Assembly: GCA_017935565.1 (NCBI GenBank) | Contig: JAGBHK010000030.1 | Span: 1 to 52,979 of the forward strand | From: Lachnospiraceae bacterium | GTDB taxonomy: Bacteria; Bacillota; Clostridia; Lachnospirales; Lachnospiraceae | DNA length: 52,979 nt | Reading direction: 5' to 3' | Program-made: the position numbers and the translations under genes | Shown: piece after piece, positions 1 to 52,979 of the stretch | Layout of the letters: each line of letters starts with the position of its first letter | Position numbering within the stretch: position 1 is the first letter of the stretch | Notes under the pieces: model-generated | The model's database searches: none | Told to the model about the DNA's origin: nothing | What the model saw: only the letters and a program-made list of their open reading frames with translations

Positions 1-431
1 AAGAAGAAGAAGAAGAAGAAGAAGATTTGGATGATGATCAGTGGGAAGACAAAGATTTAGAGGAAGAGGCAATAACAGAAGAATTGTCTGAAGATTCGGC
101 TATTACAGAAGAATTATCTGAATCAGCGATTCTTGCAAATGCCATTGCAGATATAATGGAAGAAGAAGCCATGGAAGAAGTGCAAGAAAAAGCACAGGAA
201 ATACAAGAAGAAGCAAAAGAAGATTTAGAGGAAATTGTTAAAAATGAAGAACCAGTGGTTGAAGAAGAACCAGTGGTTGAAGAAACACCAGTAGTGGAAG
301 AAGAACCAGTGGTTGAAAAAGCACCTATTGACGAATCAAAGAGTATTGAAGATATGCTTAAGGATTCTTCTACATCATTGAATGATGATGAATTGGATTT
401 TGTATTAGATAAATTGCTCTCAGATGAGTAA
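1..431 (+). CDS. C-terminal end of a Glu-rich acidic protein (partial)
   Basis: The reading frame is open at the window edge (codons in phase with base 3), so the true start lies upstream; the TTG at 27 is only an internal codon. The visible part is extremely acidic. It begins with a run of GAA codons, continues with Glu/Asp-rich low-complexity sequence, and contains four near-identical EEPVVE-type repeats before a short ordered-looking tail ending DKLLSDE. No catalytic motif or membrane segment is visible. It ends 22 bases before the clpC start and may be cotranscribed with it. In many Firmicutes mcsB or ctsR precedes clpC, but nothing here resembles either. I do not recognise the family. 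Confidence 0.7.
   Translation, partial: EEEEEEEDLDDDQWEDKDLEEEAITEELSEDSAITEELSESAILANAIADIMEEEAMEEVQEKAQEIQEEAKEDLEEIVKNEEPVVEEEPVVEETPVVEEEPVVEKAPIDESKSIEDMLKDSSTSLNDDELDFVLDKLLSDE
246..317 (+). repeat. In-frame 18-bp tandem repeats coding EEPVVE
   Basis: Four tandem units of about 18 bases (starting near 246, 261, 279 and 297) encode EEPVVE, EEPVVE, ETPVVE and EEPVVE. Two units are identical at the base level, so the number may vary between strains by slippage. The repeat lies in the acidic tail of the partial protein. Confidence 0.75.
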
Positions 432-453
432 ATATTAGTATTTGGAGGTCAAC

Positions 454-2889
454 GTGGATAATTACACAAAAAGCGCAAAACAGGCTATAGAGCAGGCGAA
501 GAAAATAGCGAAAAAACTAGAGCACGGCTATGTTGGCTCGGAACATATTCTTGCCGGACTTACTGCTGTAAAAGATAGTACCGCGGCAATAGTGTTGGAA
601 CATTTTAAGGTTAATCTTGATAAGATTATTGAATTGATTGAACAGTTCATATCACCAGGAAGTTCTGTGGTTTTAGGCGAACCAGATGATTTTTCGCCTA
701 AAGCTAAGAAGATTATGGAAAATAGTGAACTTGAAGCTAAAAGATTCAAAAGTGATAAAGTGGGAACAGAGCATATTTTAATTGCATTACTTAAGGAACA
801 TGAGTGTTCTGCGCCTAGATTGCTTAATACAATTGGCGTTAATGTGCAGAAAATGTATAGCGAATTAATGGCGGCAATGGGTGAAGACCCAGCGAGCCAC
901 AAAGAAGATTTGTCAGGTGGAAAAAAGAATAGCAAAAAGACTATGCTTGAACAATTCTGCAGTGATATGACATTGAAAGCAGAAGAAAATAAGTTGGACC
1001 CTGTTATTGGTAGAGAGGATGAAATTCAGAGAATTATTCAAATTCTTTGTAGAAGAAATAAAAATAATCCTTGTCTTGTAGGCGAGCCAGGTGTTGGTAA
1101 AACAGCCATAGTTGAGGCTTTGGCTATGAGAATTGTCAGTGGTAATGTTCCTGAAAATCTTAAGGATATTAGAATATATACATTGGATTTATCTGCAATG
1201 GTGGCTGGCTCTAAATATAGAGGCGAATTTGAAGAAAGAATAAAGAAAATGCTTTCTGAAGTTATTGCAATGGGAAATATTGTTCTTTTTATCGATGAAA
1301 TTCACACGATTATTGGTGCGGGTGGCGCAGAAGGTGCCATTGATGCGGCTAATATTTTGAAACCATCTCTTGCAAGAGGAGAAATAAGAATTATCGGAGC
1401 CACAACTATTTCAGAATATCGTAAGCATTTTGAGAAGGATGCGGCATTAGTTAGAAGATTTCAGCCAGTAAATGTTGAAGAACCATCAGTGGCTGAAACA
1501 ATAAAGATCGTTAATGGATTAAAGAAGCGTTATGAAGAACATCACAATGTTATTATTACGGACGAATGCATTAACGAAGCGGTTAAAATGGCTGAAAGAT
1601 ATATAAATGACAGACGTTTTCCAGATAAGGCTATTGATTTAATTGATGAAGCGGCTTCAAGGGTAAGTCTTGACAGTTTTTCTAAACCAAAGGAAATTGA
1701 AGAAATATTGGAAAAATTAGACCGGTTGCAGGAAGAAAAAGATAATCTTCTTATCAAAAATAAACTTTCTGAAATTTCAGCGATTAGAAAAGAAGAAACT
1801 GAATTGAAGGATAAATTGGAAAAAATACAGGATAAATGGGAAAAGAAACAGAAGAACAGTAAGTGTTATGTTGATGAAAATCACATTGCTCAGGTTGTAT
1901 CTCTCTGGACTAAGATTCCTGTTAATAAATTAGGGGAAGCTGAAAGCGAAAGATTGCTTAAGTTGGAAAGCATTCTTCACGAGAGAGTAGTTGGACAAAA
2001 AGAGGCGGTAACAGCCATTTCTAAGGCAATTAGAAGAGGTAGGGTAGGCCTTAAAGACCCTAAGAGACCAACAGGCTCATTTATGTTTTTAGGACCAACA
2101 GGTGTTGGTAAGACTGAACTTGCAAAGGCTGTGGCAGAAGCGGTATTTGGAAGTGAAAAATCTATCATTAGAGTAGATATGTCTGAATATATGGAAAAAC
2201 ATAGCGTTTCTAAACTTATTGGTTCGCCTCCGGGTTATGTAGGCTTTGATGATGGTGGCCAGTTAAGTGAGCAGGTTAGGACGAATCCTTATTCTGTAAT
2301 ACTTTTCGATGAGATTGAAAAAGCGCATCCGGATGTATTTAATGTGCTTTTACAAGTTCTTGACGATGGACATATTACAGATTCAAAGGGACGATTTGTT
2401 GACTTTAAAAATACAATTATCATTATGACTTCAAATGCGGGCGCGGAGCGCATTATGGACCAGAAAAAACTTGGATTTGCAACAAACGAAAATGAGAAAT
2501 CTGACCATGAAGCAATGAAGAAAAATGTAATGGAAGTTGTTAAAAAGATGTTTAAACCTGAATTTATCAATAGAATTGATGATATCGTGGTATTCCACAG
2601 TCTTACAAAGACTGATATGGTGGAAATTATCGATATTATGCTTAAAGATATTGAGAGAAGACTTCAGGAAAATATGAATATTACTTTGAATGTTATGCCT
2701 AAGGCTAAAGAATTTATTGTAGATAAGAGTTACGATAAAAAATATGGTGCAAGACCTTTAAGAAGAGCATTACAGAGTAATATTGAAGACAAATTAAGTG
2801 ATGAAATTCTTGCCGGAAATGTGAAAAATGGCGATAAAGTAAAGGTTTCGGTGGTGAAAGATGCACTTCAAATTAAAGTTGTAAAATAA
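454..2889 (+). CDS. clpC: ATP-dependent Clp protease ATP-binding subunit ClpC
   Basis: This is a Hsp100 AAA+ unfoldase that feeds proteins to the ClpP peptidase in the cytoplasm. It has an N-terminal Clp_N double repeat (about residues 1-140), a first AAA+ domain with Walker A GEPGVGKT at 210-217 and FIDEIHT as Walker B, a coiled-coil middle domain around 415-470, and a second AAA+ domain with GPTGVGKT from 547. LGF at 673-675 fits the ClpP-docking loop. The 811 residues match the usual ClpC length. I chose GTG at 454 because GGAGG at 444-448 sits 5 bases upstream; the TTG at 442 overlaps that Shine-Dalgarno and cannot be the start. No mcsA or mcsB is visible in the window. Confidence 0.95.
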   Translation: MDNYTKSAKQAIEQAKKIAKKLEHGYVGSEHILAGLTAVKDSTAAIVLEHFKVNLDKIIELIEQFISPGSSVVLGEPDDFSPKAKKIMENSELEAKRFKSDKVGTEHILIALLKEHECSAPRLLNTIGVNVQKMYSELMAAMGEDPASHKEDLSGGKKNSKKTMLEQFCSDMTLKAEENKLDPVIGREDEIQRIIQILCRRNKNNPCLVGEPGVGKTAIVEALAMRIVSGNVPENLKDIRIYTLDLSAMVAGSKYRGEFEERIKKMLSEVIAMGNIVLFIDEIHTIIGAGGAEGAIDAANILKPSLARGEIRIIGATTISEYRKHFEKDAALVRRFQPVNVEEPSVAETIKIVNGLKKRYEEHHNVIITDECINEAVKMAERYINDRRFPDKAIDLIDEAASRVSLDSFSKPKEIEEILEKLDRLQEEKDNLLIKNKLSEISAIRKEETELKDKLEKIQDKWEKKQKNSKCYVDENHIAQVVSLWTKIPVNKLGEAESERLLKLESILHERVVGQKEAVTAISKAIRRGRVGLKDPKRPTGSFMFLGPTGVGKTELAKAVAEAVFGSEKSIIRVDMSEYMEKHSVSKLIGSPPGYVGFDDGGQLSEQVRTNPYSVILFDEIEKAHPDVFNVLLQVLDDGHITDSKGRFVDFKNTIIIMTSNAGAERIMDQKKLGFATNENEKSDHEAMKKNVMEVVKKMFKPEFINRIDDIVVFHSLTKTDMVEIIDIMLKDIERRLQENMNITLNVMPKAKEFIVDKSYDKKYGARPLRRALQSNIEDKLSDEILAGNVKNGDKVKVSVVKDALQIKVVK

Positions 2890-2960
2890 CTAGAAAAAAT
2901 CATCAATATGGTATATAATGGAAATATATATTTTGAGTAGGAAATACAGGAGGAAGAAAA

Positions 2961-3371
2961 ATGGCAGTAGTAGAGGAACTTATTCGTGTTGAGGACAATG
3001 GAACTTTGAGTTTTGGTAATCATACACTTACAGAAAAAACTAAAAAGTCTGATTTTGAATATATGGGAGATATGTACAAGGTTAAGACTTTTAATGAGAT
3101 TACAAAATTAGAAAAGAACGGTTCTATGGTTTATGAATCAGTACCTGGAACAGCAGTTAATGAATTTAAGGTAGAAGATGGTGATGTTGAATTCAAGGTT
3201 GAAGCAGCAGTGGATTCACAGATTACACTTGAACTTGAAAGTGGCGCAGAGTACACACTTTTCCTTAATGGTGTTAATGCTGGTAAGATGAAGAGTAATC
3301 TTAGTGGAAAACTTACACTTAGCATAGAGGCAGCTGACGGACAGACAACAGTTAAGATTGTAAAGGCTTAA
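2961..3371 (+). CDS. Conserved small protein between clpC and radA
   Basis: The product has 136 residues, is probably cytoplasmic, and has no signal peptide or membrane segment. It is rich in alternating hydrophobic/charged beta-strand pattern (VTLELES-like strands, FLNGVNAGKM) and ends in a short strand pair, suggesting a small beta-sandwich. I recall close relatives in Lachnospiraceae next to radA that carry the database name 'endosialidase'; no catalytic residues of such an enzyme are visible, so I do not adopt it. A good Shine-Dalgarno (AGGAGG) precedes the ATG, and a TATAAT at 2914-2919 may be its -10. It ends 13 bases before radA and is probably cotranscribed. Confidence 0.8.
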   Translation: MAVVEELIRVEDNGTLSFGNHTLTEKTKKSDFEYMGDMYKVKTFNEITKLEKNGSMVYESVPGTAVNEFKVEDGDVEFKVEAAVDSQITLELESGAEYTLFLNGVNAGKMKSNLSGKLTLSIEAADGQTTVKIVKA

Positions 3372-3384
3372 TAAAAGGAGATTT

Positions 3385-4746
3385 ATGGCGAAGGCAAAGA
3401 CTACGGTGTTTTTTTGTAAGGAATGTGGCTATGAATCATCTAAATGGTTAGGACAGTGTCCAGGGTGTAAAGAATGGAATTCTTTTGTGGAAGAACCAGT
3501 ACAGAAGAATGTTAAGGGCAAGGCAGTTTCGGCGGCTACTTTTTCCGGTGAAATAAAAAATATTAATGACATTTCTGTGGACGAAGAGGACAGAACATCT
3601 ACAGAATTTGGTGAATTAGATAGAGTTTTAGGTGGCGGCATTGTAAAAGGCTCGTTGATGCTTGTTGGTGGTGACCCGGGTATTGGTAAATCGACATTGC
3701 TTTTGCAGGTGTGTCGTAACTTATCAAAATCAGGCAAGAAGGTCTTATATGTTTCGGGTGAGGAGTCATTGAAACAGATTAAGATGCGCGCAGATAGAAT
3801 TGGCAAGTTTGATGATAATATGTTGCTTTTATGTGAAACAAATTTAGCGACGATAGAAGGCGCTATAAGAAGCACTGAACCACAGATAGTTGTTATTGAT
3901 TCAATACAAACCATATACAATGAGGATGTGGGTTCTGCTCCGGGAAGCGTTTCACAAGTTAGAGAATCGACAAATATTCTTATGCAGATTGCTAAGGGTA
4001 TGTCTATTTCTATTTTTATTGTTGGACATGTTACAAAGGAAGGCGTTGTAGCTGGACCTAGAGTTCTTGAACATATGGTTGATACAGTGCTTTATTTTGA
4101 AGGTGACAGACATGCAACTTATAGAATCTTACGAGGCGTAAAGAACAGATTTGGCTCTACAAATGAGATTGGCGTATTTGAGATGAAATCATCAGGATTA
4201 GAGGAAGTTCTAAATCCTTCAGAGTTTATGCTTAACGGACGACCAAAGGAAAGTTCAGGAAGCGTTGTGTCTTGTACGATAGAAGGAACCAGACCGATGA
4301 TGGTTGAGATTCAGGCTCTTGTAACAAAGAGTAATTTCGGTATGGCAAGAAGAACAACTGCAGGAATGGATTACAATAGAGCGAATCTTTTAATGGCGGT
4401 TATTGAAAAAAGGCTGAATCTTCATTTGGCAGATTATGATGGCTATATAAATATGGCTGGTGGTATCAAAGTTGGCGAACCAGCGGTTGATTTGGCAGTT
4501 GTTATGGCTATTGTATCCAGTTATAAAAATAGACCGATTGACGATAAAACTATAGTGTTTGGTGAAGTTGGTTTATCAGGTGAAGTTAGAGCCGTTAATA
4601 TGGCAGCAGCAAGAGTTGCTGAAGCAAAGAAACTTGGGTTTGAGACTTGTGTGATGCCTAAAGTTTCTATGGAAGGAATTGATATTCCGAAAGGAATTAA
4701 AGTGATAGGTGTAAATAATATAAGAGAAGCGGTTGATATAATTTAA
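3385..4746 (+). CDS. radA: DNA repair protein RadA (Sms)
   Basis: RadA is a RecA-like ATPase that drives branch migration and processing of recombination intermediates. The order is typical: an N-terminal C4 zinc finger with cysteines 11, 14, 25 and 28; Walker [10 protein letters not shown] starting at residue 96; the RadA-specific KNRFG motif at 253-257; and a C-terminal Lon-like domain (about 290-453) containing the [14 protein letters not shown] region. The length of 453 residues is normal. The ATG follows GGAGA 6-7 bases upstream. It is followed after 14 bases by a chemoreceptor-like gene. Confidence 0.95.
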
Positions 4747-4766
4747 CAAAGAAAGGAAGAATGCGG

Positions 4767-5468
4767 ATGGATAATGGCTTAGTAAATGAAGTATTAAAGG
4801 TTGTCGAAGACCTTGATGAATCTCAATTAAAACTTGAGAAAAATGCCTTTGATGTTATTAATTCATCGGATACATCTTTGAATCTTGTTAAGGATGGAAT
4901 AAGTGTTGTGGATGCACTTATTGGAAAGATTGAAGAGATGAATAAATCGGTTGAAGCATCTCAAACGTGTATTAGACAGATGCAACAGGTTTCTGATGTT
5001 ATTGCTCAGTTTGCATTGGTTATTGAAAAGATTGCAAATCAGACAAATATATTGTCTTTAAATGCATCTATTGAGGCGGCTAGAGCAGGCGAACATGGTA
5101 GAGGTTTTGCAGTTGTTGCAAGTCAGGTACAGAGTTTGGCTAGTCAGTCGAAGAAATCATCAAATGAGATTACCGAAAAGATTAAAGAAGTTCAGACATA
5201 TGTTGACAGTATGGTTGAAAGTATGAATGACATATATTCTAATGCTGAACAGCAAAATGAGATGATTACAGACGTTAATGATGTATTATCTAAACTTTTA
5301 GAGGCGGCTATGGTTGCAAATGATGTTTCTAGAAATATTGAAGCTGAAATTGCATATCAGAGAGATATAACTGATCAGACTAGAGTTGCTCTCGATAAGT
5401 ATACATATGAACCAGAACCACTTGTGGCTGAAGAAGTTGCAGAAGAATCGTTAGAAGTAACAGAATAA
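4767..5468 (+). CDS. Soluble methyl-accepting chemotaxis-type signalling protein
   Basis: The product has about 233 residues and almost consists of an MCP signalling domain alone. A coiled coil leads to the conserved hairpin tip ([20 protein letters not shown], then [10 protein letters not shown]), which in the family contacts CheA and CheW. There is no signal peptide, membrane segment or recognisable sensor domain; only about 70 N-terminal residues precede the coiled coil, and the C-terminus is an acidic tail. It is therefore a cytoplasmic receptor or a scaffold without a known input. ATG at 4767 is preferred over 4761 because AAAGGA at 4752-4757 is then 9 rather than 3 bases away. A strong terminator follows at once. 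Confidence 0.85.
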
Positions 5469-5480
5469 TGTGAAATATAT

Positions 5481-5516
5481 ACCGGCAGCGAGTATCTCAC
5501 TGCCGGTGTTGTTTAT
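5481..5516 (+). terminator. Rho-independent terminator after the chemoreceptor-like gene
   Basis: ACCGGCAG (5481-5488) pairs perfectly with CTGCCGGT (5500-5507) around an 11-base loop and is followed by GTTGTTTATT. It closes the clpC-radA-receptor segment. Confidence 0.8.
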
Positions 5517-5544
5517 TGAATTAAAGTTTTTGTAAAAATAATTG

Positions 5545-5573
5545 TTGACATTTATACCCGCATATGATATAAA
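5545..5573 (+). promoter_or_regulatory. Sigma-A-type promoter of tRNA-Trp
   Basis: TTGACA (5545-5550), a 17-base spacer and TATAAA (5568-5573) lie about 30 bases before the mature tRNA. The near-consensus match suits a stable RNA gene. Confidence 0.75.
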
Positions 5574-5603
5574 TATATGGCGAGTTAAATCGCCATATAC
5601 CTT

Positions 5604-5674
5604 AGGGGTGTAGTTCATCGGTAGAATAAGAGTCTCCAAAACTCCAGAGGAGGGTTCGATTCCTTCCACCCCTG
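5604..5674 (+). tRNA. tRNA-Trp (anticodon CCA)
   Basis: The 71-base gene folds as a cloverleaf. The acceptor stem AGGGGTG/CACCCCT has 7 perfect pairs with G as discriminator base, the anticodon loop CTCCAAA places CCA at 5636-5638, and the T-arm is GAGGG-TTCGATT-CCTTC. The outermost anticodon-stem pair (5629 with 5645) is an A-C mismatch. CCA is not encoded at the 3' end. The gene stands alone with its own promoter and terminator. Confidence 0.93.
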
Positions 5675-5680
5675 TTATAG

Positions 5681-5708
5681 AAACGAGTAGAAAATCTACT
5701 CGTTTTTT
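5681..5708 (+). terminator. Terminator of tRNA-Trp
   Basis: AACGAGTAGA (5682-5691), a loop of three bases, and TCTACTCGTT (5695-5704) form a 10-bp stem running into a T tract that ends in GC at 5709-5710. Confidence 0.85.
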
Positions 5709-5710
5709 GC

Positions 5711-5780
5711 TATATAAGAAAGGCGACCGCGCTCGGCACGAGAATTTCGCAAGCGAAATTCTTTTTATTATATAAGAAAG
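5711..5780. repeat. Interspersed palindromic repeat element, short copy
   Basis: The 38-base core at 5723-5760 (GCGACCGCGCTCGGC..., ending AAGCGAAATT) matches 37 of 38 bases at 50226-50263. It contains the perfect hairpin AATTTCGC-AA-GCGAAATT. The core is flanked by two direct copies of TATATAAGAAAG at 5711-5722 and 5769-5780. It lies immediately after the terminator T tract, and the shared sequence with the second copy includes TTTTTTGC. It resembles REP/BIME-type intergenic repeats. Confidence 0.75.
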
Positions 5781-5809
5781 TTTAATCTTACGTAAGGAGA
5801 GTTAATGAT

Positions 5810-6040
5810 ATGAGAGAAATGGAATTTAAAATGGAACGTGAAGGATTGGTTGAAGTTGGACAGGAAGTTGAGATAAGTGAAGGTAAACTTCCTTCAAGTT
5901 ATTACTATACATTAGAACCAGCAGTAGCTATGTCTGCAAATTATCAGTTTAGAGAAAGACTTAAAAGTGACAAAGGTATTGTAAAAGAAATTAAAGAAAC
6001 TGACAGAGGATTCTTTGTCGTGGTGGAGTTTGATGAGTAA
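5810..6040 (+). CDS. Small hypothetical protein coupled to the helicase gene
   Basis: The 76-residue product starts [11 protein letters not shown] and ends VVVEFDE. It is predicted soluble, rich in Glu and beta-strand-like segments, and has no motif I recognise. The ATG is well supported by TAAGGAGA (5793-5800), 9 bases away; another ATG at 5805 runs straight into a stop. Its stop codon overlaps the helicase start by 8 bases (ATGAGTAA), so translation is likely coupled and the two products may work together. There is no direct functional evidence. Confidence 0.75.
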
Positions 6041-8381
6041 TATTGTAAAGATATCTGTAAGAAACCTTGTGGAGTTTATATTGAATTCGGGTGACATTGA
6101 TAATGAACGAGTGGGAACGGATTCCATGGAAGCTATGATTGCTGGCGGTAAGCTTCACAGAAAAATTCAGAAAAGAAAAGGAATTGAATATAGGGCGGAA
6201 GTGCCTCTTAAGATGCAATTTGACTACGAAGAGTTTGTTATAGAAGTCGAGGGGCGTGCGGACGGCATTATAGATGGGGAAATCTGTACCATTGACGAGA
6301 TAAAAGGTGTGACTACAGATTTGTCCTATATAACTGAGCCTGTTTTTATTCATAAAGCCCAGGCTATGTGCTATGGGTATTTTTATTGTGTTCAAAAAGA
6401 ACTTGATAAAATAAATATACATATGACTTATGGCGACCTTGAAACAGAGGAAATTAAAGAGTTTGAAGAAGTTTTTGATTTTAGTTATCTTGAGGTTTGG
6501 TTTAAAGAAATAATTGATAAATATTATGTTTGGGCAAAATATGCCTATGATAATGCAAACAAAAGAAATGAGACTGGTAAAATAGTGGAATTTCCGTTTG
6601 AATATAGAGATGGACAAAGAGAAATTGTAAAGAATGTGTACAAGGTTATTAATATGAAAAAAGACCTGTTTATTCAGGCACCAACAGGCGTTGGTAAAAC
6701 GATTTCGGTTATTTATCCTGCAATTAAAGCGATGTCCTATGGCAATGGAGAAAAATTGTTTTATCTTACCGCTAAAACAATTACGGGAACGGTTGCGGTT
6801 AAGGCGTTTGATGCATTAAGGGAAAAGGGATTACATTTTAGAAATATATTTATAACAGCTAAAGAAAAAATGTGTGTTCTTGATAAGCCAGCTTGCAATC
6901 CGAGAGAATGTGAAAGGGCAAAAGGACATTTTGACAGAGTAAATGATGCTATATACGACATTATAACGAATGAATTTGATATTAATAGAGAAAAGATTCT
7001 TGAGTATGCAGAAAAACATAATGTATGCCCTTTTGAGTTTCAACTTGATATAAGTAATTGGGTGGATGGAATAATTTGCGATTACAATTACGCGTTTGAC
7101 CCGAATGCTTCCTTGAAACGATATTTCAAAGAGGGAGTGAAGGATAAGTACATTCTTTTAGTGGATGAGGCGCACAATCTTGTGGATAGGGCTAGAGAAA
7201 TGTATAGCGAAACACTTGTAAAAGAAGATGTGATGGCTGCTGCAAGAATTGCCAAGACCATGAGTAAGAGGCTTCATAGTGCCCTTGATAAAGTTAATAA
7301 GGAAATGTTGACTTTAAAACGCGAATGTGATGGCGAATACAGACTTGTGGAACAGATATCTAAGCTTGAGTTAGCATTGCTGCGCTTGGATAGTGTTATG
7401 ACTAAGTTTTTGGATGAAAATAAAAAATTCGAGAATAGAGAAGTTATTCTTGATTTGTTCTTTAATGTGAAAAACTTTTTAAATATTTGTGAATGTGTTG
7501 ATGATAATTATAGAAGATGCTTAAAATTTAGAGAAAACGGTGACTTTACGGTAAATCTTATGTGCATTAATCCTTCTGAAAATATGAAGGATTACAAGGA
7601 AAAAGCTGTAAGCACAATATTTTTCTCGGCCACACTTTTGCCAGTGAATTATTATAAGGAACTTTTGACGGGCGATGTAAACGATTACGCAATGTACATT
7701 GAGTCACCTTTTGATGTGAAGAACAGATTGTTATTAATTGGAAATGATGTGACTAGTAAATACACTATGAGAAACGATAAGCAGTTCGAAAAGATAGCGG
7801 AATATATCAAAGTTGTTTCACAAAGTAAAAAAGGAAATTATATGGTGTTCTTTCCGTCGTATGCATTGCTTAATAAGGTTTACCAGATTGTGTACGAAAG
7901 CGAATGGTCTGATGATGTGAAACTCATTGTTCAAGGGAATACAATGAAAGAGCAGGATAGGGAAGATTTCTTGAAAGAGTTCGAAGAAAATACAGATGAA
8001 ACTATGATTGCATTCTGCGTTATGGGTGGTATATTTTCGGAAGGCATTGACTTAGAGCGAGATAAACTTATTGGAAGTATTGTGGTAGGCACGGGTTTGC
8101 CACAGGTATGCGCTGAAAGAGAGATAATAAAGGGATTTTTTGATGAAATGGGACGAAACGGTTTTGATTATTCATATAGATTTCCTGGAATGAATAAGGT
8201 GCAACAGGCAGCAGGGCGTGTTATAAGGACTAATGAGGATGTTGGTGTTATCGCATTGCTTGATGAGAGGTTTACACAATCTGCATATAAATCGCTGTTT
8301 CCGAAAGAATGGTCGGATGTTAAAACAAACAGTTTAACAGCTATTGAAGGAGAACTAAATAGGTTTTGGCAGGAAAAATAA
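6033..8381 (+). CDS. DinG/XPD-like ATP-dependent helicase with N-terminal PD-(D/E)XK-like domain
   Basis: This is a superfamily 2 DEAD_2-type DNA helicase of 782 residues. The first 200 residues look like a Cas4/RecB-type nuclease fold, with D77 in GRADGIID and E89-x-K91 in DEIKG forming the D...ExK pattern. The helicase part has Walker A APTGVGKT (K222), a cysteine-rich insert around residues 285-305 that fits an XPD-type iron-sulfur cluster, DEAH at 378-381, and late motifs including AAGRVIR. The likely role is unwinding, and perhaps trimming, DNA during repair. ATG at 6033 is chosen because GGAG at 6024-6027 sits 5 bases upstream; a TTG at 6015 lies upstream of this site and lacks one. A terminator follows. 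Confidence 0.88.
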
Positions 8382-8390
8382 AATGTTACA

Positions 8391-8434
8391 GAGTTTTTAA
8401 CAATTATTAACAATTGTTAAAAACTCTCTTTTTT
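8391..8434 (+). terminator. Strong terminator with 15-bp perfect stem
   Basis: The arms 8391-8405 and 8412-8426 (GAGTTTTTAACAATT and its exact complement) enclose a 6-base loop and are followed by a T-rich tract. This ends the helicase transcript. Confidence 0.85.
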
Positions 8435-8448
8435 AAAAAATATTTTGT

Positions 8449-8476
8449 TATAATGACCCTATCGTTACGAAACGAT
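8449..8476 (+). promoter_or_regulatory. Promoter -10 with adjacent palindrome (possible operator)
   Basis: A consensus TATAAT at 8449-8454 is followed by ATCGTT-ACGA-AACGAT at 8461-8476, a perfect 6+6 inverted repeat that begins where transcription should start. There is no good -35 hexamer because the region 17 bases upstream is the terminator T tract. The absence of a -35 and the palindrome position suggest a regulator-dependent promoter; this is inference. Confidence 0.5.
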
Positions 8477-8505
8477 TAAAAAAGTTTTGAACTTGAGGAG
8501 GAACT

Positions 8506-10509
8506 ATGAAAAAAATAAGTAAAAAAACAAAAGTAATAATTGGCATTATCACAGCATTGGTAGTACTTGCAGCTGTTATTGCGATAATAGTATTTGGAGC
8601 TAATGGCAAGAACGATAACGCGAGTAAAGAAGAAAACACAGGTGAAGTAGAAACAGAAAGTAAAGCAGAAGATAAAGGGGAAAATGAAACAGAAAATAAA
8701 GGGGAAAATGAAACAGAAAATAAAGTAGAAGATGAAGTAGAAATAATAGGAGATGTAGTAAAACATCAATATGGAATAGTATATGATGATAAATCGTATA
8801 CATATACTTGCAGATGGGAAGCGGAATACAATATTAAAGGGGAATTAGTTAAGAAAACATATTATGATTCAACAGGATACAGAAAAATTGAAACATATGA
8901 AAAAGACGAACTTGAAAAAACTACAACAGTTATATACGAAGTGGTCGATAAAAATGGTGCTCTGATACAGACGTTTAATGTAAATCCGTTTTGGGAAGCA
9001 GATTATGAAGATATAAATAATGTAGAAGTTTTGAGTACATATTATGAGGATTACGAACTTAAAGGCGCTAAATACGAAATTTTAAAAATGGAACCATTTG
9101 GCGGTGAGGCTATATTGTATAATGGTGAAGTATATGTGGATTTAAGTGGAGTTTTGAAACAGGATAATAAGGAAGTTTTAGATGCTTTGAAATTGATTTA
9201 TGGGGAAAATGTTATGGATAAGATATCAAAAACTATAGAAAACTGTGCGACTTATGAAATAGAAGGTTTAGGAAAAATTAAGGCAATAAAAGTTGAAACT
9301 TTATTTAGCGTAAGACAAATTGCTAATAATGTAGGACATGATATAGATGATATGACTAAAAATGGCATAATAATAATTAGGAATGATGACTATGAAGAAT
9401 TTATTCCATTTAGTTATTTAATCGAAGGTTTGACGGAAAGTATGTCTTTAAACATGGGTTATGAAAAATACTATGGAGTTGTTAATTATGAACATAATGG
9501 TAACAAGATGTCTTTTCTTATTGAAGAAGATGGCAATATGTTATCTACGGGTATATTAACACAATCTTCGCTTGTAGGACTAGAAAAGGATGCTGAATTT
9601 TTAACATCAAATAAAAATAGGGTGGATGTGTACAGGCATGATTTAGAGGGTAAAGTATCTTGTATACAGACGATAATATATGACGAAAATGGTAATATAA
9701 AAGAAAATATTGAACGTAATACTGATGAAATAGCCGATATTCCTGTTACAAAAAAAGAAAAAGTGAAAGAAACAAAATATGATGCATTTAATAGGGTTGT
9801 TAAGGAAATATACGAATCGGGGAATTACGTTGAGTATACATACTTTGGAAACTATAATTCTGGTCAATATACAGAACAGTATTATGATTTGAATGGTAAT
9901 CTATTATTATCTATTTATGAAACATATATTGATAATAAATTGACAGAAAAAGAAATTTCTGTTGGGGCATGGGAGGATTATAATATGTATGTATTTAAAT
10001 ACACATATTTTAAAGATGATACTGCGAAAGATTATTCTTCAATGGAATTAAAAATACTTAAGGAGGCGTTTTTATACAAAGGGGAAGTTTATGTTGAAAT
10101 ATGTGATGGCCTTAGTGAATTGGGAGAACTTAAGGATGATATTATAATGTTTTATGAAGAAGACGGAGAGAAAATTTTTCAAGAAGTGTTTAATACGTAT
10201 AAAAATAGTAAAGAGTATGAATTGGGGAGCGCAGGAAAACATAAAGCGATAAAATTAGATGTTGATAATGTAAGAGCGATATACGACTTTGGTGATGGAC
10301 AAGTGTATACTGAAAATGCAGGTATTATTATGATACATAATGACAATACGGTTTCTATTGCTAATGACCTTGATATAGCTCAAGGTAAAACTGGTGTTAC
10401 TAAGCTTGATTTAAAAGATATTGTGGATGTTTTTTGGTTTAATATGGGTAATGCTGATCAATACTTTGTAAATAGCGATGGAGAAATGATACAAAGGATT
10501 AGAGAATAA
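8506..10509 (+). CDS. Membrane-anchored protein with duplicated YD-repeat-like halves
   Basis: The 667-residue protein has one N-terminal membrane anchor (about 8-32, uncleaved-looking), a Glu/Lys/Asn-rich spacer (33-78) and a large extracytoplasmic part. The outer part appears internally duplicated. Each half has RHS/YD-like strand pairs (such as YDAFNRVVKEIYESG and YYDLNGN) and then a second module with LYNGEVYVDL in the first copy and LYKGEVYVEI in the second, followed by IKAIKVE or HKAIKLD and GIIIIRND or GIIMIHND. I know of no assigned function. It is a single-gene transcription unit between two terminator-like hairpins. Base composition is more AT-rich than purL next door. Confidence 0.8.
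   Translation: MKKISKKTKVIIGIITALVVLAAVIAIIVFGANGKNDNASKEENTGEVETESKAEDKGENETENKGENETENKVEDEVEIIGDVVKHQYGIVYDDKSYTYTCRWEAEYNIKGELVKKTYYDSTGYRKIETYEKDELEKTTTVIYEVVDKNGALIQTFNVNPFWEADYEDINNVEVLSTYYEDYELKGAKYEILKMEPFGGEAILYNGEVYVDLSGVLKQDNKEVLDALKLIYGENVMDKISKTIENCATYEIEGLGKIKAIKVETLFSVRQIANNVGHDIDDMTKNGIIIIRNDDYEEFIPFSYLIEGLTESMSLNMGYEKYYGVVNYEHNGNKMSFLIEEDGNMLSTGILTQSSLVGLEKDAEFLTSNKNRVDVYRHDLEGKVSCIQTIIYDENGNIKENIERNTDEIADIPVTKKEKVKETKYDAFNRVVKEIYESGNYVEYTYFGNYNSGQYTEQYYDLNGNLLLSIYETYIDNKLTEKEISVGAWEDYNMYVFKYTYFKDDTAKDYSSMELKILKEAFLYKGEVYVEICDGLSELGELKDDIIMFYEEDGEKIFQEVFNTYKNSKEYELGSAGKHKAIKLDVDNVRAIYDFGDGQVYTENAGIIMIHNDNTVSIANDLDIAQGKTGVTKLDLKDIVDVFWFNMGNADQYFVNSDGEMIQRIRE
8672..8719 (+). 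repeat. 24-bp tandem duplication in the spacer
   Basis: Two perfect 24-base units (8672-8695 and 8696-8719, starting ATAAAGGGGAAAATG) encode repeated ENKGENET-type sequence just after the membrane anchor. In-frame copy-number change would alter only the spacer length. Confidence 0.85.
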
Positions 10510-10553
10510 AATTATATTTATGATTATTTTGAAAAATAAATAAATGCAAAAGA

Positions 10554-10596
10554 TAGCGATAGTTGGTTGTGAGTGGCTGGCTATCGCTAATTTATT
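10554..10596 (+). terminator. Possible weak terminator before purL
   Basis: TAGCGATAG (10554-10562) pairs with CTATCGCTA (10581-10589) around an 18-base G/T-rich loop. It is followed by ATTTATTATT, which is a weak T tract. It probably ends the upstream transcript; a regulatory role for purL cannot be excluded. Confidence 0.45.
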
Positions 10597-10724
10597 ATTC
10601 GAATTCAAGAAAATTGCTTTTTCTAGTTGGTTTTTTTGTCGTATTATGGTAAAATGAAATTTACGAGACACATTTTTAGATTTGTCTTGTAATAGTTAAC
10701 TTAACATTTAAAACGGAGGTACCT

Positions 10725-13700
10725 ATGAGTAAGGTTAAAAGAGTTTATGTTGAAAAGAAAGCTCCTTATGCAGTAAAGGCAAAGGAATTAAGAGAAGAGA
10801 TAAGTAGTTATCTTGGTATCAACAGTGTGACAGGTGTTAGAGTGTTTGTACGCTATGACATCGAAAATCTTTCAGACGAGACATATAAGGCAAGTTTGAA
10901 TACAGTATTTTCTGAGCCACCTGTAGATATTTTATATGAAGAAACATTCCCACATAATGAAAGTGATAGCATTTTCAGTGTGGAATATTTACCAGGACAG
11001 TTTGACCAGAGAGCGGATTCTGCAGTACAGTGTGTTAAGTTTTTGAATGAAAATGAAGAGCCTGTTATTAAGACAGCTACAACATATGTAATTGAAGGCG
11101 AATTAAATGAAGAACAGTTAAAGAGTATCAAGGATTTCTGTATCAACCCTGTTGATTCAAGAGAAACAGGTATGGTTAAGCCTGAAACACTTGTTACTGT
11201 GTTTGATGAGCCAGAAGATGTTAAGATATTTGATGGTTTTAAGGATATGGATGAAGCGTCATTAAAGGACCTTTACAATTCTTTGGGTCTTGCTATGACA
11301 TTTAAGGATTTCCTTCATATTCAGAACTACTTCAAGAATGAAGAAGATAGAGATCCTTCTATGACAGAAATTAGAGTTCTTGACACATATTGGTCAGACC
11401 ACTGTCGTCATACAACATTCCAGACAGAACTTAAGAATGTTGAGTTTAATGAAGGATATTACAATAAACCAATCGTAGATACATACAATCAGTACATTGC
11501 TGATAGAGAAGAAATCTTCAAGGGCAGAGATGACAAGTTTGTATGTCTTATGGATTTAGCTTTGATGGCGATGAGAAAACTTAAGAAAGAAGGCAAACTT
11601 GAAGATCAGGAAGAATCTGATGAAATCAATGCTTGTAGTATCGTAGTTCCAGTTGAGGTTGATGGACAGGTTGAAGAATGGCTTGTTAACTTCAAGAATG
11701 AGACACATAACCATCCAACAGAAATCGAACCATTCGGTGGTGCGGCTACATGTCTTGGTGGTGCAATCAGAGATCCATTGTCAGGTCGTACATATGTATA
11801 TCAGGCAATGCGTGTTACAGGTGCTGCTGACCCTACAAAGCCAGTATCTGAAACAATGAAAGGTAAATTACCACAGAAGAAGCTCGTTAAGGGTGCAGCT
11901 GATGGATATAGCTCATATGGTAACCAGATTGGTCTTGCAACAGGTCTTGTTAAGGAAATTTACCATCCAAACTACGTTGCTAAGAGAATGGAAATCGGTG
12001 CTGTTATGGGTGCTGCTCCAAGAAGAGCTGTTAAGAGAGAAACATCTGATCCAGGCGATATCATCATCCTATTAGGTGGTAGAACAGGCCGTGACGGCTG
12101 TGGTGGTGCTACAGGTTCATCAAAGGTTCATACAGAAGCTTCTATTGAAACATGTGGTGCTGAAGTTCAGAAGGGTAATGCTCCTACAGAAAGAAAGATT
12201 CAGAGATTATTTAGAAGAGAAGAAGTAAGTAAGCTTATTAAGAAGTGTAATGACTTTGGTGCAGGTGGTGTATCAGTTGCTATCGGTGAATTAGCAGATG
12301 GTCTTGATATTAACCTTGATATGGTTCCAAAGAAGTACGCTGGTCTTGATGGTACTGAAATAGCTATTTCAGAATCACAGGAAAGAATGGCTGTAGTTGT
12401 AGATAAGAATGATGTTGCAGAATTTATGAAGTATGCAGCAGAAGAGAACCTTGAAGCTGTAGAAGTTGCAGTTGTTAAGGAAGATCCAAGACTTACTCTT
12501 AAATGGAGAGGAAAGACAATCGTTGACTTATCAAGAAGATTCCTTGATACAAACGGTGCTCATCAGGAAACAGACGTAGAAGTTGAAATGCCTGTTAAGG
12601 AAGAAAACTACTTTGAAGTTAAAGAAGTTACTGATGTTAAGTCTAAATGGCTTGAAACACTTGCTGACCTTAATGTTTGTTCACAGAAGGGTCTTGTGGA
12701 AATGTTTGACGGTTCTATCGGTGCTGGTTCAGTATTTATGCCACACGGTGGACAGTATCAGAAGACAGAAACACAGGCTATGGTTGCTAAATTACCAGTA
12801 CTTAAAGGTAAATGCGATACAGTAACAATGATGAGTTATGGTTTTGATCCATATTTATCAACATGGAGCCCATACCACGGTGCAATTTATGCAGTAGTTG
12901 AATCTGTTGCAAAGATTGTTGCTAACGGTGGTGATTATAAGAAGATTAGATTTACATTCCAGGAATACTTCAGAAGAATGACAGAAGATAAGAAGCGTTG
13001 GAGTCAGCCATTTGCAGCACTCCTTGGTGCATATGATGCACAGCTTGGCTTCGGACTTCCTTCAATCGGTGGTAAGGATAGTATGTCAGGTTCGTTTAAT
13101 GAAATTGACGTACCACCTACATTAGTTTCATTTGCAGTTGATGTTGCAAAAGAAGGTGATATCGTTTCTCCTGAATTTAAGGCTGCTGGAAATAAGATTG
13201 TTAAATTTAGCATTGAAAAGGATGAATACAACAAGCCTGTATATGCTCAGGTAATGAAGATGTATGAAGCAATTCATAACCTCATCCAGGATAAGGCTAT
13301 TGTTGCAGCTTACTCACTTGATTCAAAGGGTCTTGCGGCTGCAGTTTCAAAGATGGCATTTGGTAATATGCTTGGTGTAAATATTTCATCAGACGTTAAA
13401 CCAGAAGAATTGTTCGCAGTTGAATTTGGTAATATTGTTGCAGAAGTTCCAATGGAAAAACTTAATGCAGTAGAAGCGGCTATGGCTGCATCTAACAACA
13501 ATGCAAACTTTAAGATTGTTGGTACAGTTACAAATTCTACAGATATTGTATATGATGGCATGACAATTTCATTGGAAGATGCTGTTAAGACATGGGAAAA
13601 GACACTTGAAAAGGTATTCCCAACAAGAGGTTCAAAGGATACAACTAAGCTTGATACACCAATGTACACAGCTGGTAATGTATATGTTTGCAAGAATAAA

Positions 13701-14504
13701 ATTGCTAAACCTACAGTATTTATTCCTGTATTCCCAGGTACAAACTGTGAATATGATAGTACAAAGGCGTTTGAGAGAGCTGGCGCTAATGTAATTACAA
13801 AGGTATTTAAGAACTTGAATGCTGATGATATTAGAGAATCTGTTGCAGTATTTGAAGAAAATATTGCAAAGGCACAGATTATTATGTTCCCAGGCGGATT
13901 CTCAGCAGGTGACGAACCAGATGGTTCTGCTAAGTTCTTCGCAACAGCATTTAGAAATGAAAAACTTAAAGAAGCTGTTCATAAATTATTAAATGAAAGA
14001 GATGGTCTTGCACTTGGTATCTGTAATGGTTTCCAGGCACTTATTAAGCTTGGTCTTGTACCAAATGGTGAAATTACTGGACAGGATGAAAATTCACCAA
14101 CACTTACATTTAATACAATCAACAGACATATATCTAAGATGGTATATACAAAGGTTGTTACAAATAAGTCGCCATGGCTTACAGGTGCGGAAGTTGGTAA
14201 GACATATGTAAATCCAGCATCTCATGGTGAAGGTAGATTTGTTGCTAATAAGGAATGGATTGACAAGTTGTTCGCAAATGGCCAGGTTGCTACACAGTAT
14301 GTTGACCTTGACGGTAATCCAACAATGGATGAAGAATGGAATGTTAACGGTTCTTATGCAGCTATCGAAGGTATCTTAAGTCCTGACGGAAGATGTTTTG
14401 GTAAGATGGCTCACTCTGAAAGAAGAGCTGATGCAGTTGCTATGAATATCTACGGAGAACAGGATATGAAGATATTTGAATCTGGTGTAAATTATTTTAA
14501 ATAA
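10725..14504 (+). CDS. purL: Phosphoribosylformylglycinamidine synthase, single-chain PurL
   Basis: This enzyme converts FGAR and glutamine to FGAM in the fourth step of purine synthesis. At 1259 residues it is the large fused form, not the PurS/PurQ/PurL complex of Bacillus. The domain order is an N-terminal PurS-like part, linker, AIRS and AIRS_C repeats (the first includes DTYWSDHCRHTTF and NFKNETHNHPTEIEPFGGAA), and a C-terminal class I glutamine amidotransferase. In the last, C1100 of GICNGFQ is the nucleophile and H1230/E1232 of HSERR complete the triad. Codon use is markedly biased (GGT, GCT, ACA), suggesting high expression. No other pur genes lie nearby. A strong terminator follows. 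Confidence 0.97.
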   Translation: MSKVKRVYVEKKAPYAVKAKELREEISSYLGINSVTGVRVFVRYDIENLSDETYKASLNTVFSEPPVDILYEETFPHNESDSIFSVEYLPGQFDQRADSAVQCVKFLNENEEPVIKTATTYVIEGELNEEQLKSIKDFCINPVDSRETGMVKPETLVTVFDEPEDVKIFDGFKDMDEASLKDLYNSLGLAMTFKDFLHIQNYFKNEEDRDPSMTEIRVLDTYWSDHCRHTTFQTELKNVEFNEGYYNKPIVDTYNQYIADREEIFKGRDDKFVCLMDLALMAMRKLKKEGKLEDQEESDEINACSIVVPVEVDGQVEEWLVNFKNETHNHPTEIEPFGGAATCLGGAIRDPLSGRTYVYQAMRVTGAADPTKPVSETMKGKLPQKKLVKGAADGYSSYGNQIGLATGLVKEIYHPNYVAKRMEIGAVMGAAPRRAVKRETSDPGDIIILLGGRTGRDGCGGATGSSKVHTEASIETCGAEVQKGNAPTERKIQRLFRREEVSKLIKKCNDFGAGGVSVAIGELADGLDINLDMVPKKYAGLDGTEIAISESQERMAVVVDKNDVAEFMKYAAEENLEAVEVAVVKEDPRLTLKWRGKTIVDLSRRFLDTNGAHQETDVEVEMPVKEENYFEVKEVTDVKSKWLETLADLNVCSQKGLVEMFDGSIGAGSVFMPHGGQYQKTETQAMVAKLPVLKGKCDTVTMMSYGFDPYLSTWSPYHGAIYAVVESVAKIVANGGDYKKIRFTFQEYFRRMTEDKKRWSQPFAALLGAYDAQLGFGLPSIGGKDSMSGSFNEIDVPPTLVSFAVDVAKEGDIVSPEFKAAGNKIVKFSIEKDEYNKPVYAQVMKMYEAIHNLIQDKAIVAAYSLDSKGLAAAVSKMAFGNMLGVNISSDVKPEELFAVEFGNIVAEVPMEKLNAVEAAMAASNNNANFKIVGTVTNSTDIVYDGMTISLEDAVKTWEKTLEKVFPTRGSKDTTKLDTPMYTAGNVYVCKNKIAKPTVFIPVFPGTNCEYDSTKAFERAGANVITKVFKNLNADDIRESVAVFEENIAKAQIIMFPGGFSAGDEPDGSAKFFATAFRNEKLKEAVHKLLNERDGLALGICNGFQALIKLGLVPNGEITGQDENSPTLTFNTINRHISKMVYTKVVTNKSPWLTGAEVGKTYVNPASHGEGRFVANKEWIDKLFANGQVATQYVDLDGNPTMDEEWNVNGSYAAIEGILSPDGRCFGKMAHSERRADAVAMNIYGEQDMKIFESGVNYFK

Positions 14505-14521
14505 AAAATAACTTTATTAAC

Positions 14522-14560
14522 AAAAAACAAAGAGAATCTAAAAAGTTCTCTTTGTTTTTT
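14522..14560 (+). terminator. Terminator of purL
   Basis: AAAAAACAAAGAGAA (14522-14536) pairs with TTCTCTTTGTTTTTT (14546-14560), a 15-bp stem whose A and T ends make it usable in both directions. Confidence 0.87.
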
Positions 14561-14591
14561 TATAATTTGTTTATAAAATTTTAATTTTTTA

Positions 14592-14646
14592 TTGACAATA
14601 TAGAGAATATGATATATATTATACATAGGTTATGAGAACTGCGTAA
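14592..14646 (+). promoter_or_regulatory. Promoter plus operator-like inverted repeat of first LamG gene
   Basis: TTGACA (14592-14597), a 17-base spacer and TATATT (14615-14620) form a strong promoter. TTATG-N7-CGTAA at 14630-14646, followed by ATTT, falls at the expected transcription start. The same arrangement precedes the paralogous gene. Confidence 0.65.
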
Positions 14647-14664
14647 ATTTAAGGAGGATAAGAT

Positions 14665-15777
14665 ATGAAGAAAAGAATATTAACATTGGCTTTAGCTGCA
14701 GTTATGACATTGGCTACAACAGTTTCAGCTTTTGCTGACATAACAACAGGTCTTATTGGCCAGTATAATTTTGATGGTAACTTTAAAAATGAGGTAACAG
14801 GAACAGAAGCTACATATACAGGTAAGTGGTTAACACAGGAACCGGTTGTAGCAGATATTAAACCAGTATTTGTAAATGGTGTTACTAATCAGTCTGTTTT
14901 ATTTGAAGGTATTCTTCAAAAGTATAGTTTACAGTTGACAGATGCGGTTCCTACATCGAATACATTTACGATTTCTTATGATATATATTATAAGGAGTTT
15001 TATCAGTATTCACCTGTAATATTTATGGCATCTAGTTGGGAAGATGCAGACGCGCAGTGGATTAATTTTGGTGTTGGACATAAGTCAGACCTTTCTTATG
15101 CAGCAGGTGTTTGGGTTCGTGATGTTGTTAACAAGAATCCAGCAGAATGGGTTGATATTTGGGCTCCTACAGGCACACCATCGCTTATTAATGATAAAAA
15201 GGAATGGAAGGCTTGGGCAAATATTACATATGTAGTTGATGGTGGTATGGTTACAACTTATGTTGACGGTAAGGATATAGGTACAGTTGGCACATTGAAT
15301 GGTACTGCATTTGAAGAAGGAAAAACATGGGTAAATGTTATTAATGAGAATACAAAGGTGTATTTTGGTACTGACGCATTTACAGCAGATACACCATTAT
15401 CAGCAGCTGTAGATAATTTATATATTTATGATAGAGCACTTACAGCTGAAGATGTTACAGAGTTACTTTCAGGTAGAGCATATCATATCGCATTTGAGCC
15501 GGAAAAAGAAACACAGGAGCCAGTTTCGACTGAAAAAAATAAAGTTGATAAAGGAAATTTAGTTAAAAATACTAATGCTACAACAGCTGCGGGTGAAAAA
15601 GATGGCGGTTCATTAGGATTTATTATCATAATCGTAGTTGTAATTGCGGTTATTGGTGGTTTGGTTGCATTATTTGTTGTTGTATTAAAGAAGAAACCAG
15701 AATACTATGATAGCGATGATGAAGATTATATGCCTGATGATGACGATGATGATGATGAGGAATTTGATGAAGACTAA
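14665..15777 (+). CDS. LamG/concanavalin-like surface protein, paralog 1
   Basis: The 370-residue protein has a Sec signal peptide (cleavage probably after SAFA, residue 28), then one jelly-roll domain of the laminin G / concanavalin A-like type (about 29-275). Its start TTGLIGQYNFDG and end VDNLYIYDRALTAEDV are hallmarks of that fold, which often binds carbohydrate. A linker, a single membrane segment (about 314-338) and an Asp/Glu-rich tail follow. The tail would be cytoplasmic if it spans once. No catalytic residues are evident. It is a tandem paralog of the next gene and sits just upstream of the glycan import locus, so a role in presenting or sensing polysaccharide is plausible but unproven. 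Confidence 0.8.
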   Translation: MKKRILTLALAAVMTLATTVSAFADITTGLIGQYNFDGNFKNEVTGTEATYTGKWLTQEPVVADIKPVFVNGVTNQSVLFEGILQKYSLQLTDAVPTSNTFTISYDIYYKEFYQYSPVIFMASSWEDADAQWINFGVGHKSDLSYAAGVWVRDVVNKNPAEWVDIWAPTGTPSLINDKKEWKAWANITYVVDGGMVTTYVDGKDIGTVGTLNGTAFEEGKTWVNVINENTKVYFGTDAFTADTPLSAAVDNLYIYDRALTAEDVTELLSGRAYHIAFEPEKETQEPVSTEKNKVDKGNLVKNTNATTAAGEKDGGSLGFIIIIVVVIAVIGGLVALFVVVLKKKPEYYDSDDEDYMPDDDDDDDEEFDED

Positions 15778-15906
15778 TTTGTCGATTTAAAATAATCAAT
15801 TATAAAATCTTAATAATTTATAAATTAAATATTAAAAACGACAAGCATTAGTTAATATTTTGTACAAAAATACTTAAAAGTTTTAAAAAAAAGAGTACTA
15901 TTATTG

Positions 15907-15962
15907 TTGACAATGTACAGAAAATAAGTTAAAATATAAAAAGGTTTATGAGAATCGCATAA
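15907..15962 (+). promoter_or_regulatory. Promoter plus operator-like inverted repeat of second LamG gene
   Basis: TTGACA (15907-15912), a 17-base spacer and TAAAAT (15930-15935) are followed by TTATG-AGAATCG-CATAA (15946-15962), whose 5-base arms are perfect inverted repeats. Spacing from the -10 equals that at the paralog to within one base. The rest of 15778-15906 shows only AT-rich sequence without a convincing terminator. Confidence 0.65.
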
Positions 15963-16001
15963 ATTTTCAATTTCAATAATGATTAAGGAGGACTTGAAGA
16001 A

Positions 16002-17015
16002 ATGAAAAAAAGAATTTTAGCAGTAATAGCAACAGCTATTATGGTTGTATCTTCAACAGTTATGGCATTTGCAGATACAACAACAGGCCTTGTGGGTCAG
16101 TTTAACTTCGATGGAAGTTTAAAGAATGAAGTAACAGGAAAAGAGGGCACACTAACAGCAGCTAAGGTTAATGCTGAACTTACAGGCTCAGAGGAAACAA
16201 TTTTCTCAAATGGTGTTACAGATCAGGCTATTATTTTACAGGGTTTAATGTCAAACTATGGTGTTAAATTAGATGTTGCTCCATCATCATATACATTTAC
16301 ATTGTCATATGATATCTATTACCTTAACTATAGCAAACATACAGCAACATTCTTCCTTACGAACGGATGGGAAGCAAATGCTGAAGAATGGGCAAGCTTT
16401 GGTAATGGTTGGCAGGAAACACTTGCTTTCGCAGCTGGTATCTGGGTACATGATCAGGTAAGCAAAACTCCTACAGAATGGGGTGATCTTTGGACAGCTG
16501 GTGGTAATGGTGATTTATTATTAGAAAATGATGCATGGACAGCATGGAAGAATATTACATATGTAGTAACAGAAGGTGTTGTACAGGTATATATCAATGG
16601 TGAAGCAGTAGAACAGGGTAATACACAGCCATATCTTGACTTTGTTGGTGCAAATACAATGTTATATCTTGGTGTAAATGCTTGGGATGCTCCACTTGAT
16701 GGTGCTGTTGATAACTTATATATCTATGACAGAGCTCTTACAGCTGATGATGTTAAGGAATTAGTAGCTGACAGAAATTATTCAGGATCTACAAAGCCAG
16801 AAGTATATGTTCCAGAAACAACATCTAACAAGGCTCAGGTTGCTGATAAGAACAATGCTCCTTACTTACAGGTAAACACAAATGCTGCAGACGAAGAAGC
16901 AGGTGGACTTGATTCAACAGTTATCATCATTGCAGTAGTAGTTGTAGTAGTTGTAGTAGTAGTTGCAGTTGTTGCTTCAAAGAAAAAAGGCAGCGACGAT
17001 GACGACGAAGAATAA
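16002..17015 (+). CDS. LamG/concanavalin-like surface protein, paralog 2
   Basis: The 337-residue paralog of the preceding gene has the same order: a signal peptide (MKKRILAVIATAIMVVSSTV..., cleaved near AFA-DTTTG), a LamG-like jelly roll (about 27-265) ending VDNLYIYDRALTADDV, a linker, a Val-rich membrane segment (about 302-325) and a short acidic tail SDDDDEE. Compared with paralog 1 the acidic tail is shorter. Codon use is more strongly biased, suggesting the more highly expressed copy. It has its own promoter and is followed by a strong terminator. The ligand is unknown. Confidence 0.8.
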   Translation: MKKRILAVIATAIMVVSSTVMAFADTTTGLVGQFNFDGSLKNEVTGKEGTLTAAKVNAELTGSEETIFSNGVTDQAIILQGLMSNYGVKLDVAPSSYTFTLSYDIYYLNYSKHTATFFLTNGWEANAEEWASFGNGWQETLAFAAGIWVHDQVSKTPTEWGDLWTAGGNGDLLLENDAWTAWKNITYVVTEGVVQVYINGEAVEQGNTQPYLDFVGANTMLYLGVNAWDAPLDGAVDNLYIYDRALTADDVKELVADRNYSGSTKPEVYVPETTSNKAQVADKNNAPYLQVNTNAADEEAGGLDSTVIIIAVVVVVVVVVVAVVASKKKGSDDDDEE

Positions 17016-17056
17016 GAAGAATTAAGTTATAATTATTAATTATTGAAAATTGAACG

Positions 17057-17089
17057 AAGGTGTGTTTGGAAACAAACACACCTTTATTT
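17057..17089 (+). terminator. Terminator after second LamG gene
   Basis: AAGGTGTGTTTG (17057-17068) and CAAACACACCTT (17073-17084) form a 12-bp stem closed by a GAAA tetraloop, followed by TATTT. Confidence 0.88.
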
Positions 17090-17307
17090 GCGCGAACATC
17101 GAGCCAAGCGACTTATTGTCGCGCATAGAAAAGCCGAAACGAAAACTCTTGCTTGCAAGGCAGTTTTCGTTTTGGTTTTTCTATGAATGACCGTAAGGTC
17201 ATTTGGCGAGAGTCGCGACAATGAGCAAGCTCTGCTTGCGAATATGTGAAAAAACTCGAGAGAAGCGAGAGTCGCGACAATGAGCAAGCGCGCTTGCGAA
17301 TATGTGA
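17090..17307. repeat. GC-rich inverted and direct repeat cluster (gene-free)
   Basis: This stretch stands out from its AT-rich surroundings. The arms 17124-17147 and 17162-17185 form a 24-bp stem with only two G-U pairs. A 43-44 base unit is repeated directly at 17206-17249 and 17265-17307 (GCGAGAGTCGCGACAATGAG, then a GCAAGC...GCTTGC hairpin and GAATATGTGA). A further GCGAC-TTATT-GTCGC hairpin lies near 17108. An open frame crosses part of it on the minus strand, but the content is palindromic and no ribosome binding site is visible, so I read it as non-coding. From 17308 to 17414 only AT-rich sequence is seen. Confidence 0.7.
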
Positions 17308-17414
17308 CCATTTTATGTAGAAAATGAAATTTTTATAAAATATTTGTTAAAAATTACTAACAAAAAAATAGGTTATAAATTGTTAAAAATGCATAAAAAC
17401 TAGGTTGTTTTTCC

Positions 17415-17443
17415 TTGACAGATATGTAACAAGTGTATATAAT
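17415..17443 (+). promoter_or_regulatory. Consensus promoter of the glycan import locus
   Basis: TTGACA (17415-17420), a 17-base spacer and TATAAT (17438-17443) match the sigma-A consensus exactly. The leader before the first gene is about 100 bases. No cre-like or LacI-type operator was evident by eye. Confidence 0.8.
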
Positions 17444-17551
17444 ATTAACATAGTCTTATTCTGCCTGATTGTGCGCTATAGATAAAAATATTGATAAAAG
17501 TGCACAAAAATTGGGCGAATGAAAAAAATATACAGAGGGAGGCAAAAAGAT

Positions 17552-20500
17552 ATGAGACGTAATAGCCTGAAGCGCTTGATTGCTCTTACATTACTTATTT
17601 CGTTGTTTGCATGTGAATTTGTAGTATATGCAGAACCAACTACAGAAGATTCTAATGTAGTTACAGATGGAACAACAGAAGATAATAAAGATGCACAAGC
17701 AAACGGAACAACAGGCGACACTGGTTCAAGCAGTGTTAAGGACGAGTACGTTAACGAGATGATTGAAAAGAATTATACAAAAGTTAGCTCAAAGTACAAA
17801 TATCCAAAGTACAAGGGTGAAGATATCGTATATAAGATTACAGACATCTATGTTGACGGCGGTACAAAGACTGGAGATATTGACGGATACGAAGGCGACA
17901 GCGAAGTAGTTCAGCTCGAGTATGGTCAGACACTTACAGTAGTTATTCCTGTGGATAAGAAAGGTGTATATGAATTAGGTTTTGATTATTTATCATATGA
18001 AGCAGAATCTATTCTTGTACCAGAAGCAGAGATAACAATCGGTGGAGAGGTTCCTTTCTATGAATGTTACAGACAGCTTTATGAAAGTTTGTGGAAAGAT
18101 CCTGAAGAAAAATCTTACGATAGATATGATAATGAAATCGTAGGTACTCCACAAAAAGTTATGGAATGGAGTTACAAACCAATTTCTGACCCAAGTTATA
18201 GATATTCAACACCGCTTTATGTTCAGTTAGAAGAAGGTGACAATGAAATCACTATCACTCTTAACGAAGCAGAATTAAAGATTGGTAATTTCTATCTTAA
18301 GGCAGAAGCAAAGATTGATGAATACGAGAGCGGAAATACAGCTACAGGTGATTTCTTTGTAGAACTTGAAGCTGAAAGACCATTATTTAAGAATGATTCA
18401 TCTATCAGACCTACATGTGAGTATGATATTGACTTATCACCATATAACTCAAGCAAAAAAGTGCTTAATATTTTAGATGGAAGTTCTTTTGCTGATGCAG
18501 GTCAGACAATAGCATATGAAGTAGAAGTAGATGAAGACGGATATTATTACTTTGCGGTTAACTATCGTCAGAGTGATAAGGTAGACTTCCCGGTATTTAT
18601 GGATATAAAGGTTGATGGTGAAATACCTAATACTTTATTACAGGCATATGAATTTGATTATGCAAACAATTTTACTCTTCACACATTGCAGGATAATGCA
18701 GATGGTAAGATGGCTATTAAGCTTACAAAGGGAAAACATGTAATTTCCTTTACAATATCACATGATCCATTGAGAGTATCATTGGAAGAAGTTGATACTA
18801 TCATGAGCGAGATTAATGACCTTGCTCTTGAAGTTACAAAATTAGCAGGTACAAATACAAGTAAGTACAAGAACATCAAGATTGTTGATTACATTCCTAC
18901 TATTGAAGCAGACCTTCAGAAGTGGATTGATAAGTTAAATGTTATGTATGAAGAATTATCATCATATTCTGATGCTAAGAAGGTTGGTGCACTTTCTTCT
19001 ATATTAACAGCAATCGAAAAACTTGAAAGTTTCAAGAAAGACCCTAACGATATTCCATACAGATTAAAGGAACTTTCACAGAGCACAAGTTCTGTAAACC
19101 AGATGCTTGCTAACCTTATTACAACACTTGATGCTGACAATATTACATTTGATAGAATATTTGTATATCAGGAATCAAGCGAAGTAAATCTTCCTGAAAA
19201 GGAAAACATTTTCAAAAAGATTTGGGCTTCAATCGTTAGATTCTTCGAATCATTTAGCGATCAGTCATACACAGTTGGTTCTGGTGATGAGACACACTTA
19301 CAGGTATGGATCAACAGACCAAGACAGTATCTGGAAATCATCCAGCAGCTTATCGACAAAGAAGGCGGTTTTACAGATGAAACAGGTATTGAAGTAGACT
19401 TGTGTATCATGCCAGATGCACAGAAACTTATTTTATCCAATGCGGCGGGCGAAGCTCCAGACGTTGGTCAGGCGGTAGATTATGCACAGCCAATCGAATT
19501 TGCCTTGAGAGAGGCTATTGTTGATTTAACAAAGTTTGATTACTTTGAAGGCGATGAAGAATACTTAAATTATCAGAACGTATTAAGTCAGTTCCCAACA
19601 GGAATTCATATTCCTTCAACAATGAATGATGGTATTTATTCTATACCAGAAACATTCTACTTCTGGGTATTGTTCTACAGAACTGACGTTATGGATAAAC
19701 TTGGTTTAAAAGTTCCTGATACTCTTGATGATGTTAAGGCAATTGTTCCAAGTTTAACAAATAGAGGTCTTAGCTTCTATTATCCAACAGCAGGTACAAC
19801 AGGTACTAGAGTATTTGCTATGACAACACCTATCTTCTATCAGTATGGTGCTACACTTTATGATGAAGTTGCAGGTGATACAACAATTAACAGTGAAGCT
19901 GGTGTTGCAGCGTTTAAGGAACTTACAGAATTATTTACAATCTATGATTTACCTGTAGAAGCAAACTTCTACCAGAGATTTAGAGATGGTTCTATTCCTA
20001 TCGGTGTATCAGATTACTTCACATACAGCTTACTTATCAATGCTGCTCCAGAAATCGAAAACTCTTGGAAGATTTCACTTGTTCCAGGTGTTGAAGATGA
20101 AAATGGTGTTATTCAGAGACAGACAGCTGGTGCTGCTCAGAACTCAATTATCTTCAAGAGTGATGAAGGCGAAGGCCCTGTAGTTCTTAAGAATGGCGAA
20201 GAGATGGACAGAGAAGAAGCTGCATGGAGATATTTAGAGTGGTGGATGAGTACAGAAACTCAGGTAGAGTTTGGTACAATTCTTCAGACAACATATGGTA
20301 AAGAATACATTTGGAACTCTGCTAACATTGCAGCTATGGAAAAACTTCCATGGAAGAGCAGAGATAAGAAGGTAATTCTTGAACAAATGCAGAACATCAC
20401 AGAATCACCAAGAATTCCTGGTACATATATGCTCGAAAGAGAATTAAGTAATGCATACATTGCCGTAGTTATCGATGGTGAACCACTTAGAACAACTCTT

Positions 20501-20641
20501 GACTCAGCTGTTAAGTTGATGGATAGAGAAACAGCTAGAAAACTTAAAGAATTTGGTTATTTAGATGAACAGGGAAATGTTGTTAAAGAATACAAAGTAC
20601 CTACTGTTGAAACTGTAAAAGAAATCTTAGGTATGGATTAA
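17552..20641 (+). CDS. Large solute-binding protein with N-terminal beta-rich (CBM-like) domains
   Basis: The secreted 1029-residue protein is roughly twice the length of a usual family 1 sugar-binding protein. A signal peptide comes first (probable cleavage after VYA, near residue 28; a possible lipobox at LFAC is a poor match). Two beta-sandwich-like segments follow (about 45-270 and 285-420) resembling carbohydrate-binding modules, the second starting LEAERPLFKND. Next is a helical linker (about 420-590) and then the binding-protein lobe pair (about 595-1029; HLQVWINRPRQYLEII, EAPDVGQAVDYAQPIEFA). Its permeases follow directly. ATG at 17552 is chosen because GAGGGAGG (17535-17542) lies 9 bases upstream; the ATG at 17519 has no such site. 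The ligand is unknown, presumably an oligosaccharide. Confidence 0.85.
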   Translation: MRRNSLKRLIALTLLISLFACEFVVYAEPTTEDSNVVTDGTTEDNKDAQANGTTGDTGSSSVKDEYVNEMIEKNYTKVSSKYKYPKYKGEDIVYKITDIYVDGGTKTGDIDGYEGDSEVVQLEYGQTLTVVIPVDKKGVYELGFDYLSYEAESILVPEAEITIGGEVPFYECYRQLYESLWKDPEEKSYDRYDNEIVGTPQKVMEWSYKPISDPSYRYSTPLYVQLEEGDNEITITLNEAELKIGNFYLKAEAKIDEYESGNTATGDFFVELEAERPLFKNDSSIRPTCEYDIDLSPYNSSKKVLNILDGSSFADAGQTIAYEVEVDEDGYYYFAVNYRQSDKVDFPVFMDIKVDGEIPNTLLQAYEFDYANNFTLHTLQDNADGKMAIKLTKGKHVISFTISHDPLRVSLEEVDTIMSEINDLALEVTKLAGTNTSKYKNIKIVDYIPTIEADLQKWIDKLNVMYEELSSYSDAKKVGALSSILTAIEKLESFKKDPNDIPYRLKELSQSTSSVNQMLANLITTLDADNITFDRIFVYQESSEVNLPEKENIFKKIWASIVRFFESFSDQSYTVGSGDETHLQVWINRPRQYLEIIQQLIDKEGGFTDETGIEVDLCIMPDAQKLILSNAAGEAPDVGQAVDYAQPIEFALREAIVDLTKFDYFEGDEEYLNYQNVLSQFPTGIHIPSTMNDGIYSIPETFYFWVLFYRTDVMDKLGLKVPDTLDDVKAIVPSLTNRGLSFYYPTAGTTGTRVFAMTTPIFYQYGATLYDEVAGDTTINSEAGVAAFKELTELFTIYDLPVEANFYQRFRDGSIPIGVSDYFTYSLLINAAPEIENSWKISLVPGVEDENGVIQRQTAGAAQNSIIFKSDEGEGPVVLKNGEEMDREEAAWRYLEWWMSTETQVEFGTILQTTYGKEYIWNSANIAAMEKLPWKSRDKKVILEQMQNITESPRIPGTYMLERELSNAYIAVVIDGEPLRTTLDSAVKLMDRETARKLKEFGYLDEQGNVVKEYKVPTVETVKEILGMD

Positions 20642-20664
20642 TTTAACCGGGAGGATATGAAAAA

Positions 20665-21549
20665 ATGAAGACAAGTAAAACAACTCCATATATTTTCCTA
20701 CTTCCATATATAGTACTGTTTTCGGTATTTATTATAGTTCCGATTGCGATTGCTATTGGATTATCTTTTACAGATTTCAATACAATCCAGAGTCCGAACT
20801 TTGTAGGATTTATGAATTATATTAACTTATTTACACAGGATTCAATATTCATGCAGTTTGTACTTCCTAATACGATTACATTCTCGCTTATTGTTGGTCC
20901 TGGTGGATATTGTTTATCGTTTTTGTTAGCTTGGTCAATCGCTCAGTTTACAAAAGCACCAAGAACTGTATTAGCACTTATTTTCTACTCGCCATCTCTT
21001 ACAATGGGTACCGCGATGAATATTTTATGGAGAATTATTTTCTCTGGTGATAGCTATGGTTATGTAAACGCAGTTCTTCTTGACATGGGATTAATCAATG
21101 AACCTATTTTATGGCTCACAAGTAGCTCAACACTCCTTATAATTATGATTATCGTTGGTTTGTGGAGTAGTATGGGTATCGGATTCCTTGCTATTTTAGC
21201 TGGTATCATGAATGCTGATGATGAGTTATATGAAGCAGGCGCAATTGATGGTATTAAGAACAGATTCCAGGAAATGATTTATATCACAATTCCAACAATG
21301 AAACCACAGATGTTATTCGCAGCCGTTATGGCTATCGTTAACGCATTTAACAATGGTGCAATCGGTGTTACTTTATCGGGTTCAAACCCAACACCAGGTT
21401 ATGCAGGCCAGTTAATCGTTAACCACATTGATGACTATGGTTTCATCAGATTCGAGATGGGTTATGCAGCAGCTGTTTCAGTAGCATTGCTTCTTATCAT
21501 AACAGTATTCTCGAAAGTAGCAACAAAATTATTTGGTGAGAAAGAATAG
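20665..21549 (+). CDS. Sugar ABC transporter permease (MalF/UgpA type)
   Basis: The 294-residue inner-membrane permease has six predicted helices and the ATPase-contacting EAA loop ([15 protein letters not shown]). It pairs with the next permease and with the binding protein upstream. GGGAGG at 20649-20654 serves the ATG at 20665. An earlier ATG at 20657 gives only a three-codon frame (ATGAAAAAATGA) that overlaps the true start, so it is not the gene start. No ATP-binding subunit is encoded in the locus. Confidence 0.92.
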
Positions 21550-21563
21550 AAAGGAGAGAGAAA

Positions 21564-22436
21564 ATGGCCGGATATAAAGGAAATGGTATTAACCCAGCGA
21601 AATTTGAACGTGGTCAGATTAAAATATACATAGTGCTTTTGCCACTTGCTATATTTATGCTCTTTCCAATCGTTTACATTTTTTGCCATGCATTTAAACC
21701 AATGGAGGAATTATTCGAGTTCCCTCCAAAGTTTTACGTAAAGAATCCAACAACTGATAACTTTGAAGCATTATTTAAATCTGCTAGAAATGCTGGTATT
21801 CCACTTAGTAAATATGTGTTTAACAGTTTACTTGTAACACTTTCAGTATGTATTGGTGGTATTGTTATTTCAACAATGGCTGCTTACGCATTGTCAAAGA
21901 TGAGATTTAAAGTTAGAGGATTAATCTTCTCTATCAACCAGTCAGCGCTTATGTTCGTTGCTGCAGCAGTAATGATTCCAAGATACTTAATTATCAGTGG
22001 ATTGCATATAACAAACACATATTGGGCACATATTTTACCGCTTATTGCGATGCCGGTAAGTTTGTTCCTGATAAAACAGTTCGTTGATCAGGTTCCAGAT
22101 GCATTAATTGAAGCTGCATCTATCGATGGTGCTACACCTTTTAGAATTTACAGACAGATTATTATTCCACTTGTTAAGCCAGCTATTGCTACAGGTGTAA
22201 TTATGTCATTCCAGTCTGTATGGTCAAACGTTGAAACATCAAACCTTTATGTAAATACAGATGCGATGAAGACATTGACATTCTACGCAAATACACTTAG
22301 TAACGCGAACAACCTTGTTCAAGGTCAGGGTGTACAGGCGGCAGCTTCGTTAATCATGTTTATACCAAACTTGATTTTATTCATCTTCTTACAGAAAGAT
22401 GTTATGAACACAATGGCTCATTCAGGTATTAAATAG
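21564..22436 (+). CDS. Carbohydrate ABC transporter permease (MalG/UgpE type)
   Basis: The 290-residue partner permease has six predicted helices and the EAA motif EAASIDGATPFRIYRQI followed by IIIPLVKPAIATG. It begins 14 bases after the MalF-type gene behind AAAGGAGAG. It should form the translocation heterodimer with that protein and need an ATPase of the MsmX/UgpC kind from elsewhere in the genome. Confidence 0.92.
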   Translation: MAGYKGNGINPAKFERGQIKIYIVLLPLAIFMLFPIVYIFCHAFKPMEELFEFPPKFYVKNPTTDNFEALFKSARNAGIPLSKYVFNSLLVTLSVCIGGIVISTMAAYALSKMRFKVRGLIFSINQSALMFVAAAVMIPRYLIISGLHITNTYWAHILPLIAMPVSLFLIKQFVDQVPDALIEAASIDGATPFRIYRQIIIPLVKPAIATGVIMSFQSVWSNVETSNLYVNTDAMKTLTFYANTLSNANNLVQGQGVQAAASLIMFIPNLILFIFLQKDVMNTMAHSGIK

Positions 22437-22469
22437 TATTAGAAGATGAAATAAATAAAGGAGGTAAAT

Positions 22470-24686
22470 ATGAAGAAATTATTAAAGCGCGTAGCCTTGG
22501 TTTTATGCATGATAATAATTGCATTGTCAGTTTCAGAACCATTTGAAACATATGCAAAACTTCCATATTTGACATATACACAAAATGGATATGGTCAGTA
22601 TGTTGAAACTCAGGCTGCGTATACACCACATACAACAATTAGTAAAATCACAAGTGAAATTGAAGGAATCGATGATATGAGATTCGAAGAACCTTCAGAT
22701 ATCAAGATTACAGATGACGGATATATGTACATTTGTGATAAGAAAAACGCAAGAATTATCGTTGCAACAACCGATGGTAAACTCGACAGAGTAATCGGCG
22801 AAGAATGGTTGGAAGAACCTACAGGCGTATTCGTTATCGATAACGAAGATGACGGATATACATATGTATACGTTGCAGATAACAAGATGGCTAGAGAAGA
22901 AATGAACTCTGACCGTAAGGAACGTAAGAGAAATGGTGCTGTAGTTGTATTTAAGTACAAAAAAGGCACACCAGTAGAACTTATTCCACAGGATCCTATT
23001 TATTATGAAGCAACAGGTGTATGGGAAGAACAGCCACCTATTATCGATTATAAATGGGAAGTTGATAGATATTATCTCAAGCCAGAAAGCCCATTATACG
23101 GTGCTGGTAGATTTAACCCAATGAAGATTGCAGTAGACCAGAGCGGTATTATGTATATTATCAGTGAAGGTAATACAAATGGTATCGTACAGATTTCACC
23201 TGAAGAAGGCGGAACATTCCTTGGATACTTTGGTGCCAATGAAATTACAGTTTCATTAGGATATATGATTACAGAGTTCTTCATGTCAGATGACTCTACA
23301 GCAATCAGAGGTGTTGCGGATACACCATCTAATGTTAACGTTGATGAGGACGGACTTGTATATACAATTACAGCTTCTGAAGGTACATTACAGTCTGTTA
23401 AGAAACTTAATAAATCAGGCGCAAACATGTTAAAGACAGAAGTTAACCCAACTTTTGGTGTTGGTATTGCACCAGGTAGATATAACAATGTTTATGCTGT
23501 TACAAGTACAGGTTATATCTATGAATACACAAGTGAAGGTACATTGTTATTCAGATTTGGTGGTAAAGATGATCAGGCATTCCGTGTAGGTTTATTTGCT
23601 AACATTTCTGCTGTAGACGTTGATAATAATGATTATCTCTACGTTATGGATAGTATTAACAATGAAATTCAGGTATTCAAACCAACAGAATTTACTCAGT
23701 TGGTACATGAATCATTAGTATTGTATCAAAATGGTAGATATTCAGATAGTAAGAAGCCACTTGAACAACTTATACTTATGAATTCATTATTTGATTATGC
23801 TAACGAGGCTATGGGCCATGCATACTTCCAGGAAGAGAATTATGAGCAGGCTTTATATTACTACAGATTAGCTAAAGAAAAACAGGGTTATTCAGATTCA
23901 TTCTGGGAACTTAGAAATGATTGGCTTACATCTAATCTTATTTACCTTATTGTGATTATCGTAATATTCTGGTTAATCTTTAAGGTACTTGGTAAGATTG
24001 ATAAGAAGACAGGTCTTTTCAATGTTTACAGAAGAATGTGGAAGAAACTTAAGAAGAATAAATTAATATCACAGATCGCATATTGTAAGACTTATGCAAC
24101 ACATCCAATCGACGGTGCTTATGCAGTTAAGAGAGAAGGAATGGTTTCATATGGTGCAATTACATTCTTAATGATATTATTTATGGTAATTATGATTGTA
24201 AATAAATATTTCTCTGGTTTCCTTGTAAAGAATATGAGAGATGGTGTTTATTACATTCCAACAGATATTTTAACAGTAGTATTTGGTTTTGTATTTGCAT
24301 CAGCAGTAACATACCTTATTTGTACAATTTCAGATGGTGAAGGTAGATTTAAAGAAATCCTTATGGGTTACTTATATTCATTCACACCATATTTCATTAT
24401 CCAGCCAATTATTTATCTTGGTGGTATGATTGTTACAACTAATGAAATGTTCCTTATTCAGTTTGCAAATATAATCATGTTTGTATGGATTGCTATATTG
24501 TTATTCTTAACAATTAAAGAAATCAACAACTATACAGTAAAAGAAACATTTAAGGTAATTGGTATTACAATCTTTGCAGCTGTTGTATTCGTTGCTATTG
24601 CATTTATCTTATACATCTTAGCAGCACAGGTAATCAATTTCGTTAAGTCAATTTATGGAGAGGTGGTGTATCGACTTGAAAAATAA
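22470..24686 (+). CDS. Beta-propeller (NHL-like)/TPR/Yip1-like membrane protein
   Basis: This 738-residue composite protein has a signal peptide (about 1-29), a repeat region with NHL/SMP-30-like blades (about 60-400; PSDIKITDDGYMYICD, VDNNDYLYVMDSINNEIQVF), and a TPR-like helical pair (about 405-470; ALYYYRLAKEKQGYSDS). A membrane helix at about 490-512, then a cytoplasmic linker, lead to a Yip1-like bundle of about five helices (560-735). The propeller and TPR would face outward. Proteins of this architecture are, as I recall, common neighbours of ABC sugar importers and DUF5696 genes in Clostridia and Paenibacillus, with no known role. It may link ligand recognition or surface enzymes to the importer; this is inference. 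Its 3' end overlaps the next gene by 11 bases. Confidence 0.8.
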   Translation: MKKLLKRVALVLCMIIIALSVSEPFETYAKLPYLTYTQNGYGQYVETQAAYTPHTTISKITSEIEGIDDMRFEEPSDIKITDDGYMYICDKKNARIIVATTDGKLDRVIGEEWLEEPTGVFVIDNEDDGYTYVYVADNKMAREEMNSDRKERKRNGAVVVFKYKKGTPVELIPQDPIYYEATGVWEEQPPIIDYKWEVDRYYLKPESPLYGAGRFNPMKIAVDQSGIMYIISEGNTNGIVQISPEEGGTFLGYFGANEITVSLGYMITEFFMSDDSTAIRGVADTPSNVNVDEDGLVYTITASEGTLQSVKKLNKSGANMLKTEVNPTFGVGIAPGRYNNVYAVTSTGYIYEYTSEGTLLFRFGGKDDQAFRVGLFANISAVDVDNNDYLYVMDSINNEIQVFKPTEFTQLVHESLVLYQNGRYSDSKKPLEQLILMNSLFDYANEAMGHAYFQEENYEQALYYYRLAKEKQGYSDSFWELRNDWLTSNLIYLIVIIVIFWLIFKVLGKIDKKTGLFNVYRRMWKKLKKNKLISQIAYCKTYATHPIDGAYAVKREGMVSYGAITFLMILFMVIMIVNKYFSGFLVKNMRDGVYYIPTDILTVVFGFVFASAVTYLICTISDGEGRFKEILMGYLYSFTPYFIIQPIIYLGGMIVTTNEMFLIQFANIIMFVWIAILLFLTIKEINNYTVKETFKVIGITIFAAVVFVAIAFILYILAAQVINFVKSIYGEVVYRLEK

Positions 24687-27051
24687 TAAGTTAAAAAGAG
24701 TATTAAGCCTTGGTCTTGTATGCTTGATGTTTACACCAATTATTTCCTTTGCGACTGCTAAAAACAAAGCAGTGGAAGGTCTTACAAATGAAGTAATTAA
24801 CAGAGGTCCATTTATCATTGGTGATGTTAATGAAAATGAACTTCCAGAAGCTGAAAGACAGAAACTTGCTTTAGAAAAAGCAGTAGTTAAAGAAGTTGAA
24901 AATGGTGAGATTTATGGACATAAACTCATCACATCAAATGATAAGTACGAATTGTATCGTAAAGATGCTAATTGTTCAATCATTATTAGAGATATAGCGA
25001 GCGGTGCAATCTTTACATCGACTGTAAGTGAAGAAGATGCAAAAGCACGTAACTATAGTGCTGTTGCAGCAGCTCCTATTACATCAGGTATCGCGCTTTC
25101 TTACGTTGAAGAAAAAGATAACACGATTATATTAAACTCACCTATAGGTGTTAATACAGCAACAATCAAATATAAGGATGCGAAAGATGGCTTTACAGCA
25201 TCAATTAGTTTTTCAAATTTAGAAATATCATTTGATGTCGTAGTATCACTTGATGACGAAGGTCTTCATGTAGAAGTACCAGAAGACAAAATCGTTGAAG
25301 AAAATGCAGCATACTCAGTAGGTTCTATGTACATCTTTAATGGTCTTGGTATGACTGAAAAGGGTGACAGAGAAGGTTACATGATTCTTCCAGATGGTAA
25401 TGGTATTAGAGTTGACTTTGAGAATAACTTCTATGTATATGGTGGTACACAGGAAGCTGTTAAGTATTCATCAGGTTATATGCAAAGAGTATATGGCTCA
25501 GACTTCTCATTTGACTTAGCTAATACTTCAACATACGATGAGACAGATATGATTGGTACATCTAACTCAACTGAATCAATCATAGCTCCATTCTGGGGTA
25601 TGGTTCATACAGATACACAGTTTGGTGTACTTGGTATCATCACAAAGGGTGAAGAAAGTGCTAAGATTGAAGGTATATTAAACGGTGTTGCCGGCCTTTA
25701 TGAAAACTATTCAGGATGTAGAATTATTTACAGAGATACATACATGAGATCTCTTTCCGATACAAATCAGTATCAGGGTACTGTAACTGCTACACCAAAA
25801 AATAAACTTGTTGGAGATGTTGAAATTACATTCTTGTTTACAACTGGTGATAAGGCTAACTACATTGGTTTAGCTGAAAGTTACAGAAATAAGCTCATCG
25901 CTGATGGTGATTTAGTTAAGACAACTGACGGAACATTCAAGACTAGACTTGATTTCTTCGGTGTTGACAAGGAAGAATTCCTTGTATTTAAGACAGACGT
26001 TGTTGCAACAACAGTTGACAATGTAAAAGATATTTTAGCTGATTTAAAGTCAAACGGTGTTGAAGACATTCTTGCAATCTACACTGGATGGCAGCAAGGT
26101 GGATATTATGAGACACCTATAAAGAAATATGATGTAGCAAATTCAATCGGCGGTAATTCTGCAATGAATGATTTGTTTAAAGAACTTGAAGGCACAGGCG
26201 TTGACCTTTATCTTATGACAGATATGCAGCTTATCAATAAAGCAGTTGAGTCATCATCATATGACGCAGTTAAGACATATGGACAGAGAACAAAAGAAAT
26301 TTTCAGTCCATTCCTTAAGGTTTATAAGAACTTTAGATACTTAATTCCTGAATTGTCAAATGAATATATGGTTAAATTATCAGATGACATGAAGAAAGAT
26401 GGAATTGGAAATATCGCGTTTAGTGGTATTAGTACTTCATTATTCTCATATTTTAAGAATGATACTCAGTACACAAGACAGGATGTAATAGATCACTATG
26501 TATCTGCACTTGATAAAGTTAGCGCTGATATGGATATAGTTCTTGAAAATCCATTTAAGTATATGTGGAAGTACACAGATTCGTATATTGATATGCCATT
26601 GTATTCATCAATGTTCGTATACGCATCAGATGAAATTCCATTTGTATCAAGTGTATTAAAGGGAACAATTGATGTATATTCTGAATATGTAAACTTTGAA
26701 GCTAACGCAACAGAGTATTTCCTTAAACTTGTTGAAACAGGTGTATATCCTTCATTCCTTCTTACAGAGGAATCACCAACAGAGTTGTTACATACAAACT
26801 CAAGTTGGATATATTCATCTGAATATGAACAGTATGATGAAAGAATTGCAGAATATCACAAAGAATTAAAAGCAATTAATGATAAAGTTTCAGGCGCAGT
26901 TATTGTAGCTCATGAAAAATCAGATGAAGGTTTATCTAAAACAACATACTCAAACGGTGTTGTTGTATACGTAAACTTCTCAGAAAAGGCAATAATTGAA
27001 AATGGTGAAACTATTGAAGCATTATCATATAAGGTAGGTGAAGCAGAATGA
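24676..27051 (+). CDS. Secreted DUF5696-like protein, possible glycoside hydrolase fold
   Basis: The 791-residue exported protein starts with a signal peptide (MKNNKLKRVLSLGLVCLMF..., cleavage near SFATA). A beta-rich region (about 65-400) resembles the N-terminal sandwich of large glycosidases, and a second half (about 415-720) alternates strands and helices like a TIM barrel (ILAIYTGWQQGGYY, DLYLMTDMQ, DIVLENPF). I recall this as the DUF5696 family; catalytic residues are not established, though acidic residues in the barrel strands could serve. TTG at 24676 is chosen because the strong GGAGAGGTGG is at 24657-24666 and the signal peptide then starts correctly; an ATG at 24655 overlaps that site. 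It overlaps the next gene by 4 bases (ATGA). Confidence 0.75.
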   Translation: MKNNKLKRVLSLGLVCLMFTPIISFATAKNKAVEGLTNEVINRGPFIIGDVNENELPEAERQKLALEKAVVKEVENGEIYGHKLITSNDKYELYRKDANCSIIIRDIASGAIFTSTVSEEDAKARNYSAVAAAPITSGIALSYVEEKDNTIILNSPIGVNTATIKYKDAKDGFTASISFSNLEISFDVVVSLDDEGLHVEVPEDKIVEENAAYSVGSMYIFNGLGMTEKGDREGYMILPDGNGIRVDFENNFYVYGGTQEAVKYSSGYMQRVYGSDFSFDLANTSTYDETDMIGTSNSTESIIAPFWGMVHTDTQFGVLGIITKGEESAKIEGILNGVAGLYENYSGCRIIYRDTYMRSLSDTNQYQGTVTATPKNKLVGDVEITFLFTTGDKANYIGLAESYRNKLIADGDLVKTTDGTFKTRLDFFGVDKEEFLVFKTDVVATTVDNVKDILADLKSNGVEDILAIYTGWQQGGYYETPIKKYDVANSIGGNSAMNDLFKELEGTGVDLYLMTDMQLINKAVESSSYDAVKTYGQRTKEIFSPFLKVYKNFRYLIPELSNEYMVKLSDDMKKDGIGNIAFSGISTSLFSYFKNDTQYTRQDVIDHYVSALDKVSADMDIVLENPFKYMWKYTDSYIDMPLYSSMFVYASDEIPFVSSVLKGTIDVYSEYVNFEANATEYFLKLVETGVYPSFLLTEESPTELLHTNSSWIYSSEYEQYDERIAEYHKELKAINDKVSGAVIVAHEKSDEGLSKTTYSNGVVVYVNFSEKAIIENGETIEALSYKVGEAE

Positions 27052-28262
27052 AAAAGACTAAGACAGATGAAGAATTAAATAATGTATCAAACGAAGCTGC
27101 CTTGGTTAACGAAGCTGCTACCGATGATGCAAAGAAGAAAAAGAAGAAAAAATATACAGTAGAAGAACTTTTAAATAACGACGATATCGAACTTGTTGAC
27201 GAGTATGGTAGAAGACGTAAAGTAAAAGTTAAAGTACACGAAAGTAAACTTACTAAGAGAGAGAACAGAATGGGATATTTCTTTGTATTCCCATATATCA
27301 TTGGTGTAATTGCATTCTTGTTTTACCCAATGGTTAGAACTTTCTGGTATATGTTCTGTAGAGTAAGAATTGCAAACAATGCAATTGTTACAGAATGGAA
27401 CAATTTTGAGAACTTTGGAAAAGCTGTTTCAGAATACGTTACATTTAAAACAGATATTACAGCTTTGATAAGTAAAATGATATCATATGTACCACTGATA
27501 GTAGTATTTGCGCTTATTATATCAATGTTCCTTAATTTAAATATTAAGGGTAAAGGTATATTTAGAACAATTTTCTTCATACCGGTTATCGTTACAAGTG
27601 GTCCGGTTATGCAGGATTTATTAAACAGTTCAAACTCAATTAGTGCGGTTGATATTTCAATTATCACTAATACATTGAACTCAATGTTACCACCATTCCT
27701 TGCTGATATGTTATCAACAGTATTTGGTAATATTATTACAATTTTGTGGTATACAGGTGTTCAGATACTTATTTTCCTTGCTGCTATCCAGAAGATTGAT
27801 ACTTCACTTTATGAAGCAGCAAAGATTGACGGTGGTTCAAATTGGGAATGTTTCTGGAAGATTACATTACCTACAATTAAGCCAATGATTTTGCTTAATG
27901 CAGTATACACAACAATTTTCCTTTGCCAGGATACAAACAACAACTGGATTATTGGTCGTATCACATATGTTGTTAATAACGGTGTAAATGGTTATGGTCA
28001 GGGTTCAGTTATCGCTTGGATTTTGAATGTAGTAGTTCTTATATTCGTTGGTATTGTATTCCTTCTCTTTAAAGAAAAGAGAGATGCATATGCTAAACAG
28101 ATTGCAAAGAATAAGAAATTCGAAAAGAAAGCAAAGAAGCTTGTTAAGAAGCAGGCTAAGAAAACTGCAAAGAACGCTGTTAAGTTCGAAAAGGCTTTAC
28201 AGAAGGAAGCAAAATTAAAAGCAAAAGGAAAAGACTTGAGAGGAGGATACGAAGATGTCTAA
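27048..28262 (+). CDS. Sugar ABC transporter permease with Lys-rich ends
   Basis: The 404-residue MalF-type permease has six helices between about 78 and 345 and the EAA loop EAAKIDGGSNWECFWKI. It is longer than its relatives because of an 75-residue charged N-terminus (DDAKKKKKKKYTVEELLNND) and a C-terminal cytoplasmic tail of about 60 residues dominated by Lys and Ala (KKAKKLVKKQAKKTAKNA). The start overlaps the previous stop (ATGA), and it overlaps the next permease by 8 bases, so translation is coupled throughout. It forms the second importer together with the next permease and the lipoprotein at 29534. Confidence 0.9.
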   Translation: MKKTKTDEELNNVSNEAALVNEAATDDAKKKKKKKYTVEELLNNDDIELVDEYGRRRKVKVKVHESKLTKRENRMGYFFVFPYIIGVIAFLFYPMVRTFWYMFCRVRIANNAIVTEWNNFENFGKAVSEYVTFKTDITALISKMISYVPLIVVFALIISMFLNLNIKGKGIFRTIFFIPVIVTSGPVMQDLLNSSNSISAVDISIITNTLNSMLPPFLADMLSTVFGNIITILWYTGVQILIFLAAIQKIDTSLYEAAKIDGGSNWECFWKITLPTIKPMILLNAVYTTIFLCQDTNNNWIIGRITYVVNNGVNGYGQGSVIAWILNVVVLIFVGIVFLLFKEKRDAYAKQIAKNKKFEKKAKKLVKKQAKKTAKNAVKFEKALQKEAKLKAKGKDLRGGYEDV

Positions 28263-29313
28263 AAAAGAAAAACTTGACGTAGTTAAGTCAGAAGCAAAGG
28301 CAGCTAAAGCGGCAAAAGCCGAAGCTAAAAAGATAAAGAAAACAAAAACTCCTCTTTCAAAAGAAAAAGTAAGAAAAATGCTTTTTGGAAGCAAAGATGA
28401 CATTGGTCTTCTTAAGAAACTTGCAGTATATATAATACTTATAGGTGTAGGATTTATTTTCATTTTACCTATATTATCAATTATCAGTACAAGTTTCATG
28501 TCACTCGATGACTTACTTGACCCAGGTGTTGTATGGTTCCCATCGCAGTTTAGTTTCAAAAACTATAGACTTGCAATGGATACCATGAATTTTGGTAAAT
28601 CACTTGTAGACAGTTTGATACTTTCAGGTGTACCATCACTTATTCAGGTTGTAACTTGTTCTATAGTAGGATATGGACTTGCAAGATACAACTTTAAAGG
28701 AAAGAACCTCATATTTATGATTCTTATTGTTTCATTTATTATGCCACAGCAGCTTACAATTCTTGAAACATTTAGAGTTTACAATGATATGGGATTCACA
28801 GGAACAATTTGGGCATATGCTGCTCCTGCTATTTTTGGTCAGGGTATTAAGTCTCAGCTGTTTATCCTTATTTGTTGGTCATTCTTTAAGCAGATACCAA
28901 AGGCATTGTCAGAAGCAGCACAGATTGACGGTGCAGGACACTTTAAGCAGTTCTTTAGAATTGCTATTCCATCAGCATCAGGCGCTTTAATAGTAGTATT
29001 ATTATTCTCATTCGTATGGTATTGGAATGAAGAATTCTTAGCAAACTTATACTTCTATACAAGTTCAGGTGCTATGATTGGTGAAAAAGAAGGTTATGGT
29101 TTCACACCACTTATTACACAGTTGGCTAAATTTGATGGACAGTATAATAAGTCAAGAGACGCAAATAATGCAGGTTCTGATAAGCCTACACTTAGTACAT
29201 CTCTTAGTATGTGTGCTACAGTACTTACAATTGCACCACTTCTTTTGTTATATTTCATATTACAGAAGCAGTTCGTTGAGAGCGTTGATAGAGCCGGTAT
29301 TACTGGTGAATAA
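28255..29313 (+). CDS. Carbohydrate ABC transporter permease with Lys/Ala-rich N-terminus
   Basis: The 352-residue MalG-type permease has six predicted helices starting near residue 58 and the EAA loop EAAQIDGAGHFKQFF. Before the first helix is a 55-residue Lys/Ala-rich stretch (KSEAKAAKAAKAEAKKIKK), the counterpart of the tail on its partner. GAGGAGGA just upstream of the ATG lies inside the preceding gene. The two basic extensions would both be cytoplasmic, where the ATPase docks. Confidence 0.9.
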   Translation: MSKKEKLDVVKSEAKAAKAAKAEAKKIKKTKTPLSKEKVRKMLFGSKDDIGLLKKLAVYIILIGVGFIFILPILSIISTSFMSLDDLLDPGVVWFPSQFSFKNYRLAMDTMNFGKSLVDSLILSGVPSLIQVVTCSIVGYGLARYNFKGKNLIFMILIVSFIMPQQLTILETFRVYNDMGFTGTIWAYAAPAIFGQGIKSQLFILICWSFFKQIPKALSEAAQIDGAGHFKQFFRIAIPSASGALIVVLLFSFVWYWNEEFLANLYFYTSSGAMIGEKEGYGFTPLITQLAKFDGQYNKSRDANNAGSDKPTLSTSLSMCATVLTIAPLLLLYFILQKQFVESVDRAGITGE

Positions 29314-29386
29314 TAACTAATATGTTTTATTATGTAATTTTGCTAAAAAAAGTTACTCAAATACAAAAGTCTTTGTGTAATGTGCA

Positions 29387-29415
29387 TTGACAAAGTGAAA
29401 TTTATATAGTAAAAT
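29387..29415 (+). promoter_or_regulatory. Internal promoter before second binding protein
   Basis: TTGACA (29387-29392), a 17-base spacer and TAAAAT (29410-29415) lie in the 220-base gap before the lipoprotein gene and give it an independent, probably stronger, transcript. Confidence 0.72.
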
Positions 29416-29446
29416 ATAAAAGGTAAAAAAAGCATTAAATTATTCG

Positions 29447-29505
29447 CAAAAAACGAATTATTTGATTTAGAATTAGTTTATTTTAAGATAATAATTCGTT
29501 TTTTG
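29447..29505 (+). promoter_or_regulatory. 16-bp leader hairpin (attenuator or mRNA-stabilising stem)
   Basis: CAAAAAACGAATTATT (29447-29462) and AATAATTCGTTTTTTG (29490-29505) are perfectly complementary. The stem lies between the internal promoter and the ribosome binding site. Its descending arm carries TTTTTT, so it may act as a leaky terminator for read-through or as a 5' stabiliser of the binding-protein mRNA. Confidence 0.6.
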
Positions 29506-29533
29506 TAGAAAAATTAAGGAGGAAGGAAAGAAA

Positions 29534-31102
29534 ATGAAGAAAAATCTTAAGAAGCTTTTATGCTTAGCGCTTGTAGTTGCTCTTACTGGTTCTCTCTTTA
29601 CAGCTTGTAAGAAGAAAACAGCAACAACAACTCAGGAAACAGTTACTCTTGCTCCTATGACAACAGAAGAAATCACACTTGTGTATTCTTGTTGGCAGGA
29701 CATCGAGATTAGTGAAGCTTTAGCTGCAGAATTCCATGAGGAATATCCAAACATTACTGTAGAAGTAAAAGAATTCGCAGTTGAATCAAACAATGCTGAA
29801 TTAATAGCGCTTGCAGCTACTGGTGATTTACCAGATGCGTTCTGGGTATTAAACTCACCTGACGTATTCATTACAAACGGTTTACTTCTTGATATGTCAC
29901 TTCTTTGGGAAGCTGACCAAGATTCAAAGAACGTAATCAAAGGTATCAATGAATACAAGATCGGTTACCTTGGAACAGAAGGAAAGTGGACAACACCAGT
30001 TAAGTTTTTCCCAACAGCAGCATTCGTTAACTTAGACGTTTTCCTTAGAAACGGTGATGCTATGCCTAGCACAGACTGGACATGGGAAGAATTCGAAGAA
30101 ACAGTTGAAAAAATGTCAAAGAAGGATAAAGTTGATGGTCAGTACATCTTCGGTTACAATGCTGGATGTACAGTTATCACATGGTATCCAATCGCTGCAG
30201 ATAAAGACTGTATCGGTGAATTCGGTTGGAATGGTAGCGAATACGATATGGAAAACTGGGCATACGGTATGAACCTTGAAGCTGAATGGATTCAGAAAGA
30301 ATACAAGCCATACGCATTAGGTAATGGTGGTGAAGCTCAGCGTGCAAGATTATACGGTGGTACAGCAGAAGCTCCTAACGTATTACATCCACAGGACGTT
30401 GGTTATGTAGCTATCTACACAGATAACTGGTGGACATGGGAAGATTACTGGATTACAGAAAATTGGATTGAAAAGAACAAAGTTATTTTCGTTCCTTATT
30501 TAATGCCACATGAAGAAGACGCTGAAGGCGGTAACTATATCGCTACAATGGATATGGGTGGTATCTCTCCATATTCAGATTGGCCACGTGAAGCATATGA
30601 ATTACTTAAGTATATGACATGGGGACCACAGGGTTGGGAAAAGAAGATCGAGCACTATCCAAACCTTCTTGAGAAATCAACAGGTGAAGACAGAGCAGTA
30701 TCTAAGAACCACTGCCCAATTACATTAGATGAAGGTGTTTGGGAAAGCTTTAGAGCTTGGCATCCAAACGTAGATGATCCATCATCTGATGAAGCTGTTG
30801 TATCATTATGGGGTGAAGAATATGCTAGAGCTGAATACTTCGAAGACTTCTTCGATGGTGTTATGGACGGTACATGGGTATGCTACGGTGGACAGCAGAT
30901 TCCAGGTTTTGGTACATGGTTAGACAAGATTTACTTCGGTAACGATAACGAACAGAACTTCGGTTATTCTGAAAAGTTAGGTATTGAAAATGCATGTATC
31001 TACGGTGGTGTTAATGCAGAAGACTACTATGTATACCTTCAGGAAGAAGGAAACAGAGTAAATAAAGAAAAACTTCAGGAAATCGAAGATTACTTAGAGT
31101 AA
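29534..31102 (+). CDS. Solute-binding lipoprotein of carbohydrate ABC importer
   Basis: The 522-residue family 1-type extracellular binding protein has a lipoprotein signal peptide ending SLFTAC (Cys about 25), a Thr-rich linker, then the two-lobed fold starting VYSCWQDIEISEALAAEF. The mature part is rich in Trp and other aromatics (WGPQGWEKK, NWWTWEDYWITENW), as expected for stacking on sugar rings. It is anchored outside the membrane and should deliver ligand to the permease pair encoded immediately upstream. Codon bias and its own promoter suggest abundant synthesis, usual for binding proteins. AAGGAGGAAGG precedes the ATG, and a strong terminator follows the gene. Confidence 0.92.
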   Translation: MKKNLKKLLCLALVVALTGSLFTACKKKTATTTQETVTLAPMTTEEITLVYSCWQDIEISEALAAEFHEEYPNITVEVKEFAVESNNAELIALAATGDLPDAFWVLNSPDVFITNGLLLDMSLLWEADQDSKNVIKGINEYKIGYLGTEGKWTTPVKFFPTAAFVNLDVFLRNGDAMPSTDWTWEEFEETVEKMSKKDKVDGQYIFGYNAGCTVITWYPIAADKDCIGEFGWNGSEYDMENWAYGMNLEAEWIQKEYKPYALGNGGEAQRARLYGGTAEAPNVLHPQDVGYVAIYTDNWWTWEDYWITENWIEKNKVIFVPYLMPHEEDAEGGNYIATMDMGGISPYSDWPREAYELLKYMTWGPQGWEKKIEHYPNLLEKSTGEDRAVSKNHCPITLDEGVWESFRAWHPNVDDPSSDEAVVSLWGEEYARAEYFEDFFDGVMDGTWVCYGGQQIPGFGTWLDKIYFGNDNEQNFGYSEKLGIENACIYGGVNAEDYYVYLQEEGNRVNKEKLQEIEDYLE

Positions 31103-31127
31103 TACATAGATTTGTATAAGATTTTTC

Positions 31128-31160
31128 AAGCGCTACATCTTAGGATGTAGCGCTTTTCTT
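31128..31160 (+). terminator. Terminator after second binding protein
   Basis: AAGCGCTACATC (31128-31139) and GATGTAGCGCTT (31144-31155) form a perfect 12-bp stem with a 4-base loop, followed by TTCTTC. It separates the importer from the alpha-galactosidase gene. Confidence 0.87.
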
Positions 31161-31284
31161 CATTCTAAAGTAAATTTAATAGATAGTAGTGCAAAAGAAG
31201 TATCAAAATCGTCAAAAAACTAACATTTTGTTTCTTTGGTAAATATGTTAATATGTATATATAAAATAATGGAGGTAATTTGAC

Positions 31285-33387
31285 GTGTCAATTAAAGAAA
31301 TTTCAAAGGTACAGGTCGGCGATATGATATTGAAATATGAATTAGAAGAAGATTTCAATACAGCCGGATTTTCTATTCATCCAGCAGATATGGATGAGGA
31401 AGATAATAAAAGTAAGTTCTATAGAATTAATTCTATGGTTCAGATGAAACTTGTTGGAGATAAGTATCCAAATTGTTATGGGCATGGTTCATCTATGAGA
31501 AATGGTGAATCGGCTAATTTTTTAGATTATCAAAGCCAAATTGTTGAGGAAACAGAAGATAAGACTATTGTAAAAACATTTCTTAAAGATAATAGAGGTT
31601 ATGACGTAGTTCATATGATTACATATTATGAAGGTGATGATAGTTTTGAGATGAAAAATATTATCACAAATAATTCCGAAGCACCTATTACTTTAGAAAT
31701 GATATCAAGTTTTGAACTTGGTAATATTACTCCTTTTATTGAGGGAGACGCGCCTGATAGTTTATTAGTTCATAGACTTAGAAGTAAATGGAGTCATGAA
31801 GGTAGATTATATACTGAGACAGTAGAGGATATGCAATTAGAACCATCTTGGTCAACATGGTCTGTTAGTACAGAAAGATTTGGTCAAACAGGGTCTATGC
31901 CTGTAAAGAAGTATTTCCCATTTGTTGCAGTTGAAGATACTAAAAATGATGTATTTTGGGGAGTTCAATTAGCTCACGAAGCATCATGGCAGATGGAAAT
32001 ATACAGACAGGATGACGCATTACATCTTACAGGTGGACTTGCAGATAGAGAGTTTGGACATTGGACAAAGACATTGCAACCAGGTGAAAGTTTTGAAACA
32101 CCTTACGCTATAGTAAGTACATGTCATGGCGGTGGAATTGATATGATTTGTCAAAGACTTACAAAGGCTGGACAGAAATACTTAGAAGATGCACCTGAGT
32201 CAGAACAGCATTTACCTATAATATTTAATGAATATTGTACAACATGGGGTAATCCTTCTCATGAGAATATTTCAGGAATTATTGATGCAATTAAGGACAA
32301 AGGTTTTGAATATTTTGTTATTGACTGTGGTTGGTTTAAAGAAGACGGCATTCCTTGGGATATAAGTATGGGAGATTACAATATTTCACCTACTTTATTT
32401 AAAGATGGTTTACAAAAAACTGTTGATTTAATTAATGATGCAGGCATGAAGGCAGGTATTTGGTTTGAAATAGACAATATTGGTCCTGCAGCAAAAGCTT
32501 ATAATACAACTGACCATCAATTAAAACGTGATGGATATCCTATATCAACATACAGTAGAAGATTCTGGGATATGAGAGACCCATGGGTTACAGATTATCT
32601 TACAAAGAAAGTTATTGGAACTTTAAAAGACTATGGCTTTGAATATATGAAGATGGATTACAATGATACAATCGGTATCGGTTGTGATGGTGCAGAATCT
32701 CTTGGCGAAGGTTTGAGACAGAATATGGATGCATCAGTTGATTTTGTAAGAAAAGTAAAGGAAGAGGTACCTGGTATTATTCTTGAAAACTGTTCTTCTG
32801 GTGGTCATAAATTAGAGCCATTAATGATGAGTATTTGCCCTATGGCATCATTCTCGGATGCTCATGAAACTGAAGAAATTCCTGTAGTTGCAGCGAATTT
32901 ACACAGAGCAATTCTTCCTCGTCAAAGCCAGATTTGGGCTGTAATTAGAGAAAAAGATACACCTAAGAGAATTGCATATTCTGTTGCAAATACTTTCCTT
33001 GGAAGAATGTGTTTATCTGGTGATGTTACAAATCTTACAGAAGAACAGTGGAAACCAATTGATGAAGGTATGGCATTCTATAAGAAGATTGCACCAATTA
33101 TTAAAAATGGTTTTACACACAGAGTTGGTCCAAAACTTACAAGCGAAAGACATTTGAAAGGATGGCAGGGTGTAGTTCGTGTAGGTGAGAATAACGAGGC
33201 ATATGTACTTATTCACACATTTAGAGGCGAGTATCCTGAGTATATCGAAGTAGAATTACCAAAGAATTGTCCAACAACAATCGCAGATGTATATTCAGAT
33301 ACAGATGTTGATGTGGTGGTAGAAAATGGTGTTTTAAGATATAAGACAAGCGATGAAATGAAAGCAATGGCAGTTAGATTGGTATAA
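31285..33387 (+). CDS. GH36-type alpha-galactosidase, cytoplasmic
   Basis: The product (700 residues) hydrolyses terminal alpha-galactosyl residues, as in raffinose-type sugars, if the family assignment holds. It has an N-terminal beta supersandwich (to about 300), a (beta/alpha)8 barrel (about 310-610) and a C-terminal sheet. D458 in KMDYND fits the catalytic nucleophile and D525 in FSDAHETEE the acid/base. GIWFEIDNIGP and ENCSSGGHKLEP are further family blocks. No signal peptide is present, so it acts on imported oligosaccharide. GTG at 31285 follows GGAGG (31271-31275) by 9 bases. The sequence is somewhat unlike the classic AgaA type, so another alpha-linked substrate is possible. AT-rich sequence at 31236-31266 may be its promoter. 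Confidence 0.85.
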   Translation: MSIKEISKVQVGDMILKYELEEDFNTAGFSIHPADMDEEDNKSKFYRINSMVQMKLVGDKYPNCYGHGSSMRNGESANFLDYQSQIVEETEDKTIVKTFLKDNRGYDVVHMITYYEGDDSFEMKNIITNNSEAPITLEMISSFELGNITPFIEGDAPDSLLVHRLRSKWSHEGRLYTETVEDMQLEPSWSTWSVSTERFGQTGSMPVKKYFPFVAVEDTKNDVFWGVQLAHEASWQMEIYRQDDALHLTGGLADREFGHWTKTLQPGESFETPYAIVSTCHGGGIDMICQRLTKAGQKYLEDAPESEQHLPIIFNEYCTTWGNPSHENISGIIDAIKDKGFEYFVIDCGWFKEDGIPWDISMGDYNISPTLFKDGLQKTVDLINDAGMKAGIWFEIDNIGPAAKAYNTTDHQLKRDGYPISTYSRRFWDMRDPWVTDYLTKKVIGTLKDYGFEYMKMDYNDTIGIGCDGAESLGEGLRQNMDASVDFVRKVKEEVPGIILENCSSGGHKLEPLMMSICPMASFSDAHETEEIPVVAANLHRAILPRQSQIWAVIREKDTPKRIAYSVANTFLGRMCLSGDVTNLTEEQWKPIDEGMAFYKKIAPIIKNGFTHRVGPKLTSERHLKGWQGVVRVGENNEAYVLIHTFRGEYPEYIEVELPKNCPTTIADVYSDTDVDVVVENGVLRYKTSDEMKAMAVRLV

Positions 33388-33397
33388 TCTTAAAGTG

Positions 33398-33427
33398 AAA
33401 ATAGGCTGGAAAACCAGCCTATTTTTT
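33398..33427. terminator. Bidirectional terminator between the galactosidase and spoVA
   Basis: AAAATAGGCTGG (33398-33409), an AAAA loop and CCAGCCTATTTT (33414-33425) serve the two convergent units. The stem overlaps the last codons and the TAG stop of spoVAE on the minus strand. Confidence 0.85.
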
Positions 33428-33775
33428 CATTTTAGGTTTAAATATGAAAGAACCAATATAACTTAAGATTAGTGCTGCACTAATACCAATAGCACTTGCT
33501 TTAAATCCACCTGTAAATAGGCCTAATAATCCTTCTTCGTCGACTGCTTCCTTTACACCTTTAATCAATGTGTTGCCAAAACCAATAAGTGGTACAGAAG
33601 CACCGGCACCAGCAAAATCAATGACAGGTTCGTAGAGATTGAAAGAACCAAGGATTACGCCGAGAACGACTAGTCCAACCATAATTCTACCTGGAAGAAG
33701 CTTCGTTTTATCAATGAAAATTTGTACGATGGCACATATAAGTCCGCCAACAATAAAAGCTTTTAAATAATCCAT
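33419..33775 (-). CDS. spoVAE: Stage V sporulation protein AE (SpoVAEb)
   Basis: The 118-residue membrane protein has about four predicted helices and the family signature GAGASVPLIGFGNTL, similar to SpoVAC. In spores it belongs to the SpoVA channel that takes up Ca-dipicolinic acid during sporulation and releases it at germination. Its ATG follows the spoVAD stop codon directly (TAAATG), with GAGGAGG inside the end of spoVAD as the ribosome binding site. It is the last gene of the operon; no separate SpoVAEa or SpoVAF is present here. Confidence 0.9.
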   Translation of the reverse strand: MDYLKAFIVGGLICAIVQIFIDKTKLLPGRIMVGLVVLGVILGSFNLYEPVIDFAGAGASVPLIGFGNTLIKGVKEAVDEEGLLGLFTGGFKASAIGISAALILSYIGSFIFKPKMKK

Positions 33776-34792
33776 TTAGACCTCCTCAATTACAACTGCG
33801 TGGGCTATACCAGGTATGCTTTTGCCTTCATTAAAACTAATAGGATTTAACAAAGCGCCTGTAGGCACGAATAGTACACGTTTCCATACTTTATTCTCAA
33901 TATTTTTTAGAATCATACTGCAAAGGGTAGAGGCAGAACAACCGCAACCACTACCGCCAGAGCCTGTGCCTTGATTTGCATTGTCAAATATTTCAATACC
34001 ACAATCCATATGATTTGCTGAAATATCGATTTTATTTTGTTTAAGCAAATTTATTAAAATAGTTTGTCCAACATAGCCTAAATCGCCAGTTATTATTTTA
34101 TCGTAATAGTTAGCATTTAAGTTAAAATCGGTAAGATGAGTCAATATAGTATCAGCCGCAGCAGGAGCCATACAAGCGCCCATATTGTCGCTTTCCTTGA
34201 CACCAAAATCAACCATCTTTCCAGGTGTTATTCCAGTAATTTTAGCAATTCCTTCCTTTGAATCAAGTGCAACAGCACCACAACCAGTAACAGTCCAAGT
34301 TGCACATTGCTTTCTTTGGCAACCGTATCCCAAAGGAAATCTAAAGGTCTTTTCTGCACTGGCAAAATGACTTGAGGCCATAGCAATGGTTTTATCCGCA
34401 AATCCGCCAGCAATAGTCATAGATGCTAAAGCTAACGATTCACCCATTGTAGAACAGGCACCATACAAACCGAAAAATGGCATATTGTAATTGATGATAC
34501 CAAATGTTGAAGCAATAAGTTGTCCTAATAGGTCGCCTGCAAAAATATATCTGATATCAGTAGGTTTTAAAGATGATTTTTTGAAAAGTGTTCTCAATGT
34601 TTGATTTTGCAGAAAACTTTCGGCTTCTTCCCAAGTAGTTCCTCCAAACATTGGGTCTTTTTCTACACAGTCAAATAGTTTTCCAAGGGGGCCTTGTCCT
34701 TCCAATTGACCAACGACGGATGCATAATTGGAAATATAGGCAGGTTTATTAAAGGAAAGACTAGCTTTACCGATTATTTGAGTTTGATTCAA
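33776..34792 (-). CDS. spoVAD: Stage V sporulation protein AD
   Basis: The 338-residue protein has a thiolase-like fold and is known in Bacillus as the SpoVA subunit that binds dipicolinic acid; it is soluble and associates with the inner spore membrane. Visible landmarks are the GACSTMGESLALASM block with its cysteine and the NANQGTGSGGSGCGCSASTLC loop near 260-290. The start is TTG at 34792-34790: AGGAGG lies 8 bases upstream, and no ATG fits in frame. It is cotranscribed with spoVAC, 12 bases upstream. Confidence 0.95.
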   Translation of the reverse strand: MNQTQIIGKASLSFNKPAYISNYASVVGQLEGQGPLGKLFDCVEKDPMFGGTTWEEAESFLQNQTLRTLFKKSSLKPTDIRYIFAGDLLGQLIASTFGIINYNMPFFGLYGACSTMGESLALASMTIAGGFADKTIAMASSHFASAEKTFRFPLGYGCQRKQCATWTVTGCGAVALDSKEGIAKITGITPGKMVDFGVKESDNMGACMAPAAADTILTHLTDFNLNANYYDKIITGDLGYVGQTILINLLKQNKIDISANHMDCGIEIFDNANQGTGSGGSGCGCSASTLCSMILKNIENKVWKRVLFVPTGALLNPISFNEGKSIPGIAHAVVIEEV

Positions 34793-34804
34793 TGTAGTTA
34801 CCTC

Positions 34805-35245
34805 CTAAATTACATAGTTAACAATATAATAAATGAGTCCTGCAAACCATGAAGAAACGATACCGTATAATATAACAGGACCTGCGATTGTAAAAATTTT
34901 ACACCCTACACCAAATACATATCCTTCTTTTTTATATTCGATAGTAGCAGAAGCAATGGAATTTGCAAAACCGGTAATTGGAACTAGAGTACCTGCACCA
35001 GCAAAATTTCCAAGTTTACTGTAATAGCCAAGACCAGTAAATATTACTGCAAATCCGATTAAAATAATATTTAAAATGCCAGCGGCATCTTCTTTGCTAA
35101 AATCCATTGATATAAGGTAGTTTAAGATAAACTGCGCTATTGTACAGATTATTCCGCCTATAACAAAAGCTTTTAGCATATTTAGCCAAAGGCTTTTAGC
35201 GGGTGTAACTTCTTTAACATATTTAGCATATTCTTGATTGTTCAT
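34805..35245 (-). CDS. spoVAC: Stage V sporulation protein AC
   Basis: The 146-residue membrane protein of the SpoVA channel has four predicted helices, the signature GAGTLVPITGFANSI, and paralogy to SpoVAE. In Bacillus, SpoVAC behaves as a mechanosensitive channel component. A 28-base gap containing AGGAGG separates it from spoVAB. The length is typical. Confidence 0.93.
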   Translation of the reverse strand: MNNQEYAKYVKEVTPAKSLWLNMLKAFVIGGIICTIAQFILNYLISMDFSKEDAAGILNIILIGFAVIFTGLGYYSKLGNFAGAGTLVPITGFANSIASATIEYKKEGYVFGVGCKIFTIAGPVILYGIVSSWFAGLIYYIVNYVI

Positions 35246-35273
35246 AATTTTACATTAACCTCCTATTAATACA

Positions 35274-35675
35274 TTAAAAATAAAAAAAAGACCCTAAAAG
35301 TTTGCCAATTATAATAGAAATAGTGATTAACTCTATTTTCGAGTGCAACCTTAAACGCCTTGTAAACACTGATGTTACATTTAAGGTTTCAGATAATGCC
35401 ATTGCAAGCGATCCAACAAACATACCTGAAAAGAAAATAAAAAGGATAAATAATATGTTAGCTAAGGGTAAGTCTATGGATATGGGAAATAAATAAATTA
35501 TGTTTCCAAGCGTTGCACCAACAAGTATGGCAGTTTCATATGTTTTTACATTATCAATAGTTTTTGTAGCATCAGCAAATCGGGTTATTAGCCTTAATTT
35601 AGTAATTAAACCGAATATTCCTCCTGCGGTTATTACGCCACAACTTAAACCTATAAATGCTAGTAATATTGCCAA
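35274..35675 (-). CDS. spoVAB: Stage V sporulation protein AB
   Basis: The 133-residue hydrophobic protein has about four helices and the pattern SCGVITAGGIFGLI plus FVGSLAMALSETLNV seen in SpoVAB. The proposed start is TTG at 35675-35673, three bases after the spoVAA stop codon, with GAGAGGTG at 35690-35683 as ribosome binding site. An in-frame ATG at 35705 would extend it by 10 residues into spoVAA but lacks a good site and puts charged residues before the first helix. The exact role of SpoVAB within the channel operon is not known. Confidence 0.88.
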   Translation of the reverse strand: MAILLAFIGLSCGVITAGGIFGLITKLRLITRFADATKTIDNVKTYETAILVGATLGNIIYLFPISIDLPLANILFILFIFFSGMFVGSLAMALSETLNVTSVFTRRLRLHSKIELITISIIIGKLLGSFFYF

Positions 35676-35676
35676 T

Positions 35677-36288
35677 TTATTGCACCTCTCGATTATCCCC
35701 ATCAATTATTGTGGTGTTAATATCATTTTCGTATAAACGCATCTCAATTTCCAAAGGAGTAGGATCAACAGATAATTTCTTCTTACCAAAATGATTGTAA
35801 AAAACAATTATTCCAGCTGGTATACCAATGGAATATGATATTTCCAAAATTACATAGTAAGTGGTATCTGTAATATTTAATTTATCGTGAAGTGTGCCAA
35901 ATATTCGATACAAGTCAACATCACTGTTGAAGGCAATAATGCTAAAAGCAGCACCAGCACAAGATGTAAGACAAACAAAAAGAATCTTAAAAAAACTAAG
36001 TAATTTATTATCAGCAGGATTTGGATCGTATTTTACAACAATATCAGTTTCGCCAATTGGCACAATATCTATATTTGAACTTATGCTTTGTATATGTCGA
36101 AAGATGTACAAAGCGGATAGAACAATACGTTTTTTTGTGCCTTTATCGAATTTATAAATAGTAATAGAATTAATGCGATTTGTAAGATGTTCGTCTTCAG
36201 TCAAGATATTAGCAACATCCTTTATTTTTAGGCATTCATTATCAATATGAGTATATTTTTTTACTTTAACAAAAACCTGTGTATTCAC
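35677..36288 (-). CDS. spoVAA: Stage V sporulation protein AA
   Basis: The first gene of the operon makes about 203 residues. It has a soluble N-terminal domain (about 1-95, ending ETDIVVKYDPNPA) and two membrane helices (about 104-125 and 145-170), as in SpoVAA of other spore formers. GTG at 36288 is chosen because GTGAGGTG (36300-36293) is then a well-spaced Shine-Dalgarno; starting at 36300 would use that same sequence as codons. A sigma-G promoter is expected upstream, but no convincing match was found in the short gap. Confidence 0.88.
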   Translation of the reverse strand: MNTQVFVKVKKYTHIDNECLKIKDVANILTEDEHLTNRINSITIYKFDKGTKKRIVLSALYIFRHIQSISSNIDIVPIGETDIVVKYDPNPADNKLLSFFKILFVCLTSCAGAAFSIIAFNSDVDLYRIFGTLHDKLNITDTTYYVILEISYSIGIPAGIIVFYNHFGKKKLSVDPTPLEIEMRLYENDINTTIIDGDNREVQ

Positions 36289-36311
36289 ATCGCACCTCAC
36301 AATCGAAAAAT

Positions 36312-36342
36312 AAAATAAGCATATATCAATCGATATATGCTT
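36312..36342 (-). terminator. Terminator of the penicillin-binding protein gene
   Basis: Arms 36317-36326 and 36333-36342 form a perfect 10-bp AT-rich stem (AAGCATATAT), followed on the minus strand by TATTTTATTTTT. It lies in the 71-base gap between the penicillin-binding protein gene and spoVA. Confidence 0.7.
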
Positions 36343-36371
36343 ATTATTTACATAAAATTATATTTTATTCA

Positions 36372-38960
36372 TTAATGCGATGGGCATTCTGTTCCTTGTA
36401 CGCTTTCAGGTAATTCGTAAGGCGTGTCATCGGTTGTACCTTCATCACCTTGGAATCTTTCAATAAATACTTTTTCAACCTTAGTCGAGTCTGGACAATC
36501 TGATGATGCCAATTTGCCAGATGTTGAACATATTACATATTTTGCATGACAAATGCAATATTCTTCTGGAACTGTACCTACTTCGAAGTATTCTTCGCGA
36601 GTAAAGTTAGCCGTTTCGTTGGTTCCGTATTTGTTAACAGAATCACATACACCATCGATAGCAAGATAACCGCATTTATAACATATTTTGGCTGTTTCAA
36701 TTGATTCAGGTGGCTCGATAGTTTTTTGTGAGTAACCCTTAACATCATTGATTTCAGACATTACATTCTTCCAAATAACATTTCTGTATGATGTTGATTT
36801 AATCTTTGTAGGCTCATCATAACCACTCCAAACAACAGCAGTAAGGTATGGTGTGAAACCAGCTGTCCAAATATCGTATTCATTTGAAGTAGTACCAGTT
36901 TTAATAGCTGTATACTGATTTTTAATGTTAGCAGCGTGACCTGTACCAATAGTTGCACAATCATGCATTGCATCAGCTAAAAGGAAAGCAGTAGATTCCT
37001 TAATTACCTGATGAGTCTCAACTTCATAGGCATCAGATGTCTTGTCTAAAATAATACGTCCTTCGCTGTCAATAATTCTAGTATAAAGAGTAGGTTCAAT
37101 ATAAACACCCTTGTTTGCAATAGCGGCATAAGCTGCACATACTTCTAAGTTTGTAACACCATTTGTTAAACCACCAAGCGACAATGACTGTGTAACGTCA
37201 GTATCATAACCGCCATTAGCGTTTTCCTGGCTTTCAACAAGAGTTGTAAATCCAAAATTCTTAAGATATTCAAAACCAATCTCAGGTCCGATTTCTGTAA
37301 GACACTTTACTGCAACAATGTTCATAGATTCTTTGATACCTTCTCTAATTGAAGAAAGTCCGTAATATCTAGAACCCCACCAGTTTTTAACTTCCTGACC
37401 TGATTCGTATGCATATGGGGCATCATCAAAAACTGATGCAACAGTGTAATTACATTTATCAATAGCAGGACCAAATGCAGCCAATACCTTAAATAACGAA
37501 CCTGGCTGTCTTACTGTGTTTGTAGCTCTATTAAGTGAAAGACTGGCAGTTTTCTCACCACGTCCACCAACGATAGCTTTAACATAACCTGTATTCTGGT
37601 CAATAATTGTCATTGAAGCCTGAGGCTGAATAGTAGTAATCATAGTTTCTGCAATGATTTCTTCGCCTTCTTTTAATACGTAGGCTTTATATTCGTCAAC
37701 ACAAGCCTGTGCGCTCTCTTTATCATCAAATAATAATCTAAATGAAGAATTTTCTAATAAAGTTCTGTGGTAATACAAAATATCCTGTTCAGAATAATGC
37801 TGCTGTATTGGGTCACCATTTTCATCCTTATTAGTTGTGTAAATTGACATTCTCCATTCTAAAGAATATTTTGAATTTTCAGGATAACTTGCAGGGTCAG
37901 ATAATACTCTGTCTGCAATGGCCTGCATCTGTGGGTCCTGTGTTGAGTAAATTGTAAGACCACCACTGTAAAGAGCTTGGTCAACCTGAGCTTCAGTATA
38001 ACCTTTTTCGTTAATCAAATCTTCAGTAACCTGCTGAATCAAAGCATCTGTAAAGTAAGAGAAGATTTCAGTATCTTCAGTTTCAATAGCAATGGACTGA
38101 ATTCTTGCATATACATCATCTGCTAAAGCTTCATCAAGTTCTTCTTTTGTAATATGTCCGTTTTTGTACATATTATTGAGAACCTTTTCACGTCGTTCCG
38201 CATTATTCTCCGGATGAGTAGCCGGATTCAAATAATATGGCGACTGAGTGATAGCTGCAATAACAGCGCTTTCTGAAATAGTAAGTTCAGATACATTCTT
38301 ATTAAAATATTTAATAGAAGCAGCCTGTACACCATAAACACCACCTAAGTTGATAGTGTTAAGATAGTTCTCCAAAATAATATCTTTATTTACAACTTTT
38401 TCAAGTTCTAAGGCTAAATACTGTTCCTGAATTTTACGCTTGATTAAGGCGCCCATGTTAGATTCGCGTCCACCATCTTCAAAAACGTTATTTTTTAATA
38501 ACTGCTGGGTGATAGTACTGGCACCCTGTGAAGCATCCATAGTAGTAATAAGTACAACACCAGCTCTCAAAATACCCTTTACGTCGATACCATTGTGAGA
38601 GAGAAAACGTTCGTCCTCAATATCAATGAAAGCGTACTGTAATGATTCTGGTATATCTGCGATAGGCACAGGTATACGTTTTGAACTTGCAGTTACAAGT
38701 TCTTCAACAACATTACCCTCGGCATCCAAAATAGTTGTTCTGATTCCTACAGGGGTAATGTGTACGTCTTCGATAGCTGGAGCACCATCAATGATACCTT
38801 TTATCATACCGAGACCTAAAAAGCCAACTGCAGCAACACATAAAACTATAAGAAAAATAAATGCCTTAAATACGTTTATAAGCAATTTTTTTGTTACTTT
38901 ACGATTTGTGGATACAAGATGTTTGTGTTTTTCCACAATATTCTTTTTACCATAATTCAT
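36372..38960 (-). CDS. Class A penicillin-binding protein (PBP1a type)
   Basis: The 862-residue bifunctional peptidoglycan synthase has a cytoplasmic N-terminus, a membrane anchor (about 25-52), a GT51 glycosyltransferase domain with the catalytic Glu in EDERF (115-119), and a transpeptidase domain. The latter has S488-x-x-K491 (GSLFK), SMN in KESMNIVA, and K687-T-G. A Cys-containing C-terminal region (about 765-850) with several CxxC-like pairs (ICYKCGYLAIDG, CICHAKYVIC) follows; this part is variable in the family. It acts outside the membrane in cell wall growth. A -10-like element lies at 39006-39001 on the minus strand. It is not clearly part of spoVA. Confidence 0.93.
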   Translation of the reverse strand: MNYGKKNIVEKHKHLVSTNRKVTKKLLINVFKAFIFLIVLCVAAVGFLGLGMIKGIIDGAPAIEDVHITPVGIRTTILDAEGNVVEELVTASSKRIPVPIADIPESLQYAFIDIEDERFLSHNGIDVKGILRAGVVLITTMDASQGASTITQQLLKNNVFEDGGRESNMGALIKRKIQEQYLALELEKVVNKDIILENYLNTINLGGVYGVQAASIKYFNKNVSELTISESAVIAAITQSPYYLNPATHPENNAERREKVLNNMYKNGHITKEELDEALADDVYARIQSIAIETEDTEIFSYFTDALIQQVTEDLINEKGYTEAQVDQALYSGGLTIYSTQDPQMQAIADRVLSDPASYPENSKYSLEWRMSIYTTNKDENGDPIQQHYSEQDILYYHRTLLENSSFRLLFDDKESAQACVDEYKAYVLKEGEEIIAETMITTIQPQASMTIIDQNTGYVKAIVGGRGEKTASLSLNRATNTVRQPGSLFKVLAAFGPAIDKCNYTVASVFDDAPYAYESGQEVKNWWGSRYYGLSSIREGIKESMNIVAVKCLTEIGPEIGFEYLKNFGFTTLVESQENANGGYDTDVTQSLSLGGLTNGVTNLEVCAAYAAIANKGVYIEPTLYTRIIDSEGRIILDKTSDAYEVETHQVIKESTAFLLADAMHDCATIGTGHAANIKNQYTAIKTGTTSNEYDIWTAGFTPYLTAVVWSGYDEPTKIKSTSYRNVIWKNVMSEINDVKGYSQKTIEPPESIETAKICYKCGYLAIDGVCDSVNKYGTNETANFTREEYFEVGTVPEEYCICHAKYVICSTSGKLASSDCPDSTKVEKVFIERFQGDEGTTDDTPYELPESVQGTECPSH

Positions 38961-39048
38961 ATCTACATGTCCTTTCTAAAAAAACATACATACATCACAT
39001 ATTATAACAAATATAACGCCATAAATAAAGCAAAAAAATGTTAAATAA

Positions 39049-39379
39049 ATGTTACATATTTATATCGTAAATTCGCAAAGTATGTTTTTATCTATTGACA
39101 GATTTTTTATTTGTTTTAATAACGCTTCCGTATTATAAGAAGATTATTATTTTTCTAATCATAGCAAGATAAAAATGATATTAAACTTCGCATACACAAA
39201 CTCGTAGGCTTCGCCTACTCAAACAGTGTGTATCACGAAGTTACATTAATTACCTTGCTATGATTGAAAAATTACATAATCTTCTAAATATACGTACGCA
39301 TTATTAAAATAAATAAAAAATCTGTCACTAATTAAAAAACATACTTTGCGAATTGATGATTCATATAAATATTTAACAT
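39049..39379. repeat. 331-bp giant fold-back (inverted repeat) element
   Basis: Almost the entire gap between the divergent penicillin-binding protein and yigZ genes is one imperfect palindrome centred near 39211. Nested arms are 39049-39065 with 39363-39379, a perfect 20-bp pair 39070-39089 with 39335-39354, 39096-39121 with 39302-39327 (25 of 26), an imperfect inner part around AAGATTAT and ATCATAGCAAG, and an apex hairpin GTAGGC-TTC-GCCTAC (39204-39218). No protein is supported. It could be a MITE-like element or a structured RNA. No clear target duplication is seen. Confidence 0.8.
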
Positions 39380-39412
39380 AAAAAAATTTTTTATACATTT
39401 GTTTTTTATACA

Positions 39413-39442
39413 TTGAAATGTAATGATTGTTCATGTTAGAAT
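39413..39442 (+). promoter_or_regulatory. Possible promoter of yigZ
   Basis: TTGAAA (39413-39418), an 18-base spacer and TAGAAT (39437-39442) lie between the fold-back element and the gene. The match is moderate. Confidence 0.45.
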
Positions 39443-39467
39443 AAAGAAATGAATGGAGGTCAATGCA

Positions 39468-40112
39468 TTGGAAGGATTTAAGATTGTATACGAAGGTGCG
39501 GTAGCGGAAATCGTCGAAAAAAAATCGCGTTTCATAGCTTATGTTCGTCCTGTTAATACAGAGGATGAGGCAACTTCTTTTATAGATGAGATAAAAAAGA
39601 AACATTGGGATGCCAGACATAATTGCTCTGCATTCGTTATTGGAAAAAATAATGAACTTACCAGATGCAGTGATGATGGTGAACCATCAGGAACAGCAGG
39701 TAAGCCTATGTTAGAAGTGTTACTTGGTCAGGGTTTGCATAATGTGGCAGTTGTAGTAACCAGATATTTTGGCGGAGTCTTGCTTGGCACTGGCGGATTG
39801 GTTCGTGCATATCAGGCAGCAGTCAAGGAAGGTATACTTGCCAGTAAGGTTTTAGAGAAATTTGAAGGGGCAATGTATAAAGTGGAAACTGACTATAATG
39901 GCATCGGAAAGATACAATATATACTCGCTAAAGAAAATATCAACACTCTAGGAGTAGACTATTCTGATAAAGTTGTTGTAGAGTTTGTGGTAAAATCTGA
40001 TGAAGAGGGCAAGATTGTAAAAGAAATAACCGAAGCCACAGCTGGAAAAGCAGGCATAGAACGTGTAGAAGAATTAGTATTTGGAGTAGTAGATGGCGAG
40101 GTTATACTATAG
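39468..40112 (+). CDS. IMPACT/YigZ (YvyE) family protein
   Basis: The 214-residue cytoplasmic protein has the two-domain structure of the YigZ family: an UPF0029/IMPACT N-terminal domain (signature NVAVVVTRYFGGVLLGTGGL, preceded by DDGEPSGTAGKPM) and a C-terminal ferredoxin-like domain (about 135-205). Eukaryotic IMPACT regulates translation through GCN2; the bacterial function is unsettled. TTG at 39468 is chosen because GGAGG lies 8 bases upstream; an ATG at 39453 overlaps that site. The gene stands alone between the fold-back element and a bidirectional terminator. Confidence 0.88.
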   Translation: MEGFKIVYEGAVAEIVEKKSRFIAYVRPVNTEDEATSFIDEIKKKHWDARHNCSAFVIGKNNELTRCSDDGEPSGTAGKPMLEVLLGQGLHNVAVVVTRYFGGVLLGTGGLVRAYQAAVKEGILASKVLEKFEGAMYKVETDYNGIGKIQYILAKENINTLGVDYSDKVVVEFVVKSDEEGKIVKEITEATAGKAGIERVEELVFGVVDGEVIL

Positions 40113-40121
40113 ACATTACAG

Positions 40122-40161
40122 AAAAGGGATGTGTACGCTAAAAAGCGAACACATCCCTTTT
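40122..40161. terminator. Bidirectional terminator between yigZ and typA
   Basis: AAAAGGGATGTGT (40122-40134) pairs with ACACATCCCTTTT (40149-40161). The 14-base interior contains a small GCT...AGC stem. It serves both convergent genes. Confidence 0.87.
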
Positions 40162-40202
40162 AAATTGTCCGGATATCGGAGTGAGAGAGTAATCTATACA
40201 GT

Positions 40203-42032
40203 TTAGTTATTTCTAGCGGCTCTCTTTCTCATTGTAGGATCCAATATTTTCTTTCTAATTCTTAAACTTGTAGGAGTAATCTCAAGTAATTCATCTGTAT
40301 CAATGAATTCAAGACATTGCTCAAGACTTAACACTCTTGGTGGTGTAAGCTTTAAAGCATCGTCTGAACCAGAAGCACGAGTGTTTGTAAGCTGTTTTTT
40401 CTTACATACATTTACTTCGATGTCATCAGTTTTACCATTCTGACCAACAACCATACCTGAGTAAACTTTTTCGCCAGGTCCGATGAAAAGAGTTCCTCTT
40501 TCCTGAGCATTGAATAAACCGTAAGTAATAGCTTCGCCTGCTTCGAAAGCGATGAGAGAACCTTGTTTTCTGTACTGGATGTCACCCTTATATGGGCCGT
40601 AACCATCAAAAATAGTATTGATGATACCATTACCCTTTGTATCAGTCATAAATTCGCCTCTGTAGCCGATGAGACCTCTTGAAGGAATTGAAAACTCAAG
40701 TCTTGTATAGCCACCGTTTGATGTGGACATAGAGCGAAGTTCGCCTTTTCTAGAACTTAATTTTTCGATAACGTTTCCTGAAAATTCATCTGGGACATCA
40801 ACATAAGCAAGTTCCATTGGCTCTAAAAGTTTGTCATTTTCATCTTTTTTATATAATACTTCAGCCTTGCTTACAGCAAACTCGTAACCTTCACGGCGCA
40901 TGTTTTCGATAAGAACTGATAAATGAAGCTCACCACGACCTGAAACTTTATAACTTTCAGTTGTGTCAGTTTCTTCAACACGAAGACTTACATCAGTATT
41001 TAATTCTCTGAAAAGTCTATCGCGAAGATGTCTTGAAGTAACGAATTTACCTTCCTGACCGGCAAGAGGGCTATCATTTACTAAAAATTGCATAGCAATA
41101 GTTGGCTCTGAAATCTTTTGGAAAGGAATTGCCACGGGATTTTCAACAGAACAAATTGTATCACCAATGTGAATGTCTGCAATACCTGAAATGGCAACAA
41201 TAGAACCAATTGTAGATTCATTTACTTCCACTTTATTTAAACCGTCAAATTCGTATAATTTATTAATCTTAACCTTCTTTTTCTTATCAGGTTCATGGGC
41301 ATTAACAACCACAACTTCCTGATTAACTTTTAATGTACCATTATCAATCTTACCAACACCGATACGACCAACGTATTCATTGTAGTCGATTGTACTAATG
41401 AGAACCTGAGTATCAGCTTCTGGGTCGCCTGTTGGAGCCGGGATGTAATCAACGATTGTCTCAAAAAGAGGAATCATACTTTCTGGAGTGTCATCAAGTT
41501 CTAATATAGCGTGTCCTGCCTTTGCAGATGCAAAAACAAACGGACATTCAAGCTGGTCTTCAGAAGCATCAAGTTCAATGAAAAGTTCCAAAATTTCATC
41601 GATAACTTCGTTAGGTCTAGCCTCAGGTCTGTCGATTTTGTTTATACAAACAATTACATGAAGGTTGAGTTCCAATGCCTTTTTTAATACGAATTTTGTC
41701 TGTGGCATTGCGCCTTCAAATGCATCAACAACAAGGATAACGCCGTTAACCATTTTAAGAACTCGTTCAACTTCACCACCGAAGTCAGCATGACCAGGTG
41801 TGTCAATGATATTTATCTTTGTATCTTTATAATAAACTGCTGTGTTTTTTGATAAAATAGTGATTCCACGTTCTCTTTCGATATCGTTTGAATCCATTAC
41901 TCTTTCAGCAACTTCCTGTCCTGCTCTGAATACACCGCTCTGCTTTAAAAGCTGGTCTACCAAAGTTGTTTTACCGTGGTCAACATGGGCAATAATTGCA
42001 ATATTACGTACGTCTTCTCTGTTAGTCAACAT
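40203..42032 (-). CDS. typA: Translational GTPase TypA/BipA
   Basis: The 609-residue ribosome-binding GTPase of the EF-G/LepA group is involved in ribosome assembly and stress adaptation. The GTPase domain begins AIIAHVDHGKTTLVDQ (G1), with RGITI (G2), DTPGHADFGGE (G3) and NKIDRPEA (G4). Domain II, the EF-G III/V-like domains and the TypA-specific C-terminal domain (KKKQLTNTRASGSDDALKL) follow. Full length. The ATG at 42032 follows GGAAG. It is transcribed divergently from bioY from the promoter described separately. Confidence 0.96.
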   Translation of the reverse strand: MLTNREDVRNIAIIAHVDHGKTTLVDQLLKQSGVFRAGQEVAERVMDSNDIERERGITILSKNTAVYYKDTKINIIDTPGHADFGGEVERVLKMVNGVILVVDAFEGAMPQTKFVLKKALELNLHVIVCINKIDRPEARPNEVIDEILELFIELDASEDQLECPFVFASAKAGHAILELDDTPESMIPLFETIVDYIPAPTGDPEADTQVLISTIDYNEYVGRIGVGKIDNGTLKVNQEVVVVNAHEPDKKKKVKINKLYEFDGLNKVEVNESTIGSIVAISGIADIHIGDTICSVENPVAIPFQKISEPTIAMQFLVNDSPLAGQEGKFVTSRHLRDRLFRELNTDVSLRVEETDTTESYKVSGRGELHLSVLIENMRREGYEFAVSKAEVLYKKDENDKLLEPMELAYVDVPDEFSGNVIEKLSSRKGELRSMSTSNGGYTRLEFSIPSRGLIGYRGEFMTDTKGNGIINTIFDGYGPYKGDIQYRKQGSLIAFEAGEAITYGLFNAQERGTLFIGPGEKVYSGMVVGQNGKTDDIEVNVCKKKQLTNTRASGSDDALKLTPPRVLSLEQCLEFIDTDELLEITPTSLRIRKKILDPTMRKRAARNN

Positions 42033-42088
42033 AAAATACTTCCTTCCATATAATTGTAAACATTCATATTATTTAGCAACGGTTATTA

Positions 42089-42117
42089 AATATACATCTT
42101 AATGGAAAAAAAATCAA
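42089..42117 (-). promoter_or_regulatory. Promoter of typA
   Basis: On the minus strand TTGATT (42117-42112), a 17-base spacer and TATATT (42094-42089) fit a sigma-A promoter. The 13-base sequence next to its -10 is an exact inverted copy of that at the bioY -10. Confidence 0.6.
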
Positions 42118-42154
42118 GATATATTTACAAATGGAAGTTTTTAAATTTGCTAAG

Positions 42155-42183
42155 TTGTATTTTTTCGTATTAAGATGTATAAT
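42155..42183 (+). promoter_or_regulatory. Promoter of bioY operon
   Basis: TTGTAT (42155-42160), a 17-base spacer and TATAAT (42178-42183). No BirA-type operator with GTTAAC-like arms was found in the 200-base divergent region. Confidence 0.62.
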
Positions 42184-42234
42184 TTAAGGTAGCGTGTCTT
42201 TATGACTAAAGATAATATAAATTACAGGTGACAA

Positions 42235-42774
42235 ATGAGTAAAAAAACACATTCAATGGTTATGATTGCTATGTTTGGGGCAATAATATCCATTATATCA
42301 GCTATTCCTACAGGAATAAATATACTAGGTGTGCCTGCGACACTACAGACCTTTGCCATAGCCTTGACGGCATACACATTGGGATATAAAAAAGGCTCTA
42401 TGGCAACCTTGATTTACATATTACTTGGAGTTATTGGATTGCCGGTGTTTGGTGGATTTAAAGGTGGATTGGGAGTGTTAATGTCCGTTACGGGAGGCTT
42501 TATAGTAGGCTTTGTACCATTAAGTATTTTGTTAGGTTTCACATCCGATAGTAAAAACAAAAAGAAGATAGCAATAGTATCATTTATAGGACTTGCACTA
42601 TGTTATATTATAGGTGTTACATGGTTTGCACTAATAAGTAAAACTAGCATAATAACAGGGATTTTAATTATGGTATTACCATATTTATCAAAGGATATAA
42701 TATCAATGTTTGCGGCGTATGTAGTAGCCAAAAGATTGAAAAAATCAATAAATTTGAAATGGAGTAAAATATGA
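42235..42774 (+). CDS. bioY: Biotin transporter substrate-binding component BioY
   Basis: The 179-residue S component of an energy-coupling factor importer captures biotin in the membrane. Six hydrophobic helices are visible, with the family blocks ILGVPATLQTFAIAL, LLGVIGLPVFGGFKGG and TGGFIVGF. The energising EcfA/EcfT genes are not nearby, as is common for shared ECF modules. The ATG follows AGGTGA. The stop overlaps the start of the next gene by 4 bases (ATGA), which links biotin uptake and a CapA-like lipoprotein in one message. Confidence 0.9.
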   Translation: MSKKTHSMVMIAMFGAIISIISAIPTGINILGVPATLQTFAIALTAYTLGYKKGSMATLIYILLGVIGLPVFGGFKGGLGVLMSVTGGFIVGFVPLSILLGFTSDSKNKKKIAIVSFIGLALCYIIGVTWFALISKTSIITGILIMVLPYLSKDIISMFAAYVVAKRLKKSINLKWSKI

Positions 42775-44027
42775 GAAAATTTAAAGCAATAAAAGTAAGC
42801 GCATTATTATTGACGTTTGTGCTGGCACTTGCAGCTTGCTCAAAGGATAATAAAATTGATAATGACAGCATTACAACAAAGAATGAGCAGGCAACCAATG
42901 TGGCAGATGGGACTACTGAAACTAACACAGAGGAAGAGACAACTACAGAAAAAGAAACTACAACAATGCCTTACGTGGAGCCAGAGGTTGACATTATAAT
43001 GGTGGGAGACATTCTTCTTCATGACAATGTGCAAAATAGTGGAAAGCTTCCTGATGGCACATACAATTATGACCATATGTTTGCAAATGTTAAGGATGAG
43101 GTGCAGGCTGCAGATTTAGCCCTTGTCAATCAAGAGGTTATTCTTGGTGGTGTAGAACTTGGGCTTACAGGCTATCCTTGCTTTAACGGGGCCTACGAAG
43201 TAGGCGATGCTCTTTACAAGGCCGGCTTTAATGTAATATTACACGCCACAAACCATACCTTGGATAGAGGAAAAACAGCATTGTTAAATTGTATGAATTA
43301 TTGGAAGAAATATCAGGATGTGGCAGTTCTTGGAGTGTTTGAGTCTCAGGAAAGTTATGACAATGATATTTATGTTTACGAGCAGGATGGTATAAAGATT
43401 GCTATTTTAAACTATACTTATGGTACAAACGGAATACCGGTACCGGAGGATATGCCATATGCAGTTGCATTATTAGACGAGACCAAGGTGGTTGCGGACA
43501 TAAAAAAGGCTGAAGAAATTGCAGATTTCACAGTTGTTTGCCCGCATTGGGGAACTGAATATGTTCATTACTATTCAGATTACCAGACATATTGGACAAA
43601 TGTATTTATGAATAATGGCGTTGATTTAGTACTTGGAACACATCCACATGTTATACAGCCTGTTGAAATGCTTACAAATGATGCAGGTCACAGTATGCTT
43701 GTATACTACTCGTTAGGAAACTTTATTAACTCTACAGCTGATAGTGGAAGAGGTACTGCTGATAGAATGATTGGTGGTATGGCAGAAATTACAGTTGCAA
43801 AGAAGGAAAGTGGTGAGGTTTACATTAAATCATATGGTGTTGAACCACTTGTAACACAGCTTTCCTATGAGCCACAACAGATTACAACATATTTTTTGAA
43901 GGAATACACAGAGGATTTGGCGGCTACAAACCAGATTATTTATAAAGATGGTGTGTTCAATTTAGAATGGAGCAAATCACTTTGTAGAGAAGTGTTTAAA
44001 GAATTATATATAGAGGAGAAAAATTAA
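42771..44027 (+). CDS. CapA-family (PgsA-like) metallophosphatase-fold lipoprotein
   Basis: The 418-residue lipoprotein has a lipobox LALAAC with Cys near 23, a Thr/Glu-rich linker (about 25-68) and a CapA/PGA_cap domain. The calcineurin-like signatures are DIIMVGDILLHD, LVNQEVILGG, HATNHTLDRG, CPHWGTEY and GTHPHVIQP; these histidines and aspartates would bind a metal pair. Family members occur in poly-gamma-glutamate or capsule systems, but many serve unknown hydrolase roles; no other capsule gene is present here. The protein is outside the membrane. It ends one base before the M16C gene. Confidence 0.88.
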   Translation: MRKFKAIKVSALLLTFVLALAACSKDNKIDNDSITTKNEQATNVADGTTETNTEEETTTEKETTTMPYVEPEVDIIMVGDILLHDNVQNSGKLPDGTYNYDHMFANVKDEVQAADLALVNQEVILGGVELGLTGYPCFNGAYEVGDALYKAGFNVILHATNHTLDRGKTALLNCMNYWKKYQDVAVLGVFESQESYDNDIYVYEQDGIKIAILNYTYGTNGIPVPEDMPYAVALLDETKVVADIKKAEEIADFTVVCPHWGTEYVHYYSDYQTYWTNVFMNNGVDLVLGTHPHVIQPVEMLTNDAGHSMLVYYSLGNFINSTADSGRGTADRMIGGMAEITVAKKESGEVYIKSYGVEPLVTQLSYEPQQITTYFLKEYTEDLAATNQIIYKDGVFNLEWSKSLCREVFKELYIEEKN

Positions 44028-44028
44028 A

Positions 44029-46958
44029 ATGACTAAAAATTTTGATGTAACAAAGGCTAAAGCCTACGAACTTGTAACAAGAGAAGAAATAAGTGAATTA
44101 AATTCAGTTGGCTATGTATTAAGACATATAAAAACTGGTGCAAGAGTTATGCTTTTGCTTAACGACGATAACAATAAGGTGTTTAACATTGCATTTAGAA
44201 CACCTGTTATGAACGATACAGGTGTGCCACATATTCTTGAACATTCAGTGCTTTGTGGTTCAAAGAAATATTCCGCAAAGGACCCATTTGTAGAGCTTGT
44301 TAAGGGTTCACTTAACACATTTTTAAATGCTATGACATATCCAGATAAGACTATGTATCCTGTTGCCAGCTGTAATGACAAGGATTTTATGAATCTTATG
44401 GATGTGTATATGGATGCGGTATTGAATCCAAATATTTACACAAGAGATGAAATCTTTAGACAGGAAGGTTGGAATTATCACCTTGACAGTGAAGATGGCG
44501 AACTTACAATCAATGGCGTTGTTTACAACGAAATGAAGGGTGTTATGTCATCTCCTGACAGCGTTGTGTCAAGAGAAGGTTACCATAATCTTTTCCCTGA
44601 AAACACATATTCGTTTGAATCAGGCGGCGATCCTGAGTTTATTCCAGAACTTACTTATGAGGAATTTATTAATTTCCATAAAACATATTATCATCCATCA
44701 AACAGTTACATCTATCTTTACGGTGATGTAGATGCAAATGAAAGACTTGATTGGCTTGATGAAGCATATTTATCCAAATACGACGCATTGGAAGTGAATT
44801 CATCAATCCCTGAACATAAAAGTTTCGATGCTCCGATAGAAAAAGAAGTTTTCTATGCTGTTGGTAAGGATGAATCTGTTGATAAGAAGACATATTTTTC
44901 ATATGCAACAGTTGCAGGTTCTGTTCTTGAAGAAGGACTTGTAACAGCTATGGAAATGCTTAGTTACAGCATTCTTTCAATGCCAGGTGCACCTATTCAA
45001 AAGGCACTTATTGATGCTGGAATCTGTGAAGAAGTTTACGGTGGGTTAGAGACTGTTAACCAGAACATTTTCACTATTACAGCTAAGAATTGTCCTGCAG
45101 ATAAGAAGGATGAATTCGTTAGAATCATTGATGAAACATTGAAAAAGATTGTGGCTGAAGGCATCAATAAAGATTCTTTGAGAGCTGCATTGAATAAAAA
45201 GGAATTTGATTTCAGAGAGGCAGATTTTGGTTCATATCCAAAGGGATTATTCTATTGCATGGATATGATGGATAGCTGGTTATATGATGATAATAAGCCA
45301 TTTATGTATCTTAAGATGGAATCAGTTTTCAATGATTTAAGAGAGAAGATTGACACAGATTATTTTGAAAAATTAATAGAAAAATATATACTTAACAACA
45401 ATCACAAACTTATTCTTACAACAAACCCTAAGAAAGGTTTGACAGAAGAAAAAGAAGAAAAGTTAGCGAAGAAATTAGCTGAATACAAGGCTACATTGAC
45501 TGACGAAGAGATTAAGAAAATGGTGGCAGATACAAAGCATTAGAGCAGTATCAGAGCGAGCCTTCAACAAAAGAACAACTTGAAGCTATCCCTCTTCTTA
45601 AGTTAGAAGATATTGGTAAATTACCTGAAAAACTTTATCTTGAGGAAACTGATATTAAGGGTATTAAGACTATTTACAGTCAGGTGCCTACAAATGGCAT
45701 TGCATACATTAAAATGTCTTTCGATACAAATGTACTTGATATGGAAGAATTGCCATATGTATCTGTATTGACTAAGATTATCAAGAAAATTGATACTAAA
45801 AATTACGATTATTTATCATTAAATAATGTAATTAATCTTGAAACAGGTGGAATTGGTCTTGATACAAGCATTTATAATAATGTAAATGATAGTAAGTCAT
45901 ATTCACATAGACTTGAGGTTTCTACAAAGGTTTTAAATAATAAGATAGACAAGGCGTTAGAACTTATTAAGGAATTGGTGACAAATACAATCTTTGATGA
46001 TAAAAAGCGTGTTAAGGAAATTGTTGCGGAAACTAAGTCTATGACACAGGCATACATTATGGGTACTGGACATACAGTTGCAGTAAACAGAGCTATGTCA
46101 TATTTTAGTGAAGACGCATACATTGCAGATATGACAGGCGGTATCCAGTTCTATAAATTCATTGTAGATATGGATAAAGCGTTTGAAAAAGATGGTGATG
46201 CTGTTATTGATAAGATTAAGAGTGTTGCAGCAAAAGTATTCAACATCAATAACCTTATTTTAAGTGTTACTGCTGAAAAAGCAGGTTATGATAAGTTTGT
46301 AGAAAACTTCGGAATAGTTGAAGAAATGTTATCAAATGAAAAACTTCCAGTAAAGGAATGGAAATTTGATTTACAGCAGTTAAATGAAGGATTTAAGACT
46401 TCATCTCAGGTACAGTATGTTGCAAGAACTGGTGATTTCAAGAAGGCAGGCTTCAACTATAGAGGCGCAATGCAGGTATTTGCAAACATTATGAGTTACG
46501 AATATTTATGGAATAACATCCGTGTTAAAGGTGGCGCATATGGATGCTTTGGTAAGTCTATTCGTTCAGGAAAGGTATACTTTGTATCATACAGAGACCC
46601 TAACCTTGCAAATACAAATGCAGTATATGAAGGCATTGCTAATTATTTGCGTGAATTTAATGCTCCAGACAGAGACATTTTGAAATTCATCATCGGAACA
46701 ATTAGCAATCTTGATACACCAAGAAATGCAAGAGCCAAGGGTAGCGTAGCATTTTCTTCATATATGTCAGGTGTAACTTATGAAGATATGGTTAAGGAAA
46801 GAGAAGAAGTGCTTGCACTTACAAATGAAGATGTTAACGCTCTTGCAGATGTGATGGAGGCTGTTATGTCTCAGGGCAATATCTGTGTAATCGGTGGAGC
46901 AAGCAAGATTGAACAGGATAAAGACTTATTTAAAGAAACAGTAGATTTGTTCAACTAA
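44029..46958 (+). pseudogene. M16C zinc metallopeptidase (presequence protease-like), frameshifted
   Basis: Together the two frames would encode one protein of about 976 residues, typical for M16C peptidases that degrade peptides in a closed two-lobed chamber. The first half (44029-45543, 504 residues) carries the inverted zinc motif HILEH in VPHILEHSVLCG. It then meets TAG directly after VADTKH. Homologous sequence continues without a gap in another frame from 45540 (LEQYQSEPSTKEQL...), through GTG 45684, to 46958 (second half with RVKGGAYGCFG). A single missing base near 45540 explains the break. It is either a true recent frameshift or a sequencing error; the rest shows no decay. It lies in an operon with capA-like, era and recO. 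Confidence 0.85.
45536..45545 (+). other. Frameshift point in the M16C peptidase gene
   Basis: The bases around CATTAGAG give His-stop in the upstream frame and TTA-GAG-CAG (Leu-Glu-Gln) in the downstream frame. One extra T (CATTTAGAG) would restore a continuous protein. There is no long homopolymer or slippery heptamer typical of programmed frameshifting. Confidence 0.8.
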
Positions 46959-46968
46959 GGAGATTTAA

Positions 46969-47874
46969 ATGGAAAACAATACAAAATCAGGATTTGTAAC
47001 AATTATCGGCCGCCCAAATGTTGGTAAGTCAACTCTTATGAACAGAATTATTGGCCAAAAAATTGCTATTACATCAAATAAACCACAGACAACAAGAAAT
47101 AGAATACAGACTGTATTTACCAATGAGACAGGTCAGATTGTATTCCTTGATACACCAGGTATTCACAAGGCAAAGAATAAACTTGGTGAATATATGGTAA
47201 GCGCTGCGTTCAATACATTGAAAGAGGTGGATTTGATACTTTGGCTTGTGGAACCTACTGATTACATTGGAGCAGGTGAACAACATATTGCTGAAGTGCT
47301 TAAAAGTGTAAATACACCGGTATTTCTTGTTATTAACAAGGTAGACACAATCAAAAAAGAAGAAATATTAAAGGTTATTGATTCATATAGAAAGATTCAT
47401 AACTTTGCTGAAATTGTGCCAGTATCAGCTATGAAAGGTACAAATACTGATGAACTTGTTGATGAAATCTTCAAATATTTGCCTTACGGTGAGCTCTTCT
47501 ATGATGAAGATACAGTTACAGACCAGCCTGTAAGACAAATTGTGGCAGAAATCATCCGTGAGAAAGCGCTTAAATGCTTGGATGAAGAGATTCCTCACGG
47601 AATAGCGGTTTATATTGATACAATGAAAGAAAGACCAAATGGTAAGATTGTTGACATAGAAGCAACAATAGTTTGCGAAAGAGATTCGCACAAGGGTATC
47701 GTTATTGGTAAGCAAGGCGCTATGCTTAAGAAAATTGGTAGCGCTGCCAGATACGAAATTGAACAACTTGTGGAAATGCAGGCTAATCTCAAAATTTGGG
47801 TAAAAGTACGTAAAGAGTGGCGCGACAGCGATACTCAGCTTAAAAATTTTGGATACAATAAAAAGGATTTGTAA
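46969..47874 (+). CDS. era: GTPase Era
   Basis: The 301-residue GTPase is needed for 30S ribosomal subunit maturation and binds 16S rRNA near its 3' end. The G domain has GRPNVGKST (G1), TTRNRIQ (G2), DTPGIHKAK (G3) and NKVD (G4). The C-terminal KH domain holds GIVIGKQGAMLKKIGS. AAGGAG sits before the ATG. It is 10 bases after the peptidase gene and 3 bases before recO, the usual era-recO pairing. Confidence 0.97.
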   Translation: MENNTKSGFVTIIGRPNVGKSTLMNRIIGQKIAITSNKPQTTRNRIQTVFTNETGQIVFLDTPGIHKAKNKLGEYMVSAAFNTLKEVDLILWLVEPTDYIGAGEQHIAEVLKSVNTPVFLVINKVDTIKKEEILKVIDSYRKIHNFAEIVPVSAMKGTNTDELVDEIFKYLPYGELFYDEDTVTDQPVRQIVAEIIREKALKCLDEEIPHGIAVYIDTMKERPNGKIVDIEATIVCERDSHKGIVIGKQGAMLKKIGSAARYEIEQLVEMQANLKIWVKVRKEWRDSDTQLKNFGYNKKDL

Positions 47875-47877
47875 AAT

Positions 47878-48609
47878 ATGGTGAATCAGATTACATTAAC
47901 GGGGATGGTGCTTTCGTCCATGCCTGTTAATGAATATGACAGAAGAATAGTAATCCTCACCAAGGAAAGAGGGAAAATTGTAGCGTTTGTCAAGGGCGCA
48001 AGGCGTCAACACAGCACTTTAAGTGCTGGCAGCAGGCAATTTTCTTTTGGTAAATTTACAATGTATGGAGGAAGAAATGCATACAATGTGACTGGCATGG
48101 AGATATCAGAATATTTTGAGGATATTCAAATGGATATTGATGCCATTTATTACGGCTTCTATTTTATGGAACTGGCGGCATATTACACGATGGAGAATGT
48201 ACCATCACCAGAAATGTTGGCATTACTGTATGTTACAATGAATGCATTAAGAAAAAATACTATTCCAAAGAAGTTGGTTCGACATATATTTGAACTGAAA
48301 GTTTTTGCTATTAATGGTGAATATCCTAATGTATTTGCCTGCGCCGAATGCGGAACTAATGAGAATTTGCTTAGTTTTTCGGTAAGTAAAAATGGTGTTT
48401 TATGCAAGAATTGCAAAGGAAAAAATGAAGGTTTAGATTTGCTTACATCAACTCTTTACACTATGCAGTATGTGATTTCGGCAGATATAAAGAGATTGTA
48501 TACATTTAGCGTTACTGACGAAGTGTTGACGGAACTGACAATGGTAATGGGGCGCTGGATGGCGAAATGTGTGGATAAAACCTTCAAATCATTGGAACTT
48601 ATAACTTAA
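47878..48609 (+). CDS. recO: DNA repair protein RecO
   Basis: The 243-residue recombination mediator works with RecR (and RecF) to load RecA onto SSB-covered DNA. It has an N-terminal OB fold (about 1-80; GMVLSSMPVNEYDRRIVILT) and a C-terminal helical domain with a C4 zinc site (ACAECGTNE and LCKNCKG, about 159-182). The ATG lies 3 bases after the era stop; the Shine-Dalgarno AAGGA is rather distant, so coupling to era is likely. Confidence 0.94.
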   Translation: MVNQITLTGMVLSSMPVNEYDRRIVILTKERGKIVAFVKGARRQHSTLSAGSRQFSFGKFTMYGGRNAYNVTGMEISEYFEDIQMDIDAIYYGFYFMELAAYYTMENVPSPEMLALLYVTMNALRKNTIPKKLVRHIFELKVFAINGEYPNVFACAECGTNENLLSFSVSKNGVLCKNCKGKNEGLDLLTSTLYTMQYVISADIKRLYTFSVTDEVLTELTMVMGRWMAKCVDKTFKSLELIT

Positions 48610-48630
48610 TAGGTTTTTTATAAAAAAATC

Positions 48631-48659
48631 TTGAAAATTATATATAATAAGGTTATAAT
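48631..48659 (+). promoter_or_regulatory. Promoter of glyS
   Basis: TTGAAA (48631-48636), a 17-base spacer and TATAAT (48654-48659). The leader is only about 35 bases, too short for a T-box, so no tRNA-responsive control is visible. Confidence 0.7.
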
Positions 48660-48698
48660 ACCAAATTATCGACAAATAATTGAAAGGAAATATTAGTT

Positions 48699-50087
48699 AT
48701 GGAAAAGACGATGGAAAAAATCGTGGCTTTGGCCAAAGCGAGAGGATTTGTATATCCAGGCTCAGAAATTTACGGAGGTTTAGCAAATACTTGGGATTAC
48801 GGTAATCTCGGTGTTGAACTTAAAAACAACGTAAAGAAGGCTTGGTGGTCAAAATTCATTCAGGAGAATCCTTATAACGTAGGTGTTGACTGTGCAATCT
48901 TAATGAACCCACAGACATGGGTAGCTTCAGGACATCTTGGCGGCTTTGCAGACCCTCTTATGGACTGTAAGGAATGTAAGGAAAGATTCAGAGCTGACAA
49001 GCTTATTGAAGATTACAATGCTGAAAACGGTATCGTAATGGATACAGCTATTGATGCTTGGTCAAATGAAGAAATGACTAATTACATAAATGAAAAGAAC
49101 ATCTGCTGTCCATCATGTGGAAAGCACAATTTCACAGACATCAGACAGTTTAACCTTATGTTCAAGACATTCCAGGGTGTTACAGAAGACGCTAAGAACG
49201 TAGTTTACTTAAGACCTGAAACAGCTCAGGGTATCTTTGTAAACTTCAAGAATGTTCAGAGAACATCTAGAAAGAAGATTCCATTTGGTATCGGACAGAT
49301 TGGTAAGTCATTCAGAAATGAGATTACACCAGGTAACTTCACATTCAGAACAAGAGAATTTGAGCAGATGGAATTAGAATTCTTCTGTGAACCAGGAACA
49401 GACCTTGAATGGTTTGCATACTGGAAGCAGTTCTGTATCGATTGGTTACAGACACTTGGCATTAAGCCAGACGAGATGAGAGTACGTGACCACTCTCCAG
49501 AAGAACTTTGCTTCTATAGTAAGGCAACAACAGATATCGAGTTCTTATTCCCATTTGGTTGGGGTGAACTTTGGGGAATCGCAGATAGAACAGATTATGA
49601 CCTTACTCAGCATCAGAATACATCAGGTGAACCTATGGATTATTTTGATGATGAGAAAAAAGAAAAATATATTCCATACGTTATTGAGCCATCACTTGGT
49701 GCTGACAGAGTAACATTAGCATTCCTTTGTGCAGCATATGATGAGGAAGAATTAGAAGGCGGCGATGTAAGAACAGTTCTTCATTTCCACCCAGCTATCG
49801 CACCTGTAAAGGTTGGCGTACTTCCTCTTTCTAAGAAGTTAAATGAAGGTGCAGAAAAGATTTACGCTGAACTTAGCAAAATCTACAACTGTGAATTCGA
49901 TGACAGAGGAAATATTGGAAAGAGATACAGAAGACAGGACGAAATCGGTACACCATTCTGTATCACTTACGACTTCGAGTCAGAAGAGGATGGATGTGTA
50001 ACAGTAAGGGAAAGAGATACAATGGCTCAGGAAAGAATTAAGATTTCTGAATTAAAAGAGTATCTTGCAAAGAAATTTGAGTATTAA
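48699..50087 (+). CDS. glyS: Glycyl-tRNA synthetase, dimeric (class II) type
   Basis: The 462-residue enzyme charges tRNA-Gly. It is the single-chain alpha2 form (GlyQS/GRS1 type), not the alpha2beta2 enzyme of many bacteria. Landmarks are [16 protein letters not shown] at the N-terminus, a zinc-like cluster (CKECKERF ... [10 protein letters not shown], about 89-146), motif 2 ([19 protein letters not shown] region), motif 3 ([13 protein letters not shown]) and an anticodon-binding domain from about 355. The length is normal. It is monocistronic with a terminator. Confidence 0.96.
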
Positions 50088-50101
50088 TTTACGTTAATAA
50101 G

Positions 50102-50136
50102 AAGACTGGTATACATTTGTGTATCAGTCTTTTTTG
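50102..50136 (+). terminator. Terminator of glyS
   Basis: AAGACTG (50102-50108) pairs with CAGTCTT (50125-50131); inner bases GTATACA/TGTGTAT extend the stem imperfectly. A T tract ending TTTTTTGC follows and runs into the repeat element. Confidence 0.8.
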
Positions 50137-50137
50137 C

Positions 50138-50282
50138 TATATAAGAAAGTTCTTCGAACTTCCTTATATAGCAAAAAATGCTCCGCGAGGATGCGCACTC
50201 GCGCGAATGGAAATATGTCGCAAATGCGACCGCGCTCGGCGCGAGAATTTCGCAAGCGAAATTATTTATTCTTATATAAGAA
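50138..50282. repeat. Interspersed palindromic repeat element, long copy
   Basis: The core 50226-50263 differs from 5723-5760 by one base. The left border TATATAAGAAAG (50138-50149) is the same as in the short copy, and TATATAAGAA recurs at 50273-50282. The extra part at 50150-50225 has a hairpin with CTATATAAG ... CTTATATAG arms around GTTC-TTC-GAAC, a GC-rich stretch, and GTCGC-AAAT-GCGAC. No coding signal is seen in 50088-50312. Confidence 0.75.
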
Positions 50283-50312
50283 TATAGAAAAGTAAAAGGG
50301 AGACAAAGGATT

Positions 50313-51464
50313 ATGAAAGAAAATGTAAAAAAAGTTATGAAAGTATTGATGGTGTTGTTAATTTTGGGAACAACAACTGTCGGAATGGTGTTTAGCATTA
50401 TTAGTTTTAACAAGATTAATGATGTTGAAAAACAAAATGTTGAAATCGCAAACAAGGTTCAATTAAAAGAAGAGGAAGATGAGGCAGAGGAAGAAAAGAA
50501 TGAAGAAATAATTATTGGTGATGTATATAAAATTATATCTACGGAAGCTATTTCAGATGCATATATTTCTGGTGATGATTCTAAGTTAAGTGAGGAAGAC
50601 AAAGTTACTTTAGAAGTTGCATCGAAGGTTATTGAGGAAATAATTGAAGAAGATATGACTGATTACGAAAAGGAAGAAGCAATATACGTATGGATTTGTG
50701 AAAATATAGAAAATGATACAGGTGGAACAGTTGCAGTTCCTTCGGCTAGAGGAATTTATGACAGACCATATGGTGTGTTACAAAACAAGCAGGCAGTTTG
50801 TGTTGGATATGCAACAACATTTAAACTTTTGACAAATATGGTTGGTTTGGATTGTCTCGTTATGCATGACATAGCATTGAGTCATTCTTGGAATTTAATA
50901 CAATTGGACGACGGTTGTTGGTATATGGTTGACTGCTATATGGATGCAGGAGATATGTTATATGCAAACTTCAATATGAATGATGAAATGGCTTCATATG
51001 GACATGATTGGGCTGTTGGCGAGTATCCTGTAGCAAATGGTGTTAAGTACAACTATTTAGAAATGTCCAAAATCAAAGTTGCAGATGTTGAAGAAATGAT
51101 AGAGCAGGTTGCCAAATTTTACGAAGACGAAAAAAGTTTTGGTGTAATTGAAGTGCCTATTAAAGAAGATATAACATACGAGCAAATTCAATACGTAGCA
51201 GATGGTGTCACATATAGATTGACAAATGAATTTTCAGATGCGTATTTGCAAGTTTTAGAGGGTTCTAGTGAAGAAGTAGTGTTAGTTGCATATTGCTATT
51301 ACAATTACGAAGATATGGATGATGGCGACTATTCAGATGAAGACTTTGTATGGATAGATGAAATTCTCGATGATACTTTCGGCGAAGGTGAGAACTGGGA
51401 AGATGAATATTATGAAGAAGAATATTATGAGGATATAGAAGTAGAAATTTATAAAGAATATTAA
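50313..51464 (+). CDS. Membrane-anchored transglutaminase-like protein
   Basis: The 383-residue protein has one N-terminal membrane helix (about 9-32) followed by an acidic stretch. The transglutaminase-like (papain-fold) domain has a plausible triad: C163 in QAVCVGYA, H191 in LSHSWN and D207 in YMVDCYMD. Bacterial members usually act as peptidases or have unknown roles rather than crosslinking proteins. The C-terminus is highly acidic and Tyr-rich (EEEYYEDIEVEIYKEY). It faces outside the membrane. GGGAGA lies before the ATG. It ends just before a lipoprotein gene, with which it is probably cotranscribed. Confidence 0.82.
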   Translation: MKENVKKVMKVLMVLLILGTTTVGMVFSIISFNKINDVEKQNVEIANKVQLKEEEDEAEEEKNEEIIIGDVYKIISTEAISDAYISGDDSKLSEEDKVTLEVASKVIEEIIEEDMTDYEKEEAIYVWICENIENDTGGTVAVPSARGIYDRPYGVLQNKQAVCVGYATTFKLLTNMVGLDCLVMHDIALSHSWNLIQLDDGCWYMVDCYMDAGDMLYANFNMNDEMASYGHDWAVGEYPVANGVKYNYLEMSKIKVADVEEMIEQVAKFYEDEKSFGVIEVPIKEDITYEQIQYVADGVTYRLTNEFSDAYLQVLEGSSEEVVLVAYCYYNYEDMDDGDYSDEDFVWIDEILDDTFGEGENWEDEYYEEEYYEDIEVEIYKEY

Positions 51465-51480
51465 TTAAGAAGGTGTGAAA

Positions 51481-52002
51481 ATGTTTAAGATAAAAAAATG
51501 TATATTAATAATTACACTTTTTGTGTTCATGCTAATGATTGTTTCTTGTAAAGACAAGGAAAAGGAAGATGAAACTTCATCTGGAAAAACAACAGGATAT
51601 ACATCTAATGAGGTTTTTGAAAAGTTGTCTGATTCAATGAAAGACCAGCCTGATATGACAACTGTAACAAGCGCAGATGAAGGCTCAAAAAATGTGTTTT
51701 TAATCTTTTCAGAAGTTGATTTCGATAAGGTCGAAGACTTTGTATTTAGTTATTCAACAAAGGGGCTTGCAGATGAAATAATAGTAGTACATACAAAGGA
51801 TAGTGCTGATGCAACTTCAGTAAAAAAGGATTTGGAGAAAAGACTTCAAAGTAGAAAGGCTACATTCGAGGAATATAATCCAGAGGAAGGAAAGAAGTTT
51901 GAGGGGGCAGTAGTATTAACACAAGATAATTGCATTGTATTGCTTATAGGAAACCAAGCTCAAAATGGTAAATACGAGTTTAATAAGATGTTTGATAAAT
52001 AA
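51481..52002 (+). CDS. DUF4358-like lipoprotein
   Basis: The 173-residue protein has a signal peptide ending MLMIVSC with lipid-modified Cys near 23, a charged linker, and a small alpha/beta domain (about 45-173; EVDFDKVEDFVFSYSTKGLA, ADEIIVVHTKD, NCIVLLIGNQ). This pattern matches what I know as DUF4358, found in clostridial lipoproteins of unknown role. ATG at 51481 is preferred to GTG at 51475 since AAGAAGG (51467-51473) is then 7 bases away. It lies 16 bases after the transglutaminase-like gene. Confidence 0.8.
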   Translation: MFKIKKCILIITLFVFMLMIVSCKDKEKEDETSSGKTTGYTSNEVFEKLSDSMKDQPDMTTVTSADEGSKNVFLIFSEVDFDKVEDFVFSYSTKGLADEIIVVHTKDSADATSVKKDLEKRLQSRKATFEEYNPEEGKKFEGAVVLTQDNCIVLLIGNQAQNGKYEFNKMFDK

Positions 52003-52021
52003 CTTTTTTTTACAAATTGCG

Positions 52022-52050
52022 TTGACTAAATTTAATGAACTTGTTATAAT
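52022..52050 (+). promoter_or_regulatory. Promoter of ppdK
   Basis: TTGACT (52022-52027), a 17-base spacer and TATAAT (52045-52050). The leader is about 107 bases and holds a small hairpin, ATAAGGA-ATAG-TCCTTAT, at about 52116-52133. No riboswitch was recognised. Confidence 0.78.
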
Positions 52051-52163
52051 ATTTATCAAGTGCACTCGTGCGCCCTTTTTTGAGGTGCGATTAAGAGAAT
52101 GCATACTATAGCATATAAGGAATAGTCCTTATAAGATAAATGAAAATTTAGGAGGAACTTAAA

Positions 52164-52979
52164 ATGGCAAGAAAATGGGTATACCTTTTCAGCGAAGGTA
52201 ACGCTAACATGCGTGAGCTCCTTGGTGGTAAGGGTGCAAACTTAGCAGAGATGACACATATCGGTCTTCCTGTTCCACAGGGATTCACAATTACAACTGA
52301 GGCATGTACACAGTACTATGAGGATGGTCGTAAGATTAATGATGAAATTCAGGCTCAGATTAATGAGTACATCGTAAAGATGGAAGAAATTACAGGTAAG
52401 AAGTTCGGTGATAAGGAAAATCCACTTCTCGTATCTGTTCGTTCAGGTGCTAGAGCATCTATGCCAGGTATGATGGATACAATCCTTAACCTTGGTCTTA
52501 ATGAAACAGTTGTTAACACAATTGCAGAAAAATCAGGAAATGCTAGATGGGCATGGGATTGTTATAGAAGATTTATTCAGATGTATTCTGACGTAGTTAT
52601 GGAAGTTGGTAAGAAGTATTTTGAAGAACTTATCGACAAGATGAAAGAAGATAGAGGCGTTTCACAGGACGTTGAACTTACAGCTGATGACCTTAAGGAA
52701 CTTGCTGCACAGTTCAAGGCTGAATACAAGAACAAGATCGGTGCAGATTTCCCAGATGATCCAAAGGAACAGTTAATGGGTGCTGTACAGGCCGTATTCC
52801 GTTCATGGGACAACCCACGTGCTAACGTATACCGTCGTGACAACGATATCCCATATTCCTGGGGTACAGCTGTTAACGTACAGTCCATGGCATTTGGTAA
52901 CATGGGTGATGACTGTGGTACAGGTGTTGCGTTCACACGTGATCCTGCTACAGGCGAGAAGAAGCTTATGGGTGAGTTC
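52164..52979 (+). CDS. ppdK: Pyruvate, phosphate dikinase (5' part, runs off the window)
   Basis: The first 272 codons are present and the frame is open at the window end. The enzyme interconverts pyruvate, ATP and phosphate with PEP, AMP and pyrophosphate, giving reversible glycolytic flux in anaerobes. The N-terminal ATP-grasp domain is clear: MARKWVYLFSEGNANMRELL, GGKGANLAEMT, GLPVPQGFTITTEAC, SVRSGARASMPGMMDTILN and a later TGVAFTRDPATGE block. The phosphohistidine and PEP-binding domains lie beyond the window. The start has AGGAGGA 7 bases upstream. The codon bias suggests strong expression. Confidence 0.95.
   Translation, partial: MARKWVYLFSEGNANMRELLGGKGANLAEMTHIGLPVPQGFTITTEACTQYYEDGRKINDEIQAQINEYIVKMEEITGKKFGDKENPLLVSVRSGARASMPGMMDTILNLGLNETVVNTIAEKSGNARWAWDCYRRFIQMYSDVVMEVGKKYFEELIDKMKEDRGVSQDVELTADDLKELAAQFKAEYKNKIGADFPDDPKEQLMGAVQAVFRSWDNPRANVYRRDNDIPYSWGTAVNVQSMAFGNMGDDCGTGVAFTRDPATGEKKLMGEF

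Follow-up and report, generated by a model that had tools for sequence, protein, structure and literature searches.

Within the window, by which we mean the whole 52,979-nucleotide stretch of Lachnospiraceae DNA analysed here, lies a run of genes that we interpret, in a judgement poised evenly between belief and doubt, as one copy of a cassette for plant-glycan import that is conserved in Lachnospiraceae and related Firmicutes. In this cassette, two CUT1-type importers would share an NHL propeller-TPR-Yip1 membrane protein (N-Y) and a pseudo-glycosidase of the DUF5696 family. The interpretation is built on gene order, on the pairing of N-Y with DUF5696, on predicted folds, on the GH129 ancestry of DUF5696 and on the loss of the GH129 nucleophile.

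Results

Organization of the locus

A first-pass annotation had placed nine genes on one strand in the order SBP1, P1, P2, N-Y, DUF5696, P3, P4, SBP2 and GH36, where P1 to P4 are the four permeases, and all nine are real. The features of the locus are as follows.

17415..17443, + strand: promoter-like site, 12/12 match to the consensus TTGACA-17-TATAAT, 75 bases 5' of SBP1
17519..20641, + strand: SBP1, 1040-aa solute-binding protein with a C-terminal SBP domain and an N-terminal extension of ~550 aa
20665..21549, + strand: P1 permease (profile E 9e-4 and GlcT model 8e-16, both below cut-off)
21564..22436, + strand: P2 permease (profile E 1.7e-15)
22470..24686, + strand: N-Y, NHL propeller, TPR and Yip1, from profiles and model
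24655..27051, + strand: DUF5696 protein, exported, GH129-like fold, 798-aa ORF with a likely TTG start at 24676
27048..28262, + strand: P3 permease (profile E 1.3e-8); its sequence shows charged extensions at both the N and the C terminus
28255..29313, + strand: P4 permease (profile E 5e-15)
29387..29415, + strand: promoter-like site 5' of SBP2, 11/12 match to consensus
29534..31102, + strand: SBP2, lipoprotein-type solute-binding protein of 522 aa, from sequence and profile
31128..31155, + strand: terminator-like hairpin of 12 pairs in the SBP2/GH36 interval
31285..33387, + strand: GH36-type protein in which no signal peptide was seen; an accessory gene lying outside the conserved core
33397..33426, + strand: terminator-like hairpin 3' of GH36, from the hairpin scan

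The tight coupling that had been claimed for the genes around N-Y and DUF5696 is borne out. Gaps of 220 and 182 bases separate P4 from SBP2 and SBP2 from GH36. Given the promoter-like sites before SBP1 and SBP2 and the hairpins after SBP2 and GH36, the core from SBP1 to P4 appears to be transcribed as a unit, SBP2 is perhaps produced in excess, and GH36 probably has a transcript of its own. Sites of these kinds are about as numerous as chance predicts, with 69 promoter-like sites found against 72.8 expected from shuffles and 10 terminator-like hairpins against 6.0 expected (sd 2.6); the site before SBP1 is the sole 12/12 match among those listed.

Conservation of gene order and pairing

The window's own genome holds one DUF5696 gene. 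Among 299 genomes of the family, DUF5696 is matched below 1e-50 in 63 and N-Y is present in 62, all of them within the 63, so that every N-Y genome (62/62) has a strong DUF5696 and 62/63 show the reverse; in the lone exception (G328) the protein is shorter and belongs to the bridging relatives discussed below. This near-obligate pairing is a new observation. The DUF5696 cut-off was passed in 26 of the 299 genomes of a phylum sample. The collection was scanned with the narrow alignment A2, the sequences of the broader A1 diverging too much for this use, and neighbourhoods were fetched for a set of 124 loci and for a named set, the best 80 of 230 relatives in the A2 scan, which includes records of Lachnospiraceae, Roseburia, Butyrivibrio, Acetatifactor, Fusicatenibacter and Lachnoclostridium phytofermentans, among them strain KNHs2131 (L160). 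A search of genome contigs with a single DUF5696 protein found no relatives.

N-Y lies directly 5' of DUF5696 in 120/124 loci (of the rest, three are lost to contig ends and one to a threshold artefact) and in 76/79 named loci in which DUF5696 was called, the denominator being 79 rather than 80 because L215 was miscalled. The first-pass annotation would have counted a pair occurring mostly away from ABC importers against the single-machine idea; instead, at least two permeases follow DUF5696 in 115/124 loci (five are cut) and in 71/79 named ones. SBP1 and its permeases lie upstream in 94/124 loci, with 15 cut and 15 not having them upstream, and in 70/79 named loci. Artefacts of the simple ORF caller are kept in these counts as misses: L131 and L159 were called as lacking N-Y owing to an overlap of more than 150 bases, N-Y being present in their layouts, long ORFs on the antisense strand caused the miscalls of L231 and L215, and several of the counts of a single permease are caller artefacts as well. 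Chance gene order was rejected on the counts over the 124 and 79 loci: the cassette is a module whose arrangement is fixed far more than chance would allow.

The propeller-TPR and Yip1 parts form one gene in 65 of the 124 loci and two adjacent genes in 51. SBP2 is the loosest member, a matching SBP being found no more than 4.5 kb downstream in 34/124 loci and in 69/79 named loci. Where SBP1 is not upstream, it lies downstream in four loci (L044, L062, L069, L070) and was not seen in 11 (L035, L038, L039, L046, L047, L049, L052, L053, L054, L057, L061). These SBP1-less stretches come from two other families (f46 and f61) and adjoin varied glycosidases; further cassettes from those families, L050 and L064 among them, do contain SBP1.

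The N-Y membrane protein

The expected arrangement of N-Y, with a propeller outside and a Yip1 bundle in the membrane, agrees with the predicted model and the Pfam match: Yip1 (PF04893) scores 46.2 bits against a cut-off of 28.6, its helices occupy residues 561-737 of the 738-aa model as a C-terminal membrane bundle, and the predicted model together with a structure search confirms an NHL-type propeller. The Foldseek matches for N-Y were filled by the propeller and bear on that part. The same kind of propeller is found in the extracellular domain of PknD and in the NHL domains of TRIM and Brat proteins, but in N-Y it is followed by TPR helices and the Yip1 bundle, and a kinase or RING domain is absent. 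N-Y also departs from the Yip1 family at large in that the Yip1 part is here fused to, or encoded beside, an extracellular propeller within an importer operon.

DUF5696 is a remote relative of GH129

The window's DUF5696 protein matches its family model (PF18952) at 501.8 bits against a cut-off of 25.6, over positions 3-612 of 612. The exported glycosidase fold proposed for it is supported by the predicted structure, so that neither the propeller of N-Y nor the glycosidase fold of DUF5696, the absence of which from predicted models had been named as grounds for doubt, is missing. Residues 89-798 of the model have the GH129 fold and correspond to the whole fold of the GH129 glycosidases NagBb (5wzn) and ZgGH129 (5opq, 8rzk), and a broad DUF5696 sequence profile matches GH129 glycosidase structures at 1.1e-12. 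On profiles and predicted model, DUF5696 is a remote relative of GH129, an ancestry that is new.

The link depends on the breadth of the profile. The GH129 Pfam model PF11308 is absent from the matches of the window's DUF5696 at E up to 1 and from the 25 listed of the 36 families matched by 35 DUF5696 members. In a profile search of the PDB, broad alignments A1 and A8 match GH129 and the narrow A3 does not; with A3 just 75 columns aligned (54.6%), a result against the GH129 link. Some split-type and other master sequences align with GH129 over only about 305-317 columns, and we relied on broad profiles with the window's protein or L058 as master, which align over 533-548 columns. GH129 members themselves were not found in 149 genomes of the phylum and were found in 27/197 genomes of the family of G066; the GH129 set comprises 25 loci (L244-L268), of which the 23 proteins longer than 550 aa were aligned and L264 and L265 dropped.

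Catalytic positions in DUF5696

In the 23 aligned GH129 members D538 and E582 are invariant, 44 residues apart, and are taken as the nucleophile, which in GH129 stands at the end of strand 4, and the acid/base, on strand 5; in NagBb the catalytic pair, presumably Asp435 and Glu478, is 43 residues apart. The title of ZgGH129 structure 8rzk names a D486N mutant. Numbering residues of DUF5696 by the 798-aa ORF of the window, profile alignments place GH129 E582 on E631, and at D538 (hhalign) they leave a gap beside G591, because of which the assignment of the nucleophile to the G591 column rests on bridging sequences. Nine of these, brought into one alignment, all carry Asp at the column of G591 and Glu at that of E631 (9/9): L274, which matches DUF5696 at 8e-53, and the NagBb-like L272, L273 and L275-L280. 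They are drawn from 11 weak DUF5696 matches (L272-L282), of which L281 (a DUF6259 protein) and L282 are of other kinds and were left out. A proposed equivalence of D523 with GH129 D482 was dropped, the placement of D482 varying between alignments.

At the nucleophile position the window has glycine, as do all 25 rows of its clade, and an acidic residue occurs there in 0/25 rows of the window's clade, 17/42 other fused, 37/51 split and 3/7 other rows. At the acid/base position, where the window keeps E631, the corresponding counts are 21/25, 20/42, 8/51 and 1/7, or 50/125 overall, and acids occupy both positions in just 14 of the 125 rows. The catalytic pair thus appears to be lost in most cassette DUF5696 proteins, which is likewise new. 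Nor does the DUF5696 profile keep the residues by which the quadruple mutant 5wzq departs from NagBb 5wzn, for example the His and Asp of LHLDGW.

The bridging sequences are of interest in their own right. L272, L273 and L275-L280 are free-standing NagBb relatives of ~630-680 aa with both GH129 catalytic acids, likely to be uncharacterised intracellular relatives in Lachnospiraceae; in the scanned subset, L272, L275, L277 and L278 match the DUF5696, GH101, GH129 and DUF6259 models at once. The 559-aa protein encoded by L274:676-2355 is of DUF5696 type and retains both catalytic acids, bridging cassette DUF5696 and GH129, and the DUF6259 protein L281:302-2287, for which the DUF5696 model falls just under cut-off, ties another family to the GH129-like fold.

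Importer components

Each of P1/P2 and P3/P4 is a complete permease pair, EAA-type sequences are seen by eye in all four permeases, and each pair with its SBP has the composition of a CUT1 importer (an SBP and two permeases with the EAA loop). The nearest solved SBP to SBP1 is Lin1841 (1.4e-21, profile positions 580-863); CBM_35 occurs in 4 of 35 SBP1 members scanned, the window's own SBP1 being without it. The operon has no ATPase gene, and no OB_MalK match indicating a MalK/MsmX-type ATPase was found in the window's own genome, which is 81% complete. The sole TOBE_2 match in that genome (G000:C38:136584-136772) belongs to an ATPase read as PotA-like, beside a PotB-like permease.

Just upstream of SBP1 are two exported Laminin_G_3 (concanavalin-like) proteins (14665-15777 and 16002-17015), both with a C-terminal hydrophobic segment and an acidic tail, which may act as surface lectins for this locus; among relatives, 5/68 have a Laminin_G_3 gene as the first neighbour upstream of SBP1. 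Further upstream, the 667-aa product of 8506-10509 has a hydrophobic N-terminal segment, an acidic low-complexity stretch and no Pfam match at 0.001.

GH36 and the probable substrate

The link to an alpha-galactoside suggested by the downstream GH36 gene has evidence on both sides. All 12 solved relatives found for the GH36 protein are alpha-galactosidases, and each of the five named relatives that score best (L155-L159) has GH36 downstream, but GH36 occurs in just 7/80 named layouts, and GH43 and GH51 are the commonest neighbours in the clade. The only NCBIfam match of the gene is to the beta-L-arabinopyranosidase model NF053652, at 168.5 bits, far below the cut-off of 1100. Because GH36 is found in so few layouts and a hairpin separates it from SBP2, the idea that it alone sets the substrate was rejected.

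A GH43 gene follows GH36 in four of the five nearest relatives (L155, L156, L158, L159), as assigned by Pfam for L155 and by 62-69% identity to the L155 protein for the others. Before SBP1 in the named loci, the first upstream gene of at least 250 aa is Alpha-L-AF_C, which we take to be GH51, in 27/68 and GH43 in 15/68. GH43 takes the first downstream place in 22/66, Melibiase (GH36) in 6/66 and Alpha-L-AF_C in 3/66, and further downstream genes include GH43 (29/83), Alpha-L-AF_C (15/83), L-arabinose isomerase (2) and GH127 (1). These tallies cover 68/80 loci upstream, 66/80 first downstream genes, 83/87 further downstream genes and 93/137 genes downstream of split-type cassettes, the last yielding GH130 (7), GH26 (4), GH3 (4), GH67 (2) and GH10 (2). 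Loci without a called SBP1 have a mixed set of neighbours (57/68 genes scanned).

With GH43, GH51 and L-arabinose genes as neighbours in its relatives, the window's copy seems nearest to arabinose-containing glycans; the GH43 and GH51 neighbours would also fit arabinoxylan, and the window itself has only GH36 beside the cassette, a GH51 or GH43 gene being absent there. Judged by their neighbours, the split-type cassettes appear to be mannan- and xylan-type loci, and with arabinose-, mannan- and xylan-type neighbours differing by clade, the platform seems substrate-neutral. According to a study in Arabidopsis, alpha-galactosidases act on beta-L-arabinopyranosyl residues too (PMC5853685), and GH36 therefore decides neither for an alpha-galactoside nor for arabinose.

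Discussion

Under the cassette reading, the importers SBP1-P1-P2 and P3-P4-SBP2 would share two extracellular accessory proteins. DUF5696, as a GH129-derived pseudo-glycosidase, would grip an end or branch of the oligosaccharide at the cell surface, and N-Y, assembled in the membrane beside the permeases, would place DUF5696 and the binding proteins above them, so that the oligosaccharide could be handed over to the permeases; the substrate here may be an arabinose-containing plant oligosaccharide. The synteny strongly hints that the importers, N-Y and DUF5696 form one surface machine, which is plausible, although two complete importers in one operon could also import two sugars. A reading of this kind, namely two independent importers that are merely co-transcribed, with N-Y and DUF5696 serving P3-P4 only, we consider rather unlikely. 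It draws on the completeness of each permease pair, on the 15/124 loci in which SBP1 and its permeases are not upstream and on the SBP1-less loci, 9 of 11 of which keep N-Y, DUF5696 and two permeases together. Against this, SBP1 and its permeases stand in front, in fixed order, in 94/109 uncut loci, and in mirror-tree comparisons P1 (0.83) tracks DUF5696 at least as closely as P3 (0.76) and P4 (0.82) do, also in same-genome pairs (0.86 versus 0.59 for P3 and 0.63 for P4). Shared ancestry accounts for part of such agreement; SBP1 and DUF5696 point to the same nearest neighbour in only 44/86 loci (39-52 for the other parts).

The role of DUF5696 bears on the earlier suggestion that the machine trims its glycan, which we do not uphold: the GH129 nucleophile position being glycine throughout the window's clade, catalysis is doubtful, though the acid/base Glu is kept, and cleavage by the GH129 mechanism is unlikely. 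That the protein is instead a surface glycosidase still active by an altered mechanism, trimming the glycan before import by way of E631 with D523, D646 or E682, or of D283 and E694, strikes us as distinctly unlikely. It would be consistent with the GH129 fold over nearly the full length, with the alignment of E631 to the acid/base Glu and with the conservation of D523 (21/25), D646 (21/25) and E682 (24/25) in the clade and of acidic D283 (114/125) and E694 (113/125) across the family, where aromatic W479 is also among the conserved features; because some proteins keep both acids, D283 and E694 are conserved and the window keeps E631 and D523, some or all DUF5696 proteins could be enzymes. D283 and E694 lie off the GH129 catalytic positions, however, and the glycine at the nucleophile position together with the scarcity of acids at the acid/base position in split rows means that the GH129 pair is not kept. 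A glycan-binding pseudo-glycosidase is thus the probable identity of DUF5696 rather than a trimming enzyme, glycan binding being, we infer, the more economical role. It is quite improbable that N-Y and DUF5696 constitute a glycan sensor or regulator, with the propeller reading a ligand outside and the Yip1 bundle relaying the signal, since the 738-aa N-Y model leaves no cytoplasmic signalling domain and both genes sit within a permease operon.

In the mostly open-access literature searched, no paper was found that names DUF5696, that combines Yip1, NHL and ABC transport, or that combines GH129, a domain of unknown function and Paenibacillus. A study of C. phytofermentans reports 22 ABC transporters up-regulated on arabinan (PMC4230839), and a table of Roseburia gpPULs gives ABC or '2 x ABC' systems, with an arabinan gpPUL containing GH51 and GH127 (PMC5320581). 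The CUT1 importers of those gpPULs resemble the cassette in having an SBP, two permeases and glycosidases nearby; the cassette differs in its four permeases, two SBPs and two extra conserved surface proteins, and the gpPUL passages of that paper make no mention of Yip1 or DUF5696 proteins (PMC5320581).

We propose tentatively, with doubt somewhat outweighing conviction, that these loci represent a new class of glycan uptake complex in Firmicutes, in which one ABC importer or a pair of them would join a Yip1-propeller scaffold and a GH129-exapted pseudo-glycosidase as docking subunit, interchangeable for arabinan, mannan and xylan loci, as a gram-positive functional counterpart of SusCD. DUF5696 would gain a fold and an ancestry, together with a role that can be tested. 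About one fifth of the sampled family genomes (62/299) carry the pair, some in multiple copies, beside arabinan-, mannan- and xylan-type enzymes, and if N-Y and DUF5696 are import subunits, current models of oligosaccharide capture by fibre fermenters miss two parts.
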